The position numbers and the translations under genes are program-made. This document shows, piece after piece, positions 1 to 64,000 of a stretch of 64,000 nucleotides of DNA; position 1 is the stretch's first letter, and every line of letters starts with the position of its first letter. The notes beneath the pieces are model-generated. The model saw only the letters and a program-made list of their open reading frames with translations, was not told the origin of the DNA and did not search any database. Source of the stretch: Prorocentrum cordatum. Lineage: Eukaryota; Sar; Dinophyceae; Prorocentrales; Prorocentraceae. The stretch is taken from contig CAUYUJ010018627.1 in NCBI GenBank assembly GCA_963575745.1, positions 215,052 to 279,051 of the forward strand, written 5' to 3'.

Positions 1-167
1 GGAACATCAGAATGCAAGGGTACCCTTGGGAAGGTTACCACCGTGCAGGTTGACTGTACAAGGTCTCGGTCGGCACGATTTGGGCCTCGAGGGGCAAGCT
101 TGCTCGGAGGCTGTGGCCCTCGAGAAGGACTTCTCGGCCAGCGCACTGCCAGACGGAGGGAGGGTAC

Positions 168-303
168 CATCGGTAGTTCGAAGATGGGGTCCTGAAGCAT
201 AGTGTCCTAAGGATAGCAAGGGATCCAAGGGTGGATTTACGTTGTCTGAGGTACCTCGTCCTTTGGACCCCATCCCTCAGGACCCAATCTTTGAACCACC
301 GAT
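168..303. repeat. Foldback element with about 45-base inverted arms
   Basis: The arm at 168-213 (ATCGGTAGTTCGAAGATG and on) is repeated in inverse at 258-303 (ending TTGAACCACCGATA), with several mismatches and about 45 bases between. No open frame is kept. It is a short non-autonomous foldback repeat; no clear target duplication was found. Confidence 0.6.
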
Positions 304-307
304 ATAA

Positions 308-365
308 GGAGGGAGGGAGAGAGGGAGGGAGGGAGAGGGAGGGAGGGAGGGATGCGAGGGAGGGT
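308..365. repeat. GGGA-type simple repeat
   Basis: An imperfect run of GGGA and GGGAGA units directly follows the foldback element. Long frames that cross it are low-complexity artefacts. Confidence 0.85.
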
Positions 366-524
366 AGGATTCGAGGGAAGGTCTTGATGGGGAGGCGATG
401 GGAAGGGAACCAGAACGGAGTGGGGGCGTGGGCGAGAGGCGGAAAGACGACGGGAGAACAAAGTAAGATACGCTCCTCGCCCGCGCCTTTACCTGGCCTG
501 GAATGGAACAAAAACTAGCCTAAA

Positions 525-676
525 TATAAATGTCGGAGCTCCGCGCGGATGCCTTGGATCTGCGCTGGGCCCCCCTCTCCCTGGCGCGTGGAGCGCGCCC
601 AGGGGCGGCGCCGGAGGCGCCACTTGAGGGGATCCGGCGCCGATCAAAGAAGTCCGCGCGGAGATCGGACAATCCA
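525..676. repeat. Family A foldback repeat (CCGCGCGGA ends)
   Basis: Left arm begins near AAATATAAATGTCGGAG, then CTCCGCGCGGATGCCTTGG; the right arm mirrors it with GTCCGCGCGGA, then CCATATTTAT. The centre contains GGCGCC-type palindromes. The same design recurs at 16,306-16,450, 20,577-20,729, 24,165-24,290 and 27,355-27,500, with halves at 8,354, 26,500 and 32,336. It is a MITE-like family. Confidence 0.7.
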
Positions 677-689
677 TATTTATCCTGAT

Positions 690-1900
690 TTTTCTACTTC
701 TTCTGCTTCTTCTTCTTCTTCCTCTTCTTCTTCTTCTTTCTTCTCTGATCATTCCTCGTGGGCGGCGAGACGCGCCCAGGGCGCCAGCGTGGTGTCCATA
801 GCGCCCCCCCCCCGGACCTGCGGCGGCGACCGCTGGGACTCCGTCGGCGGCGACTGCGGCGAAACCACCGTGGGCCAGAGAGAGCTCGGCCCCGAGAAGT
901 CCATGCCTACCTTCTCGGCGGGAGGCACGGGAGGTGAGGGAGCCAGAACCCAGCGCGCCAGATCGAGCCGCCAGCGGATCACCGAAGACGCCGGACAAAA
1001 CACGAAGCACCGGTGGACCGGAACCACCGGGACCGAGACGGGGCGTTCGATCGAGAGACCCAGAGCAAGCATGGCCCGAAGGGGCTGCATGCATGCGCCT
1101 GCGTCGCCGATGTATCGACGCTGCGGCGCGATCCTCCGCCCCCCTTCTACTCGGCCCCATTTGGGAGGCCTGGAATCGCATCGATCGGATCGATCAAGGA
1201 CTGACCGTCCCAGCATTCCTACAGGCCTGCCGCGACCTGTTTGTTCCTAGAACGGCAGAGGTGTCAACAAGACATACGTCCTCCTACGAACAGAACGCAC
1301 TCGTGTTGGAACGCTGCGATTCAATGTATTCTGCTGCGAACGATCCCCACCCCTAAACGCGAGGAGGGCCCCCAGAGAGGAGCCCCCTTGGGGCACCGCG
1401 GCCGCGGCGTGCCGTCGTCCTCCGTCGAAAGCGCGAGGCGGGATACCCCATGGGCCGTGCGACCGCGGCCGAAAGAGTGTGCGAGGCGGGTCAGAAGGCC
1501 TTTTTATCCTCAAACTACACGCCAGATGGAAGACGTAGGTAAACACATGAAGTAGGAAGGCGGATCAAGTAGATTGGGTCCAAGCCCCCAGAGAATAGCA
1601 GGACACAGCAAAAGAAGATCGGTTCTTGAAGCGGGAAGGGGCTCGAGGTAGATTGGGATCTGAGGGACCAAACATACCTACTTCCAACGACCGGCGTGTA
1701 ACAATTCCAAGCTGTAGGGTGGCGAAGCCTATTCGCCGGGGAGCAGGACGGCACCAATGCTGGCACTCCCCGAACCTCTCCCAGGGTGCGTCCTGACCAG
1801 GACTTCGAGGCGGGTCCTGCCGCGGCGCCGAAGGTCTCCCGGGAGGCCCAGAAAGGCGAAGACGAGGGAGAAGTCTCAATAGCGATGCCTCCTCGTCCTG
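690..1900. other. Intergenic or intronic stretch, no gene seen
   Basis: A TTC/CTT run lies at about 692-742. The rest is GC-rich unique-looking DNA. Open frames of 100-230 codons occur on both strands, but their composition is that of chance frames in GC-rich sequence and no family is recognisable. Around 1,750-1,830 a segment (TGCGTCCTGACCAGGACTT) resembles segments near 16,760, 18,950 and 37,970, so it is probably another dispersed repeat. Confidence 0.5.
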
Positions 1901-1904
1901 TTCT

Positions 1905-2066
1905 GTGAACGAGAACATCCGTTTCCCGCGTCGTCGCCGTGCCTTCTGGGCGAAGCTGCCCAAGGCCGCTGCCAGGTTGTCTGGCAGCGACGGCGAGGCC
2001 ACGTCGCCGCCCTCCGGCGGCAGCGAGGCGGAGCCGACGGAGCGCGCCTCTCTCGGCTGGGCCAAG
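1905..2066 (-). CDS. Possible exon, function unknown
   Basis: Minus-strand frame reads ARSVGSASLPPEGGD, then SLPDNLAAALGSFAQKARR, with normal residue composition instead of a microsatellite translation. A pyrimidine-rich stretch ending in CAG lies just upstream on the minus strand. There is no good donor site and no family match. It could belong to the same minus-strand gene as the coiled-coil exons, but it is not itself a coiled coil. Confidence 0.25.
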
Positions 2067-2089
2067 GAGAAGGAGGACGACGAGGAGGA

Positions 2090-2790
2090 CGAGGAGAAAG
2101 ACCAGTGTGAACCCCAGACACATCACCGACATTGCATGAAACCCTCCCTGCAACTTCCCTCTTCATAGGTCCCAACGAGAAATTACTTCCATTGCGGAAA
2201 AGCTTCATTGGAAAACAAACGTTCGAGAATGTCGCCAGAATGCCATTCCTCGGACATCAGCGCAACGAATCGATCGACTGTTGCGCCCTGGCGATCCTAA
2301 ACCGCGCCCAAACACCATCCTTGGTTCGGATTTCAACACAACGAATCAACACGACAACTGCGTCCTGACAATCCTAAACCGTGTCAACACACCATACTCG
2401 GAACTTCAACCATACGATCCCTTGAAACTGTTGCAATCGTGGAAACAAACATACACAACGCCACGGCGATAATCACATTGTGAGGAAAAACGCCCTCCAT
2501 TCGTGACGATGCTGCAACAATTCAAAAAAATGTGCGCGGCACTGCGGCGACAAACACATCTTGAAGAGGGACCGCCATCATTCGGTGAAACTGTTGCCAC
2601 GTCGGACGTGTTCAAACAAATGCGCGCGGTGCTGAAACGATAGCCGCATGTTGAAAAAGGTCTCTCCATCCGTACTCAAAAGAACTGGGCGCGGCACTAC
2701 GGCGAGAACCACACATTGAAAACGGATCGGCCCGCCTCCATCTGTTAACCTGTTACAAACTGCAAGCTTCAGGATCACACATGATAGGGA
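2090..2790. repeat. Family K dispersed repeat, about 0.7 kb, copy 1
   Basis: It starts near GACATTGCATGAAACCC and ends near GCTTCAGGATCACAC. The copy at 34,530-35,165 has the same order of blocks, diverged. Inside are imperfect units of roughly 85-95 bases with AAATGCGCGCGGCGCTA and GAACCACATGTTGAAAA-like cores. No open frame is shared between copies, so it looks non-coding. Confidence 0.65.
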
Positions 2791-2924
2791 AGTCTCAAAC
2801 AACACTCTAGGCCCACCCTACCGACACGTCTACGGGTGCGACAGGAAGTTGTAGAAGGAACAGGATGAAGGGCGGGGAAGAAAGGCGCTACGATCCGAGT
2901 TGGTCTGAGCTTGCCGAACGTCCA

Positions 2925-3165
2925 AGACGAGGGAGGAGGAGAGGGAGGAGGAGGAGGAGGAGGAGGAGGAGGAGGAGGAGGAGGAGGAGGAGGATCAGGA
3001 GGAAAGGGAGGGGGAGTAGGAGGAGAAGGAGGATGAGAGGAGGAGTAGGAGGAGGTAGGAGGAGGATGAGGAGCAGAAAGAGAGGGGGAGAAGGAAGAGG
3101 AGGAGGAGGAGGGGAGGAGGAGGAGGGAGGAGGAGGAGGAGGAGGGAGAGGAAGGGTGCAGGGAG
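2925..3165. repeat. GGA trinucleotide tract
   Basis: Long imperfect GGA/GGGA run. The arginine-, glycine- or proline-rich frames through it on both strands are artefacts. From 3,170 to about 3,690 I see nothing recognisable. Confidence 0.9.
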
Positions 3166-3689
3166 GGGGAGGGGCGGGCGGACAGGCGGAGAAGCGAGAC
3201 CAATCGAGGGGAGGGCCCGGCCGCGCGAGCGGTCCGCCGGAGGTCTGCCAGGGAAGTCGGGCACTCGACGCTCCAAAAAGCCCTGGGCAGCGCGGACAAC
3301 CTGTACCCAGCAGAGCGTGGACAAAGCTGAGGCCCACCGAGGCCCTAGTGAACGTTTCTCATTCGGCGTTTCGACATTGAGCGAAGAGGGGGGGGGATGG
3401 GGGGGGCGTCTGGCTCTGGACAATTTGCTCAGTGCGACTGTTTGCGAACATGCGTCCTATGAGGGGAGACTCCACCTGCTCAAAACAGGCGCCTCAAACA
3501 GCAGAAATCTACTCCATGGGGGGTGCGAGGACCCTCGCCGATCGGCAAAACAATACATAAAAAACACGACCTACAAAGCTCGCCCTGAAACAAGATGTAT
3601 CGTTTCCGTGTTGTTTTCGTTGTGCCTCGTTGTTTCTTCGTTCCCCCTTTGCTAGGGAGCCGCAAGATGACGTACGCGCGCGCCGAAGT

Positions 3690-4620
3690 ACGTACGTGAA
3701 TTCGCCAGCCCAACGGGCCAAAGACGTGCTAAGATCTCCGGTAACAGGTTCACAGTATTTCTAGTTCGCGCGCGCGTGGCGGCCCGTGGGGACCCAAAAA
3801 AACCCATGCCGATTCCCTGGGCGCTCCAGGATCGCGCCAAGAGGGCGCCGGGACGCCCCCTACAAGGCCCAAGAGGCCCCCAATCGCCGAGAGATCGTTC
3901 CAAGACGCTCAAGATGGTCTCCAGATGGCCACAGAGGCTGCGAAAAAGCCCCAAGGGAGCCTCAAGAGGCTCTCCAAGAGAGCCCCAAGAGGCAAAAATT
4001 GCCCCATTCCCTCCGGAAAAGTAAGTTTGTTGCATGTGCGACGTGTGGGAGTTCGCAGCGTCCAGAACTGCCCCAGAGGCCTCCAACATCGTCCCCAGAC
4101 GGCCCAACACGCCCTCAAGATGGGCCCAAGAGAGCCCAAGAGGCCCCAAGACGGCCCAAGATGGCCCCAAGACGGCCAAAAAGGCGCCCAAGAGGGCCTA
4201 AAACGGCCACAAGAGGGGCCCAAGAAGGGGACCAGGAACCGACAAGTCCAGCCTTTAGCCCCAGGAGGCCCCCCAGGAGGCCCCGAGGGTCCCCCAAGAG
4301 GCACCCCAAGAAGCCCCCGAGAAGCACCCCAAGAGGCCCCCAAGAGGCACCCCAGAAAGCCCCAGGAGGCCCCAACACGGCCCCCAAGAGGCCTCCAAAC
4401 TCCCTCCCAGAGGCTCCGGAGAGGCCAACCACGAGAGCCCAACCAACATCCATGAGGCCTCTGACCCACCACCCGCCGCCTCCGAAAAATGGCAGCCGCC
4501 CAACGGCACCGCATTGACAACAACACCCCGACAAACGACAGCGGCGAGGCAGGATGGGCCGGCGGAGTGAGCGAAGCGATCAAACAAGTACCCCGCGAGC
4601 GGGCCCTGCAATCCAAGGGA
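3690..4620. repeat. Mosaic block L1 of CCAAGAGG-type units, with head and tail
   Basis: A leader (GCCAGCCCAACGGGCCAAAG, then GTGCTAAG and TTTCTAGTTCGC) is followed by hundreds of bases of imperfect 9-12 base units such as CCCCAAGAGGCC and CCAAGATGGC. It ends with GATGGGCCGGCGGAGTGAG. The same leader occurs at 49,430 and similar tails at 17,955, 23,690, 35,845 and 45,650. On the minus strand the units read as Gly/Leu/Trp-rich frames with no family match. Confidence 0.7.
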
Positions 4621-4639
4621 AAGATGGTCGGATAACTCT

Positions 4640-5050
4640 ACGCATCGGACAATGATACTATCCGACGCTGCTGCACCATGCACTCCCCCCCGCCACGCAT
4701 GCTCCCTTGTGCGACGTCTCTCCGACAGCCTGAACATGCCCATGTACACAGACGCCATTTTTCTGCTCCTGCTTTGCTGAGAAAAAAAGCTGAACCGAAA
4801 ACGGTCATCGAAGTCGCCCAAACAACTTTTAGGTCGAACCCAAAGGCGCTACGAGCGCGCCCACCAAGGACCACCCGAAGGGCACGGGCGCGCGTGAGGA
4901 GGGCTCGCGTCGTGGCGAAGCCCGCGCGTTGGCTCCTGGCACCGCGAGGATCGTTCGGCTACACGCAAGAGTGACCCTGGAACCAAAGAAGCCGTGCCAT
5001 GACGTCACATCGGCTAAAGTAAGAATGGAAGCGAGGCAACGACAGCTCCA
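4640..5050. other. No gene seen
   Basis: GC-rich DNA without a convincing frame. Near 4,929 the phrase GTTGGCTCCTGGCACCGCGA recurs at 11,634 in a related context, so part of this is a dispersed repeat. Confidence 0.4.
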
Positions 5051-5058
5051 TTCGGGGA

Positions 5059-5216
5059 TGGACGGAACCCCCTATAGTAGAGCGTGGTTTAGTGAAACCG
5101 ACCTCTGGCCCAAACCTGGCGGGCGCAAGCCTGGAAAATAACGACCGCGGCGCCCTCTCGAGAACCGAAACCAGACAATTCACGAATCGACGTGTCAGGG
5201 TGGGGGGCTCTGTCCA
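5059..5216. repeat. Family B inverted-repeat element, 158 bp
   Basis: Ends are TGGAC-GGAACCCCC and GGGGGGCTCTGTCCA. It matches the 157-base copies at 12,756-12,912 and 28,392-28,548 and a shorter copy at 19,420-19,552, including the internal phrases GACCTGGAC-like and ATCGACGTGTCAGGGT. It has no coding capacity and is a MITE-like element. Confidence 0.75.
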
Positions 5217-5377
5217 CCCCCGATCCATTAGCGGCTTGCCTGTTTTATCCCAAGCGGGAGGGGGGAACCCGAGGGAGGGGCAGGGAGGGAACCGGCAGGG
5301 GCGACAAAAAGCAGGCAAACCCCTATGAAGGAGTGCGGCAGTGCTTCCAGACAGTGGTCTTCCGACTAGGCAAGATT

Positions 5378-5494
5378 GACCTTTGGTGCGCGGCTTAGTT
5401 GGGGACACGGGGTGGCGGAACCCAGGCGCGCAAGACGCTGCTGCCGCTTCGCGTTCAGCGATCGGGGGACCCCTAGGTGCCCGCACCAAGGGTC
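5378..5494. repeat. Family I inverted-repeat element, copy 1
   Basis: Left end GACCTTTGGTGCGCGGC is mirrored by GCCCGCACCAAGGGTC at the right end. The internal phrase GCGCGCAAGACGCT and a CGATCGGGGG tract are shared with the copy at 19,152-19,267, which has nearly the same length. Confidence 0.75.
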
Positions 5495-5569
5495 ACTCCG
5501 GCGCAGGGTCACTCTTACATCTAGTCACCTTAAATAAACGGTCGCGGCTGTCCGATCGCGCGCGTCGTT

Positions 5570-5665
5570 CGAAGTCGGCCGATTCTGGGCCATTGGCTGC
5601 GTTCAACCTCGAACGCCCGCGGCTGGGTGGCCGTCGCATCGACACGACGTGAATTCGACGCAGCC
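5570..5665. repeat. Partial copy of family E
   Basis: The phrase GGCCGATTCTGGGCCATTGG, then GCGTTCAACCTCGAACGCCC, matches the inside and right part of the family E element at 6,702-6,886. Only the right portion is present. Confidence 0.65.
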
Positions 5666-5699
5666 GTCTGCACTGGCTCTTTGAAACGACCATCGACTT

Positions 5700-6437
5700 T
5701 GATTAACGAGGACACGCGAGCGGACACAAGACCATTCCGAGGGCCGCATTGCCCTAGGAGTGCAGAGGACACCTGTCGTGAGCAAACAGGACGCAAGGCT
5801 ATCCGTGCTTTGACAAGGTCGACCTGCTAATCAAACTCGACTGTAGGAGCCCGAGTAGGATGAGAAGACGCAGCGTGGGCGCGGTATCAACGCGCCTGAA
5901 CTCCAGGCAGCGGAGGAACATCTGGAGGTTGATCGGCAAGTCGACCACCATCGACACATTCGATCGCACTTGGTCGGTCAACCGGGATGCGATCCACCAG
6001 CGGAAGAGGACAGTATAGAGAAGGAGACAGACAATCAAGGAGAACGACACGAAGAGGAGAAGGAGGGCAGAAGAAGGGGGACGAGGAGGACGGGAGAGCT
6101 GGGCGAGCAGGCTGGAAGGACGGAGAGGCCAGAAGGATAAGGGAAAAGTCGCATCTTGAAGAGGGAGCATCTGGTCGGACAAAGAAAGGGAATCGCAAAG
6201 GGGGCCCTGCGAATCGGCAAGGAAAACGCCTAGCCGCGGGGCCGAAACTAAATCTATGCAGCAGATTCCGTAGCCCCCTTCTCCGCGGCGAGCGAGGGGC
6301 GGAAGTGAGAAGGACAGGGCCCTCTCAGAAAGCGGCGGGGCTCCTCAGAATCCTGAGAAGGTCCCCCCCCGTGCCTCTGGGGAAAGCTCCGGACATGTCC
6401 TTGAAGGCCGGCCGCCTGCCGAGCCTTCTGAGAATGA
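5700..6437. other. No certain gene; one possible minus-strand exon
   Basis: On the minus strand, about 5,830-5,985, a frame of ordinary composition includes MVVDLPINLQMFLRCLEF and LRLLILLGLLQ. Upstream it runs into a Leu-rich translation of an AG-rich tract, so the apparent membrane helix there may be an artefact. No family is recognised and splice sites are unconvincing. Positions 6,290-6,440 resemble the family J phrases TTCTGAGAA and CCTTCTCAGAA. Confidence 0.3.
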
Positions 6438-6592
6438 AGGGGCCCCAGGACACACAAATAGGTACACACTAATAAACAGATTCCCATATTTTCCCGTATT
6501 TTCTGGGTTTTTGTCTTCCCCCGACTTCCCCTATTTTCCCATATTTTTCTGGGAATCGACGATTAATTGTGTCTGTGTGTTTTTTCCCCTCC
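6438..6592. repeat. Family F AT-rich repeat, copy 1
   Basis: Begins GGGGCCCCAGGACACACAAA and ends TGTGTCTGTGTGTTTTTTCC. The middle is AT-rich (CCCATATTTTCCCGTATTTT), unlike its GC-rich surroundings. Near-identical copies of 150-157 bases lie at 15,588-15,737 and 25,124-25,280. The ends are weakly inverted (ACACACA and TGTGTGT). Confidence 0.8.
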
Positions 6593-6681
6593 TGAGAGAA
6601 GACCCGCCCTCATTCTCACTGCCCCCCTGGGCTGGCCGCCGAACTCCCTGACCCCCGCTTTTTTCGTCGGGCACGAAGATT

Positions 6682-7079
6682 TGAACGCCCGAAATGGGTA
6701 CGTCAGGTTCGCGTCGTGACGACCCCGGCGTTGGTTTCTGACTCCGCATGGATCGTTCAACCTTGAACGATCGGCGACTGTGGATCGCTCCATCGGTCCA
6801 TATAGGCCGATTCTGAGCCACTGGCGGCGTTCAACCTTGAACGCCCGCGGCGGGGTCGCCGCCGGTCGACACGACGCGAACCTACCGTACGGAAAAAATG
6901 GGCACAATGCCCAACAACAAATGTTGCCCCAAACCAACAGCGGCCGCTGTTGGGCAGGCGGCCTTCTGTCTCGAATGGACACAGGCCGCGGCGGCGTGGG
7001 CAGCGGATCCTGTTCAAAATGAACAGGAACTGCTGTTGGGCATTGTACCCATTCTTTCGGTACCCATTTCGGGCGTCCA
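6682..7079. mobile_element. Family D long-inverted-repeat element, interrupted by family E
   Basis: The right arm ends GGGTACCCATTT-like then GGGCGTCCA; the left arm starts TGAACGCCCGAAATGGGTAC. The left arm is split by a 185-base insert with a GTAC duplication. Removing insert and one GTAC leaves 209 bases, exactly the length of the uninterrupted copy at 12,421-12,629. It has no coding capacity, so it is a non-autonomous element. Confidence 0.8.
6702..6886. mobile_element. Family E element nested in family D, GTAC target duplication
   Basis: Left end GTCAGGTTCGCGTCGTG is mirrored by CACGACGCGAACCTACC. GTAC flanks it at 6,698-6,701 and 6,887-6,890. Inside are two small palindromes (ATCGTTCAACCTTGAACGAT and GCGTTCAACCTTGAACGC). 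It carries no frame of note. Confidence 0.8.
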
Positions 7080-7084
7080 GAGAG

Positions 7085-9075
7085 GAGAGGAAGGAGGATG
7101 ATGACGACGAGGAAGGAGGCAGACCCGCGTCTCGGCGGAGCCGACCGTCGCGTAGCGCGCGGGCTGGCCCCTCCAAGAGTCCGTGGGCTGGGCCTCGTCC
7201 ATCTCCTGCCGGAAGGGGGGGGGGCCTCCTCCTCCTGCGGGGGCTCCCGCTCCGCGTGAAAAGCCAGCCCACGGAGGGCGGACGTTGTGCCTTCGGACGG
7301 CGAAGATGCTGGCTCCCGCTGAGGGCAAGACCGTGTGCCACAGTGTTTTGCCTCCCGCTGCTGTAGAGTGTGCGTCTTCAGTGTGCTGATTGAGGAGGCT
7401 GCTCAAAGCACCCCTCCGCCGTCCTAACTCCTGCCTCCACCCTCTTCCCTCTCCTCCTCACCCTCGTCCCTTCTCCTCCTCATCCCCCTCCCCTTCGCTC
7501 CTCCTCCTTCTCCTCCTGCTCCTCCGTCTCCTTCTCCTCGCTGGGATACTCCCAGGATGAGAATGACGCTGGGCAACAAGCTGCAGCCGAAAACTACATA
7601 CCTACCAGCGGAGAGAACGCAAATCGTCGGCTACGGCTATACGAAGACTTCTGCATTCCGCCGTTCGCCCCCCCCTCCTACCCCCTCCTTCCCCCGCCAG
7701 TTCTCCCTACACCTCTCCTCCCGCCGCCCTCGCCTCCTCGGTCGGTCGGCCGGACAGTAACGACACGACAAGTCTCTTAGCCGAGGCAAGCACTTCCTGT
7801 GCCTTCTTGCCCCGTGCCCCCGAAACAGCAGGCTCACGACAGTGGGGCACCAACTCTTCCACTTCCCAACGGGGGGAGCGGAGGTGACAGGGTTGAAACG
7901 TCACAGCGTGCTCGCAATCATCTCGAGAGGCCTCCGCACGCGAGCCAGCAGAACATGCGATCTCACACCGAGCAAAGCTGGGAGGGGCTCGGTGTAGACG
8001 CCACGTCGTTAGGTCGGCCACTGGGCTCGGTGTGTAGGCGCTCCAGCTGCCAAAGCTGTAGGACGCAGGAGCGTCTACACACCGAATTTCTTCGCCGAGC
8101 TCCATGGTCGTGCAAACGACGCGCTGTACACATCGAGCCCCTCCCAAAAGCCTGGCAAACCCAAGTGTTATTGTATCGAGCATGCCTCTTAACATCCACA
8201 TTCCCACGGAACGGTGCCGGCGGCCCTGGCTGCTGCCGGGCTGGTCCTTGGGCCGTGTTCCTCCCCTGCCCCCGCCTCCCCCCAAGCGCCGGGCACCGAG
8301 GACGGGGGCAGTGACCAGCTTTGGAAGAAGGGAAAGCGGAGTGAACATGAACGTTCGGAGGTCCGCGCGGATTTCTTGGATCGTACCACCTTGTGCCAGG
8401 AGTGCGCGCGTTTTCAAAGTCTTCCTGATGGGCAGTGCGAAATTGCCACCACAGGGCCCGCGCCGCTCGCGATCATCGCCGTCTTTTCCTCAAGAATGCG
8501 GCGCGAACCCTGCGTCCCAAGGTGGGCAAGCCCATATCACTACATTAGCACAGGGGAGGTTGCACTTGAGAGCCGTTGACCCCCTTGCCTACAGGGTGGG
8601 AACCAACTTGCGCTTGAGACACGTTGTCATCCTCGCCTCCGGACCTCGCCTGCCGCGAAAACTTTATACTGAGGCGCGCTGTGTTTCTGTCCGTCCCTCG
8701 GCCGTCTTCAACAGCTCCTCCAGTGGCTCGCTAGCCCCCCCTCCCTCGCTCCTCCTCCCCGTCCTCCCTCCCTCACTCCCCCTTCTACGTACTACCTTGT
8801 TTCGTCCTTTGCCGGGGCGCAAAACAGGACCGTTGCGCTTGGGGCACGCGGCGAGGGGAGGGGAGTGCTCCGCCGTCGGATACAGATTCCGCGGACTCAG
8901 GATCTGAAGAGCGAGCTTCCGAGGCACTGCCTGTCGTTTTTCTGGCCGCGGGCAGCCCCGCCGAGGTGACTCGTAGCGTAGCCCCCTCCCGCTCCCCCTC
9001 CCTCCCTCCGTCGGAAGGCCGCCCACGTGGGGCCCGAGCAGACGAGGTCCGAGCATGGCGTCGCATCGCCAACGT
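7085..9075. other. No certain gene; fragments of repeats
   Basis: CCT/CTC-rich tracts lie at 7,420-7,550 and 8,735-8,790. At 8,354-8,385 half of a family A repeat is present (CGGAGGTCCGCGCGGATTTC). On the minus strand near 8,690-8,740 a short frame (ASEPLEELLKTAEGRTETQ) could be a coiled-coil exon like those further right, but its splice sites are poor. Long frames over 7,707-8,907 have no recognisable family and look like chance. Confidence 0.4.
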
Positions 9076-9079
9076 TGGG

Positions 9080-9190
9080 CGCCCGAGTTATCCGGGGTAA
9101 CTCGGGTCCGTGGTAACTCGGGTTTGGATTCCCGAAAAAGGAACCCGAGTTACCCCTGACCCGAGTCACCCCTGATGATTCGGGGCTCTG
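9080..9190. repeat. Family G repeat, copy 1
   Basis: Contains nested short palindromes of the type CCCGAGTTA-TCC-GGGGTAACTCGGG and ends GATGATTCGGGGCTCTG. Two further copies stand head to tail at 15,906-16,018 and 16,019-16,130. Confidence 0.75.
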
Positions 9191-9199
9191 ACAACGCGT

Positions 9200-9750
9200 T
9201 GGCAACGCTGGCAGTGCACCAGCGACGTCGGCGCGGGGTGGCTCGACACCGAGCCGCCGAGCCGGTGCACTGGCGACGTGCGGCCAGATCCACCGGCCCC
9301 ATCTGCTTCGACCGCATCGGGGCGGCCTGGACCATCGTTCATCGCCTCCTCCCTCCCCCCCCCCTCGGGGAGACGTAAGACTCGGGTACGGGGGACTCGG
9401 GTTGTCCTGAAGGGGCCATCATGAAAATGACGAGACCAAATCTGAAATTTGACGCGAGCTCCCGCTGTAGACATCCCACGAAAACTAGACCGTCAAGATC
9501 CAGGACGCGCTCGCCAAAAAAACGTCGGCAACCCCGAGTTCCGGCTTACTCGAGTCTTACGCTTCCCCGACCCTCCCTGGAGACAAACACCGATAGCGCT
9601 GCTGCCCGGACCTAGCCTGGGGTTCGCTCCGACGAGCATACCGAGGTCTCCAGCGCAGCTCCAGCAGTGGCGACGAGGTCTCCAGAGCAGCGGCGGTACC
9701 GGTATCGTCTCATTCTCTGAAACTGGACGTCTCCGAGAAAAACATCGGGA
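9200..9750. other. No gene seen
   Basis: Mixed GC-rich sequence with a C run near 9,350 and more ACTCGGG-type fragments at 9,380-9,405. Frames on both strands lack any recognisable domain. Confidence 0.4.
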
Positions 9751-9753
9751 TGA

Positions 9754-9924
9754 TACAGTGGAGGCCAGTCCGCACGAGAGCTTCCGCAAGAAACCCAACC
9801 CTGAGACCCCAGGACGTCCATTGATTTTTGGTGTAGGAACGTCACGCCTTCCACAGCAAAACCACCGAAACCCAGGGCACCCTGGAGGCAAGCAGGGTGT
9901 TTCTTGGCATGGGCCTCCGCTGTA
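9754..9924. mobile_element. Family C MITE, Tc1/mariner-like ends, copy 1
   Basis: Both ends carry TA-CAGTGGAGGCC and its inverse GGCCTCCGCTG-TA, so the element starts CAGT and sits between TA dinucleotides, the usual pattern of Tc1/mariner-type elements (established knowledge). The inside is shared with 16,485-16,665, 25,440-25,618 and 26,678-26,858 (GAGACCCCAGGACGTCC, GGCAAGCAGGGTGTTTCTTG). It has no transposase, so it is non-autonomous. Confidence 0.8.
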
Positions 9925-10071
9925 ACTCGGGCCTCGGGTGGCTGTTCGGGACGATCCAGGCATTCCCGGAAAACCCTCGACGGGGCGCAGCTGACGGAAA
10001 CCACCCCAGGCCCCACATCATTGGAAGCCGTACACAAACAACGGCAGATCGAGGAGGCATCAACAAAACGA

Positions 10072-10195
10072 TCCCCACTTCCCCTCCCCTCCTCCCCCCC
10101 TTCCTCCCCTCCTCCCCCCCTTCCCCCCCTCCTCCTCCCCTCCTCCACCTCCTCCCCCCCTCCCCCCCTCCTCCACCCTCCCCCCCCTCCCCGAG
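10072..10195. repeat. CCT/CCCC tract
   Basis: Run of CCTCC and CCCCCC units, directly downstream on the minus strand of the predicted exon at 10,227-10,366. Confidence 0.9.
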
Positions 10196-10226
10196 CCACG
10201 ACGCCTGAGAGACGACGCCCCTCCAC

Positions 10227-10366
10227 CGCGGCGCGAGCGCAGGGCGTCCTCCAGCCGCGCGGACATCCTCGCCACCGTCCGCGCCAGCGCCTCCAGCCCC
10301 CCCGGCACGGCGCCGGCCTGGAGGAGGTCCTCCTGGCGCGCCGTGAGGGCCTCGAGGCCCTCGATC
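10227..10366 (-). CDS. Predicted coiled-coil exon
   Basis: On the minus strand an acceptor (ACTACCGCACAG|G) is followed by a frame containing IEGLEALTARQEDLL and LARTVARMSARLEDALR, then a possible donor GCG|GTGGAG. Leucines and alanines fall at heptad spacing, so the peptide should form a coiled coil. The exon enters and leaves in different phases, so its donor is less certain. It resembles in style, not in sequence, the other minus-strand coiled-coil exons of the window. Confidence 0.5.
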
Positions 10367-10379
10367 CTGTGCGGTAGTA

Positions 10380-10585
10380 GGCGGCGCGCCCAGGGGGGAA
10401 ATGAGACGGGGCGGGCCTTCTCGGGAGGCTCGGGAGTTACCTGGCCTCCTGAGAAGTGTTCCAAGCCTTCCCCGAAGACAGACATCAAACTTCTCAGAGG
10501 GCGCGAGGGCTTCTGAGAAGTCCCGCCGCCTTCTGACAAAGGCCTTCTCCTTCTCACTTCCCCCCCTCGCCCGCCGCCGAGGTAG
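10380..10585. repeat. Family J foldback repeat, copy 1
   Basis: Carries the phrases TTCTGAGAAGT, TTCCCCGAAGACA and CTTCCCCCCTCGC-CCGCCGCCGA found in the better copy at 20,267-20,447. Positions 32,460-32,620 look like a diverged third copy. Confidence 0.6.
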
Positions 10586-12415
10586 GGGGGGGGGGGGGCG
10601 GGGGTCAGGAGGCACAGGCAACCCGTGTAGTGAGGCTGCGCGTTCAGGAGCTTCTCGAGCGGGGCGTGGCCCACGAGGGTGGCTCGGGATGGGCCGAGCA
10701 GGGAAGGATGTGATGATACCTTGGGAAGGTTGCCCATCCGTGCTATGCGGGTGGACTGTCCTGCTGCCTAAAAGGACACCCGTTGCTCGAGCGAGCTGCC
10801 GCGACTGCCATCGCGTCGCGAGAGCTATGGCCGCCCGCGCCCCGCGGGTGTCGCCACACGTTTCTGTGGCAGCTCGTCGAAGCCTCTAAGACCATCTTGG
10901 TCTTGGTGGCTAACTAGTGGACGCTACGAATATGCGCACATCGACGCGCATCGATGCCAGACTACCAGATGGTGGTCAACTAGTGGACGCTACATCGCGC
11001 ATCGCTGATGGTGGCGAATACCAGACGCCAGTCGACGCTACATCGACGTGAAACGGCGCTATCTCATCGATTCCAAGACGCGAGTCGGCGCCAGTGCATT
11101 CTAAAGACGGAGCTGCAAACACACGCATGGCTCCCATTACTATTCGCTACCGGAGCACGGCGAGCCTCGCGGGACCGCGCTCCATCGGACTCGAACCTAC
11201 GTGCCAGCGATGGGCGGACGTCGGTGGCAGTCTGAACGGTCCCCCCCTTGGAGTGCGATAGGGAAAGGAATCCTAGATTCCAATGGGAGGCAGGGGATGC
11301 GAACGAGACGGAGGAAGGAGAAGGAGGAGGGATCGGGACGCGAGGGAAAGAAGGAGGAGAAGGAGGAGAGAGGACGAGGGAGGTTGTCGAACGTCGGATA
11401 AAGCCTCTCGCTGTTATCCCTGGAAGATGGAAGAGGAAGCAGGGAGGAAGGAGGGAGGAATGCGGGAGCAGCAAGACCTGCTTGTCCTGATTTCGCTTCA
11501 ACATTCGATTGGTCTCCAGTGTCCCATTGCTCACGCACCGTCTGGTACCTGACAGCTCAGCGCCGACCCAGGCAGACGACAGCACCATCCACAGCCCAAG
11601 GAGGAGGGAGGGAGGAAGCATGCGACTTGCACGTTGGCTCCTGGCACCTCGTGGATCGTTCAACCCAAGGCAAATCGCGGCTTTCCCACAGCGCAGAATC
11701 TTTCGGTACCAGCTGGTTCCGACATCGGCGGCGGCGTTATCCCTTGGACGCCCTTGCCAGGGTCAACGACGCGCCAGTGCGGTGCGGACCTGCCGCAAGA
11801 TGCGACAAGACGGCGCCATTAGTGACGATGGGCGGCATGACCACAGCAGCAACGACCACTGCTCACTTGGTTGCTTCCGCCAGAAGAAGAAGAGGGAGGC
11901 GGTCGTCGTCGTCGTCGGCCTCCTCCTCCTCCTGTTCCTCCTCCTCCTCATCATCCCTGTCCTGCCTCTCATCCTCTTCAGAAGTAAGAAGGAGGTCCTG
12001 CTCCTGCTCAGGGGGGGAAGGGCGAGAGGGAGGGGCGAGAACGATACGGAGCCCAAAGGACGAACGCGCCCAACCACGTTACGTGAATACGGCCCCCCAA
12101 TCCGCGAGACCAGCCTCGCGATACGCACGTTCGCGCGATGAGAACTTTCGAAATTAGCGTGGACTCCTGTACGTGTCCGTCCTTCTTTCGCTCCTGACAG
12201 GAGCAGGAGCACGACGACGTCGACGCATCGACGAGGGACGTCCAGGGCCTGGCCCCAACATCTGCATGCTTGGAGCCCTCTCCTCCTCCTCGGGAGGGGC
12301 GAGGAGGACCCACAAGATCGACGCATCGACCAGGGACGGCCGACGCCGACCCCAACATCTCTTGGGGATCCCAAAACCGTGTGGTAACAGACCGTGCGGT
12401 GACCTCGGAACCCCA
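10586..12415. other. No gene seen; simple repeats and short repeat fragments
   Basis: At 10,920-11,100 there are CGACGCTA-type short repeats like those at 20,460, 31,870, 32,650 and 33,200-33,900. A GGA-rich tract lies at 11,290-11,380 and a GTC/CTC tract at 11,895-11,960. A T-loop-like string (GGTTCGAGTCC on the minus strand near 11,194) has no matching tRNA arms. Frames in this stretch have no family match. Confidence 0.45.
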
Positions 12416-12420
12416 AGATT

Positions 12421-12629
12421 TGGACGCCCGAAATGGGTACCGAAAGAATGGGTACAGTGCCCAACAGCAAATGTTGTCCCGAACCAACAGCGGCCGCTGT
12501 TGGGCAGGCGGCCTCCTGTCTCAAATGAACACAGGCCGCGGCGGCGTGGACAGCGAATCCTGTCCAAAATGAACAGGAACTGCTGTTGGGCATTGTACTC
12601 ATTCTTTCCGTGCCGATGTCGGGCGTCCA
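12421..12629. mobile_element. Family D long-inverted-repeat element, intact, 209 bp
   Basis: 49-base arms (TGGACGCCCGAAATGGG at the left, inverse at the right) differ at only six or seven places. The centre contains AACAGCGGCCGCTGTTG, itself a palindrome. It shows what the copy at 6,682-7,079 looked like before it was interrupted. Confidence 0.85.
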
Positions 12630-12755
12630 GACAAGAGACCTCGCCGCACGGTCCGTCACAACACGGTCTTGGGACCCTGGAGGCCCCCGTCGCCCAAGAC
12701 ACCCTCGGAGAGGGACTCGAATGCCCAAACCGTGCGGCGACCCCGAATTCGGCGG

Positions 12756-12912
12756 TGGACAAACCTCCCTTTAATAAGCCTCCCTTTAGTGAGAACGGCC
12801 TGGGACCGAAACCGACGGACCTGGACCCGCGAAAACGACGGCCGCGCCGCCCTCCCGCGAACCGAAAACGGCCGATTCAATAATCGACGTGTCAAGGTAG
12901 GAGGTCTGTCCA
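12756..12912. mobile_element. Family B inverted-repeat element, 157 bp
   Basis: Ends TGGACAAACCTCCC and GGAGGTCTGTCCA are inverted. It has the same length as, and high identity with, the copy at 28,392-28,548, which suggests recent spread. It has no coding capacity. Confidence 0.85.
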
Positions 12913-13272
12913 CCCCCGGCGAATCCCCACCGACTCACCACACGGTGTGGTCACCACCCCGTTTGGAGGCCCCCAGCATCTTTACCCGGGGCCCGCTGTG
13001 GCCGGAGCTCCGTCGGGAACCTGGCCGCGCCCGCCCAAGGGGCGCCCACAGGGGCCCGCGAGACCGCCCAACGAGGACCTCGGCCCTCAACCCTTTACTC
13101 CCTGGACTCAGTCTGAGCGCGAACAAGGTTGTCCGCGCCACCTGCCACTTACGCCACCGCATGGCCACAGCCAGAGGCGGGTGGCGCCTCCCGAACAGTG
13201 CCCTGAAGGCGAGGCCAGCGCACAGCGGGCTGGCGGATATGAGAGCCGCGCGGGGCATGGCGCGGCATGACA
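12913..13272. other. Probably LINE 3' flank, no gene seen
   Basis: GC-rich sequence directly downstream (minus strand) of the decayed LINE frame. It may include that LINE's 3' untranslated part, but I see no defining tail. Confidence 0.35.
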
Positions 13273-14889
13273 CTAGAGCGGTTGCACCACTTCTGCACAG
13301 ATCACTGAAGCAGTGCGCAGCGGACCCTCGAGGCACCGCCACGCACGATTGACCTGGAAGCGCGCTGGCGCACAAGTGAGGCCCGAGAGAACACGAGCGC
13401 CCCACGTGCCTGGAGCAGGGGGGCCTCGACAGCCCTGCGACAAGTTCGCAGAGATCTTGACCCCACCCAGCCCGCACACAACGCACACAGTACACCACAA
13501 CCTCCGCCCCTCGTCCCCAATAACGGCGAAGGGGTGCATGACATGCGGTCTCCCATCCGCAAGCTGCACCCGTACAGAGGCGAGGTCTGCTCTCGACAGA
13601 CTGCGCGGCGTGACTGGCGGCGGGGGCTCCACCACCAGCCTCGGCACAGGGCGGTTCACTTCGCCAGGGCCACGAGCCTTGCGCTGCCGCCGAGAGACAT
13701 GCTCACAATCAACGTCGCACATGCGAGGCCCGATACGCGCAACCCAGGACGCCCATTGAGAGAGCACGAGGGCCTTAGCTTTGCGAGCCTTGCGGAGCTC
13801 ACGGTCAACGCGGGCTCTCGAGGCCATCCACTGAGCCCAGTCGTCAGCATGCGCGTTGCCCTCCTTTACAAAACGCGTAGAAAGTCCAGACTGAATGCGA
13901 GCCTCGGTGCAGTGACCTTTGACTTTGCGCAGGTCGATGCACTCGATGCCGCCCCAGTCGTCGATGCGGCGCCAGACTTGGACCCATAGCTCGGACCAGG
14001 CTGCGCGCGACGAGCAACAATACAACTTGCCACGCTGGTAAACTCCATCGTGGACGAAGGCTGAGTCGGTATAAAAAAATACTGCCAGGATCACTGTGCT
14101 GCAGGGCACGGTTGAAGGCAAACAGCTCGGCACAGTCAATATGTTGGCACACACATTGGAGGGAGCCGCACATCACCGAGTTAACCTTGTACGGATACTG
14201 CGGCTGCACACTGACAATGGCCCAGCCTACGGCCTGAGACGCTGGCGGCAGATGCTGGTCCATCCAGCTGGCGTCAAGAAAGATGTGCCCTGCCATCTCG
14301 GTGGGTCCTCCACCGAACCACCGATCGGGGAGGGAGTTCGCAGGAGGAAGGGGAGCCCCGGGGACAAGGAGCCCCTCAGCGAAGAGGAGAGGAAGAGGGT
14401 CGACGCTCGCCCTGACCACCGAAGTCAAGAAATCAGGTGGGACCTCCTGTGCCGCGATGTCATCGTGGCCCGCACAGCTCGCGTGACGATGCAAGAGCGT
14501 GCCAGGGGCCTGCTGACACAAGCGGCAAAGGGGGTCGGCGGTGTACTGCGCAAGCCACTGACGATGCTGAGGCCACTGTCCCCCTGCGACAACACTCCTC
14601 AGGTAGGCCTTCTCATCGTGTCTGAGGACATTAGAGGCTAAAAGAGACTGCAGAGGCTGAAAATTGCACCCAAGAGAGAGCTCAGGAGCACCTTCTCTCG
14701 AGGCCACTTTTTCCCAGAGCCACTGCAGCACGACATGATAGAACCACTTGCGAGGCCCTGATTGCAATATAGAAACCTCGCCGTGCCGAGGATGCGACCA
14801 CGAAAAACCTTGCATGCTGATGCCGAGCCGCAAAGCTGTAGCGACACACGCAGAAAAAGGGCCACGGATGCTGGCCCACGGATGCCAAC
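13273..14889 (-). pseudogene. Decayed LINE fragment: zinc knuckle and RNase H, 5'-truncated, frameshifted
   Basis: This is the 3' part of a non-LTR retrotransposon polyprotein. Upstream it is cut off against a CTC tract at about 14,890, so endonuclease and reverse transcriptase are missing. The first frame (to about 14,100) holds a CxxC-H-C knuckle (PLCRLCQQ, then HRHASC) and the first RNase H acidic residues, in IFLDASWMD and DCAELFAFNRAL. The second frame continues with FFYTDSAFVHDG and KGHCTEARIQ, then GNAHADDWAQ. The frame changes at a run of seven A at 14,073-14,079 (T on the coding strand). All four RNase H acidic positions are present across the two frames. It is a different subfamily from the LINE at 38,738-43,084, with little shared sequence beyond the domain plan. 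Confidence 0.75.
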
Positions 14890-15565
14890 CTCCTACTCCC
14901 TCCTCCTCCTCCTCCTCCTCCTCCTCGTCATCCCTCCTCCTCCTCCTCCCTCCTCCTCCATCCTGCGACGACGACGACGAGACGACGAAGACGACGACCA
15001 CGAGATCTACGCAAACGACGACGACGAACACGACGATAACGACGACGAAAACTACGAAAACAACGACAATGACGACGACGACGACGACGACGACGTGGGG
15101 CCTCAGGTTGCTCCTGCGAGATATGGCCGTTGCAGTCATGACACACGAGGCGAATCCGTCCAATTTCGAGCTTCATCACAGACCGATCTGGCTCGAAAAA
15201 CCGGCAGAACGATGAACGATGGGGCCAGGGTTCCAGTCATAGACTTTCTCGTGGTGTTGCAATTTTTCGCCACGGCGGATCTCAGGGCCAGGGCCATCGC
15301 CGCCGACGCCAGGGGCGGTCGACAACGACGATCGACGACGACGACGACGAAGACGACGACGACGGCAATCGACGGCGACGACTACGACTACGACGACGAC
15401 GACGACGGACGACGTCCACGACAACGACGACGAGGACGACGACGACGACGACGGCCGACGACGACGGCATTGACTACGACGAGGACGGCGGTCGACGACG
15501 ACGACGACGACGACGGCCAACGTCGACGACGAACGACGACGGCCGACGGCGACGAAGACCACAAC
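14890..15565. repeat. CTC and GAC trinucleotide tracts
   Basis: CTC units at 14,895-14,960 pass into GAC/GACGAC units that dominate to about 15,560, interrupted at 15,095-15,300 by ordinary sequence. In that gap the minus-strand frame EKLQHHEKVYDWNPG looks less repetitive, but I cannot assign it. Confidence 0.8.
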
Positions 15566-15587
15566 AACCGAGCACACTTGAAGGGAA

Positions 15588-15737
15588 ACTGGGACACACA
15601 AATAAATACACACAAATAAAATTATTCCCCATACTTGCCCATATCTTCTGGGTTTTTGTCTTCCCCCCCATTTCCCATACTTTCCCATATGTTCTGGGAA
15701 TCGCAGATTAATTGTGTCTGTGTGTTTTTTCCCCTCC
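15588..15737. repeat. Family F AT-rich repeat, copy 2
   Basis: Same start (ACACACAAATAAATACACAC) and end (GTGTCTGTGTGTTTTTTCCC) as the copies at 6,438 and 25,124. It sits directly beside the trinucleotide tract. Confidence 0.8.
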
Positions 15738-15819
15738 CGAACACTCCTCGCGCTGCCACGGAACGCCGAGTGAGGCACGACGGAGCTGCTCGCGCCGGGC
15801 CACGGCGCGCCCCGGCCGC

Positions 15820-16260
15820 ACGAATGCAGAGGCTCCCCGACCAGGATCCGAGGAGCGGCCCGCGGACCAGACCCCCGCCGGAGCCCGAAGGGGTTCTTCA
15901 CTTGGGCGCCCGAGTTATCCGGGGTAACTCGGGTCCGGGGTAACTCGGGGTCGGACTCCCGAAAAAGGAACCCGAGTTATCCCTGACCCGAGTTACCCCT
16001 GATGATTCGGGGCTCTGGACTCCCGAGTTATCCGGGGTAACTCGGGTCCGGGATAACTCGGGTTCGGACTCCCGAAAAAGGAACCCGAGTTATCCCTGAC
16101 CCGAGTTACCCCTGATGATTCGGGGCTCTGATTCACTGGGGGGGGGGGGAAAGGTACCGATACAGAGGAGGCCAATCCACGAATGTAGAGGCTCCCCGAC
16201 CGGGATCTGAGGAGCGGCCCGCGGACCAGACTCCCGCCTGAGCCCGAAGTGCTTCTTCAC
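15820..16260. repeat. 85-base direct repeat flanking tandem family G copies
   Basis: The segment AGAGGCTCCCCGACC...TTCTTCACT occurs at 15,820-15,903 and again at 16,176-16,260. Between them are two head-to-tail copies of family G (15,906-16,018 and 16,019-16,130). Family G copies contain GGGTAACTCGGGTCC-type inverted words and end TTCGGGGCTCTG. The arrangement suggests local duplication of a block that included family G. Confidence 0.7.
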
Positions 16261-16305
16261 TGGGGGGGGGGGGGGGAACAGGGGAACAGGGGAACGAAGA
16301 TTGGA

Positions 16306-16450
16306 CTCGGAGGTCTGCGCGGATTTCTCGGATCCGCGCTGGACCCCTTTGGCGGCGCCTCCGGCGCCGCCCCTGGCGCGCTCCGCGCGCCAGGGAGGGG
16401 GTCCAGCGCCGATCCGAGAAATCCGCGCGGAACTCCGAGAATTTATGTTT
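16306..16450. repeat. Family A foldback repeat, best copy
   Basis: Arms CTGCGCGGATTTCTCGGATC and GATCCGAGAAATCCGCGCGG are almost perfectly inverted. The loop holds GGCGCCTCCGGCGCC, a further palindrome. Transcribed, nearly the whole 140 bases would fold into one hairpin. Confidence 0.8.
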
Positions 16451-16484
16451 ATGTTAGTGCTCGCTTCCCTAGGAAAGGTACTGA

Positions 16485-16665
16485 TACCAAGGAGACCAGT
16501 CCACGCGAAACCTGCCAGAAGAAACCCAACCCTGAGACCCCAGGACGTCCGCAGATGTCTGGTGTGGGAACGGCACGCTTTCCGTAGCAAAGCCATCGAC
16601 ACCCAAGAAACCCAGGGCACCCTGGAGGCAAGTAGGGTGTTTTCTTGGCATGGGCCTCCACTGTA
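16485..16665. mobile_element. Family C MITE, copy 2
   Basis: The right end GGGCCTCCACTGTA is intact; the left end has diverged (TACCAAGGAGACC). The inside matches copy 1 and copy 4 closely, including ATGTCTGGTGTGGGAACG and GGGCACCCTGGAGGCAAG. Confidence 0.75.
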
Positions 16666-17124
16666 CTCCCTCCTGATCCCGACGTGGTTCTTCCCTGAAA
16701 GGGGTGGGGGGAAGGGTACCGAAACTGCTAATTACTGCAAAGGCCTCTCGTGGGGTGCGCTCGTACCAGGATCTCGATGCGAATCCAGCCGTGGCGACGA
16801 GGGCCTCCCAGCAGATCCAAGGAGGCGAATATGAGGCAGTGGAAGTGGTATCGGTACCCTGAGATCCGACGTTGCGAAACATTGCAACGGCGCGGAGAAA
16901 AACTCAGTCAGAGCTCTGGAGACAATCTTTCTGCTGCGTCTTTCGAGCCAGATCGATCTGTGATGGTCCCGAGGCCCGAAGCCAGGCGAAGACGGCCAGG
17001 GTGAAATACAGCAGCGCTCAGATCTCAGCCCATTTTAGCATCTTGACTGTATGGTTGACCGTCGACGACGGCGGCCAGGCCCAGCCACGAAGGCCTCTTG
17101 GGCTTCTGGCCCGTACCTCGGGCC

Positions 17125-17225
17125 TCTCGGCTCCGGCGGCCGCCCGGGATGACCCGGGCACCCCCGGAACGCCCTCGGTGAGGAGCAGCTGCTGCAGCGC
17201 ATCCCGAGGCAGGAAAGCGATCGGG
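17125..17225 (-). CDS. Possible exon, paralogous to 24,735-24,840
   Basis: Minus-strand frame LPRDALQQLLLTEGVPG, then RAAAGAERPEVRA, ends at GCCCGAG|GTACGG, a plausible donor. The segment at 24,735-24,840 is related (RDALQRLRLVEGRPG). No acceptor of the AG|G type is clear. It could equally be a dispersed repeat that happens to be open. Confidence 0.3.
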
Positions 17226-17318
17226 AGCCGACGCACATGTCGAAAAAAGCCCCGGAGCCCCTCGGACTCGCCACACGGCGCGGTCACCTCGGATGACCAA
17301 CGGGTCCCTCCCAGGCTC

Positions 17319-17519
17319 GGGGGCGGCCAAGAGGGGGGTGTCCAAGAGGGGGGGATGCAAATCATAGCTGGCGGCATGTGCGCGGCCGGGGGGGGGGGGC
17401 CAGGGAACGCATTGAAATAAGAAGAGGCGCCACGAGATCCGATCTGGGGAAATATCATGGCCCCCGCCATGACATCCACTCCCCCCCTAGTCATCACCCC
17501 CCTCTTTGCCGCCCCCGAC
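17319..17519. repeat. Family H inverted-repeat element, copy 1
   Basis: Starts GGGGGCGGCCAAGAGGGGGG and ends CCCCCCTCTTTGCCGCCCCC, which are inverted. The inside contains TGGGGAAATATCATGGCC. A second copy lies at 25,726-25,912. Confidence 0.75.
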
Positions 17520-17554
17520 AGATGACCAGAGTCCCTCCCAGGCGCCGGGGCGGT

Positions 17555-17623
17555 CCGCTCGTCGATCTGCCGCTGGTGCGAGGCGATCGCCTCCACGCGC
17601 AGCGACAGCGCCTCGGCCGGGCG
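17555..17623 (-). CDS. Possible coiled-coil exon
   Basis: After CTTCGGGGCAG on the minus strand the frame reads RPAEALSLRVEAIASHQRQ and on to IDER. The heptad-like pattern resembles the other exons, but the acceptor is AG|C instead of AG|G and no donor is clear. It lies just downstream (minus strand) of a CGTCGC-rich tract. Confidence 0.35.
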
Positions 17624-17639
17624 CTGCCCCGAAGAGGGC

Positions 17640-17860
17640 CCTCGCCACGCCCGCGGCCCGCCGAGCGCCGCCGCCGAGCCCCGTCGCCGAGCGCCGAGCG
17701 CCGAGCGCCGAGCGCCGTCGCCGTCGTCGACGTCTCCGTCGCCGTCGCCTCCGTCGACGTCGCCATCACCATCGCCGACCGTCGTCGGCGACCGTCGTTC
17801 TGGTCGTCGTCGCTGTGGCCACCGAGCGTCGTCGTCGGCTGTCGCCGTCGTCGAGGAGCG
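17640..17860. repeat. CGTCGC-type trinucleotide tract
   Basis: Imperfect GCC/GTC/CGT units, including five GAGCGCC-type units at 17,660-17,720. Confidence 0.85.
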
Positions 17861-17865
17861 AGCCT

Positions 17866-18000
17866 AGAGGCCAAGGGGGCCCCAAGACGCCGCCAAGGAG
17901 CCCCAAGAGACTCCCAGGAGGTCCCCAAGAGGCCCCCAAGAGGCTCTAAAGAGGGCTCCGGGGCCGGCGGAATGAGCGAAGCGATTAGATAAAAAACCTG
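17866..18000. repeat. Short CCAAGAGG mosaic block L2 with tail
   Basis: About 80 bases of CCCCAAGAGGC units followed by GGGCCGGCGGAATGAGCGAA, the same tail as the block ending at 4,620. Confidence 0.7.
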
Positions 18001-18199
18001 TGAGGTCTGGCGTGTCTGCGTAATGTAGCGGGCGTCGCGGCCTCCTCAGAGCATTGCGGAACGCTCTTGGAGCATTCCAGCGCGATCTGGAGTGAGTTAT
18101 CCCGTTCCTGGCCCTTCTGGGGCGCCTCTGCGTGGGCACCTGCTGGGCTTCCCTCAAAGCTCTGACCAGAACGCGCCCCAGAAGAGAGATCCAGGGATC

Positions 18200-18430
18200 G
18201 GTCGGTCGGTCGGTCGTCGTCGACGTCCTTCGTCGCCCGCCGCCCGCCGCCCGTCGCCCGTCCCCGTCGCCCGTCGCCCGTCGCCCGTCCTCTGTCGTCG
18301 TCGTCGTCGTCGTCGTCGACATCGTCGTCGTCGTCGTGGTCGTCGTCGTCATCATCGACATCGTCGACCACCGTGAGCCGTCTACGCCGTCGTTGTCGTC
18401 GGCCGCTGTCCGTCGTCGTCGACAGTCGCG
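18200..18430. repeat. GTCGGT and GTCGTC trinucleotide tract
   Basis: Long run of GTC units with CCCGTCG interruptions. Confidence 0.9.
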
Positions 18431-18435
18431 ATCTT

Positions 18436-18515
18436 CTTCGGCCGCGGCTGCACGGCCGCCGCGAGCCTCTGCGGCCGCGCGAGCCCTCCGACGCACCTCG
18501 CTCTCACTGTCGTGC
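18436..18515 (-). CDS. Possible coiled-coil exon
   Basis: Minus-strand frame ESEVRRRARAAAEARGGRA, then AAAEED. It follows GCACGACAG. The composition is Ala/Arg/Glu-rich as in coiled coils, but the segment borders a GTC tract and could be part of it. Confidence 0.3.
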
Positions 18516-18599
18516 ACGCCGCCCCCCCCGCCAGGGCTTCTTCGGTGCCCGCTGGCGGGTCCCGAGGGGAATGGGACCTGCACCCCGAGGAGGAGGGTC

Positions 18600-19150
18600 C
18601 TGAAGCCTGCCAAAGCATCATTCTCGGAAGTTCGACGCCGCGAATCATCTCGATTGTTGCGTCTTGGCGATCACGCATGGTGCCAGCCCGCCTCCTCAGG
18701 ACCTCGACACCGCGATCACCGCAACTGCTGTTCCCGAGGGGCGGGTCTTCCCCTGGTGGCCAATTCTCCATCCGGGGTCGTTTTCAACCAACACGAGAGG
18801 CCCGTGGAGGGTCGAGGAGAACAGGAAACGGAGAGAAAGGCCGCCAGAGGCGAATAGGACAACAGAAAAGGTTTCGATACAACAGAAAAGGTACAGTAGG
18901 ACAATAGAAAATGTACAACAGAAAAGGAACACTCTCCTGGGAGTGCCGGTGCGTTCTGACAAGAATGCCGGGAAGAATCCAATCGTGGCGACGAGGGCCC
19001 TGATTCTGACGTTGCGAACATCAGGGGGACGGATTGGTAATGAGGGTATGGCAGAGGCGGGGTCAGGGGGAACATCGTTCAAGATGGCCCGTGGAAACAC
19101 GACATGTGAGCATCTATCGACTACGCGGAAAAGCGACCCTGGGTAAGAGG
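18600..19150. other. No gene seen
   Basis: Three copies of a short unit CAACAGAAAAGGT-like occur at 18,860-18,935. A segment near 18,950-19,015 (GAATCCAATCGTGGCGACGA) recurs near 16,785 and 38,045 and is probably part of a dispersed repeat. Confidence 0.45.
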
Positions 19151-19151
19151 T

Positions 19152-19267
19152 GACCTTTGGTGCGCGGCTGTTTGGGGGCCGCGGGGGAACCAAACACAAG
19201 CGCGCAAGACGCTATTACCTGATCGCGTTCGGCGATCGGGGGGGCCCCTTGGCCCCGCACCACATGT
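19152..19267. repeat. Family I inverted-repeat element, copy 2
   Basis: Same left end (GACCTTTGGTGCGCGGC) as copy 1; the right end is CCCCGCACCACATGTC. Confidence 0.75.
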
Positions 19268-19419
19268 CAATCCGTTGAAAGGTTACTCGTGGGTGTAGTC
19301 GACTCTGGCTGGGTTCGCTCCCAAACCCCACCTTGGGACCCCTTTCCCCCCCCTTCACGACCCCCCCCCAGAGCAAATTGCAACATCGCGAAGAATCACC
19401 ACCCGAGCCCTAGACTCGG

Positions 19420-19552
19420 CGGAACCTCCCTTTAATAAACCTCCTTTTAATGAAAACGGCCTAGGACCGGAGCCGACGGACCTGGACCGGCAAAAATGAC
19501 GGCCGCGAACGGCCAATTCACCAGTCGACGTGTCAGGGTGGGAGGTCTACCA
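19420..19552. repeat. Family B element, end-truncated copy
   Basis: Keeps CCTCCCTTTAATAAACCTCC and the right part GGGAGGTCTACCAACC but has lost the outer TGGACA; the middle is shorter than in the 157-base copies. Confidence 0.7.
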
Positions 19553-19564
19553 ACCTCCGATAGA

Positions 19565-20265
19565 CCCATGTTCCTGCGGCATTCACCGTCCGGTGGGAAG
19601 CAACTGCAACGCCCAGATCTCAGGGGGCCCCCGTCTTCCCCCCCCCCCGGCCCTCCCCGGGGCGAAGGAGCAGAGGGGGCTCCTATGGCCACGGCGAGCC
19701 TCGGCCACGACCAGGGCCCCCGACGGAAATCAAAGCAGCGGCCCGAAGCACTAGAGGCTCCTCCCGAGCCCAAGGCGGTCCTCATTTCAGCGTCTCCGTC
19801 GCCCTCGTCCTCTCCTCGTCTCCCTCGTCGTCATCGTTCGTCGTCGCCGTCGCTGTCGTGGTCGCCGTCGTCGTCTCTGCCTGGCGTGTTGTTTCACAGC
19901 AGTGCCATTGGAAATCTGCTTCCAGCGGCCAGTTTGCACTTGCTAATTCACCTAGAATGCATACAATGTCCACAGCGTCTCTCTTTCTGCTTTGTTACTT
20001 TTTGTTGTTCTTTTTCTCTCTCTCTCTCTCTTTCCGTTTCTCTCTTTCTCTCTCTTGGCTTGATCATCATCATGACTTGTGACTGGCGACATCCGAACCT
20101 TACCCCCACCAACCATCTATTCCCCTGAGTCGATGGAAGGCAAGGGTAGGGTTCGAATTTTGCCAGGCCTTTGACAAGTTTCAAGCCCTAGCCCCGCCGC
20201 CGATCGAGTTACCTGGATCGTTAATCGGTGAAAGGTGGTGTCGGATTTCCCCGCCGAAATAGGAG
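19565..20265. other. No certain gene; CT-rich and GTC-rich tracts
   Basis: CGTCGT units at 19,790-19,880 and a TCTC tract at 20,010-20,060. On the minus strand, 19,885-19,975 reads IVCILGELASANWPLEAD and on to QWHCCETTRQ, with ordinary composition; it might be an exon, but borders are unclear. Confidence 0.35.
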
Positions 20266-20266
20266 G

Positions 20267-20447
20267 GCTTGGCGGCGAGCGAGGGAAGTGAGGAGGAGGC
20301 CTTCTCAGAAGGCTCGGACTTCTGAGAAGTTTTCCGAGCTTTCCCCGAAGACACAGAAAACCCTCTCAAAGGCGCGAGGGTTTCTGAGAAGCCTCGCCGC
20401 CTGCTGAGAAGGCCTTGTTCTTCTCAGTTCCCCCCTCGCTAGCCGCC
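20267..20447. repeat. Family J foldback repeat, copy 2
   Basis: Outer ends GGCGGCGAGCGAGGG and CCCTCGCTAGCCGCC are inverted. Inside are repeated CTTCTCAGAAGG and TTCTGAGAAG words, themselves palindromic. Confidence 0.7.
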
Positions 20448-20576
20448 GAAGAGTGCTACATCGGCGCTGTCTCCTCGACTACCAAGACGCGAATCGACGC
20501 TGATGCGTCCTGAAACTCTGGAACTGCCAAGGTGCATAAGGCTCCGGTGTAGCCGATCGGGCCAACTGTCCAAGAG

Positions 20577-20729
20577 AAAAACTGTTGGCGTTCCGCGCAG
20601 ATTTCTTGGATCTGTACTGGACACCCCTCCCTGGTGCCGCTGGAGGCACGCCAGGAGCGCCGCCAGAGGCGCCGCTGCGGGGTGGTCCAGCGCGGATTCA
20701 AGAAATCCGCGCGGAGCGCCCAACAGTTT
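20577..20729. repeat. Family A foldback repeat
   Basis: Arms run AAACTGTTGGCGTTCCGCGC and GCGCGGAGCGCCCAACAGTTT, with TTTCTTGGATC mirrored by GATTCAAGAAAT. Confidence 0.75.
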
Positions 20730-20794
20730 ATATGTGTGCCGCTTCTTTTTTGGCTGTTTTTCTTCTTCTTCGAGACCAACTGTCCACGAGGGGG

Positions 20795-21062
20795 GAGGCG
20801 GCGGCGGAGGAGGAGGAGCAGGAGGAGGAGGCAAAGGAGCAGGAGGAGACGGACAAAGAGGAGGAGGAGGAGGAGGAGGAGGACGAGGAGGAGGAGGGCG
20901 GAGGAGGAGGAGCAGGAGGAGGAGAAGGAGGAGGCAACGGAGCAGGAGGAGGCGGAGGAGAGGCAGGAGGAGGAGGAGGACAAGGAGGAGGAGGAGAAGG
21001 AGGGCGGAGGAGGAGGAACAGGAGGAGGAGTAGGAGCAGGAGGAGGAGGGCTCCCACTGGGC
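20795..21062. repeat. GGA trinucleotide tract
   Basis: Long GGA/GCA-interrupted tract, paired with the opposite-sense CCT tract at 21,260-21,500. Confidence 0.9.
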
Positions 21063-21079
21063 CCCACAATCGTGGGGGG

Positions 21080-21235
21080 TGGCCGCCTCGAGCTCATCGC
21101 TCCTCTCGTCGGCCTCCGTCTGCCGCCCCGACATCGCCTCCGGCACCACCACCGGCGACGCCGCCCCGGGCTCCGAGGCCTCCGCTGACGTCTCCGGGGC
21201 TGCCCCGCTCCCGCTCGGTCTTCCTCCTGCGGCTC
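21080..21235 (-). CDS. Possible exon between two trinucleotide tracts
   Basis: Minus-strand frame with GSGAAPETSAEASEPGAA and GRQTEADERSDELEA, after an acceptor-like GAGCCGCAG|GA. It is Glu/Ala/Ser-rich and less clearly heptad-like than other exons. The donor is unknown. Confidence 0.35.
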
Positions 21236-21259
21236 GTCCCCCTGCTCCCTCCCCGCCGT

Positions 21260-21500
21260 CGTTGTCGTCGTGGTTGTCCGCCGCCTCGTCCTGCTCGTCC
21301 TGCTCGTCCTCCTCGTCCTTGTCCTCGTCCTCGTCCTCGTCCTCGTCCTTGTCCTCCTGCCCTCCCCCTCCCCCTCCCCCTCCTCCTCCTCCTCCTCCTC
21401 TCCTCCTCCTCCTCATCCTCCTCCCTCTCCTGCTCCTGCTCCTGCTCCTGCTCCTCCTCCTCCTCCTCCTCCTCCTCCTCCTCCTCCTCCCCACCCTCCT
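21260..21500. repeat. CCT/CTC/GTC trinucleotide tract
   Basis: Runs of TCGTCC, CCCCCT and TCCTCC units. The glutamate/aspartate- or leucine/serine-rich frames through it are artefacts. Confidence 0.9.
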
Positions 21501-21510
21501 TCTTTCAGGA

Positions 21511-21679
21511 GAGACAAAAGCACCATTAGCAACAGCTAGGAGGGTGGCCACTCCCTCCCCTCGAGTTGGTGGCACCTCCTTCCGGGAACTGTCTGGAGGC
21601 ATGCCCGGAACGAGGTGCCACCAGCTCGAGAGGGTGGGACAGCCACCCCCCTAGCTGGTGGTAGTGGTAATTTTGTCTC
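21511..21679. repeat. Near-palindromic foldback, about 80-base arms
   Basis: From GAGACAAAAGCACCATTAG the sequence is mirrored by GTGGTAATTTTGTCTC at the far end; the inner part CTCGAGTTGGTGGCACCTC is mirrored by GAGGTGCCACCAGCTCGAG. It starts next to the CTC tract. A single copy was seen. Confidence 0.75.
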
Positions 21680-22210
21680 TGGTGATCCTCGTCCTTCTCT
21701 TCCTCCACCTTTGTTTCCTCGGCCCTGGCGCATCAGAAACCATTCAACGAGCGACTTGTGATGATAATGCATGATTTGGGGAGGTCAGAACATCCCCACC
21801 ACTCCTAGCGAACACGAGTCGTCCCAGAAGCGCAACTCCTGGACTTCCTTCTCCTCCGCCCTCGCCCTCCTCCTGGGCCTCCCGCTCCTCGTCCGCCTCG
21901 TCGTCGTCTCCCTGATGGTGTGGGGCACACACATCGGACGACAAGGACGGCACCGAAGCCAAAAGGTGGTAACAACAAAGCGTGTCCTCGACAATCCCAC
22001 CAGCCCTTTTGGCGTAGGTGGTCTAGAGCGTTCCCTCTATTACCCCTCCTTCTTCCCCTTCGGGGAAGAGTTTATCACTGCTCCCTATTAATCAACACCC
22101 CCTCCCACAGGCAACTAGTAACCAACCCAGAACCATGCGAGCACCCCTACCAAATCCGGAGCACGCGCAGCCAATCCGATGCGGCCTCCCCCCCACCATC
22201 CCTGTCAACA
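21680..22210. other. No gene seen
   Basis: Ordinary sequence with short frames on both strands; none has a recognisable domain. Confidence 0.4.
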
Positions 22211-22214
22211 AAAT

Positions 22215-22322
22215 ACCGAATACACTTGGCGGCGGCGGCGGCGGATGCGGCTGCGGCGGCGGCGGCGGCTGCGGCGGCGGCGGCTGCGGCGGCTGCGGCG
22301 GCGGCGGCGGTGGCGGAGGCGG

Positions 22323-22353
<31 letters not shown>

Positions 22354-22500
22354 GGCAGCGGCTGCGGCGGCAGCGGCTGCGGCGGCGGCGATTTGGCAGC
22401 GGGGGCGGCGGCGGCGGCGATTTCGCAGCGGGGGCGGCGGCGGCGGCGGCGGCGGCGGGCGGCGCGGCGGCGGCTGCGGCGACGGCTGCGGATTGGCCCC
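22215..22500. repeat. GGC trinucleotide tract
   Basis: Almost pure GGC/GCG units over nearly 290 bases. The Gly-rich, Ala-rich and Arg-rich frames are artefacts. Confidence 0.95.
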
Positions 22501-22689
22501 CACTAGCTGCCCGTCCAAAGACAACTGCTGAATGTGCTGAGGCTCGGGCCAGACTCGGGTGCTACGTATGTGTTAGGAGGGCGGGCGGGAGTGAGCGAGA
22601 CGGCTTGCGGGCGGGGAGGGAGTCTTGACCCCTCCCCCTGCCCCCTCCCCTGGACCTGGGCGGGGGGTTTCACGACGCGTTGGAGCGTC

Positions 22690-23740
22690 CAAAACGGCCT
22701 CCGCGAGAAAGCAACGAGCATTGGCTGTACTAAGGTTTTGGCCCCATGTTGGCCTCGTGAGGGGGGACCCTAATTGGGGGCCCCTTCTCCTGTGATCGAT
22801 CTCACCCAAGATGGCCCAAAGATGGCCCCCAAGGCTCCCAAGGGTGCCCCAAGAGGGCCCCAAGAGGTGGCCGGGAAGCCCCACGAGGCCCCCAGGATGC
22901 CCCCAAGAGGTCCCCAGGATGCCCCCAAGAGGCCCCCAAGAAACCCCCCAGGGGCCCCCAAGATGCTCCAAGATGCCCCGGCGAGAATGCCAAATCATTG
23001 ATTGTACCAAGGTTTTAGCCACATGTTGGCCTCCTAGGGGGGGAACCGATGAAGATGACTCCAAGAGCGCCTGGGAGAGCCCGAGATGACCTCCAAGATG
23101 GCTCAAGATATCCCAAGATGTCTCATAATGGCTCCCACGATGCTGCAAGATGCCCCAAGACCCCTCCAAGACGGCTCCAAGTGGCCAAAGAGCCCCCCCA
23201 GGAGTCCCCGAAGAGGCCAACACCTTAGGAAAACATGTTTTTGACTTTCTCGCCTTTTCGCTTCCGATGGCCATCCGAGGCCTCAAGATGGCTCCAAAAT
23301 GGCCCAAGAGGGCTCCAAGAGAGGCTCAAGAGAGCCCCAAAACGGCCCCAAGAGCGCTCCAAGAGCGCCCCAAAAGCGCCCCAAGAGGCGATGTTCTGGG
23401 CTCCCGAGGGGCAACGCCAACTAATGCTCGCTTCTTGTTTGATCGATGTCCTCCAAGATGGCCCCAAGAGCGCTCCCAAGGCTCCAAAGAGCGCTTCAAG
23501 AGGGCCCCAAGAGGCCCCAACAGGCGCCCAAGAGGCCTCCAGGATGCTCCCAAGAGACCCCCCAAAGGCCCCACGAAGCTCTCCGAGGCACCCAAGACGC
23601 TCCAAGGGGCCTCCACACGGGGACCCTTCCTCTATGTGCTGCCCACTTCCCTGATCGAGGCAATTCCTTTGGGCATCGTTTCTGGATGGGCTGGTGGGGT
23701 TACGCGAAACGTCTAGAATTCCGATACGTGTCAGGCTAAT
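22690..23740. repeat. Mosaic block L3 of CCAAGAGG-type units
   Basis: Two CCAAGAGG runs are joined by a conserved linker that occurs twice here (about 22,715 and 22,985: TACCAAGGTTTTAGCCACAT, then GTTGGCCTCCT) and once at 49,670. The tail GGATGGGCTGGTGGGGTTAC resembles the tail at 45,650. The same orientation is kept as in all other blocks of this kind. Confidence 0.75.
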
Positions 23741-23869
23741 AGTCGGCTGCGAGCCCCGAAATTGAGCAACGCCGTAGTTGAGTCGAAGGGAATCCCCTTC
23801 CCGATGGTCCCTTCCCCGCCAAAGGATGGGTAAGGCCTGGGGGGGTACCAGGGGAGGGTCCCGGGTCAG

Positions 23870-24065
23870 AATACCACCCCCCGGGGGTTCCCGGAGCCCG
23901 AGGCCCCCGAGAGGCCCCCACGTGGCCCCCAGGCACCCCCAAGGAACCTCCAGGAAGCCCAACGAGGTTCCCAAAAGGCTCCCAAGACACCCCCAAAACT
24001 TCGTCGGGGTTCTTGGGCACCTCTTGGGAGGCTCGTGTAGCCTCTTGGGCACTCTTGGGAGCGTC
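23870..24065. repeat. Mosaic block L4, short
   Basis: CCCCCGAGAGGCCCCC and CCCCAAGGAACC units, then TCTTGGGCACCTCTTGGGAG, so this block contains both orientations of the unit. Confidence 0.6.
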
Positions 24066-24164
24066 TGATCCCGACCTTGCGGAATGCCTCTTCCATAATG
24101 GGTTTGGTCGTCCAGGGTTGATGGCACCTGCCGTAATGCCTGAGCAATGTAGATTTCTCTGATG

Positions 24165-24290
24165 TCCGTGCGGGTTCTTGCATCGGCGCTGGACCCCCCT
24201 CCTTGGCGCGCAGAGCGTGCCAGGGGAGGCGCCGCCAGAGGGACCTAACGCCGATCCAGGGAATCCGCGCGGACCTTCGAGAAATTGTAT
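24165..24290. repeat. Family A foldback repeat
   Basis: GTCCGTGCGGGTTCTTGCATC is mirrored by GATCCAGGGAATCCGCGCGG; GCGCTGGACCCCCC-like centre. Confidence 0.7.
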
Positions 24291-24339
24291 GTTGATGCCG
24301 TTTGTGTTCTTCGAGGGTTCAGACCACCAGGGCGCGGAT

Positions 24340-24510
24340 GCGGATGTATTCGCCGCTCGTGGCGAGGGTCAGCGATAGGGGGGACCGGCATAAGGGGGGG
24401 AACGTCGACCTGCAATCGGCGACACATCGCCGATAGATTGGCGATAGGCCCCCGATAACAAATCCCCACGTGCCTGGGCTGAGCGGGGCTAGCAAGCGAT
24501 CCATCCCTCC
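24340..24510. repeat. Family N repeat, copy 1
   Basis: GCGATAGGGGGGACCGGCAT, then GACCTGCAATCGGCGACACA and GCCGATAGATTGGCGATAGG. The copy at 32,985-33,178 shares this order. Confidence 0.65.
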
Positions 24511-24534
24511 CTCTAGAGGAAAAGGAACTATGCA

Positions 24535-24669
24535 CATACACCGATTCTGGCCAGGCCCATCCTGAGCCCAGGATCGGTGCATACGCCCTTCTACCTTGGC
24601 CAGGAAGGCATATGCACCGATCCTGGGTCAAGGATGGGCCTTGCCAGGATCGGTGCATGTGCATAGTTC
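24535..24669. repeat. Long palindrome, about 65-base arms
   Basis: GAACTATGCACATACACCGA at the left is mirrored by CGGTGCATGTGCATAGTTC at the right. Within each arm ACCGATCCTGG and CCAGGATCGGT are again inverted, giving a cruciform with side hairpins. Confidence 0.8.
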
Positions 24670-24734
24670 TCTTCGCCCGATCCCTCAGCCTATCCTCCCC
24701 TATCGCTGCCCCGCAGCGTTCGGGCCCCGTGTAC

Positions 24735-24840
24735 TCTCGCGCCTCCCGCGGCCAGTGGGGACGATCCGGGCACGCCCGGGACGCCCCTCGACGAGGCGCA
24801 GCCGCTGGAGCGCATCCCGAGGCCGCGAAACCGCCGAGGA
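24735..24840 (-). CDS. Possible exon, paralogous to 17,125-17,225
   Basis: Minus-strand frame includes SRPRDALQRLRLVEGRPG. It is related to the segment near 17,170 but with a changed frame at the end, so at least one of the two is not functional. Confidence 0.25.
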
Positions 24841-24865
24841 CCGACGCCAACACTTGGTGGGCCTG

Positions 24866-24977
24866 TTTTCCACCACCACCACCATAAGTAGGAGGAGGAG
24901 GAGGAGGAGGAGGAGGAGGAGGAGGACCCCCTCCCCCTCCAACTTATGGTGGTGGTAGCAGAAAACAGGCCCATCAA
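24866..24977. repeat. Family M palindrome around a GGA tract
   Basis: GGGCCTGTTTTCCACCACCA and TGGTGGTGGTAGCAGAAAAC are inverted, with AGTAGGAGG units and CCCCCTCCCCCTCCAACT in the loop. The right half recurs at 31,985-32,055. Confidence 0.7.
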
Positions 24978-25123
24978 ACACTCGAACACCTCGCAGCTCA
25001 AACCCTCAGACCTCGCAGCTCAAACCTCGAGCCCGTCCCCGCCCGGCCGTTGCCTCTGAATTGTGGCCGCCCCTCTGAGAACGCCCGAACGAGGCGGGGC
25101 GACTGCGGTCCAGGGTAAGTAAA

Positions 25124-25280
25124 GGGGCCCCAGAACACACAAATAAATACACACAAATAAACATATTCCCCATATTTTCTCATATTTTCTGGGTTTTTTG
25201 TCTTCCCCCCCAATTCCCATATTTTCGCCTATTTTCTTGGGGATCGACGATTAATTGTGTCTGTGTGTTTTTTCCCCTCC
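25124..25280. repeat. Family F AT-rich repeat, copy 3
   Basis: GGGGCCCCAGAACACACAAA to TGTGTCTGTGTGTTTTTTCC, as at 6,438 and 15,588. Confidence 0.8.
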
Positions 25281-25439
25281 TGAGTAAGTCCAGTTTGGGC
25301 CCCCGCTGCGCGAATCTGTTGTTATACCCTGAGGTGCCCCAAGCCCTGACGATTCGGGAGGGCGAATCGCCCGCACGATCCGGGATACCTGCGGCCCGGG
25401 GCAGCTCCCGTTTGGACCCCCGGGGCGCGAGTCTGTAGT

Positions 25440-25618
25440 GACAGCAGGAGCTCGATCACGAGAAACTTCCACAAGGGACCCACCCCTGAGACCCCAGGAT
25501 ATCCATTGATTTTTGGTGTGGGGACGTCGCGCTCTCCATAGCAGGACCACCGAAACCCAAGAAACCCAGAACCCCATGGAGGCAAGCCGGGTATTCCTTG
25601 GCATGGGTTTCCATTGTA
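25440..25618. mobile_element. Family C MITE, diverged copy 3
   Basis: Interior phrases (GACCCCAGGATATCCATTGA, TTTTTGGTGTGGGGACGTC) and the right end GGGTTTCCATTGTA are recognisable. The left end is degraded. Related flanking segments of the CAGCCCTGATAACTCGGGAG type stand on both sides, at 25,345 and 25,635. Confidence 0.7.
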
Positions 25619-25725
25619 CCCCTGGCCGCCCCCAGCCCTGATAACTCGGGAGGGCTGGGCGCCCGTATCATCCTGCGGTCTGGGGTAACTCCAGTTGGGG
25701 CCCCCGAGGCGCGCATCTGTAGTTT

Positions 25726-25912
25726 CGGGAGCGGCCAAGAGGGGGGTGTCCAAGAGGGGAGGGTGCAAATCATGACCGGCGGCATGTGCGCGGCCCGCGG
25801 CGGGGCCAGGGACGTGATGAAATAAGAAGAGGCGCCATGAAATCTGGGGAAATATCATGGCCCACGCCATGATATTCACCCCCCCTAGTCATCACCCCCT
25901 CTTTGCCGACCC
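25726..25912. repeat. Family H inverted-repeat element, copy 2
   Basis: CGGGAGCGGCCAAGAGGGGG to CCCCTCTTTGCCGACCCCG; inside matches 17,319-17,519. Confidence 0.75.
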
Positions 25913-26015
25913 CGCCCTCCTCCTCCTCCTCCTCCTCCTCCTCCTCCTGCTCCTCCCCCTCCTCCTCCCTCCTCCTCTTCCTCCTCCTCCTCCTCCTCCT
26001 CCCCCTCTTTTCCGC
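25913..26015. repeat. CCT trinucleotide tract
   Basis: Pure CCT/CTC units just downstream (minus strand) of the exon at 26,068-26,236. Confidence 0.9.
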
Positions 26016-26067
26016 CCCCGATAGTTGCCCCTGACCACCCCCGGCCCCGCAGATTCGGAGCTCTCAC

Positions 26068-26236
26068 CCTCGGCCTGCCGCCGCGCGATCGCCTCCCTCG
26101 GCGACTCCGGCGGCCTCTCCTCCTCCGCCCGGCGCGCCGCCCTGGCGGCGCTGGCCCCCGACCCCGGCGAGCCTGGCCTCGGCCCCTCGCGCTCGTGCCG
26201 GGCCGCCAGCGCCTGGATCCTCGCCGAGAGCAGCTC
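26068..26236 (-). CDS. Predicted coiled-coil exon
   Basis: On the minus strand, acceptor TACCCTCCAG|G opens a frame with ELLSARIQALAARHEREG, then ARAARRAEEERPPESP and EAIARRQAEG. It closes at a canonical donor, GG|GTGAGAG. The pattern predicts one helix, an Ala/Gly/Ser linker and a second charged helix. Length is 169 bases, so it leaves in phase 1. The donor is the best in this series. Confidence 0.55.
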
Positions 26237-26499
26237 CTGGAGGGTATCTGTCCGGATCTGTCCGGATCCCGCCCAGACCCCCTGGGGCGTCAAGATGGTC
26301 TCTTTTGAGCCCACTGGAAACCTATCAGCAAAAGCTGTTAGCTAATATCTTGGTTGTCGATGTCGACGTGGTTTGACAGTGTCGTCATCCAGGGAGGAGG
26401 GACCATGGAGAACGGTTGTGCAGCACAACGTCCCCAAAGGAGAAAAAGAAAAGGAAGAAGAAGGTGTTAATACGGGAACGAACAGATCCGCAGCTCCGC

Positions 26500-26560
26500 G
26501 CGCCAGGGGGGGGATCAAGCGCGGATCCAAGAAATCCGCACGGACCTCCGAGTTTTTGTG
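26500..26560. repeat. Right half of a family A repeat
   Basis: GCGCGGATCCAAGAAATCCG, then CACGGACCTCCGAG. The left arm is missing. Confidence 0.6.
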
Positions 26561-26677
26561 TGTCTGTCATGTTTCGATCCCATAGAGAAGCACTCAATCA
26601 GCCAGAGGCAGACAATCCATGCCGCGAGATGTTTCCTTCCTCTGTGCCACCTCTCGCCCACGCTTGCAAACTGCCGA

Positions 26678-26858
26678 TACAGTGGAGGCCCGTCCACAAA
26701 ACACCTTCCACAAGAAACCCACCCCTGAGGACCCCAAGACGTCCATGGATTTTTGGTGTGGGAGCGTCACGCTTTCCGTGTGAGAACCATCGAAACCCAG
26801 GAACCCCAGGGCACCCTGGAGGCAAGCAGGATGTTTCTTGGCATGGGCCTCCACCGTA
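26678..26858. mobile_element. Family C MITE, copy 4
   Basis: Starts TACAGTGGAGGCC and ends GGGCCTCCACCGTA. The length (181) equals copy 2. The inside matches the other copies. Confidence 0.8.
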
Positions 26859-27354
26859 AGTGTTGGGCGGCCCTGCGTGGCCAGGGCAGTTTCCTCGCGA
26901 GATCTCCTGGCCGAATTGTCGGTGGCCCTTCTTGGAAGGGGCCGCGAGCAGCCAGCGGCACGCTGCTGGCCATCAGCGGCGGCTGTGCGTTCGCGGTGGT
27001 GGCAAACATGCATGAATGAATGACCCCCAAAGGGTACCGTGCCTGAACGCAGGCTGGGGCACGAGAGCCTGATAGGGGGACCAGACATAAGCAAGGGACT
27101 GTCCTCTGGCTCCCTTTTTGGGGCTCACCTCCAATAGCGCCGCCAACACGCGTGCCTTAGGAGGTAACCCCACAAAGGGAGCAACAACCCACGAGGGGGT
27201 GGGTGGAGGGGGAAGGGAGGAAGGAGAATGGAGGAGGAGGCGGGGTCTTCTTGCAGAAGGCGGAGGAGGAGGACATCATGGCTGCCGATTTCGGCGTGGC
27301 TTGGAATTGCCGTCGCCCAGGGAAGATAAAGGAACGAGCAAATGCATCAACATA

Positions 27355-27500
27355 ATTTCGGGAGATCCGCGCGGACTTGTTGGGTCGGCGCTGGACCCCA
27401 ACTCCTATGCGCGTGGAGTGCACCAAAGGCTGCACTTGCGGCGCCGCTAGGGGAGCCCAACGCCGATCTGAGAAATCCGCGCAGACCTCTGGAAGCATGC
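27355..27500. repeat. Family A foldback repeat
   Basis: GATCCGCGCGGACTTGTTGG is mirrored by CTGAGAAATCCGCGCAGACC; between 26,860 and 27,350 I see no gene, only a GGA-rich stretch at 27,200-27,270. Confidence 0.7.
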
Positions 27501-27654
27501 CATGTTAATGCAACACTTTCTTATTCGAGTTTGGCAGCGCGGTTGTCCAAGGAAGAGGGGGAGGAGTTGACGGGGGTAGGGGGAATACACAAAGCTGAGT
27601 GTGTGCGGGTTGGCCAACGTAGACACCAAACAACGATATCATCTTTCAATATAT

Positions 27655-28235
27655 GCGCCGCAATCTGGATGTTGCAATCAAATGCGGTGCAATCCAGGTG
27701 GTGCAATCCGTGTGGCGCAGTCCATGCGGTGCAGCGTAATGCATAGCATTGCAAAACCTGCAAAGCAATGCAACAGAATGCAATGAAACCCAATGCACAG
27801 CAATGCAACACAATGTAATGTGGCGCAAAGCAATGCAAACCAATGCAACGCATGGCAACTCAAAACAATGCAAAGCAGTTCAACGCAATGCAAAACAATG
27901 CAACGAAATGCAACGCAATGCAACGCAAAGCCATACAACGAAATGCATCGCAATGCAAATGATCGCAAACCACTGCACAGTAATGGAAATCAAAGCAAAG
28001 CAATGCAACGCAACGTGCAGCAACTAAACGCAATACGTCGCACTGCAAAGCAACGCACAGCAGCGCAACATACACTGCACAGTAATGCAAAAAGAACTGT
28101 CAAGCAATAGATTGCGACGCGAAGCGATGCAAATCAATCCTAAGCAATGCACAGCAATGCCCAGCAGTGCACATGCAAACCAATGCAAAGCAATGGAACA
28201 CACTACAAAACAACGCAATGCGATGGCAATGCAAT
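27655..28235. repeat. Degenerate AATGC-type satellite, about 580 bp
   Basis: Built from imperfect words such as AATGCAACGCA, CAAAGCAATGC and AACACAATGCA, mostly in multiples of five bases. The region is A/C-rich on this strand and unlike its GC-rich surroundings. Cys/His-rich frames read from it are artefacts. Confidence 0.85.
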
Positions 28236-28289
28236 GCAGTGGGGGTGGGGTGCTGCAGGGGGCGGCGGTGAAGGGTGGGTATTCGGAGA

Positions 28290-28735
28290 CACGGGGCGGC
28301 GACGGGCAGGAACGGGGCCGCCAGGACGGCAAACAGGCTTGGATGGGGCGGCGACGGACCGGGAACGGTGCCGCTGGGGCGGCACCGGCAGTGGACAAAC
28401 CTCCCTTTAGTAGACCTCCCCTTAGTGAGAACGGCCTGGGGCCGAAACCGACGGACCTGGACCCGCGAGAACGACGGCCGCGCCGCCCTCTCGCGAACCG
28501 AAAACGGCCAATTCCTTAATCGGCGTGTCGGGGTAGGAGGTCTGTCCAACCCCGACGGCAAAAGGGGCCCAAATGTGGCGGGGACGGACGGAAACGGGGC
28601 CGCCGGGACGGCAAACAGGCTTGGATGGGGCGGCGACGGACCGGGAACGGTGCCGCTGGGGCGGCAAAGGGGCCCAAATGTGGCGGGTACCGACGGGAAC
28701 GGGGCCGCCGGAGCGGCAAACGGGTCCAGTTCCTG
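28290..28735. repeat. Tandem GC-rich units of about 100 bp split by a family B element
   Basis: Units of the type ACGGGGCCGCC-GGACGGCAAAC and GGATGGGGCGGCGACGG lie at 28,297-28,391 and from 28,562 on. The family B copy sits between them, so it was inserted after the tandem duplication or was carried within the array. Confidence 0.65.
28392..28548. mobile_element. Family B inverted-repeat element, 157 bp
   Basis: TGGACAAACCTCCCTTTAGT to GGAGGTCTGTCCA; nearly identical to the copy at 12,756-12,912. Confidence 0.85.
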
Positions 28736-28787
28736 AGAAGGGAAGAACCCCAAAGTACAAGCACTGTTTCGAGGAACCTTTCAAATA

Positions 28788-28880
28788 TCTTTCTCTCTCT
28801 CTCTCTCTCTCTGTTTCGACATCGGTCTATACATATATATATATACACACAAGATATACATATGTATACAAATATATCGG
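28788..28880. repeat. TC and TA/CA dinucleotide tract
   Basis: CTCTCT run followed by ATATATACACACAAGATATA. Confidence 0.9.
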
Positions 28881-29135
28881 ACACAGGCTCGCTTAACAAA
28901 TGGTGCCTGGCCTGGGCGGCGCAACATACCACGTTGGCCGCCAGGCAGGGTATCTGGCACAGAGAGGGCGGCGGAGCGGATACGGAGCGGCACTCTCTCC
29001 GCGCGCGCCCCGCTCCGCTCGCACAGATGCAAGAACCAGGGATGAGACGACGCGAAATGCTAAAGGGGGTCGGAGGAAGGAGAATGGAAGGGAGGAGGAG
29101 GTCTTTAGGGGGATGGGCTCCTCCGATCTCGCCAC

Positions 29136-29225
29136 TCCCTGGAGCTCCTCGTCCAAACGCGCGGACAACTTGTCGATCCTCTCCGGCAACGCTGGCAGCT
29201 CCAGACCTGCCAGACACTGTAGTTC
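29136..29225 (-). CDS. Predicted 90-base coiled-coil exon, copy 2
   Basis: On the minus strand, ACGGTTCAG|GAACTA is the acceptor and CAGGGA|GTGGCG the donor. The 30 codons read ELQCLAGLELPALP, then ERIDKLSARLDEEL, in phase 0. It is a near copy of the exon at 29,372-29,461 (26 of 30 residues identical by my count). The flanking DNA is an ATC microsatellite. The peptide is a leucine-rich amphipathic helix. The host protein is not identified. Confidence 0.6.
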
Positions 29226-29229
29226 CTGA

Positions 29230-29324
29230 ACCGTCGCCGCCGTCATCAGCACGATCCATACCATCACCATCATCGCCATCACCATCATCACCATCATCGC
29301 CAACCTCAGTCGTCATCATCATCA

Positions 29325-29368
<44 letters not shown>

Positions 29369-29371
29369 GAC
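29230..29371. repeat. ATC trinucleotide tract between duplicated exons
   Basis: ATC/ACC units fill almost the whole intron between the two 90-base exons. Confidence 0.9.
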
Positions 29372-29461
29372 TCCCGTGAGCTCCTCGTCCAAACGCGCGG
29401 ACAACTTGTCGATGCGTTCCGGCAGCGCCGGCAGCTCCAGCCGTGCCAAACCACGGAGTTC
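29372..29461 (-). CDS. Predicted 90-base coiled-coil exon, copy 1
   Basis: Acceptor GCAGTCCAG|GAACTC and donor ACGGGA|GTCTGA on the minus strand bound exactly 30 codons: ELRGLARLELPALP, then ERIDKLSARLDEEL. It is in the same phase with splice sites at the same aligned positions as copy 2, as expected if an exon was duplicated in tandem with its borders. Both flanks are ATC microsatellite. A frame translated through the repeat on this strand is Met-rich and not real. Confidence 0.6.
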
Positions 29462-29479
29462 CTGGACTGCCGCCGTCGT

Positions 29480-29563
29480 CATCATCACCATCACCATCAC
29501 CAGCATCAGCATCAGCATCAGCATCATCAGAATCATCATCATCATCATCATCGTCATCATCAT

Positions 29564-29615
<52 letters not shown>

Positions 29616-29726
29616 GCCAACACAATCAACATCATCATCATCGTCATGACCATCATTGCCATCACAATCACCATCACCATCATCGCCATCACCGTGACCA
29701 TCACCATCACCATCAGCATCATCATG

Positions 29727-29758
<32 letters not shown>

Positions 29759-29935
29759 TATCATCACCAGAGTCGTCATCATCACCATCAGCAGCATCAG
29801 CATCAGTATCAGCATCATCATCAACAGCATCATCGTCGCCGTCATCATCATCAGCAACAACATCTGCATCATCATCGTCGTCATCATCATCGTCATCGTC
29901 GTTTTCGTCGTCGTCATCGCCATCTCACCACTGCC
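29480..29935. repeat. ATC trinucleotide tract
   Basis: ATC/ACC/AGC units. The His-rich and Ile-rich frames of several hundred codons are artefacts. Confidence 0.95.
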
Positions 29936-29974
29936 GACCCCAACGCCACCACCAACCTTGTCGTCCCCCCACTC

Positions 29975-30323
29975 GTCGCTGCGTTGTCCTCCGCCTCCTC
30001 CTCCTCCTCCCCTTCCTCGTCCCCTCTCCCTCACACCTTTCCCCCGCCTCCTCGTCGCTGGTCCTCCTCCCTCTTCATCCTCCTTCTTCTCCTCCTCTTC
30101 GTCCCGCACACCTGCTCATCCTCCCGCCCCTCCCCCGACCTACTGTCTCACTGCCTCACCGTCCCACCTCCTCCACCTCTTCCTATTCCTCCTCCTCCTC
30201 CTCCTCCTCCTCCTCCTCCTCCTCCTCTTCCGCCTCCTCCTCCCCCCACCCACACGCACACACCCGCCCAGCCTCCACCCGCCCGCCCACACACGCACGC
30301 ACGTACGCACACACTCACGCACG

Positions 30324-30390
<67 letters not shown>

Positions 30391-30400
30391 GCACGCGCAC

Positions 30401-30453
<53 letters not shown>

Positions 30454-30540
30454 CAAACACACACAAACATCCGCACACACATTCACGCACACACAAACAC
30501 ACACGCACGCACGTTCGCATGCACACACACACACATACAC
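29975..30540. repeat. CTC tract followed by CA/GCAC tract
   Basis: CTC/CCT units to about 30,245, then CACA, ACGC and GCAC dinucleotide-like repeats to 30,540. Thr/His and Val/Cys frames are artefacts. Confidence 0.9.
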
Positions 30541-30854
30541 TCCTTGAATCCCGGGTGGACTTCTCTTCTCGGACGGCCCCGCGGGAGCCCCACGACGGGC
30601 CGCGAGAGGGAGGCGAACACGGACGCAAAGCTTCCATGCACGGAGCTCCATGATCCTCAGAATCCGTGTTGGTGCGAACGTGTACTTGTCCACCGGAGCC
30701 CCTCAATACGACGCAGGGGATGTCATGGGGAAGCTGAACGGGGGGGAAGCTGAATGGGGCGAACGCGATGCGATCCGCCTGTGAAGCTGAACGGGAAGCC
30801 CAAACACACCTTGTGCTAGCGGCCCACTCACGTCCTGAGGATCCTCGGGGAGTT

Positions 30855-30926
30855 CTCGTCGCCCTAGGGTCCTCGCCCAAGCGCGCGGACAGCGTCTCCA
30901 AGTCCTCGTCCAGGCGCGCGGCCAGC
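30855..30926 (-). CDS. Predicted coiled-coil exon
   Basis: Minus-strand acceptor CGCTGCTGTAG|G is followed by [19 protein letters not shown]. The LSARL-E motif resembles the duplicated 90-base exons near 29.2-29.5 kb, so it may be an older member of the same exon family. The donor is not certain. Confidence 0.45.
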
Positions 30927-30949
30927 CTACAGCAGCGGTCAACATCGAA

Positions 30950-31965
30950 TCGGGAAATCGGAGGAGATCGGAACATGCGTCGGATCGGGCCGCCAGGTCA
31001 GGTCAGGTCCGATCGCGCGCGGAGGCCGCACGCGCCCCACAAGTGGAGACTGCGATGGAAAAATATGCAATGGGCACGGAATTGTCCGAATCGAATCGGA
31101 TCGGCCGCGCCAAAATGTACAACAGCGCCAAGCGAACCTCGGGCCGCACCGGACCGTCGGAACATCGGAATCGAGTCGGATCGGGCCGGCCAGACCAGAG
31201 CCCGTGTCGAAGTGGATCGATCAAATCGAAAGAGGTAGTGCTTCCATTCGTTCCAATAATGGTCTTTACCCGGGGAGGCTGTCGGGGTCCAGGGGTAACG
31301 GTAATGCGGGACGGGAAACTGACCACAGACACTGCTTCTTGTTTGCGCCGCCTTCCAGCCGGCCGAAAAAGAAGCAGTGGCTGTGGACATTTCCCTGGTG
31401 CCAAGCTTAACGAAAATGACCACAACCACTGCCTTGTTTCTGCTGGCTGGAAGGCGGCAACAAAAGCAAAGCGGTGGCTGTGGTCGTCTGCACGTCCCGT
31501 AGGTAACGCGGGGTGGGTCACGTCGGGGCGGCGGTGCGCTGCGATCGCCACAGCATGCGCGGGAGCACCTGCGTGTGTAAGGTGTCCAGGCCCCACCCCC
31601 ACGTACGTTACCTTTACCAGGGACGGGGGGGGTAGACCAGGTAAGGCCACGCGCCACAGGATGAACAAAAGCCATCTCAAACGGACTGTGGGCCTGTCGA
31701 TCCCCCGCAGCAGCGCCCTGCGAACACAGCAGCGCCCTGCGGGCATCGTGCCGCGCCGGGCCGTCGGCATATCGGAATCGCATCGGACCGAGCTGGCCAA
31801 GATCGATATCGAATCTTCGGTGGCAACTCATGGGTGCCTCCCGTATCATCTTGTCGGCTCTTGCGAATCGACACTAACCGACGCTAAATCGACGCCAAAC
31901 GACGCGACATCGCCACGACATCGACGCTGACCGATGGTATTTCGGCGCTATCTCATCGACTCCAG
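30950..31965. other. No gene seen; foldback and direct repeats
   Basis: A foldback with arms of roughly 70 bases spans about 31,295-31,512 (GCCGCCTTCCAGCC mirrored by GGCTGGAAGGCGGC). Words of the type ATCGGAATCGAGTCGGATCG recur at 30,970, 31,090, 31,160 and 31,760. CGACGCTAA words stand at 31,870-31,940. Confidence 0.5.
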
Positions 31966-31967
31966 GA

Positions 31968-32055
31968 GGTGGAGGAGGAAAAGGAGGAGGAAGAGGAGGA
32001 GGACCCCTTCCCCCTCCAGCTCACGGTGGTGGTGGTGGAACACGGGCCCATCAGA
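31968..32055. repeat. Half copy of family M beside a GGA tract
   Basis: GGAGGAGGACCCCTTCCCCC, then GGTGGTGGTGGTGGAACAC and GGGCCCATCAGATA, as in the right half of 24,866-24,977. Confidence 0.6.
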
Positions 32056-32090
32056 TACGGATCGAAGGGGGGCCCCGTGGGCCTGTCGAC

Positions 32091-32228
32091 CCTCGGCGGC
32101 AGCGGCACCAGCTCCTCGACGCGCCGGGACAGCGCCTCGAGCCGCGGGGGCAGGCCCTCCAGGGCGGCCAGGCGGCCCTCGGCCCCCTCGGGCTGCCTCG
32201 CCTCCAGGTCCGCGGCGGCCGCTCTCGC
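32091..32228 (-). CDS. Predicted coiled-coil exon, 46 codons
   Basis: On the minus strand, GGGCGGCAG|GCG opens and CCGAGG|GTCGAC closes an exon of exactly 138 bases in phase 0. It reads ARAAAADLEARQPEGAEG, then RLAALEGLPPRLEALSRR and VEELVPLPPR. Leucines recur every three or four residues (LAALEGL, RLEALSRRVEEL), predicting a coiled coil broken by LPP. This is one of the clearest exons of the series; the protein it belongs to is not recognised. Confidence 0.6.
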
Positions 32229-32335
32229 CTGCCGCCCCCGCGAAGCAACTCGCGGGAGGCCTGCCCCCGCCTCGGCGACGAGCCCGGGGGGGGGGGACCC
32301 GCGAGAACAGGGGAGCGGGCCATGACGGGAACATG

Positions 32336-32440
32336 GAAACTCGGAGGTCCGCGCGGATGTCCCGGATCCGCGCTGGCCCCCCCTGGCGGCGCCTCCGGCG
32401 CCGCCCCCGGCGCGCTCCGCGAGCCTCCAGGCTTCTATGT
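32336..32440. repeat. Left half of a family A repeat
   Basis: CTCGGAGGTCCGCGCGGATG, then CCGGATCCGCGCTGG. The right arm is missing. Positions 32,460-32,620 resemble family J. Confidence 0.6.
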
Positions 32441-32984
32441 TTATGTCATTGTTCGTTCCCCTAGAGAAGGAGCGGGCCTCCTCGGGAGGCTCAAAGAAGG
32501 CCTGGGGCCTTCCGAGAACATGTCCGAGCCATCCCCGCAGGCACCGAGCGATGCTCAGAAGGCCCAAGGGCTTCCGACAAGACCGCCGCCTTCAGAAGAG
32601 GCCTGCCCACGGTCACTCCACCCCCCGGGCGCGCCGCCGCATGTCATCTTCCTGGCTCTTGCGAATCACGCTAATCAATCTCAATCGACGCTGAATCGGC
32701 GCTAATCGATGCTGCCTCGGCACCATCTCATCGATTACCAGATGCTAGCGCACGCCGATGCGCTCTAAAGATGGAATTGCAAAATGGTTCAAGCAAAACT
32801 CAGGGCCGCTGATCGAGGTCTGGAGTCCAGGCCTCGAGTTTCGCCAAGTCTCGCCCGGGACGGCGAGACCTGGCGAGTCAGACCCGGTACGGCCCGGCCC
32901 AGAAACTGAGTACAGCGCCAACCCAGACCAAAGCTCCCCTGAACCTCGTTTGCAAACATTTACGCCCGAACCGCTTGCGCGGGG

Positions 32985-33178
32985 CCACGATAGGGGGGAC
33001 TGCCACAGGGAGGGAGCATCGACCTGGAATCGGCGATGCACCGCCGATAGACCAGTGATGAGCCCTCGATGGCTAAACCGCACGTTCCTGGGCGAGGTGG
33101 GCTATCGGGCCCCAATCGGCGATGAATGGCGAGTTGGGGTCGATGCATTCCCCCCTGAGCCTATCCCCCCCTAAAGTT
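32985..33178. repeat. Family N repeat, copy 2
   Basis: Begins ACGATAGGGGGGACTGCC and ends GAGCCTATCCCCCCC, weakly inverted ends; CGACCTGGAATCGGCGATGC is shared with copy 1. Confidence 0.7.
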
Positions 33179-33179
33179 G

Positions 33180-33930
33180 CCTTTTGGCTCTGCGAGGGCA
33201 CACAAGGCTCCAGCGAGTTGCCGCCGAGCTCGCCTCCAGCTCGTCCGCCCGCTCGCCTTCCTTGCGAATCGACGCTGATCGACCCCAATCGACTCTAATC
33301 CACGCCACATCGACGCTAATCGAAGTGACGCTTGCGCCTTCTCGTCGAGTGGCAGACGCTAGAGACCGAATTGCGCCCTAAGCTTGCGATGACACACTGG
33401 GCTCCCACGGATTGCCGCCGAACTCGCCTCAAGCTCGCCCACCCGCTCGCCTATCTTGCAAATCGCCGCTGACCGACGCTAATGAAAGCCGACGCTACTT
33501 GACGCGAATCGGGCACCTTCTTGTAGAGTACCAGACGCTGGAGACGGAACTGCAAGGACACAGAAGGCCCCCGCGAGTTGCCGCCGAGTTCGCTTCCAGC
33601 TCGCGCACCCACTCGCCGATCTTGCGAATCGACGCTGAACAACGCTAATGGACCTTAGTCGACGCTATTATACGCTAACCGGCGCTACATCGACGCTAAT
33701 TGACACGCCTTCTCGTCGAAAACAAGACGCTAGATACGGAATTGCAAGGACACGCAGGGCTCCCGCGAGTTGCCACCGAGCTCGCCTCCAGCTCGCCCAC
33801 CCGCTCGCATTCCTTGCGAATCGCCGCCGACCGACGCTACTGGACCTTAGTCGACGCTACATCGACGCGACACTGGCGCCTTCTCATCGAGCACCAGACG
33901 CCAGGGACGGAACTGCCAGGACGCGCAGGG
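33180..33930. repeat. Tandem units of about 165-195 bp containing an exon-like piece
   Basis: Units begin near 33,208, 33,397, 33,564, 33,757 and 33,925. Each has GAGTTGCCGCCGAGCTCGCC-like sequence, then CCGCTCGCC, then CGACGCTAAT words. On the minus strand the first part reads like the end of the exon at 33,940-34,098 (ERVGELEASS). The array thus looks like repeated duplication of an exon end with its intron. Confidence 0.6.
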
Positions 33931-33939
33931 CTCGCGCGA

Positions 33940-34098
33940 GCTCGCCTCCAGCTCGCCCACCCGCTCGGCCAGCGCCCCGAAGGCGCCCCGCAGCTCGGCC
34001 GACAGCTCGCCCGATGGCGGCGGCGGCGACGGCGATCGACCGACGCCCTCGGGCGGGCCGTCGCCGCAGGGGACGCCGTCGGCGCCGCGAGCAGCGGC
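33940..34098 (-). CDS. Predicted coiled-coil exon beside the tandem array
   Basis: Minus-strand acceptor CCGGGCGAG|GCC, then a Gly/Pro-rich start and SGELSAELRGAFGALAER with VGELEASS. Possible donors are CGG|GTGGGC or GAG|GCGAGC. The last part is present in each unit of the neighbouring tandem array, so the functional copy may be this one with the others as decaying duplicates. Confidence 0.45.
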
Positions 34099-34299
34099 CT
34101 CGCCCGGCGCGCGAGGGAGCGAAGGGAGGATGGACGCGGAGGAGGAAGAAGCAGCGGGAAGGAAGCAGCAGTGAGGGGGACGGAGCAGGGAGGATGGGAG
34201 AGCGAACGAACGAACGAACCACGACATCGGACGGCTGTCCGGGCCTGCTGAGGCCAGGTGGGTGAGGCCATGACCTCCTGTAGACATGCAGGCATGCAT

Positions 34300-34520
34300 C
34301 GGAGGAGAATTCGGAGGAGGAGCAGGCGGAGGAGGAGGAGGAGGAGGGAGGATGGAAGAGGAGAAAGAGGAGGAGGAGGAGGGAGGGAGGGAGGGAGAGA
34401 AGAGGAGGAGTGAGGGCGGCGGAAAGGGAAGGAGCAGGAAGGAGGAAGAAGCAGGGAGGGAGGAGGAGGGAGGAGGATAGAGAAGGAAGGCGCTGGGAGG
34501 GAGGAGAAGGGATCAAGGAC
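34300..34520. repeat. GGA trinucleotide tract
   Basis: GGA/GGAGGGA units upstream (minus strand) of the exon at 33,940-34,098. Confidence 0.9.
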
Positions 34521-34529
34521 AAGAAGAAG

Positions 34530-35165
34530 AGGAGAAGGGATCAGTGCAAATCCAAAACGCATCAACGATGTTGCATGAAACCCAGCCTCCAAGTTTCCTG
34601 TGTCATGGGCCCCTGCAAGGAAACATGCTTCATCGCGGGAGGTGCACCATTGGAAAATAACCCGCTGATAATCCCCAATCGTGCCAAAACACAATTCGTA
34701 GGACTTCAGCGCCACGAGTCAACTTAACTATTTCGTCCTGGCAATCCCAAATCGCGCCAAAAAGCAATTCGTGGGATTTGAACGCCGCCAATCAACGTGA
34801 CCGTTGCGTCCTGACAACCATACACCGTGCCAGAACACCATTCTGGACTTACACCATACGGTTCCGTGCAACTGCTGCAATCTGTCAAGACGAATACGCG
34901 CGGCACTAAGACGAGAGCCACATTTTGAAAAGGAGCTGGACCGCATCCATGAAACAATACGAATGTGTGCGGCGGTAAAACCAGAACCACAATTTGCGAT
35001 AACCGCATTTCGGAAACAGCACGCCCTCCATCCGAGAAGCTGCTGCAAACTGTTCATACGAACGTGCGCGGCGCTACGGCGAGAACCACATGTTGAAAGC
35101 GGCTCGTCCTGGATCCGTGGCACGGCTGCAAATTTCAAGCTTCAGGATCATCGCCGACATACCAG
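34530..35165. repeat. Family K dispersed repeat, copy 2
   Basis: GATGTTGCATGAAACCC to AAGCTTCAGGATCATC. It has the same block order as 2,090-2,790, with words CAAATCGCGCCAAAA and GCGAGAACCACATGTTGAAA. Confidence 0.65.
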
Positions 35166-35199
35166 CAATTGAGGCATGATTTAAAATGTCCTCAGGTCA

Positions 35200-35900
35200 T
35201 TGGGCCGAATGCCTCGAACCTCAGTCACCCCTCCTCTGGATTCTTGGGAGAGCCTGGGCCTGGAAATGCCAGAACTCACGGGGCCTGGCGCGTGCCCTCT
35301 GGGCTCCCGCGAACGTCGTGGCACAGTTGTCTCGCAGCCACGGGGAGCCCAAAGACGGGCCAGGAGACCTCCCAAAACTCGCCCAGACGGTTCCAGAGGG
35401 CTCCGAATCGCCGCACGTGCGGCCCAAGTTGCCCAAGATTGCCCCAACACGGCCCAAGAAGCTGTCGAGGCGCCCCAGGAGAGCCCCAAGAGCTTTCCCG
35501 AGAGGGCCCCGAGAGGCCAAACCATTGATATATCATGGGTTGTTACATGTTGTAAGGGTCTTCGACTCTTCGAACTTCCGACGCTCCAAGTCGGCTTTAA
35601 AGGGCGCCCACGATTGGTCTAAAGGGAACAAAAACAGCCACAAGAGGGGCCCAGAGAACTCAAGTCCTAGACTTCCGCCCAAAAGGGCCCCCCAGGAGGC
35701 ATCAAGGAGGCCCCACGACACCCCCAAGACGGCCCCAAACGGCCCCGAACGAAGCCTCAAAACAGCCCCCCAGAGGCACCCGAGAAGGCTCCCGCGACAT
35801 CCAACCGAACATCCCAAAGTCCTTTTGACCCGGAACCTAGGCACGGTGGCGGGATGGGTCGCAAGCGTCTCTGATAAATTGTGAGGAAACCTCGGGCGAA
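35200..35900. repeat. Mosaic block L5 of CCAAGAGG-type units
   Basis: Runs of CCCCAAGAGC, GGCCCCAAGACGG and CCCCCAAGACG units from 35,380 to 35,800, interrupted by a conserved-looking spacer at 35,530-35,640. The tail GCGGGATGGGTCGCAAGCGT resembles the other block tails. Confidence 0.7.
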
Positions 35901-35989
35901 CCGCCCGGCCCGCCCTGCCAATGCGTCTGGGGGTGCGACGGGGACGAGCCATGAGGAGCAGGGATGGAAGAAGAACCAGGGAGCCGGAA

Positions 35990-36350
35990 GCAAGGAGGAG
36001 GGGGGAGGAGGGAGGAGGAGGAGGGAGGAGGGAGGGAGGAGGGAGGAGGGAGGAGGAGGAGGAGGAGGAGGATGAGGAGGACGGGGGGGAGGAGGAGGAG
36101 GAGGAGGAGGAGGAGGAGGAGGAGGGAGGAGGGGAGGAGGAGGAGGAGGAGAAGGAGAAGGAGGAGGAGGAGGAGGGAGGAGGAGGAGGAGGAGGAGGGG
36201 AGGAGGAGGAGGAGGAGGAGGAGGAGGAGGAGGAGGAGGAGGGAGGAGGACGGGGAGGAGGAGGAGGGGGGGAGGAGGAGGAGGAGGAGGAGGAGGAGGA
36301 GGAGGAGGAGGAGGAGGAGGAGGAGGAGGAGGAGGAGAAGGATCGATCGA
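35990..36350. repeat. GGA trinucleotide tract
   Basis: Over 350 bases of GGA units, ending in GATCGATCGATCGA. Frames of Glu, Arg or Gly are artefacts. Confidence 0.95.
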
Positions 36351-36639
36351 TCGATCGAGCTCTCGGGCCAGTTCGGTGCCACGCTCGCTCTGGGCTCTGC
36401 GCTGCTTTCCAACATCTGGTGGCCTAGCTGTGATGTCCTTGATGAAAGGGGGTCGCAGGCGCCAATCGACGCTCGGGCCCTACCTAAACCGACCTCCCCA
36501 GCGCAAGGGGTCGCGGGCAGGGTAGCACCCGCCCGCCTTTACGAGTGCCCTCTCGCTCGCTCTTCCCCCCTGCTCGGTCCTCCCCTCCCCCTTCAATTTT
36601 TCTTCGGCTCGGGGGGGGAGGTCGGTGCACTACATGATA

Positions 36640-37187
36640 CTCAGGGAAGCTATGGCCTCGGAGTTGGTAGAGGTCGGGAGTCTCGGTAAACGCTCACTAG
36701 TTCTGAAGGCCTGCGGAATCGCACGGGCTGCATCGGCCCTCGAAACTGGACAGCGCTGGACTGTTTTCTCATGGCCGTCGGCCTCGCGCTCACTGCGGCA
36801 AATTGCCTGGGGCGTCTCACGGTGAACTGCGCCCTGACCTGTGTCTCGTACCTCTGCTACTGGCCATTGATCAGGCGGCCCAACTCGCGCTCCAGCGATC
36901 CCGTCGGTGCCGATCCCGTCTTGCGAATGGCTCCCTCCTTGCGCAGTTGGCGCACGAAGATCGCCTCGATCTGGTACAGCGTGGTCTTGACCGAGAACTG
37001 GAATCGGCATCGCTCCTGAGCTCCTCCCTCTTTGCCTTTGTTCTTGCGCACCCTGACAACTGGAATGCCGTCCGCCACAGCCCCCGCGCTGCCAGATAAA
37101 ATTGTGTCCTGGTAATATGTATCCAGGTGCTCGCGTTGTGGCCCTGCGTCGAGGGCCCGTCCTATGTAGTTTGCTACCTCCGTGGAG
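36640..37187 (-). CDS. Unidentified conserved-looking coding segment with an in-frame stop
   Basis: After a TCC tract ending CTCCACGGAG|G, the minus strand is open with normal protein composition. It reads VANYIGRALDAGPQREH, then RVRKNKGKEGGAQERC, RFQFSVKTTLYQIEAIFV and GSAPTGSLERELGRLI. A TAG stop follows NGQ at about 36,853, but the same frame continues with QRYETQVRAQFTVRR and SSAVQFRGPMQPVRF, as if the stop were a later mutation or the end of an exon. I do not recognise the family. It may be an exon of the long minus-strand gene or a fragment of a retroelement protein. No catalytic motif is visible. Confidence 0.4.
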
Positions 37188-37290
37188 GAAGAGGAGGAGG
37201 AGGAGGAGGAAGAGGAGGAGGAGGAGGAGGAGGAGGAGGAAGAGGAGGAGGAGGAGGAGGAGGAGGAGGGGAGCAAACCAGAAAGAAGGA
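37180..37290. repeat. GGA trinucleotide tract
   Basis: GGA/AGA units between the coding segment at 36,640-37,187 and the exon at 37,386-37,498. Confidence 0.9.
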
Positions 37291-37385
37291 GCAGAGGGGG
37301 GGGAAGGGGGGAAGTGGGGGGAGGAGGAGGGGGGGGCAACGAGGGGAGCAGGGAGCAGGGAGCGGGGCGCGGCGGCGCGGGGCGC

Positions 37386-37498
37386 CCGGCGGCGCGCGCG
37401 GAGGCCTCGCCCAGCGCGCGGGCCTGCTCCTCTACCACCTCCTCGGCGGCCCTGCGCGCCTCGGCGAGCACGGCGGGCGCCATCCGCGCCGCGTCGGC
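37386..37498 (-). CDS. Predicted coiled-coil exon
   Basis: Minus-strand acceptor CGCGCCGCCCCAG|G opens ADAARMAPAVLAEARRAA, then EEVVEEQARALGEASARA. The EARRAAEE core is shared with the exon at 44,121-44,195, so the two are probably related by duplication. The donor is uncertain: GAG|GTGGTA would end it early. The acceptor is preceded by a GAC tract instead of a normal pyrimidine tract. Confidence 0.5.
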
Positions 37499-37519
37499 CT
37501 GGGGCGGCGCGGCCCCGGG

Positions 37520-37521
37520 CA

Positions 37522-37591
<70 letters not shown>

Positions 37592-37690
37592 TCGCCGTCG
37601 TCATCGTCGTCGTCGTCGTCGGCGTCGGCGTCGTCGTCGTCCTCCTCCTCCTCCTCCTCCTCCTCCTTCTCATCATCGTCATCAGTATCA
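37520..37690. repeat. GTC, CTC and ATC trinucleotide tract
   Basis: Thirty or so GTC units, then CTC and ATC units. Confidence 0.95.
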
Positions 37691-37699
37691 TCAGCGTCC

Positions 37700-38100
37700 T
37701 CGCTCCTGTTCCCACTCACACGCTTCCTCCGCCGCCCCCTCCCATTGAGCGTTGCTTAATGGGGGGCGACGAACGGGGGGGGGGGGCGAAGAGTCCAATC
37801 GATCGCCCCCCCTCCTGCCGCTCCTCTCAAGAGAGGGAGGAGGGAAGGCATGAGGACGGAGTGATGGAAGAGCACGAGGGAGCGAGGGAGAAGGAGGGAG
37901 AGGAGGGATGATGGGGGGGGGGAAGGCTCCCCCCCCTCGAAACAAACCACCGGACCCCCTCAGGGGTGCGTTTCGACCAGAGATTGCAGCGCTCACCCGC
38001 CTCGACATAGACCTCTCCAGGGTGCGCTGCGACCACAATTTCAAAGGGAATCCAGCTGTGGCGACGAAGAGGCACCCCAGAGGCCCCAAAAGCAGCAACA
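37700..38100. other. No gene seen
   Basis: GC-rich sequence with G runs near 37,770 and 37,915. Two neighbouring, diverged copies of GGGTGCGTTTCGACCAGAGA / GGGTGCGCTGCGACCACAAT stand at 37,964 and 38,020; related words occur near 1,785 and 16,755. Confidence 0.45.
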
Positions 38101-38104
38101 CCTT

Positions 38105-38690
38105 TTTGCGAAGATCGAACCCTCTCCCTCCTCCTCCTCCTCCTACTCCTCCTCCTCCTCCTTCTCCTCCTCAAGCACGAGGAGGGAGAAGGAGAAGGAG
38201 GAGGAGGATGAGATTGATGATGATGAGGATGATGAGGATGATGATGATGATGATGATGATGGTGATGGTGATGATGGCGAGGAGGAGGAGGAGCAGGAGG
38301 AGGAGGAGCAGGAGGAGGAGGAGCAGGAGGAGGAGAAGGAGGAGGCAGTGGAGGAGGAGGATCAGAAGGACGAGCAGGAGGAGGAGGAGCAGAAGGAGGA
38401 GGAGGTTAGCAAAAGGAGGAGGAGGAGACGGCGGAAACAGAGGCGGAAGAGAAGGAGGTGGGGAGGAGGACACGGAGGAGGAGGAGGAGGAGGAAGAGGA
38501 CGAGAAGGAAGACGAGTAGGAGGAGTAGGTGGAGTAGGGGGGGCACCGTCGACCATCGACCCCAATGACCGCAAAGTGAGCGTGAGGATGAGCAGGAGGA
38601 GGCGGCGGCGGCGGAGTAGTAGTAGGAGCGGTAGCAGGAGAAGAAGAAGGACGAGGAGGAGGAGGAGGAGGAGGACTAGTGGACTAGTGG
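38105..38690. repeat. CTC, GAT and GGA trinucleotide tracts
   Basis: CTC units to 38,170, GATGAT units at 38,205-38,280, then GGA units to 38,690 with a unique stretch near 38,545-38,580. Confidence 0.9.
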
Positions 38691-38737
38691 GCTGACGACA
38701 ACGAACGTCGACACACGTGAATTACTGGCGGAGGTCT

Positions 38738-41700
38738 TCAATATTGGCCTCTGTAACAATCTTGGGGGGGCCCTTCACACAAGGGTGAAGGCCTCTCCTT
38801 ATCCTCGCCAGATTCTGCCTCCCCTTCGGGGTGGGTGCAACACGCGGTTTGCAGAGGTGCCTGGGGGTCTGTGGTGGCCGTAAGACCGCACATACTGCAA
38901 AAGACGAGTTTGAATTCCCCCCAGTACTGTAAGGCGTGGGACTCGTCTAAAACCTGCCCTCCCAGGACCCGTCGGCCGTTTAAGGCCGCGATTCCAGGGG
39001 GAGGGGCTCTGTTAGCATACACTGTCGGGGCTGCCGCGAAGAACCTCGAGCGGTTCACGAAAACCTTGCATTTGCGGCAGTAAAACTTCGTGCCGAGCCT
39101 TCTCCACTCGTGCTGTGAGGCTCTCATGGCCAGCTCGAGTCTCGGGATCCGAACGGGGCGGGGGGCCGAGGGGCGATTTTCGGTCCACGGGTCCGCACGG
39201 ATGGCCTCCGCCAGGGCCCTCCGCGCCCTGCGTCGGATCAGGAAGGTCTCGGCATCCACCGCATCAGTGTGGGGTACACTCGTTACAAATTCAGACCATG
39301 CAACTGACGCTCCTCGGGAGGCCAGCTCATCTGCACATTCATTGCCCACCGCCCACCACAAGTCTCTGGACGAGCGTATGTCTTCCGACTCACGGTGGGA
39401 TGGGGTCCATTCGATTAGGACGGGGTCGGGGCCACGAGCTCTCACAGCTCGGCCGATTCTGAACCAGAGGTCGGCATTGGAACAACTGAACGACGGGGAG
39501 AGATGCCGACCTCTGTTCCAGCCGTCCTGGAGGGGCCGATGATCAGTGACATACCTGAGCGGCCCACTCGTGCATTCTAGGGCCTCGGCGAAGGCCGCAA
39601 GCTCGGCCCTCGGGACAGTCTGACGGGTACCCCCAAGACTACAAACAATCCCCGCCGACGGGGTCCATCCACCTGCTGGGAGAGCTTCGAGGGCACAAAC
39701 TCCAGAGCCAACTCTCCTGCGGCGGGGGTCCGAGGAGTGCTCTCCACCAGAGCCGTCCCCGAACACCGTGAGGAACCCGTCGGGGTCTCTGGGGACACTC
39801 GCGAAATCACCGAATTCGGAGCGGTGGGGAGGGAGGTCGAGGTCGAAGGAGGGGGTCGTGGCCTCGACACTCGGTAGCCCTCGCAGCCAGTACGAAGGCC
39901 ATGCCTCGTGGCACGCGGTAGCCCGAGGGACGAGGTAATCGGATTTCTCGAAATCGGGGTGGCCCTGATTACAGGCGCACACCCAAACACGATGGAAAAG
40001 AGAGTCGGCCGCCTGGCCGCAGCGGGGGCAGGCGTCAGGAGCATCGTAGCCGGCCTCCGCGCGCCTCTGCCTGGTCCACTGGCCCGCTGCGACGACCGCC
40101 ACGTCGAGCGCCCAGAGGTCGTCGTCCCCCCGCTTCTGGAACTGCTGCATCTCTCTCCTTATCATGAGCATGTCGGAGTCGCCCTCGATGTCCGAGGATC
40201 CCTGGTGCAGCGCTGCCTGCTTCCAGAGCTTCCTGTCGATGGGCCGCTCGAAGTCCAGGAGCAGCTCCACGTAGTCCGCCGCCGCCTCCGCGAAGCTCGG
40301 CTGGTCGGGGCTGGGGAACCGCCAGCCCACGTCCTCGTCCGTGACCCAGAAGTCGTGGTCGACAGGGTCCCATCCTGCATCAAGGAGGGTCGCCACTGTG
40401 GCCGATATTGGCCCACGCACTCTCCTCCAGCGGCTCTCACCCGCCAGACGGAGCCTCCTGAGCGACGGTTGCCAGGCCTTGGCGATCCTGGCGTGCAGCT
40501 CGGGGTGGGCGAACCATTGGTCCAGCCAGGCCGCCAGCTGCTCTCGCGGGATGCTCTTGGCTGGATCACCTCTGCCGTAGAGCATGGCGAGGGTGCTGGT
40601 GAGGCACCGCCCTGGCCCGCGCCCTGCTGCCGCCTGCGCCGCCTGCCTCCTCAGCCTGAGGATCTCGTAGTGCGGCAGGCCCTGCACCTGGTGGCCGTAG
40701 GTGCCCTGTGCTCGAGCTCCTGTCGTCCAGAGGCCCTTGGTCACTACTTTGAGCCTTGCCATCCTGCGCATCCTCCTGATGGCGTGGGCTCGCCTGGCGG
40801 CCTTTTGCATTATCTGTCTGCCTTTGCGTCGTGTGCGCATGCTCGCGGCGTTGCAGTCCACGCCCAGGTCAGTGAAGTTGCCCTCAGCCTTGGCGGGTAT
40901 GCCGCGTTGCTGGAGGCCTTTTGCAATGGCGATGGCCAGCTTCGGAGAGCTTGCTATCACCGTGGTCTTCGGGGAGACCGTGAGGCCCGCCTCTTTGAGG
41001 CACTCGCCCAGCATGGCGCCGTTGTCGATCAGCTGCTTCTCCACGTTGGCCTCGGTGCCTTGGGAGCGCAGGACCGCGTCGTCTACGAACGTCCAGAGGC
41101 CTATGTCCGCCTGCTTCGTGAGCTGCGCACGGTGGAGGATGGGCCCCATGAAGGCCTTGGCCAGCCGTGCACCCTCTGGAGAGCCAGCCTGGATGGAGCG
41201 CCACGGCTGGGCCTCCCTGCTGACCCACTGCCGCTCCTTCAGCAGCCTCGGCGCCAGGTGCATCTGAACCTCAAGGCAGAGCACGATGGGCGGGTATCCT
41301 TGCTCCAGCGCGTGCTGCGCAAGCTTGACCACGCTGATGCTGTCGTAGAACTTGGCCAGGTCTAACAGTAGAGTGGCCGTGGTTATTCCCATTTCTTTCG
41401 CTGATTCGTCAAGAGTGGCTCGAAGGATGCTGGCCCGTAGGGCCGACGAGCCTCGCATTGCTGTGTCCCAGGACTCGCTCAGATTGACGCTCCACTCGCT
41501 CGTGATGCTGCCCCTGAGCTTGCTCCACGTCTTCGTGACGAACGGGAGCTGTCCTAGGATCCTGTCGCCCCCTCCCTTTTCTTTGGGCACAACAGATCCG
41601 ATGGTCGCGAGCATCTGCCTTGGCCACGCTCCGACCTCCTCGATGTCATTGAGGAGGTCGATCATTCCTTGCCTCCCCTCAGTCGGGAGCCTTTGCACCT

Positions 41701-43084
41701 CCAGCGGCCCGATGTTGTCGATCCCTTTGGCCTTGGTGGCTGTGATGGCGGGGAGCAGGCGGTCCAGCTGCTGCAGCTGGAGCGGGGCCAAGGGTTGCTG
41801 CCAGGCGCGGCCCATGACCATGTGGATGCCGTCGAGGATCTGGTCGGGGGTCACGCTGGGGTCGGCCCAGTGCTTTTCCCATTCGTCAGCTCGGTTGCTC
41901 ATGATCTGGTCAGGGTCCGCCACGGATCTCCCTTGCTGGATCTTCTCAACTGTCTCAGGTCTCGGATCCTTGACCATGTTGTGGAGGTGCCGCGGAGCTT
42001 CATTCCACATCTTGATTGCCCAGCTCTGGTAGGCCTTCCTCGACTTGGTGAGTGCCTGCCCGACGGCCCTCCCTTGGTACCTCTCGCTGGTCTCGATGAC
42101 GGGGATCACATCCTCGACGGGGATGTCCTGCAGCGTCCTCATCATGGCCTTCCAGTTTCTGAACTCCTCGCCGTCGTCCTTGTTGAACACCTCGTGGATC
42201 TGCATCTCCTCGGCCTTCTGCATGATCTCGACTATCTTGCCGTTGCAGCTGGCGGCCTCTATGATCCTGTCGGTGCGCCTGAGCATCTCGTAGCGCTTGA
42301 GGAGCGTCACCGCAATGTGCCACCACTCGAGGTGTGGGTCTCGGAGGTGCGCTCGCGCCAGCGTGGCCGAGGTCCTGACCCACTTGATGGCATATCCTCT
42401 TCCTCTGCCCATGTAGGCGTCCTGTTTGTCTGTGTCGATCTCGTGGTGCTGGAGGGTCGCAAGCTCCAGGGTCGTGATCCACCTCGCAAAATGGCTGTCG
42501 ATCTTCTGCTGGCCCTGTGGATCCCTCATCAGCAAGAAGTGGTACTTGCTCTGTTTGCATCTCGATGTTGCTGTCGGTGGGGCGGCTGGTCTCTGCCAGG
42601 CTGTCACTCCTGGGGTCGGTCCTCTGGCTTCAACTGCTACACTCGCTTCTTCCCATACTTGCACTGGGATGTTGAAGGCCGTGGTGGGTACAGCCTCCCT
42701 GGTGTCATCTTCTTCGTCGAGATCATCGTACATCTCGTCAAAGGCGGCCTGCAGGTGCTCGTGGAGCCTGGCGCGCCTCTCCTCCTTGGCCTTCTGAATG
42801 CCCTTCTGCCTCTTGCTGTTCGGGTCGGCCTGCTTCTTGGGCCGCGGGACCGTGGGGAGCTCGTGCGCGATGTCCAGCTTCCTGTGCCACCACCTCTGCT
42901 TGCCGTCCTTTATCGTGAGTTTCAGGCCTATGTGATCCTTCCAAGGGACCTCCTCGACCGCCTGCAGCTTCAGGTGGCCTGTCGTACCTTTAGAGACGAG
43001 GGCATAGTCGATGGCGCTGCCCGAGCCCCTGTTGCACGTGGCGGTGCAGTTCTCCACCAGCAGCCTCTCCGCGTTGAGCTTCAA
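38738..43084 (-). CDS. LINE (non-LTR retrotransposon) polyprotein: endonuclease tail, reverse transcriptase, RNase H
   Basis: The 1,448-codon frame encodes the enzyme that copies the element's RNA into DNA at a nicked target. Residues 22-56 (SAIDYALVSKG, then WKDHIGLKL) are the end of an apurinic-type endonuclease; the rest of it is missing because the frame starts at the edge of a GGA/CTC tract, without an ATG. The reverse transcriptase has LLLDLAKFYDS (about 572-582) and FVDD (666-669). A CxxC-H-C knuckle follows (CPRCGQ, then FHRVWVC; about 1,019-1,036). RNase H is complete: GDGSGG (D1110), RAELAAF (E1161), VTDHRP (D1181) and GNECADELAS. Two further cysteine pairs lie near the C-terminus (YCRKC, FCSMC). 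There is no internal stop or frameshift, so the copy is probably young though 5'-truncated. GGA-type tracts stand on both sides. Confidence 0.9.
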   Translation of the reverse strand: MKLNAERLLVENCTATCNRGSGSAIDYALVSKGTTGHLKLQAVEEVPWKDHIGLKLTIKDGKQRWWHRKLDIAHELPTVPRPKKQADPNSKRQKGIQKAKEERRARLHEHLQAAFDEMYDDLDEEDDTREAVPTTAFNIPVQVWEEASVAVEARGPTPGVTAWQRPAAPPTATSRCKQSKYHFLLMRDPQGQQKIDSHFARWITTLELATLQHHEIDTDKQDAYMGRGRGYAIKWVRTSATLARAHLRDPHLEWWHIAVTLLKRYEMLRRTDRIIEAASCNGKIVEIMQKAEEMQIHEVFNKDDGEEFRNWKAMMRTLQDIPVEDVIPVIETSERYQGRAVGQALTKSRKAYQSWAIKMWNEAPRHLHNMVKDPRPETVEKIQQGRSVADPDQIMSNRADEWEKHWADPSVTPDQILDGIHMVMGRAWQQPLAPLQLQQLDRLLPAITATKAKGIDNIGPLEVQRLPTEGRQGMIDLLNDIEEVGAWPRQMLATIGSVVPKEKGGGDRILGQLPFVTKTWSKLRGSITSEWSVNLSESWDTAMRGSSALRASILRATLDESAKEMGITTATLLLDLAKFYDSISVVKLAQHALEQGYPPIVLCLEVQMHLAPRLLKERQWVSREAQPWRSIQAGSPEGARLAKAFMGPILHRAQLTKQADIGLWTFVDDAVLRSQGTEANVEKQLIDNGAMLGECLKEAGLTVSPKTTVIASSPKLAIAIAKGLQQRGIPAKAEGNFTDLGVDCNAASMRTRRKGRQIMQKAARRAHAIRRMRRMARLKVVTKGLWTTGARAQGTYGHQVQGLPHYEILRLRRQAAQAAAGRGPGRCLTSTLAMLYGRGDPAKSIPREQLAAWLDQWFAHPELHARIAKAWQPSLRRLRLAGESRWRRVRGPISATVATLLDAGWDPVDHDFWVTDEDVGWRFPSPDQPSFAEAAADYVELLLDFERPIDRKLWKQAALHQGSSDIEGDSDMLMIRREMQQFQKRGDDDLWALDVAVVAAGQWTRQRRAEAGYDAPDACPRCGQAADSLFHRVWVCACNQGHPDFEKSDYLVPRATACHEAWPSYWLRGLPSVEATTPSFDLDLPPHRSEFGDFASVPRDPDGFLTVFGDGSGGEHSSDPRRRRVGSGVCALEALPAGGWTPSAGIVCSLGGTRQTVPRAELAAFAEALECTSGPLRYVTDHRPLQDGWNRGRHLSPSFSCSNADLWFRIGRAVRARGPDPVLIEWTPSHRESEDIRSSRDLWWAVGNECADELASRGASVAWSEFVTSVPHTDAVDAETFLIRRRARRALAEAIRADPWTENRPSAPRPVRIPRLELAMRASQHEWRRLGTKFYCRKCKVFVNRSRFFAAAPTVYANRAPPPGIAALNGRRVLGGQVLDESHALQYWGEFKLVFCSMCGLTATTDPQAPLQTACCTHPEGEAESGEDKERPSPLCEGPPQDCYRGQY

Positions 43085-43416
43085 GGAGGAGGAGGAGGAG
43101 GAGGAGGGGAAGGAGGAGGAGGAGGAGGAAGAGGAGGAGGAGTAGGAGGAGGAGGAAAGACTACGCGGAGCAGGAGGAGCATGAGGGCAGGATGATGATG
43201 ATGATGATGCTGATGATGCTGACGATGGTGCTGCTGATGATGATAGTGGTCATGTTGATGATGCTGATGCTGATGCCGATGAGGATGATGTTTATGATGA
43301 TCATTGTGGTGGTGATGCTGATGCTTATGATGATGGTGGTGATAACAATGATGAAATGCTGCTGCTGCTGATGCTGCTGCTGATGTTGATGATGATGATG
43401 TCGGTGATGATGGTGG

Positions 43417-43462
<46 letters not shown>

Positions 43463-43900
43463 TGTGGTGACGATGCTGCTAATAACGATGCTGATAATGG
43501 GAATTATGAGGATGCTGCTGCTGATGAGGAGAAGAAGGAGCAGGAGCAGAAGCAGGAGCAGGAGGAAGAGAAGGAGGAGGAGGAGGAGGAGGAGGAGGAG
43601 GAGGAGGAGGAGGAGAAGGAGGAGGGGAGGAGGAGGAGGAGGAGGAGGGGGAGGGGGAGGGGAGGAGGAGGAGGAGGAGGGGAGGAGGAGGCGGAGGAGG
43701 AGGAGGAGGAGGAGGAGGAGCAGTAGGAGCAGGACGAGGAAGGAGGAGGAAAAGAAGGAGAAGGAGCAGGAGGAGTAGCACTAGGAGGAGGATGGGGAGG
43801 CGGAGCAGGGGGAGGAGATCGAGGAAAAGGACGAGAATTGCACCGAGGAGCGGGAGGAGCAGGTGGAGTCGGAGGGGGGCAACGTCAACCATCGACCCTA
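43085..43900. repeat. GGA and GATGAT trinucleotide tracts
   Basis: GGA units at 43,085-43,160, GAT/GCT units at 43,190-43,530, then GGA/GCA units to about 43,830. Protein frames here are artefacts. Confidence 0.95.
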
Positions 43901-43919
43901 ATGTCCGCCATGTGACCGC

Positions 43920-44060
43920 GAGGAGAAGGAGGAGGAGGAGGAGGAGGAGGAGGAGGAGGAGGAGGAGGAGGAGGAGGAGGAGGGGGAGGGAGGAGGGAGG
44001 AGGAGGAGGAGGGGGAGGGAGGAGGGAGGAGAGAGGAGCAGGAGGAGGAGCAGGAGGGTC
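43920..44060. repeat. GGA trinucleotide tract
   Basis: GGA units directly downstream (minus strand) of the exon at 44,121-44,195. Confidence 0.9.
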
Positions 44061-44120
44061 CTCCTCGATCGAGGCAGGTCGCAGCAGGCCGAGGCCCCCA
44101 GCAACCCCCGGACCCCGGAC

Positions 44121-44195
44121 GCGCTCCTGTGCGGCCTCCTCGGCGGCGCGCCTCGCCTCCTCCACGACCGCGGCCGCCTGCAGCTCCGCGCCGGC
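44121..44195 (-). CDS. Predicted coiled-coil exon, 25 codons
   Basis: On the minus strand, CGGAACCGAG|GCC opens and GAGCGC|GTCCGG closes exactly 75 bases in phase 0: AGAELQAAAVVEEAR, then RAAEEAAQER. It is an Ala/Glu-rich helix, related to the exon at 37,386-37,498. Trinucleotide tracts lie on both sides within about 60 bases. The LINE at 38,738-43,084 falls in the intron between these two exons. Confidence 0.55.
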
Positions 44196-44224
44196 CTCGG
44201 TTCCGGGGCTCTGGCCCTCCCTCC

Positions 44225-44575
44225 CTCCTCCTCGCTCTCTTTTGTTGTTCCTCCTCTTCTTCCTCCTCCTCCTCCTCTTCCTCCTCCTCCTCCTCATCCT
44301 CCTCTTCCCTCGTACTATTTGTTTTCCTCCTCCTCTTCTTCCTCCTCCGTTTCCTCCTTTTCGTCCTCTTCGCCCTGCTCGTGGTCGTCCTCCCTCCTCC
44401 TCCTCCTCCTCCTCCCTTCCTCCTCCTCCTCCTCCTCCTCATCGCTTCCTCCTTCTCGCCCCCCTCGTCCTCCTCCTGCTCCTCCTTCTCCTCCTCCTCC
44501 TCCTCATCCTCCTCCTCGTACTCCTCCTCCTCCTCATCATCATCATCATCAACATCATCATCATCACCATCTTCA
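44225..44575. repeat. CTC and ATC trinucleotide tract
   Basis: CTC/TCC units to about 44,530, then ATC units. Confidence 0.95.
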
Positions 44576-44739
44576 GCTTCCGAATACTGCGCCTGCATTT
44601 CCACCCCAGGTTCTCGCTGGAGACCCCAGCGCAGTCGCCCAACTTACGACCCTGTCATTCCCATTGCCTGGCTGCCATTTCTGCCCCCTCGGTCAGGGGC
44701 AGCACGCGAGCCCCTGGGGCGTGGGCGGGGGGCGAGGTG

Positions 44740-45240
44740 TCTGTCAGATGGCCCTGTTTGGTCCAAGATGGCTCCAAGAGGGCCCCAGATGCTGTAAGAT
44801 GGCCTCCAAGATGACTTCCAGCTCCCGACATGCATCCATAAGGCTCCCAGACCGCAGCAGCATGGTTCCAAATGCTCTCCGAGCCTTCCGAGGCGCCCTC
44901 GAAGAGGCCAACATCCTTCAAACACCTAAGGCACATGAACCTGTGGTTACTCCTCGCGCGTTGGCTTCCGATCAGCTTTGGGGGGGGGGGCTCATGATGG
45001 CTCTGAAATGGTCCGAGAAAGCCACAATAAGGGCTCAAGAGTGCCCCAAGAGCGCCCCAAGATGGCCTCACGGGACACGTTTTTGGCCTCCGAGGGGGGG
45101 GGACTAGAATTGAGGATCCCCCCTCTGTTTTCAGCTGTGGCCTCCAAATGTCCCCTAGAGGCCTCCCAGACCTCCCCAAATAGACCGAAGAGGGCCACAA
45201 GAAGGTCCCAAGAACACCAACTATGCGTCCGATCAACTTC
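44740..45240. repeat. Mosaic block L6 of CCAAGAGG-type units
   Basis: CCAAGATGGCTCCAAGAGGG, GCCCCAAGAGCGCC and similar units, mixed with the spacer GAGGCCAACATCCTTCAAAC, related to GAGGCCAACATCCTCCCAAA at 49,886. Confidence 0.7.
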
Positions 45241-45299
45241 CAAGAATCTCGCGGATCGAAAGCTCCGCGAAGGCTTCATGGTTGACTCGTCGTTGTCAC

Positions 45300-45500
45300 C
45301 GTCGCCTTCATCATCGTCTCCGTCTTACTCCGGCATCCTTTCACTGGCTCTTCCTCTTCTTCGTCCTCTCCTCCTCCTCCTCCTCCTCCTCCTCCTCCTG
45401 TTGCTTGTCCTCCTTCCTGCTTCCGTTGTCGGAGATAGCGCCCTCCCCGCCCCGAGAGGGCCCCGAGATGACTCCAAGAGGGCCTCCAGAAAAACCGAAT
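45300..45500. repeat. CTC tract and short CCAAGAGGG block
   Basis: TCCTCC units at 45,365-45,410, then CCCCGAGATGACTCCAAGAG. Confidence 0.75.
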
Positions 45501-45518
45501 GAAGCCACATTCGACACA

Positions 45519-45626
45519 TCTCCAAGGCGGCTGTACCACTGCACGTCTCCAAGGCGGCTGTACCACTGCACCTCCCAGCCTTTTCTGCGCCCCCGACACG
45601 TCTCCAAGGCGGCTGTTCCACTGCAT
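45519..45626. repeat. 26-base minisatellite, three units
   Basis: TCTCCAAGGCGGCTGTACCA units at 45,519 and 45,545, and after a gap at 45,600 (with GTTCCA). The block tail ATGGGCTGGTGGGGATAC follows at 45,648. Confidence 0.85.
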
Positions 45627-45679
45627 CTCGCCTGGCGATCGTTTCTAGATGGGCTGGTGGGGATACTTTTTTGTTCGCG

Positions 45680-46340
45680 AGCAAGCGGACAAATATTGGA
45701 AATCATTGGCGCGCCGCCAGGAAGGGCAACCAGGCGCACCCGCACCCAGAAGGATGGTGGCATGCAAAACGCTACAGAAGGCACCGTCCTGCAGAGGTGT
45801 CCTGTCCGCATGAACGAGCGCACCGCCGCGCAAAAGCAGCGCAATCACGCTGCGCGAAACATCGTAGAGCGGGGGCAATCAGCACATGCAAGACACATGC
45901 AACTGGCAAGCCAAAAAGGGCGCGGCGCGCCCCCCAAAACGTAGTGCTGCAACGCGGCAACGACCACATTGCTACCCATGCGAACTCCCCTGGACAACGC
46001 GCGCGCGTGCGTCGTAGCAAACGGACAATGCCCCGCATGATCGCCTCTCGACCTCGCGCAAACACATCCAAGGACATCTCCACGGGAAACATGGTGCAAG
46101 TAGCAAGGCTGCAACCAACTTACGGAAAAGCACTGCGTGAACACAACAATGACCTCCAACATCAACCACAACGCAGAAACAGCATAAGCAACTGCAACAT
46201 ACACTCAAAGTCGACCAAACCTTCCGGACGCGGTGGTTCCTGGCGCGGTCACTGCGGGTTCCGCCCAGCCGCCGGCATCGGCCCCTCGTTGCGAAACGCC
46301 CGATCCTCGTCCTCCCTGGGCGCCCCGGGGAGGGAACGCG
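45680..46340. other. No gene seen
   Basis: A/C-rich sequence on this strand with GCGCAAAAGCAGCGCAAT-like words. Composition resembles the satellite at 27,655-28,235 but with no clear period. Frames have no recognisable domain. Confidence 0.4.
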
Positions 46341-46343
46341 CGC

Positions 46344-46439
46344 CTTGGCCTCAGCCAGCATGCTCGCCAGCTCCTCCCGGCTGCTCCGAGACTCGCGGTC
46401 GAGCCGCTCGCGCACCGTCTGCAGCTCCGCCCTCGTCTC
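46344..46439 (-). CDS. Predicted coiled-coil exon, 32 codons
   Basis: Minus-strand acceptor TGCGCCTGGCAG|GAG opens a frame of 96 bases in phase 0: ETRAELQTVRERLDRESR, then SSREELASMLAEAK. It closes at AAG|GCGCGC, a GC-type donor; GC donors are known in dinoflagellates. Charged residues and leucines alternate as in a coiled coil. This is one of the clearest exons of the series, and no low-complexity tract overlaps it. Confidence 0.55.
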
Positions 46440-48590
46440 CTGCCAGGCGCAGCGCGGGGCACGAGGGCCCTACTGGCCATCGCTCGGTCGTCCATTTCCT
46501 ATGTTTTTTGTTCGGTCTCGTACGTGGATTTTTTCGCGAAGTGATCAAGGATGCTCCTCGATGGTTCTCGCCGAAGGACAAATGCACACGTCCGAGCGAT
46601 GCCAAGCCCAGGAGGGCCCTGGGACGGCCTCGAGACCCGGATCTCCGACGGGTATTGGTGACTGGGGCCCACCGTCGGGCCCACCGTCGGCCCCGACCCC
46701 CTCCCCCTGGGCCTGGAGAGGGACCCCCGCGGGTGGTCAGAGGGGTCTTTTTCGACTCCTGGGAGGGCCAAAAAACGACGACCCTCACGAGGACTCCTGG
46801 GAGGGCCAAAAAACGACGACCCCCACTCATCCGGGGCGAAAGACCGACCTCGGGGAAGGGGGCCAGGACTCCTTCGGCCGCGGACTGGGAAAAAACATAT
46901 CGGCGGATGTTGGGGTCAGGTCGGGCGTGCCCGCCTACGAGCGGAGCTGGTCGAACCATGATCGAGAAGATGCTCAAGCATACTTTCAAGCATTGCCCCC
47001 AGACTATGCTTCACCAGGATTGAATATTCCTCCTGTATAGGGACACGCCCGACTTCATGTTAGGGTTCGGTTTCGAGGGGACCTACTGTCGAGACGCTGA
47101 CATAAAGAAGAGTTTGGATTCGGAAGGGGCTCGAGGCTCCTGGCGTCCTTCCGTGCTTGTTCCTATAGCCCTTCTCGTGCACCCAGGCTTTTTTGGAAGC
47201 CGCAGAGGGGCTTCGTTCCTGATTCAGCGTTCCTTGTTTCAGCAGCCCGACTGCACGGGCCCAAGAGCGCCACACGACGGCACCAGAGCCCAGGCACAGC
47301 CCCAGTGCGCCCCACCACGGCAGGGCGAGCGCCCCATCCAGCAGCGAGGCCCCGCTTGACATCCGCAGTCAACAGCGCGCGCGTTGCCCAGAGGCAGGGG
47401 GCGGGGATGGCTGGTCGTGGGCATCTTCGAGAGGATATGCGATTTGGGACTGGATCCAAGTAGGAACAACGGGGAAGTTGCTCGCACAGGGCAGGAAGCA
47501 CCTCTGCTGCACAAGCAGGTAACGCATCGGCGTCTTGTGAGGGCAGTACGGGCCGTGCGTGGAACAGTAGCTCGATAATTTCAACCACGGATCCATGCGA
47601 CTGGGCGCTGCAATGGACTGACTGATGCACGATTCGTGGCCACGTTCACATCTATGCCTGCGGCACAACAGACTAAACGGATGCAGGTGGCAACCTGACC
47701 GCCTTCTACTGGACCCTCCAATATAGAAGGCATGTCAACGGGCAAAATTCAATCCGCGAGCGAAAGGCATCACGACGAGGATCAGCGGAGGTGCGACCGA
47801 GGAAGAGGAATGCGGAGGACAGACGAGGGCCTCAGGACGAAGAACGACACGCCGACGACAGAGGAACGAACGCAGCGACGCGAGAGATGACGACTGCGAC
47901 GACACCGACGACGACGACGACGGTGACTGAGGACGACGCGGGGAAGGCGCAGCTGGAGCAGGAGGGCGCCCGCCGCGACCCTGGGGTCTCTCTTCCACCC
48001 TTCTTGGACTCAAGCCCTCGGAGGCCACCTCGTGATCCTCGCTACGGGCCAGGACGCAGTCTCTGTCTCCTGCTTCCGGACCTAAGACAGAAGAGCATCA
48101 TTCAAGGACATGAGACCCCCCGCCGGACAAAATACACACACAGAGAACTTCCGAAGGTGCCCTCCCCAGGGTGCACACTAACGTCCAACAAACGTCAAGA
48201 ACTTCAGGGAACCCTCTCCGAACCGCCCTCGATCTTATACCTCGCTCCGGCCTTACTTCCTGGAGATCTCGGCGCCGTGCCCTCCGTTGTGCAGGGACCG
48301 ACTGGGTTCCCGGGTTCCCGGATCCGAATTCCTGGGTTCCCGGTCATTGGTTCCGGGCCGATTTCGGTGGGTTCTGGGTTCCCGGGCTCCCGGGGTCCAT
48401 GTCGATCTCCTCAGCGAAAACCATCCACTGATTGGGGTTTTTCTCTGGTGTAACCTTTTGATGTAGCAAGAGCGGCTGCAGAGTCGGAGCAGTGTTTCAA
48501 TCATGGCTCGAGCAGCAGACTGAGCTCAGGTCTCTGGACTGGGAGGGTCAAGCGGCTGGTCGTGGCAGCAGGAGGGAGGACGCGGGACTC
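46440..48590. other. No certain gene; short repeats
   Basis: A direct repeat of about 38 bases (GACTCCTGGGAGGGCCAAAA) lies at 46,754 and 46,793. On the minus strand at 47,239-47,362 a short frame has a hydrophobic stretch (LPWWGALGLCLGSGAVVW) but no support as a gene. CGACGA units occur at 47,895-47,935 and GGGTTCCCGGG-type words at 48,300-48,390. Confidence 0.4.
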
Positions 48591-48650
48591 CTGGCAGGTC
48601 CAGGTCTGCAGATCGACCTTCTCGCTCAGGGCCTTCATCTGCTCCCGGGC
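48591..48650 (-). CDS. Predicted coiled-coil exon, short
   Basis: Minus-strand acceptor TCGGCCCGCAG|G opens AREQMKALSEKVDLQTW. A possible donor is AAG|GTCGAT, which would shorten it. It is the rightmost of the coiled-coil exons, so the gene they belong to would extend toward higher coordinates. Confidence 0.4.
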
Positions 48651-48773
48651 CTGCGGGCCGAACGAACTCTCTGAAGAGACGGGCCCCGTCATATGTTCCT
48701 CCTCCTCCTCCTCCTCCTCCTCCTCCTACTCCTCCTCGTCCGTTGCCTGCCTCCTAGACGGGATCCGAGTAGA

Positions 48774-48914
48774 TGGGGTCGGAGGATCGAGGCGCATCGG
48801 CGGTGCATCGGCCACGTCGGCGACGAATCGGCGCCGTCGACTGGAACACAGTCGGCCCCCACTTCGTGCCGCATTGGCAATGCACCAGCGTTGCGGAGCG
48901 ATCCTCCGACCCCA
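48774..48914. repeat. Foldback element with about 33-base arms
   Basis: TGGGGTCGGAGGATCG at the left is mirrored by CGATCCTCCGACCCCA at the right, and the match continues inward (CGCATCGGCGGTGCAT). A weak relative of the right half occurs near 1,125. Confidence 0.75.
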
Positions 48915-49079
48915 GCTGTTCGAAGTCCCACTGAGAGGCCTGGACCCCCTCAGACTCCTCCTTAAACAAAAAACGCTGCTGTCCCTCCTCCTGGCCTCCT
49001 CCAGGCTCCCGTTCCGCCGTCCTCGCCTCTCCTGCTCATGCTGATCGCTCCTCTCCCCACTTTTCCTCCTAATCATTTT

Positions 49080-49260
49080 TCTCCTCCTCCTCCTCATCCT
49101 CCTCCTTCTCCTCTTTGTCCTCCTCCTCCTTTTCCTCAAGTATCGTTACCCCTCCTCCTCCTCCTTCTCCTCCTTCTCCTCCTTCTCCTCCTCATCATTC
49201 TCATTCCTCCCCCTCCTCATCGCCCTTCTCTTCTCCTCCACCACATGCTCCTCACCCTCC
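49080..49260. repeat. CTC/CTT tract
   Basis: CTCCTC and TTCTCC units. Confidence 0.9.
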
Positions 49261-49409
49261 TGCTCTTTCTGCCTCCCCCTGGGGTAGTCGCCCATATGGG
49301 GCACCCCACGGCAATGCCCTGAGGATGGCCTGTCCAGCCAGCCGGCCAGGCCTAGGCCGTTTGGGCCTGTGGGCCGCATCGAAGCACTTGGGCGGCTCTG
49401 GCATTAGGT

Positions 49410-49960
49410 CGGGCACGTTCCCCTACAGGCGAGTTTTGGAGGTCGCCGGCCCAACGGGCCAAAGGCGTGCTAAGAACTCCAGTAACCGTTTTTTGCAATT
49501 TTCTAGTTCGCCCGCGTGGGGCGGCCTCCATGGGGGCCCTCAAACGAAAGTACCCGGAAGGCAGTAGTGACCAAGAGGCCCCCAAGAGGCCCCCAGGATG
49601 CCCCCCAAGAGGCCTCCCAGAGGCACCAAATACGCTCCAAGATGCCTCGGCGAGAATGCCAAAATCATCGATGCTACTAAGGTTTTAGCCACATGTTGGC
49701 CTCCTGGGGGGGCACTGCTAAAGATGATTCCAAGAGCGCCCGGGAGAGCCCAAGATGACCTCGAAGATGGCTCAAGGTATCCCAAGATGCCTCAATATGG
49801 CTCCCACGATGCTCCAAGAGGCCGCAAGACCGCTCCAAGACGGCTCCACGTGGCCAAACAACTCCCCCAGGAGGCCCCGAAGAGGCCAACATCCTCCCAA
49901 AACCATCAAATTACCCTTTCTATACATGTGGCGATTATACCCAGGACCGCTCAACGCTGA
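49410..49960. repeat. Mosaic block L8 with leader, linker and CCAAGAGG units
   Basis: It starts with the same leader as the block at 3,690 (CGGCCCAACGGGCCAAAGGC, then TTTTCTAGTTCGC). CCAAGAGGCCCC units follow, then the linker TACTAAGGTTTTAGCCACAT, then more units and GAGGCCAACATCCTCCCAAA. Confidence 0.75.
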
Positions 49961-50034
49961 CTGGCATTCGGAAGGACCCGCCGTGCGCAGAAAGAGCACC
50001 CAGCAATGCTTTCAGAGGAGCGCAACAAGTCCCG

Positions 50035-51835
50035 TGGTGATCCGCGTATGACGTACCTCCGCTGGGCCTCTCAGGAGCCCTCGAAAGTGTGACAATTGCG
50101 CAGATCGCAAACCCCACAGGGGCGGCGAAGTACCGAAGTGATCCGCGTATGACGTACCTCCGCTGGGCCTCCCAGGAGCCCACGAAAGTAGCGACAATTG
50201 CGCAGATCGCAGCCCCCTACGGACAGCGAGGTCCCGTGGTGACCCGCGTATGACGTAGCTCCGCTGGGCCACCCAGGAACCCACGAAAAAGGCGACAATT
50301 GCGCAGATCGCAGCCCCCCAGGGGGGCGGCGAGGTCCCGTGGTGATAGGCGTATGACGTACCCCCGCTGGGCCCCCCAGGGACCCCCACGAAAAGTGGCG
50401 ACAATTGCGCAGGTCGCAGCCCCCCAAGGGCGGCGAGGTCCCGGAATCCGCGTATGACGTACCTCCGCTGGGCCTCCCAGGAACCCACGAAAAAGGCGAC
50501 AATTGCGCAGATCGCAGCCCCCCAGGGGGCGGCGACGTCCCGTGGTGATCCGCGTATGACGTACCTCCGCTGGGCCTCCCAGGAGCTCACGAAAGTGGCG
50601 ACACAGATCGCAGTGACTCGCGTATGACGTAGCCCCGCTGAGCCTCCCAGGAGCCAATGAAAGTGGCGACAATTGCGCATACCGCAGCCCCCCACAGGCG
50701 GCGAGGTCCCGTGGTGATCCGCGTGGGACCCACCTCCGCTGGGCCTCCCAGGAGCTTTCGAAAATGGGGACAGTTGCGCAAATCGCAAGCCCCCCAAAAG
50801 GGCGACGAGGTACCGAACTGATCCGCGTGGGACCCACCTCCGCCGGTGGGCCTCCCATGAGCCCGCGAAAGCGGCGACAATTGCGCAAACTGCAAACCCC
50901 ACAGGGGCGGCGAAATTCCGCGGTGATCCGCGTATGACGTACACCCGGTGGGCCCACGAACGCGGCGACATTATGCAAATCGCTGGGCCTCCCAGGAGCC
51001 GACGAAAGTGGCGACAATTGCGCAGATCGCAAGCCCCCCTGGGGGCGGCGAGGTACCGAGGTGGTCCGCGTGGGACCCACCCCCGCTGGGCCTCCCAAGA
51101 GCCCGCGAAAGTGGCGACATTTGCGCATATCGCAAGCCCCCCAAGGGGGCGGCGAGGTACCACTGCGATCCGCGTGGGACCCACCTCCGCTGGGCCTCCC
51201 AAGAGCCCACGAAACTGGCGACATTTGCGCAGATCGCAAGCCGCCCGAGGGGCGGCGAGGTACCGATGTGATCCGCGTGGGGCCCACCTCCGCTGGGCCT
51301 CCCAGGAGCCCACGAAGGTGGCGACTGTTGCGCGGAAGCCCCCAAGGGGCGGCGAAGTACCGTGGGGTCTGAATGAACCCACCTCCGCTGGGCCTCACGG
51401 GAGCCCACGAAAGTGGCGACAATTGCGCAGATCGCAAAACCCCCAGGGGGCGGCGAGGTACCAATATGATCCGCGTTGGACCTTCCAGGAGCCTTCGAGA
51501 ATGGGGACAGTTCGCAAATCGCAAACCCCCCAGAAGGCGGCGAGGTGCCGAGGTAACCCGCGTGGGGCCCACCGCCGCTGGGCCTCCCAGGAACCCACGA
51601 AAGCGGCGACATTTGCGCATATCGCAAGCCCCCCAAGGGGGCGGCGAGATACCGATGTGATCCGCGTGGGACCCACCGCCGCTGGGCCTCCCAGGAGCCC
51701 ACGAAAGTGGCGACATTTGCGCAGATCGCAAGCCCCCCAGGGGGCGGCGGGATACGGAACTGATCCGCGTGGGACCCACCTCCGCTGGGCCTCCCGGGAG
51801 CCAGCGAAAGTGGCGACATTCGCGCAGATAGTCGA
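50035..51835. repeat. Tandem array of about 19 units, period about 102 bp
   Basis: Each unit runs CCGCTGGGCCTCCCAGGAGC, CACGAAAGTGGCGACAATTG, CGCAGATCGCAAGCCCCCC and GGGCGGCGAGGTACC. Measured spacings are mostly 101-104 bases, with short units near 50,636, 50,982 and 51,475. Units left of about 50,700 mostly carry CGTATGACGTACC; those right of it mostly carry CGTGGGACCCACC. Because 102 is 34 codons and stops are rare, frames of 300-520 codons stay open on both strands; I do not take these as genes. Confidence 0.9.
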
Positions 51836-51839
51836 AAAC

Positions 51840-52030
51840 AAGCTGGTAAGCTTAGGTATGTGTTACGCTTTAAGCGTTGCCATATCCCAGGCTTTGGCTC
51901 ATATCGCATGAGCAAGAGAGCAAGACGAAGCATGGGATCTGGAGTAAAGGATAGGATGGGCATCGTCAATGGAAAAGGTATTTTCCGATCTCTGATGCAA
52001 ATCGTGCGCCTCGGTGAGGCACAATCACAT
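51840..52030. other. Boundary between tandem array and copia element
   Basis: Ordinary sequence. This is where the 3' untranslated part or LTR of the copia-like element should lie, but its partner LTR is outside the window, so I cannot define it. Confidence 0.4.
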
Positions 52031-52031
52031 A

Positions 52032-52785
52032 TTAGGCCGGGCCCGGCTTGAGCCAGGCACGGCAGCGGTACATGCTCGATTTACACCTCGCCTTAAACCT
52101 TCTCCGTTTAAAGTCGGAGGGGGAGGAGACGAGCAGGCACCGCACTTCTACATTATGCGGAAAAACAGTGCTAAGCAGCAGCGGCTGCCTACAAGGAAAG
52201 GGCGCGCGAGTAGCCTCGCTACCGGCGAGTTTCCTCGCTATTAGAGCGCACCTGCCCGCGGGTTTCCCGCTAGCTCGGGAGGCAGGGCCGTCCTGAGACG
52301 ACCTGCCCGCCCTATACGGTGCATGTTTCTTCAGCTCGTGCTTGAAGGATTGCTGGCCGGCCATTACTTGTAGGAGCAACGCGCGGTCAATACTACCTTT
52401 GGTATGACCATCGGCAGTCATATCCCGCGTGTCACACCATTGAACGCTTTCAACGATTCCGCGCTCCATCATCTGGCGGATCCAGCTAATGTGCCCAAGC
52501 AGAGTACATTCTGTGGGCTTCTTCAGATCTTTGCTAGACAAAGACTTGAAGACAGACTCGGCATCAATAGTCAGAGTGACTTTGATACATAGACCACCCA
52601 TTTCCAATATGTTCTTTAACTGTGTGGGGGTCAATGGTCCCGAGTGTAGCTCGTGGAGCGTTACAATGGTCGGGTAGCAGTCTTCCAAGTTGTGGGCTGC
52701 TGCCAGTGTTTCCGCAGAGTAGCTCGAACGCACCTGCAGTCGATGAGACTTGCAGTATGCGTCCACCAGGTGCACGACGGGTTTC
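52032..52785 (-). CDS. Copia RNase H segment
   Basis: This frame completes the RNase H begun at the end of the reverse transcriptase frame. It contains SYSAETLAAAHNLEDCYP (the catalytic E), TLTIDAESVFKSL (D) and DTRDMTADGHTKG, the copia-type C-terminal motif with the last D. The first catalytic D (LHSDSGYRR) lies in the preceding frame. The switch happens near 52,777-52,800, exactly where two small hairpins stand. After HAPYR at the domain end, the frame runs on through sequence with three hairpins (52,206-52,270) and is probably not functional there. Confidence 0.8.
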
Positions 52786-55618
52786 CCGCTTGCGTGTGGC
52801 CACGCCTCAGCAGGTTAGCCCCGCGGATACCATAGCCTTTGACTTCGTCGTCTTCATCTCCGTTGAGACGACGATAGCCAGAATCGCTATGCAGGTCGAC
52901 TTCTCCTGTTGGGGTCATAGCTTGATACACGATCTTCTTCGGACCTGCCTGTAGCTTTCTGGTAACCGCGTTTAGTCGTCGTACCTGGATGTTTGTCGGT
53001 TCCTGGATACGTTGTAGTGAGACAACATAGACCATCAGCCATACCTGCGTGATCAACGCATAGGCTAGAGCGCCACGAAGACTGACGAACATATCAGAAA
53101 TCGTCTTTGTCGCTTTGCTCTCAGGATCAGCTCCTGTGAGTTCTGGATGTGTGATAGGACGAAGCTGTTTGATGTATTCGTCCTGATCAAGAGTGACGCT
53201 CCCATCATCGGTCTTGTTATACCGAACGGCACAGTTTGTGTATGTGTGCTTGTTCAGTTTGCACTTCCCAAACGTATCTTCAACACACTTGACATACTTG
53301 TCAATAGCCTCTTCCTTCCCAGTCATATTGATGTCATCAACGTGCTTGGCTGTCAAGAGGTTTGAGCTCATCTCGAACTCTTCGTCGTATGAAGTAGGCT
53401 GTAGCCCAAAGCTCCTAGTGATGGACCTGAGCTTCAGCGAGAATGCCCTGGGAGCATCCTTCGTGCCCGTCCCCGGCTTCAGACACCGAAGACAATGCTT
53501 TGATTCGTCATATGACTCAAAGCCTGGCAGCGTGCGAAGGACAGCTGCTGACCCAGGTGGTAGTGTGAAGCACACCACACGCTCTTTCTCGCCCGTTGCC
53601 GCGGCGAGCTCGCCATAGGTCAGTCCCTTCAAGAAAGCCATGTTGATGTCCAGGGAAGCGATGATCCAAGCTTTGTTGCATGCAGCAGAACTTGCGAGCA
53701 GTCTCTGGCTTGACCTCCTTGCCGTGCCAGAGAAGGTTTCGACATCAAAGGCTTCGAGGTCCATGAAGCCACGGAGTACCAAGCGTAACCGGATCGTCCT
53801 TTCCATTTCGCCCTTTTCGTTCTTGACAAACTTCCATTTGTATACGTAGCGTGACGTCATGATGTTAGACGCTTTGCTCAAGTCAGTCATCTGGAAGCAT
53901 TTGTTGTCAAGCCAAGTCTTCAATTCTGTGTAAAGGGCTTTGGAAACTTTGACCGGATTTGCTTGGATGTCGGCCTTCGTGAGTAGATCGTCTTCCTTGA
54001 CGACCACGGCACGTTTGGAAGCAGCACTAACGTATACTCGCATAGTTGTGACGCTGCTGTCATCCAACAATCGGTGTTGCTGCTCGGACAGGACGACTTT
54101 GGACATGTCTGCTGTGAAGCAGAGCTCGATGTACTTCCCGTGCTCATCGGAGTCCAGATCATATTTACTGTCCGGATCCGTGGAGCATAAAGGAACGTAG
54201 TAAGAAGTGTCCATGTCGTATCCTGGCGGGTGACCCCGCTCCGGCAAGTGGCCTTGCACATCTTCACAGGTCGTAGAGACTAACACACACTGTGTGTCTG
54301 TCATGTATGTGGGAACTGTATGCATGACTTCCTCTGTGTCAGCTTCAAGGAGTGTTCTGTCATCCATCAGTTCAGCATACCACGACTTCAAGACAAAAGC
54401 ATCCAGATCTTCTTCTGTTTCCTCTATGATGGTCGGGAGCCGACCATCGTTATCCGTAGGAGGCTCCTCAGGAGCAGCTGCTGGAGGTGACTCGCTTGGT
54501 GGTGGACCATCAGCGAGTTCCTCAAACTTAGTGAGGTCTCGGTCAAATCCAGCAGACGACTTCCTGGATTTAAGACACTGGATGATGCGTGAGTGTGTAG
54601 ATCCTGTGATGTCATAGATGTTCAAGGCAGTGCCATCAGCTTCATAGTAATGAAAACCAGGGGTCACATCATTATCATAGTGCACTAGTGTACAGCTGTC
54701 TGCATAGGGTGCAGCAGGCAACTTCGTCAGGCTCTTGGCAAGTCGTACAGCAACAACGTTTTCAATACGAAAGTAGTTGCGTATGAGGTACTGAAGAGCC
54801 AAGTGCACCTTAGGCGAAAGTCGGCTCGCAGCAGTCATCTGCAGCCGGCCCTGTTTCGCTGGTAGATATCCGAAAGTCATGGCGGGTTTCCCCGCTGGCA
54901 GACCGGCAATAAAGGCCAATACTGTCCGAAGGGCCGTATTGTCCGATCCTATCTCGCGGACCATAAGTGCTTCGATGTACAGCGTGTGTCGTGTGTCAGG
55001 ATACTGTACTCGCACCTCGCGACTGCCGACCTTCACGATGACCTGGCCTCGGTCAGGTTCGTTGCGGATGACCGGGTATGGACCACTCCATCCACCCCAG
55101 TCGTCTTTCGTGGTGGTCGGGCGATGATAGTCCACGAGATCTCCCTCTTTGTAGTGAAATTCACCCGTAGCAGTAGTCTTCGTACGGAGAGCCCTGTTCG
55201 TCTTGGCAACCGCAGTGGCCTGCGTGATTGCCTCCAGACTAACCCTCCTGATTGTTTCCTCCCTTGAGTGATCTGATGATTCAGCGGACTGATCATGATC
55301 CAAGACAGGGAAATCGGGAAGCATAGCTGGTTGTCTGCCATACAGCGCATTGTACGGAGACACTTCATTGTAGAAGGTAAATGCGTTGCTGGCAAACAAG
55401 GCTTCATGTAAGAGACGAGTGAAATTGAGAGGAATATTTAATCTATTCAATTCTTCTCCCATCACGTGTAAGAGGTGTCGCAGGATGCCGTTCCTAGCTT
55501 CGATAGTTGTGGCGTGTTGGCCACGCGCTCGGATACGAAGCTCTGTTCCCTTAGCCTTAAGGATGGCCTTTGCTGTATCATTATTCAGTGCTCCTTCCCC
55601 ATCGGAGTATAAGATTTA
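52661..55618 (-). CDS. Copia integrase C-terminus and reverse transcriptase
   Basis: The frame opens before its first ATG (55,465): from about 55,617 it reads ILYSDGEGALNNDTAKAIL and TTIEARNGILRH, which hold the second D and the E of the integrase catalytic triad. Residues counted from that ATG: 108-168 are a chromatin-binding-like integrase tail (GDLVDYHRP, WSGPYPVI); 350-500 are of unknown role; 535-900 are reverse transcriptase, with RLVLRGFMD, SLDINMAFLKG (D606) and AKHVDDINMTG (HVDD 708-711). The RNase H start LHSDSGYRRLNG follows. The final 55 or so residues are out of frame. Proteins of this type copy the element's RNA and insert the DNA. Confidence 0.85.
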
Positions 55619-57798
55619 GCAGGGCCATGTTGCATCCAAGTCGTATGATAGGCATCGAGAACAGTATGCATGGCTTTATCAGGAATCTCTGTGCCAGCTG
55701 CCCAGCGAATACAACGGTCGATGATGTGAAAAACAATATGTTCCTGTTTGTAAAAGAAAAGATCACATTCGACTTCCTCGTTGAAACGTCCTGGCAGTGA
55801 CACAGAAGGCATCACCGTGTTGCCTGGTTTGTCCCAGGCTCGACATTCTCTACACGAGTCACAAATGCCTTTGATCAGACTCAAACGGGTTTCACCCAGA
55901 CCAACCTTGGTTAGAATCATCCGCATTTTTGGCTCCTTGGCATGAAACCATCTCAGGTGGAGTTTGCGGAGTTCTCGCTGCACTACAGCTGGGTCGAAGC
56001 TGCGCAGGTTTTGGAGGCTGAGCTGAACGTCGAAGCGAGTCCAATCAGGGAGCCTTGGCCTTGGCCTCGGCTCTGCTTGAGGCTGCGGCGGTGGTGGTGG
56101 ATCTCCTCCCTCCATGCGTCCGCGCCTTGCTGCAACTTGTGGCAGTCTACGGTGATCGTCAGAGCTGCCAGCGCCAGTGTTGCCACCATTAGCCCCTTCG
56201 GCTCTGGTGATGTCATGGCTGCTGGCGCCTGCGGTTGGATCGCCCTCACCAGGCCGTGGCGGCCTAGGCGCGCGTATGCGCGCTCTCGCGGCCGGCGCCG
56301 CTTTTGCGGCTGGCGCCGCTTCTGCGGCTGGAGCCGCTTCCGCGGCTGGCGCCGCAGGAGCGGCTTGCCCCGCCGGGCGCGGCTGGCCAAAGTTATCTGG
56401 CAGCTTCCATTTTTCGGCGAATCTGCATTGGCCAGATATCTTGGTGTGGTGAGGATTGCTCTTCTGATATTCCTTCTTACAGCTTGGACAGTCCCAGTAA
56501 TACGGTTCAACATCATACCACCGACACATCTTCGGATCCCTGCTGTGCTTTGGTGATTGCTTGTAGTTGTTGTCCACACAGCCAGGGCACCCAAGACCGC
56601 CAGGTGGTGGTCGCCAGATTTCTCCGTTTGGGTGTCTCCGGATTGTTGGGTCGTCCAAGTCGTAGCCAGCACTGTTTGTTACGAACGCATAGCTGCGTTC
56701 ACGATTCGCGAATGGATCGCGACCGTAAGCAAACAGATCTTTGGCGATTTGCACCGCATCAACGATCAGTGACTGCATTCTGTAGGTATACTGCGCCGCC
56801 CTTGCTAGTTCTTTGTTACAAGCATTGGCGTGCACATGATTACCTGGACAACGCTTGCCTCTGAAAGGTGCCAACAACTCTTCTTTGTTTGCCATCATCT
56901 GTGTTGGCTTGCGGATGTATTGTCCAAATGAATCTTTGAGACCAGTCGTGCACTGATCAATAATCGTTTGGCAAGTGACCTTGCGTTGTGCCAGTTCCTT
57001 CCATGGCTGGATCTCATCCACCCACGTGCCCATTGGTTGTTCCCTGAGAAAGAAACGTCTTAGGTCGTCTTGTAATAGAGCGACTGTTCCACAGAACGTG
57101 ATGTGAGGCAGGTCCTCTTTGTGGTGTTTAAGCCACGTATCATGATTGACCTGTGCATTGAAATAGGAAGGAAGTCCAGTAGTTCTGCAGCTTGGCTGCA
57201 GAATCGTGATCTTGACAAAGCAAGTCTTGAGGTAGTGGAGGACTGCTCTTTGTACTTCCGAGTTTCCAAGGTCAACCATAGATATCTTGTCAAGGTTCCC
57301 GCCTGACGAGAGTCCCCTCTTGAAGGCTAATATGGATATACCACCCTTGCCCCCACATAATTCAAGCATGTCCACTTGATTGTTTCTGCCGTAGCATAAT
57401 GACTGGACCATCGAGAAGACATCAGCATGTGAGTCAGCGGGTTGCCCCGCCGGTAACATCATGAAGATGTCCTCTGATTCGCTGTCCGAGTCCGAGTCGT
57501 CAAGAGGAACGTCGTTGAAATATGTGGAGCAGTCAAGCCCTTTGAGGTCCTCTCCACAGTCGTCGTTACCGTCTTCCACTTTCTTCGGGACTTTCTTCGG
57601 TTTGATGCCGGCCTCTTTGTCAGCTTTCTGCTTTTCTTTCTGTTTTATCCTGGCATCAGTGGGCAACGCAGTTTCCGCGGAGAGATCCGCTGCGGAGGAA
57701 TCCGCTGTTAAGTCAGGAAATGGCGGAATTTCAGGAAAGGTTGTTGGTGGGTCGCGTTTGGCAACGCTCAATCGAAGGGGGAGGAGATCGATCGTCAT
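55585..57798 (-). CDS. Copia polyprotein segment: methyltransferase-like domain, zinc-finger-like region, integrase N-terminus
   Basis: Residues 143-210 carry VDMLELCGGKGGIS and ITILQPSCRTTG. These resemble motif I (F/ELFAGxGG) and motif IV (PxC) of cytosine-5 methyltransferases, but the ENV motif is not visible, so activity is doubtful. Residues 280-350 have DQCTTGLKDSFGQYI and ANKEELLAPFRGKRC. Cysteine pairs (GCPGC at 403-407, CPSC at 437-440) suggest zinc binding. An Ala/Pro-rich linker (about 475-510) is built from four hairpins in an 18-base period. The C-terminal part has the integrase HHCC motif (HLRWFH, CDSCREC) and the first catalytic D in EVECDLFFYKQ. The frame then runs into a stop after GPAKSYT, one base out of register with the next frame. 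Confidence 0.75.
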   Translation of the reverse strand: MTIDLLPLRLSVAKRDPPTTFPEIPPFPDLTADSSAADLSAETALPTDARIKQKEKQKADKEAGIKPKKVPKKVEDGNDDCGEDLKGLDCSTYFNDVPLDDSDSDSESEDIFMMLPAGQPADSHADVFSMVQSLCYGRNNQVDMLELCGGKGGISILAFKRGLSSGGNLDKISMVDLGNSEVQRAVLHYLKTCFVKITILQPSCRTTGLPSYFNAQVNHDTWLKHHKEDLPHITFCGTVALLQDDLRRFFLREQPMGTWVDEIQPWKELAQRKVTCQTIIDQCTTGLKDSFGQYIRKPTQMMANKEELLAPFRGKRCPGNHVHANACNKELARAAQYTYRMQSLIVDAVQIAKDLFAYGRDPFANRERSYAFVTNSAGYDLDDPTIRRHPNGEIWRPPPGGLGCPGCVDNNYKQSPKHSRDPKMCRWYDVEPYYWDCPSCKKEYQKSNPHHTKISGQCRFAEKWKLPDNFGQPRPAGQAAPAAPAAEAAPAAEAAPAAKAAPAARARIRAPRPPRPGEGDPTAGASSHDITRAEGANGGNTGAGSSDDHRRLPQVAARRGRMEGGDPPPPPQPQAEPRPRPRLPDWTRFDVQLSLQNLRSFDPAVVQRELRKLHLRWFHAKEPKMRMILTKVGLGETRLSLIKGICDSCRECRAWDKPGNTVMPSVSLPGRFNEEVECDLFFYKQEHIVFHIIDRCIRWAAGTEIPDKAMHTVLDAYHTTWMQHGPAKSYTPMGKEH

Positions 57799-58816
57799 CG
57801 ACGATCGTCACACGCTTTGGGCGTGGCCTTCGCGACTCACCGTCGCCATGAAGAACTGGAGCCGGAGGCTCCCAGTATAGCCGAGTACTGATGTTTGTAA
57901 CCCCATCAGGTAATGGAGCTACATAATTGTACCCAGTTGGCTGATCCTGAATTCTAATATCTTGAACGATCTTATTCGTGTCCAGGTCGGTCGTGACTCT
58001 ACGAACAACATGGTCCCATTGAGGGCCCTTTTGTGGACATTGGACGTAGTGTCTGACCTTTTTGTCAACGCGAGTACACACGCTGAGGTGCACCGCACTC
58101 CGCTCATTCCTGATCATGTTGGCTTTATCGAGTTGATCAAGGAAGCGTGCAATAATGATAGCCAAAGTTTTATACCGAAACTCGGCACGTTGCTGATCTT
58201 GGCCATACCAATCCAAATCATGCTCCTTGTGTGAGCCACAAGTACATTTCCATAAGTTTATCGGTATATGAGGACAAGATGTAGCAACTTGTATATAAGA
58301 ACCACTGGGATATTTACTGGATCGGTCAAACTTGATACCGAAATGACAGAGTCTCATTCGTATAATGCTTAGCTTCAAATCTTCGATAACATCTTTGATC
58401 GGACCCTGTTTCCAGAAATACCCGGGTGGCCCCAGGATAACTATCTGCATTCTCAGAGCACGCGCTTTGATCAGGAGATTTTGTATACGTTGATAATGTG
58501 GTCCCGCCCTCTTTCCTGGAGTACGAACGTACCAATCAGAGGGTGTGGCCACCCACAACATATTGTAGTCTCCTGCCAACAAATTTCCCAAATACTGTGT
58601 TCCAGTTGAAGTCATTACCTCATTATGGGTAATCCGGTCGCATATATATCCACGGGTTCGGAGTTCAGCGCAAGCTGTGCGAATATCTTCGATGACAAGA
58701 CATTTTGAATGATATTTTTCCTCTCGGGCCTCAGCGCGGCCAACGTATGTCGCGAGGAGGCCGGTATTCGGCTTCTCTTCGCAAGCGAGCGCCGCCGGCG
58801 CGCCCGCCTGCCCCCG
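57731..58816 (-). CDS. Copia polyprotein segment, domain of unknown function
   Basis: An ATG lies at 58,615, but the frame is open upstream to about 58,816 with protein-like sequence (NTGLLATYVGRAEAREE, KCLVIEDIRTACAELRT), so the ATG is not a real start. The body has GDYNMLWVATPSDWYVRT, MQIVILGPPGYFWKQ and RMRLCHFGIKFD, then KYPSGSYIQVATSC and LWKCTCGSHKEHDL. I associate this kind of domain with the polyproteins of copia elements from dinoflagellates, from memory, but do not know its role. The CTCGSH cluster may bind metal. It is joined to the following methyltransferase-like frame by a frame change near 57,785. Confidence 0.65.
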   Translation of the reverse strand, partial: RGQAGAPAALACEEKPNTGLLATYVGRAEAREEKYHSKCLVIEDIRTACAELRTRGYICDRITHNEVMTSTGTQYLGNLLAGDYNMLWVATPSDWYVRTPGKRAGPHYQRIQNLLIKARALRMQIVILGPPGYFWKQGPIKDVIEDLKLSIIRMRLCHFGIKFDRSSKYPSGSYIQVATSCPHIPINLWKCTCGSHKEHDLDWYGQDQQRAEFRYKTLAIIIARFLDQLDKANMIRNERSAVHLSVCTRVDKKVRHYVQCPQKGPQWDHVVRRVTTDLDTNKIVQDIRIQDQPTGYNYVAPLPDGVTNISTRLYWEPPAPVLHGDGESRRPRPKRVTIVDDDRSPPPSIERCQTRPTNNLS

Positions 58817-61260
58817 TCAGCGGCGGTCGTGTGACCACGTTGCCGTCTGACTCGGGGGCATGCTGTTAGCGGATGGCTCCGCAGGAGTCGCTGGTGCGGC
58901 TACGCTCACGATCTCCACGCGGGTTGGCCCCGCAGAGTCCGACGAGCCTCCGCCCGTGTAGCTTGGTGGTGGTGGCGGTGTCGCGGGTGGCCCCGCTTGG
59001 TTCTCAGGCGTCCATTTATTCACCGCCTCCTGGACTGCCCAGAATATCTTAGACTTCAGGGCATCCTTCATATGTGGCCAGGTCCCCTCGGGACACTGTT
59101 GGCCCTCCCACCAGCTGTTCAGCGTCCTGTCCACGATCAAACGGGTCGTGTCTTCCAGGAGCTGCTTGTCGAGATACGGCTCGACAATGTACGTATCAGT
59201 CGTGGCGGTCATGGACTGTCCCGTCGCGGGTTGCCCCGCTGTGGTCTCGGCGGGTGGCCCCGCACTTACTCCGGCGGGTGGCCCCGCACTTACTCCGGCG
59301 GGTGGCCCCGCACTGACGGGGTCCTCTTCATTCTCCGTCTCGGTGTAGCCATCTCGACTGCTGCGGATTGTGAAGGTGTTCGTGACCGTCTGGCTTTTAG
59401 CCCCGTCATACAAACCGCAGGGAATCGCGAGATGTCCCGAGGGAGTTTTCTTCGCCCTCAGGACCTTGGCACCCCTTCCCAGCTTCAGGGTGTAGTCACC
59501 GCTGGGGAAGATAACCTTCTGGTAGCCTGGCTTCAGCACGATGATCGTGTCACGTGCTTCCATGGCTCCTAGGCCCCAGATGGCCGGGAGATTGGCACCC
59601 GAGCCTTCTGCGATGTTGGAGGCATACTCCTCGATACGGGGGCTTGCCTCATTGGCGTATTGCACCCCGATCTTGAAGTTGCCCATCTTCCGACATATCG
59701 CAGCACCCTCACCGACACCGTTGATGTAGAGGGTCTTGCTCAGGGTGCATATGGCAGGTCTGTGATTGTACCTGGCCATAATCTCCTGGAAGGTTCGCGC
59801 CGTATTGGCTCCAATGATGTTCACGTTGGAGCCAATGTCTAGCATGAACGAGATGCAGGGCATACCGTCTTCGTCAGGAAAGAATGTCCCATTTCGCGCT
59901 GCCAGAGCCATTGTACCATGGTCATCGGTGTGGTACGTAATCTGTGAACCGAGTGTGCCTTTCAACAGGCGTTGTTCAAGCACCCATTGACTCATGGTTA
60001 ACTCGGTGCACCACATCTGCTCATATTGGCGGCGCTCCTCCACGGTAATTGGTTCCTGTTCGAGAACCCAATAATTCGCAGAGAGTGTGGACATCCATTC
60101 ACCTCCTGGCGGCAGCGTGTCCGTGTCGTCACGTGCATAGGTCAGCCCCTCTGTATCGATCATGAATGTGGTGTGGAACTGGGCTGCCTCCGCGCTCTCA
60201 GCGCTTGCCCGGCTCCTAGCGCTGACCGGGCTTGCCACACGTGAGGTCCTGGATGATCCAGTTGGCCTTCGAGTCCCGCCTCCGCTCCTGCCACTCCGCC
60301 TGATGTTGGCCTCCATTGCCCTCAGGAAACCTGGATTTGGAGGCCCATTTGCGGGTGGCCCCGCTTTGGCGGCGGGAGCCGCTTCAGCGGGTGGCCCCGC
60401 AGCTGGGGGCTCCTGTGCTCGAAGCGTAGGCAGGATTGGCATCTGGATGCCTTGCTCTGGCGCTGGCCAGGGGTATGCCTGTGCAGCTGGGGCACGTGCG
60501 GATGGCTCCGCCGATTGTGCGGCTCGAGCCTCTAGTGCCTCCACTGCTTCCCGTAGCCGACGCATTTCCCGGGCATCTGCCACGTACCTCTCCTGCTGGC
60601 GCGCTTGTTCTGACTCAGCGTCGCGCTGTCCAGCATATGGGAAATGTGCTATAACTATGCCCGGCCCACGACATACAGCGCAGGGGGCCTCGTTCGGCGC
60701 ACCTGGCCGCTGATTGCGGACGTGCTGCTGTGCAACACGATCCCAGCATATATCGTGGAAGAAGTGCCCACACGCCAGTCTCCACACTATGGTGCCCATC
60801 TCGTAGGTGTCCATACAGATTGGGCACTGTGTGAAGTTGTAGTCTGAAATAACTGGAGCAGGCACGTCTGGGCGAGTCCGAGCTTGGCGCTCGAAAGTGG
60901 TTTCGCCCTCCCGATATGGCGTCGGTGGCGGTCGTCTATCTGTCCGTTCAGCGGGTGGCCCCGCGTCTGCGGGTGTCCCCGCTTGGGTCTCACGCTCGAT
61001 CCTTCTCTGGATCGCGCGTTGTTGGCGCAGCCTGGCGTTGTCCCGAGCCTGCTGCCTAGATGCCAGTATCGCTTGCTGCGTGTTGTGCACGTCGCGGATG
61101 TAGTCTGGCATGCTGCCCATAGCGGCTGGCACCGCGAGACCAGCTGGCTGAACTACGGTCTCGGGGTCCGTCGGCGTGGGCATGTAGGCGTAGTGCGGCA
61201 TAGACTGCGCATCGACCGCTCGTGTAAACTGCAAACGAAACATCTCATTGGCAGATTCCG
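58817..61260 (-). CDS. Copia polyprotein segment: RING-H2 finger and retropepsin-like protease
   Basis: Counted from the ATG at 61,243: residues 50-90 are a charged helix. Residues 140-191 form a RING-H2 pattern, CPIC then 14 residues, CGHFFHDIC, then CAVC, matching C-x2-C-x14-C-x-H-x2-H-x2-C...C-x2-C. RING-H2 domains usually recruit ubiquitin-conjugating enzymes (established). A helix at about 225-245 and AGPPA-type linkers follow. Residues 462-575 look like a retropepsin: SFMLDIGSNVNIIG holds the catalytic D469 in a DIGS variant of DSG, and WGLGAMEARD the usual second half. C-terminal AGPPAGVS repeats are hairpins. The frame before the ATG is open for a few codons, so translation probably comes from the upstream frame. 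Confidence 0.8.
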
Positions 61261-64000
61261 AGTGTATTCGTTCGCAGGTGGCCCCGCAATCATAGGAGTG
61301 TTATTCATCTGCGCGTAGTACTCCGGGTACATCGGCGCGTCCATGGCCTGTGCCTCTGCTGGTCCATGATTGTCCCATCCATATATTGGGTGTGATGCTA
61401 TTCCTGGAATAAACACCTGTCGATATGGATTCGTGGGATCAGCATTTGGAGCATCTTCAGAAGTCCAGCTCCAGAGAGGCCGAAAGTCGCCATGATTCGT
61501 AACATCTATGTTGCGGTTCCGCAACAGGCTGGGCACTCTATCAGCTTGTTGCTGCAGAAAGGTAGCCTGTGCTCTTAAGTTGGCTGCCCGACGTTCATAG
61601 TCTGACCCTTGCTGTCCGTCAGCGGGTGGCCCCGCGTGTGCGGGTGGCTCCGCAGGCGTTCGCTCGGCGGGTGTCCCCGCAGCCACTCCTCCTTCACTAC
61701 CCCTCGGAGTGCCAAAGGGAGTGGTCGCCTGGAGTGCTGCTGCGAGCGCCGGATTCCCGCGAATCGCCTGGAGTCTTTGCCACAAGCTGTTCTCGCTCGT
61801 TTCAGACGGCGGAGTCCGAAACGGCGAGCCACCATCTGAACCGCCCATAGGGACAAACCTCGCACCTCCAGCTTGCTGCGGAGGGCGTTGTGGTTGTGGT
61901 CCTAGGACGCCTGGTGGCCCAGCAGGAGTGCGCAGGTTCCTCTGCTGTGCGTCTTGGATACCTGTATGCACTGCCCACGGGTCAGCACGATATAGCTGAT
62001 CGGTCAGTCCAGAGACGTCGGCTGGTGTCAAATAGCTGTTGAGGGCCTGGACCCATGTCTGCTGGTCCGGCCTCCAAGGAGATGCTACCGTTGCTACTGG
62101 TGTGACCACTTGTTGCCATGAACCGTCCGAGGTGTCTACCGCGGGTGTCCCCGCACCTGCGGGTGGCCCCGCTTCAGGCATGACCTCGTCCTCCTGGGCA
62201 TTCATCATGAGGACTGTCTGTGTGTCGTACGGTCGTGGAGCAACATCTTGCTCGGTCATGATCAAATTGAATGGGCGACCGTCCGTCTTAGTCCAGCCCT
62301 TTAGGTACATGGCGTGATCTTCCATTACACCCAGAGTTCTGTCACACATTTTAAGTGGCAGGTAGTCATCGGTGCGAATCCTGTCCGCGGGTTGGCCCCG
62401 CCTCCGCGACTTGTCATAAGCCAGCGGATTGCTCCAGGCTTCGCCGACCCGATATTTCGCAATGCTCACAATCTGGAGGATATGATCGGGCGGTATACGT
62501 CCGTCGTGGCCCCGTGTCATGACTATGTCATTTGCTGATCTCCATAGGGAGAAGCCACTGGACAGCATCTTGTTGATGCTGCAGAATATGAGCACCTCCG
62601 AGTCAGGACGGATGCCCGATTGAATCCTCGGGTCGCCCGGGAGGTAGGGGCAGCCGTGCACAAATTGGCGCCCCCCCTTCCTTTTAGGGTTGTCCTGTGC
62701 GAGGCATGAAAGGCCATTAGCAAGGATGTCCTTGACATACTCCCACTGTGTCCCGTGGATGAAATATACTGGGTCGTCTGGTTCTTTCATCCATGTTGTG
62801 ATCGGCTTATAAAGCGACTCGGGACAGTGGATGCCTGGACTGCTGTGGCCGTTCGTGGCTCTGATGAAGTACTGTGGCCTGCGTGCCTTTGGTCGAAACC
62901 TGGGAGGCAGCAGCATGCTGTCCTCAACGCACTTCATCTGGAGCCTGCCCTTCTGCATGCCGTGATGGTCAATCATCTCACAGCAGTTTAGCAGCACCCA
63001 ATACACGTATGACGTGTGGGGCCTGCCCTTGATCAGCACCTCGTGCATTTCACGATAGCCTTTCCACTGATCATTTTCAGTCCAGTTTGTCAGCAGATCG
63101 TCAACAACAACCCAGCCATCGTATGGATCGAAAGTGCTGATCTTTTCGAAGTGTCGGCTGAATCCGTCCTTCCAATATGGACTATGGCGTAGGGCTGTAG
63201 AGAACCATATTGACACCTTGGTCATTTGCCCTTCGCGCGGCAAAGTCGGATCCATGCCGAACCTCTCCATGACCTTCAGGAGCTCTGCTTTATGCTGCGC
63301 AACGCGTAGTGGCGGCCTGTCTCGCAACATATTTCCCACGGTTTGTTGTTCACGTTCCCAGTCGTTGCGGCACTCGAAGTTACGACGATCAGGGCAATTA
63401 ATGACCTCGTATCGGTCCGTATCGTCTCGAGTGACTCGTGGGTTTATGGTGCGCTTCGGGCCTTTGCCTTCAATGCCTTGCCAGTATTCGATGGCTCCCA
63501 GAGGGATGTTCCTAAGAACAGACATTACTGGCTGCCCGCGTGCGGGTGGCCCCGCTAATGCAGCTGGCGGCGCTTTAACGGGTGGCCCAGCAGAGCCTGC
63601 GGCTGACGAGGCAGCTCCAGCGGATGACTCCGCGCCAGGGTTCGGGTGACCTTGGTCAGCAACTGCATCATCGGTTAGTTTCTGTCGGTCGCCAACTTCT
63701 TTGAGGACTCTGAAGCGTTCTTCTCTTGAGAGAGTGCCTTCTGCGGGTGCCCCCGCTGCTGCAGCTGGCGCCGCTTTAGCGGGTGGCCCCGCAGAGCCCT
63801 TGTCCTCCTTAGCCTTGGCGGCCGCTTCTGCCCGCACCGACCTCATCCCAGCTTCGGGCTTCGGCTGTGCTTTCATTCGTGCCGAACCTGGTCGTGGTGC
63901 AAGGCGCGGCTGATGCAGAGTTGGAGTCCAGTCACCTCGGAAGGCTGCCTTAGGCTGATTGCGAGCTTCATCCTTGACATCGCCTTGGGTCGCCGGTGGC
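61153..64000 (-). CDS. Copia polyprotein segment with Tpt1/KptA-like RNA 2'-phosphotransferase domain
   Basis: The frame is open to the window edge, so the first ATG seen (63,876) need not be the start. Counted from it, residues 222-472 match the Tpt1/KptA fold. They include STALRHSPYW (R230, H231), DGWVVVDDLL, YFIRATNGHSSPG (R339, H344), YFIHGTQWEYVKDILANGL (H374), GGRQFVHGCPY (R403, H407) and SGFSLWRSANDIVMTRGHDG. Tpt1 enzymes remove a 2'-phosphate from spliced RNA using NAD, with an Arg-His-Arg-Arg active site (established); all four positions are filled here. A 60-residue insert separates the first and second blocks. Flanks are Ala/Pro-rich with hairpin-coded AGPPA words. Residues 640-800 are low complexity. 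The end overlaps the RING frame in another register. Confidence 0.75.
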   Translation of the reverse strand, partial: PPATQGDVKDEARNQPKAAFRGDWTPTLHQPRLAPRPGSARMKAQPKPEAGMRSVRAEAAAKAKEDKGSAGPPAKAAPAAAAGAPAEGTLSREERFRVLKEVGDRQKLTDDAVADQGHPNPGAESSAGAASSAAGSAGPPVKAPPAALAGPPARGQPVMSVLRNIPLGAIEYWQGIEGKGPKRTINPRVTRDDTDRYEVINCPDRRNFECRNDWEREQQTVGNMLRDRPPLRVAQHKAELLKVMERFGMDPTLPREGQMTKVSIWFSTALRHSPYWKDGFSRHFEKISTFDPYDGWVVVDDLLTNWTENDQWKGYREMHEVLIKGRPHTSYVYWVLLNCCEMIDHHGMQKGRLQMKCVEDSMLLPPRFRPKARRPQYFIRATNGHSSPGIHCPESLYKPITTWMKEPDDPVYFIHGTQWEYVKDILANGLSCLAQDNPKRKGGRQFVHGCPYLPGDPRIQSGIRPDSEVLIFCSINKMLSSGFSLWRSANDIVMTRGHDGRIPPDHILQIVSIAKYRVGEAWSNPLAYDKSRRRGQPADRIRTDDYLPLKMCDRTLGVMEDHAMYLKGWTKTDGRPFNLIMTEQDVAPRPYDTQTVLMMNAQEDEVMPEAGPPAGAGTPAVDTSDGSWQQVVTPVATVASPWRPDQQTWVQALNSYLTPADVSGLTDQLYRADPWAVHTGIQDAQQRNLRTPAGPPGVLGPQPQRPPQQAGGARFVPMGGSDGGSPFRTPPSETSENSLWQRLQAIRGNPALAAALQATTPFGTPRGSEGGVAAGTPAERTPAEPPAHAGPPADGQQGSDYERRAANLRAQATFLQQQADRVPSLLRNRNIDVTNHGDFRPLWSWTSEDAPNADPTNPYRQVFIPGIASHPIYGWDNHGPAEAQAMDAPMYPEYYAQMNNTPMIAGPPANEYTRNLPMRCFVCSLHERSMRSLCRTTPTCPRRRTPRP

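What the first reader, a model, noticed from the sequence alone, without database searches (positions are those of the whole stretch)
52206..63792. Covarying micro-hairpins spread through the copia coding sequence
At least 32 copies of a 13-15 base hairpin sit within 11.6 kb. The fourth and fifth stem pairs change together (G-C, C-G, A-T, T-A) while the outer GCG/CGC stays, and loops vary (TGGC, TGTC, TTTC, GGGA). The peptide changes with it (AGPPA, AAPAA, AEPSA), so pairing is better conserved than the protein. This looks like a tiny palindromic element that spreads inside genes, or an RNA structure the element needs, for packaging or for blocking siRNA.
Basis: seen in the sequence. Interest (0 to 1): 0.9.

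Follow-up and report, generated by a model that had tools for sequence, protein, structure and literature searches.

The report
Repeated RNA hairpins in algal retrotransposon
A jumping gene, almost certainly from a marine alga (a dinoflagellate), carries dozens of copies of one tiny 14-letter hairpin whose folding is kept more strictly than the protein it spells, which looks like a repeated RNA docking site.

Summary
A Ty1/copia-type element on the minus strand (about 52.0-64.0 kb), almost certainly from Prorocentrum cordatum, holds 41 GCGNN(3-5)N'N'CGC words; the other 52 kb hold 17. Synonymous shuffles give 4.0 (maximum 10) against 43 counted in six overlapping ORFs. The core GCGGGGNCACCCGC occurs 16 times, its reverse complement 0; paired words with T..C loops number 3 against 28 with G..A. 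Stem pairs covary. Silent codon positions inside the 14 nt rarely change, while the silent base just outside varies freely. This speaks strongly against a peptide-level cause and against a freely inserting palindrome. Best reading: a multivalent cis-acting RNA site bound by a protein, perhaps Gag in genome packaging. The motif is shown; binder and function are inferred. Against: in-context folding is no better than for other hairpins of the element, and 33 of 36 copies share one frame. No second DNA copy was obtained; host genes remain untested.

The parts
52001..63999 (-). Ty1/copia-type retroelement (5' end beyond the window end; LTRs not identified), open in six overlapping frames
   Evidence: ORFs; RVT_2, RING and Tpt1 domains; 40 matches of the RT ORF
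61153..63999 (-). Gag-side ORF with Tpt1/KptA (RNA 2'-phosphotransferase-like) domain and hairpin-bearing Ala/Pro-rich linkers
   Evidence: PF01885 E 3.1e-16; solved Tpt1 chains
58817..61300 (-). ORF with RING finger and a protease-like stretch (LDIGSN, motif recalled); most GNNA hairpins of the six ORFs
57731..58816 (-). ORF of unknown function
   Evidence: (only a sub-threshold DUF5956 match)
55585..57807 (-). ORF partly shared with relatives, CxxC motifs, AAPAA hairpin array
52661..55615 (-). pol ORF with reverse transcriptase RVT_2
52032..52814 (-). C-terminal pol ORF in another frame
63779..63792 (-). hairpin GCGGG-GCCA-CCCGC
63743..63756 (-). hairpin GCGGG-GGCA-CCCGC
63620..63633 (-). 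hairpin GCGGA-GTCA-TCCGC
63542..63555 (-). hairpin GCGGG-GCCA-CCCGC
62387..62401 (-). hairpin with 5-nt loop GCGGG-GCCAA-CCCGC
62159..62172 (-). hairpin GCGGG-GCCA-CCCGC
62141..62154 (-). hairpin GCGGG-GACA-CCCGC
61667..61680 (-). hairpin GCGGG-GACA-CCCGC
61622..61635 (-). hairpin GCGGG-GCCA-CCCGC
60969..60982 (-). hairpin GCGGG-GACA-CCCGC
60951..60964 (-). hairpin GCGGG-GCCA-CCCGC
60498..60511 (-). hairpin GCGGA-GCCA-TCCGC
60387..60400 (-). hairpin GCGGG-GCCA-CCCGC
60351..60364 (-). hairpin GCGGG-GCCA-CCCGC
59226..59311 (-). four hairpins at 24-nt spacing (GCCA, GCCA, GCCA, GCAA loops), partly tandem duplicates
58983..58996 (-). hairpin GCGGG-GCCA-CCCGC
58919..58933 (-). hairpin with 5-nt loop GCGGG-GCCAA-CCCGC
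58869..58882 (-). hairpin GCGGA-GCCA-TCCGC
58541..58554 (-). hairpin GGGTG-GCCA-CACCC (other stem; may be chance)
57754..57767 (-). hairpin GCGTT-GCCA-AACGC
57437..57450 (-). hairpin GCGGG-GCAA-CCCGC
56971..56984 (-). hairpin GCAAG-GTCA-CTTGC (other stem; may be chance)
56685..56698 (-). hairpin ACGCA-GCTA-TGCGT (other stem; may be chance)
56288..56373 (-). array of GCGGC-type words at 18-nt spacing (AAPAA repeats; loops partly not GNNA, first word not fully paired), opposite a gap in relative P0004
55512..55526 (-). hairpin with 5-nt loop GCGTG-GCCAA-CACGC in a conserved pol stretch
55211..55224 (-). hairpin CGCAG-GCCA-CTGCG in a conserved pol stretch (other stem)
54882..54895 (-). hairpin GCGGG-GAAA-CCCGC, no gap in 12 of 18 aligned relatives
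54226..54257 (-). pair of hairpins 18 nt apart with different stems: GCAAG-GCCA-CTTGC and GCGGG-GTCA-CCCGC
52792..52805 (-). hairpin GCGTG-GCCA-CACGC
52206..52238 (-). two hairpins GCGAG-GAAA-CTCGC and GCGAG-GCTA-CTCGC

Best explanation
The element's RNA carries a repeated cis-acting site: a 14-nt stem-loop of five base pairs (GCG, then two exchangeable pairs) closed by a G-N-N-A tetraloop, usually GNCA, scattered through gag and pol and densest in Ala/Pro-rich linkers. SHOWN by sequence: the excess, the loop rule, the usual stem length, the strongly biased orientation, the covariation, and constraint on silent sites inside but not just outside the hairpin. INFERRED: a protein binds it as RNA, at many sites per molecule. 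The most likely user is the element's own Gag or particle protein, selecting and condensing the genome RNA by many contacts, as dispersed packaging signals are proposed to do in some RNA viruses; a host RNA-binding protein is the next candidate. New sites arise partly in place by substitution and partly by short tandem duplication inside tolerant linkers.
For: Excess over synonymous shuffles, and in 5 of 6 ORF segments taken alone. Loop specificity: of 825 G..A tetranucleotides 34 (4.1%) cap a perfect stem of 5 bp or more, the other 15 end classes 0-0.67%. Of 40 G..A loops with stems of 4 or more, 32 stop at exactly 5 bp. Orientation: core word 16 to 0, paired GCG words 28 with G..A to 3 with T..C loops. 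Outer pairs when only the inner part is anchored: 19 of 26 against 2 of 77 and 0 of 36. Covariation. In the trimmed ORF segments 18 of 20 AGxPA peptides use GCG GGG NNA CCC although GCG, GGG and CCC are 27%, 23% and 18% of their codon families, while the next silent base is T5 A5 G3 C5. In 33 frame-0 words the silent third positions inside change 2, 1, 1, 2 times; the amino-acid-changing positions 5, 7, 8, 10 change 10, 6, 4, 10 times. Single-change variants: 4 of 6 possible types in the loop middle against 2 of 36 elsewhere, Fisher p 0.0018. One pol site has no gap in 12 of 18 aligned relatives, so it seems to have formed in place.
Against: Predicted local pairing of these hairpins is no better than that of the element's other 4-nt-loop hairpins (mean 0.48 against 0.47); my reading that neighbouring like stems cross-pair is inference. 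33 of 36 family members lie in frame 0, which an RNA-only site would not need. GCGGG dominates (19 of 32 words), so shared descent of copies inflates counts, and the shuffles do not correct for it. 6 paired GCG words have other loops. Ty1 needs its 5' 380 nt for packaging (PMC5454406, passages) rather than dispersed sites. No binding protein is identified, no CCHC zinc-knuckle pattern was found in the ORFs, and no Rfam family reaches its gathering score.
Confidence: 0.55

Rival explanations
1. A minute selfish palindrome that copies itself into new places in the element (and possibly in host genes), with pairing kept because the palindrome is needed for copying.
For: One stem sequence dominates (19 of 32 words GG/CC); flanks of 24 non-redundant copies show only weak bias (A or T before the unit in 19 of 24, purine at the second base after it in 21 of 24); the AAPAA array lies opposite a gap in relative P0004.
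Against: Core word 16 to 0, wider class 28 to 3 in orientation; no member in the other 52 kb; site 54882-54895 has no gap in 12 of 18 relatives. Copying through RNA during reverse transcription could keep orientation, so it is not excluded.
Confidence: 0.17
2. A structured RNA signal of the host, used in many P. cordatum transcripts (for example in translation or decay control), which the element has acquired in many copies.
For: Same loop and stem rule as for any protein-bound RNA site; host genes could not be searched.
Against: A LINE ORF in the window has none; three P. cordatum gene models that carry pieces of the element show no AGxPA peptide (P0041; P0043 and P0044), which is weak evidence and sees one frame only.
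Confidence: 0.13
3. Mutational maintenance: template switching between the two arms rewrites one arm from the other, creating perfect stems and double changes without selection.
For: The process is described for RNA genes (PMC8794818: abstract, start of the introduction and section list seen). Perfect stems with double changes are what it predicts.
Against: It does not by itself explain the near-fixed loop ends, the biased orientation, the common GCG/CGC or the usual 5-bp length. It may act in addition.
Confidence: 0.08
4. Selection on a linker peptide (AGxPA), with the hairpin a by-product of recent copying of its codons.
For: 33 of 36 copies in one frame; peptides Ala/Pro-rich as in linkers; tandem duplicates exist.
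Against: Silent sites inside the 14 nt nearly fixed while the next silent base is spread over all four letters; synonymous shuffles do not reproduce the words; members in other frames.
Confidence: 0.04

Closest known systems
Dispersed packaging signals of single-stranded RNA viruses (MS2 type)
   Same: Many scattered stem-loops sharing a short loop motif; the MS2 motif is given as (x)xYA in the loop (PMC6281560, passages), and 29 of the 34 loops here are GNYA
   Different: Here a continuous 5-bp stem without the bulged A, a uniform stem sequence, and a copia-type retroelement; no binding shown
Ty1 RNA packaging and dimerisation region
   Same: Copia-superfamily element whose RNA must be chosen for particles
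   Different: Ty1 uses a structured region in its 5' 380 nt with kissing loops (PMC5454406, passages), not dozens of like hairpins
Rickettsia palindromic elements and other small intragenic palindromes
   Same: Palindromic units inside protein-coding genes
   Different: Seen here in search listings only; that they are larger, mobile and found in many genes is recalled
Dinoflagellate introner elements
   Same: Inverted-repeat units, reported also in P. cordatum introns (PMC10666404 and PMC7789003, passages)
   Different: Introns with repeats at both ends, not exonic 14-mers with a loop rule

Membership tests
Ty1/copia (Pseudoviridae-like) retroelement | RVT_2 reverse transcriptase | tested here: met
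   PF07727 E 1.8e-11 in 52661-55615 -
Ty1/copia (Pseudoviridae-like) retroelement | integrase upstream of reverse transcriptase | tested here: inconclusive
   no Pfam integrase match in the window ORFs; relatives P0023 and P0037 are listed with PF00665
Ty1/copia (Pseudoviridae-like) retroelement | flanking LTRs | not tested
   the 5' end lies beyond the window
Dispersed RNA packaging signals | multiple scattered stem-loops with a shared loop motif on the genomic strand | tested here: met
Dispersed RNA packaging signals | MS2-type bulged A in the stem | tested here: not met
   continuous 5-bp stems; feature from PMC6281560 passage
Dispersed RNA packaging signals | bound by the coat or Gag protein and needed for assembly | not testable with these tools
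   needs binding and packaging assays
Mobile micro-palindrome (MITE or Rickettsia type) | insertion in both orientations (criterion from general knowledge) | tested here: not met
   core word 16 sense, 0 reversed; wider paired class 28 to 3
Mobile micro-palindrome (MITE or Rickettsia type) | copies at unrelated genomic sites | tested here: inconclusive
   none in the other 52 kb; rest of genome unavailable
GNRA tetraloop hairpin | purine at loop position 3 | tested here: not met
   only 5 of 34 loops are GNRA, 27 are GNCA

The most novel reading that the evidence does not exclude
A copia-type retrotransposon whose genome RNA carries a dispersed, multivalent hairpin code (5 bp plus GNCA-type loop, about 30 sites) read by its Gag protein, strong enough to override silent-site freedom and some amino-acid conservation across gag and pol.
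Probability: 0.35. Interest if true: 0.85.

Novelty: new variant of a known kind. Interest (0 to 1): 0.72.

Why it matters
How retroelement RNA is chosen for particles is, to my knowledge, little studied outside Ty1 and retroviruses. Proposed dispersed packaging signals of RNA viruses are short and degenerate (search listing, PMC6475782); here the motif is uniform, visible by eye, repeated dozens of times and testable with one short RNA. If true, it would show a coding sequence shaped by RNA structure against the protein, and give a handle on retroelement biology in the very large dinoflagellate genomes.

Tried and rejected
Peptide-level explanation: set aside by the silent-site comparison. 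Chance or GC-richness: rejected by shuffles, by the rest of the window and by the LINE ORF. Known RNA family: no Rfam match at gathering score. Relatives at DNA level: viral-contig scans with proteins and patterns found none; genome contigs, prokaryotes only, found none. Relatives at protein level: of 41 proteins scanned (each search scored only its 8000 best candidates) only P0009 has an AGxPA peptide. P0042, found later and filed under a bacterial MAG, probably mis-binned, matches 157 of 205 aligned columns of the Gag-side ORF; it shares three AGxPA sites with the window (one as AGTPA for AGAPA), has AGPPA where the window has AGPPV, has further AGxPA peptides, and reads AESSEE where the window has the AESSA hairpin. 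In-context folding was neutral. GNNA hairpins with non-GCG stems are only modestly in excess (6 against 1.7, reached in 1 of 200 shuffles), so single members of that group may be chance. At 55211-55224, of 14 aligned relatives 8 have Ser, 5 Ala and 1 Gly where the window has Ala, so no clear direction of change. The comparisons printed only matches with E up to 1e-10 and identity above 30%. Literature: nine searches; in the listings shown (6 to 20 titles each, none) I saw no paper on such hairpins in retrotransposons or in dinoflagellate coding sequences. Listings were cut and most subscription papers are not held. No structure prediction or fold search was run.
Full report
Where it lies. The composition of the window is 51-66% G+C in 2-kb steps. 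On the minus strand from 63999 to 52032 lie six overlapping open frames. One holds a copia-type reverse transcriptase (RVT_2), one a RING finger, one a Tpt1/KptA-type RNA 2'-phosphotransferase domain (three solved Tpt1 sequences match). Three Prorocentrum cordatum gene models on contigs of 400-462 kb contain pieces 98-100% identical to it, and the published P. cordatum genome has mean G+C 59.7% (PMC10666404, passages), so the host is almost certainly this dinoflagellate. The frames are in several phases, so this copy may be partly decayed or spliced; this was not resolved.

The count. Synonymous shuffling, which keeps protein and codon usage, gives 4.0 on average and at most 10 in 200 trials against 43 counted in the six ORFs (overlaps counted twice). 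Hairpins with T..C loops are also slightly raised (4 against 1.0, reached in 6 of 200). Taken one by one, 5 of 6 ORF segments show an excess of 4-nt GNNA hairpins reached in 0 of 500 shuffles (1 of 500 for the shortest segment when 5-nt loops are added); the segment 57809-58816 does not, with 1 observed and 59 of 500 shuffles reaching it.

A sharper definition. In an unbiased scan of perfect stems with 4-nt loops, loops that begin with G and end with A stand out on the element's sense strand: 34 of 825 G..A tetranucleotides cap a stem of at least 5 bp, against 0-0.67% in the 15 other end classes. Of the 40 such loops with stems of 4 or more, 32 stop at exactly 5 bp. The loops are GCCA 20, GTCA 3, GACA 3, GCAA 2, GCTA 2, GAAA 2, GGCA 1, GGAA 1. 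GCGGGGNCACCCGC occurs 16 times in sense and never in reverse; in the wider class 28 paired GCGNNGNNANNCGC words stand against 3 paired GCGNNTNNCNNCGC words. The unit is therefore an oriented stem-loop rather than a symmetric palindrome. GNNA loops can adopt GNRA-like or other compact folds (PMC5311481, one passage) and are among the loops that close most readily in a chemical ligation study (PMC11773311, passages).

Pairing against sequence. Of 32 words GCGNNGNNANNCGC, 28 pair at both free positions; re-dealing the 3' arms gives 13.3 on average and never more than 21 in 20,000. Anchoring only the inner part GGGNNACC, 19 of 26 words have all three outer pairs, against 2 of 77 words of the element with other loops and 0 of 36 in the rest of the window on both strands. 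To avoid choosing words by their pairing I took words within three mismatches of the consensus: 38, less two shifted readings of 5-nt-loop variants, leaving 36, of which 21 are distinct. Four of five pairs have a change on both sides, 96.2% of cells pair against 82.6% in shuffles, and sliding the structure by 1-3 columns drops this to 32-52%. Within two mismatches, 24 of 29 words are fully paired, 2 have a G-U pair and 3 are broken. The shuffles do not keep relatedness among copies, so these numbers are not probabilities.

RNA or protein. In the trimmed ORF segments 20 AGxPA peptides occur; 18 are spelled GCG GGG NNA CCC GCN, and their last base, silent and just outside the hairpin, is T5 A5 G3 C5; two (58807, 54907) use other codons. 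A further AGPPA, at 61274-61287 in the overlapping end of the longer ORF and so not in that count, has CCT, a G-U pair. Among 33 frame-0 family members the four silent positions inside the unit change 2, 1, 1 and 2 times, while the base just outside is A11 T10 G6 C6; the positions that change most are the amino-acid-changing ones in the loop middle and at the exchangeable pair. Single-change variants fall in the loop middle in 4 of 6 possible types against 2 of 36 elsewhere (p 0.0018). This is the opposite of what protein selection would leave.

Specific to the element. In the other 52 kb, both strands, 3 words lie within two mismatches of the consensus and none within four has both the pairing and the loop ends; 8 perfect 4-nt GNNA hairpins with other stems occur there. 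A LINE-type ORF of 4347 nt in the same window has none. Host genes could not be examined.

Relatives. Forty proteins match the pol ORF, mostly from metagenome sources; of 41 scanned, only P0009 (85% identical over half of the query) has an AGxPA peptide. At 54882-54895 twelve of eighteen aligned relatives have no gap over 16 columns, so that hairpin seems to have formed in place by substitution; at 55512-55526 nine of ten relatives have Pro where the window has the Arg codon whose bases pair, and the tenth has Lys; the AAPAA array at 56288-56373 lies opposite a gap in P0004 but opposite other residues in P0005. P0042, identical in 157 of 205 aligned columns, shares three AGxPA sites with the window and reads AESSEE at the AESSA hairpin. 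All this is protein evidence; no DNA of a second copy was found and the genome search tool did not complete.

Points against. Predicted pairing in context is no better than for other 4-nt-loop hairpins of the element (0.48 against 0.47), although better than for the same sites on the antisense strand (0.31). Nearly all copies are in one frame (33 of 36 by the trimmed segments; 61274-61287, counted there as another frame, is in frame 0 of the longer ORF, and 52792-52805 is in frame 2 of the ORF that relatives match). Some copies are tandem duplicates. Duplication and protein tolerance therefore shape where hairpins sit.

Mechanism. Near-fixed loop ends, a freer loop middle, exchangeable inner pairs, a usual stem length and one prevailing orientation are what a protein-bound RNA hairpin would leave behind. 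Three neighbouring pairs of perfect hairpins sit exactly 18 nt apart, one of them in pol made of two different stems in frame 2 (54226-54257), which hints at paired binding. The closest working model is the dispersed packaging signal of RNA viruses, whose MS2 loop motif is (x)xYA (PMC6281560, passages); 29 of 34 loops here are GNYA. This is a resemblance of working, not membership. Packaging by Gag is the most natural use for sites spread over the full-length RNA of a retroelement, but that step is inferred.

Noticed in passing
window 62461-63120 (-): A nearly full-length Tpt1/KptA RNA 2'-phosphotransferase-like domain (PF01885, profile 28-177 of 177, E 3.1e-16; solved Tpt1 chains) inside the Gag-side ORF of a copia element; I know of no such case (recalled).
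   Followed up: partly
window 60668-60829 (-): A RING finger encoded by the same element.
   Followed up: no
P0041, P0043, P0044: Three P. cordatum gene models carry the same element piece between unrelated sequences, suggesting exonisation or gene-model artefacts.
   Followed up: no
window 38738-43084 (-): LINE-type reverse transcriptase ORF (RVT_1, 1448 aa).
   Followed up: partly
window 50029-51829: Tandem repeat arrays of about 101-103 bp units just downstream of the copia element.
   Followed up: no
window 9091-9175 and 15909-16130: Repeated 16-bp units in inverted pairs (such as TCCGGGGTAACTCGGG and ACCCGAGTTACCCCTG), a different palindromic repeat.
   Followed up: no
window 4093-4398, 17871-17944, 22805-22979, 23279-23611, 49571-49624: The same short CCCAAGAGG-type tandem repeat at several distant sites.
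   Followed up: no
P0042: A protein filed under a Myxococcales MAG matches 157 of 205 aligned columns of the dinoflagellate element: probably a mis-binned algal contig.
   Followed up: partly
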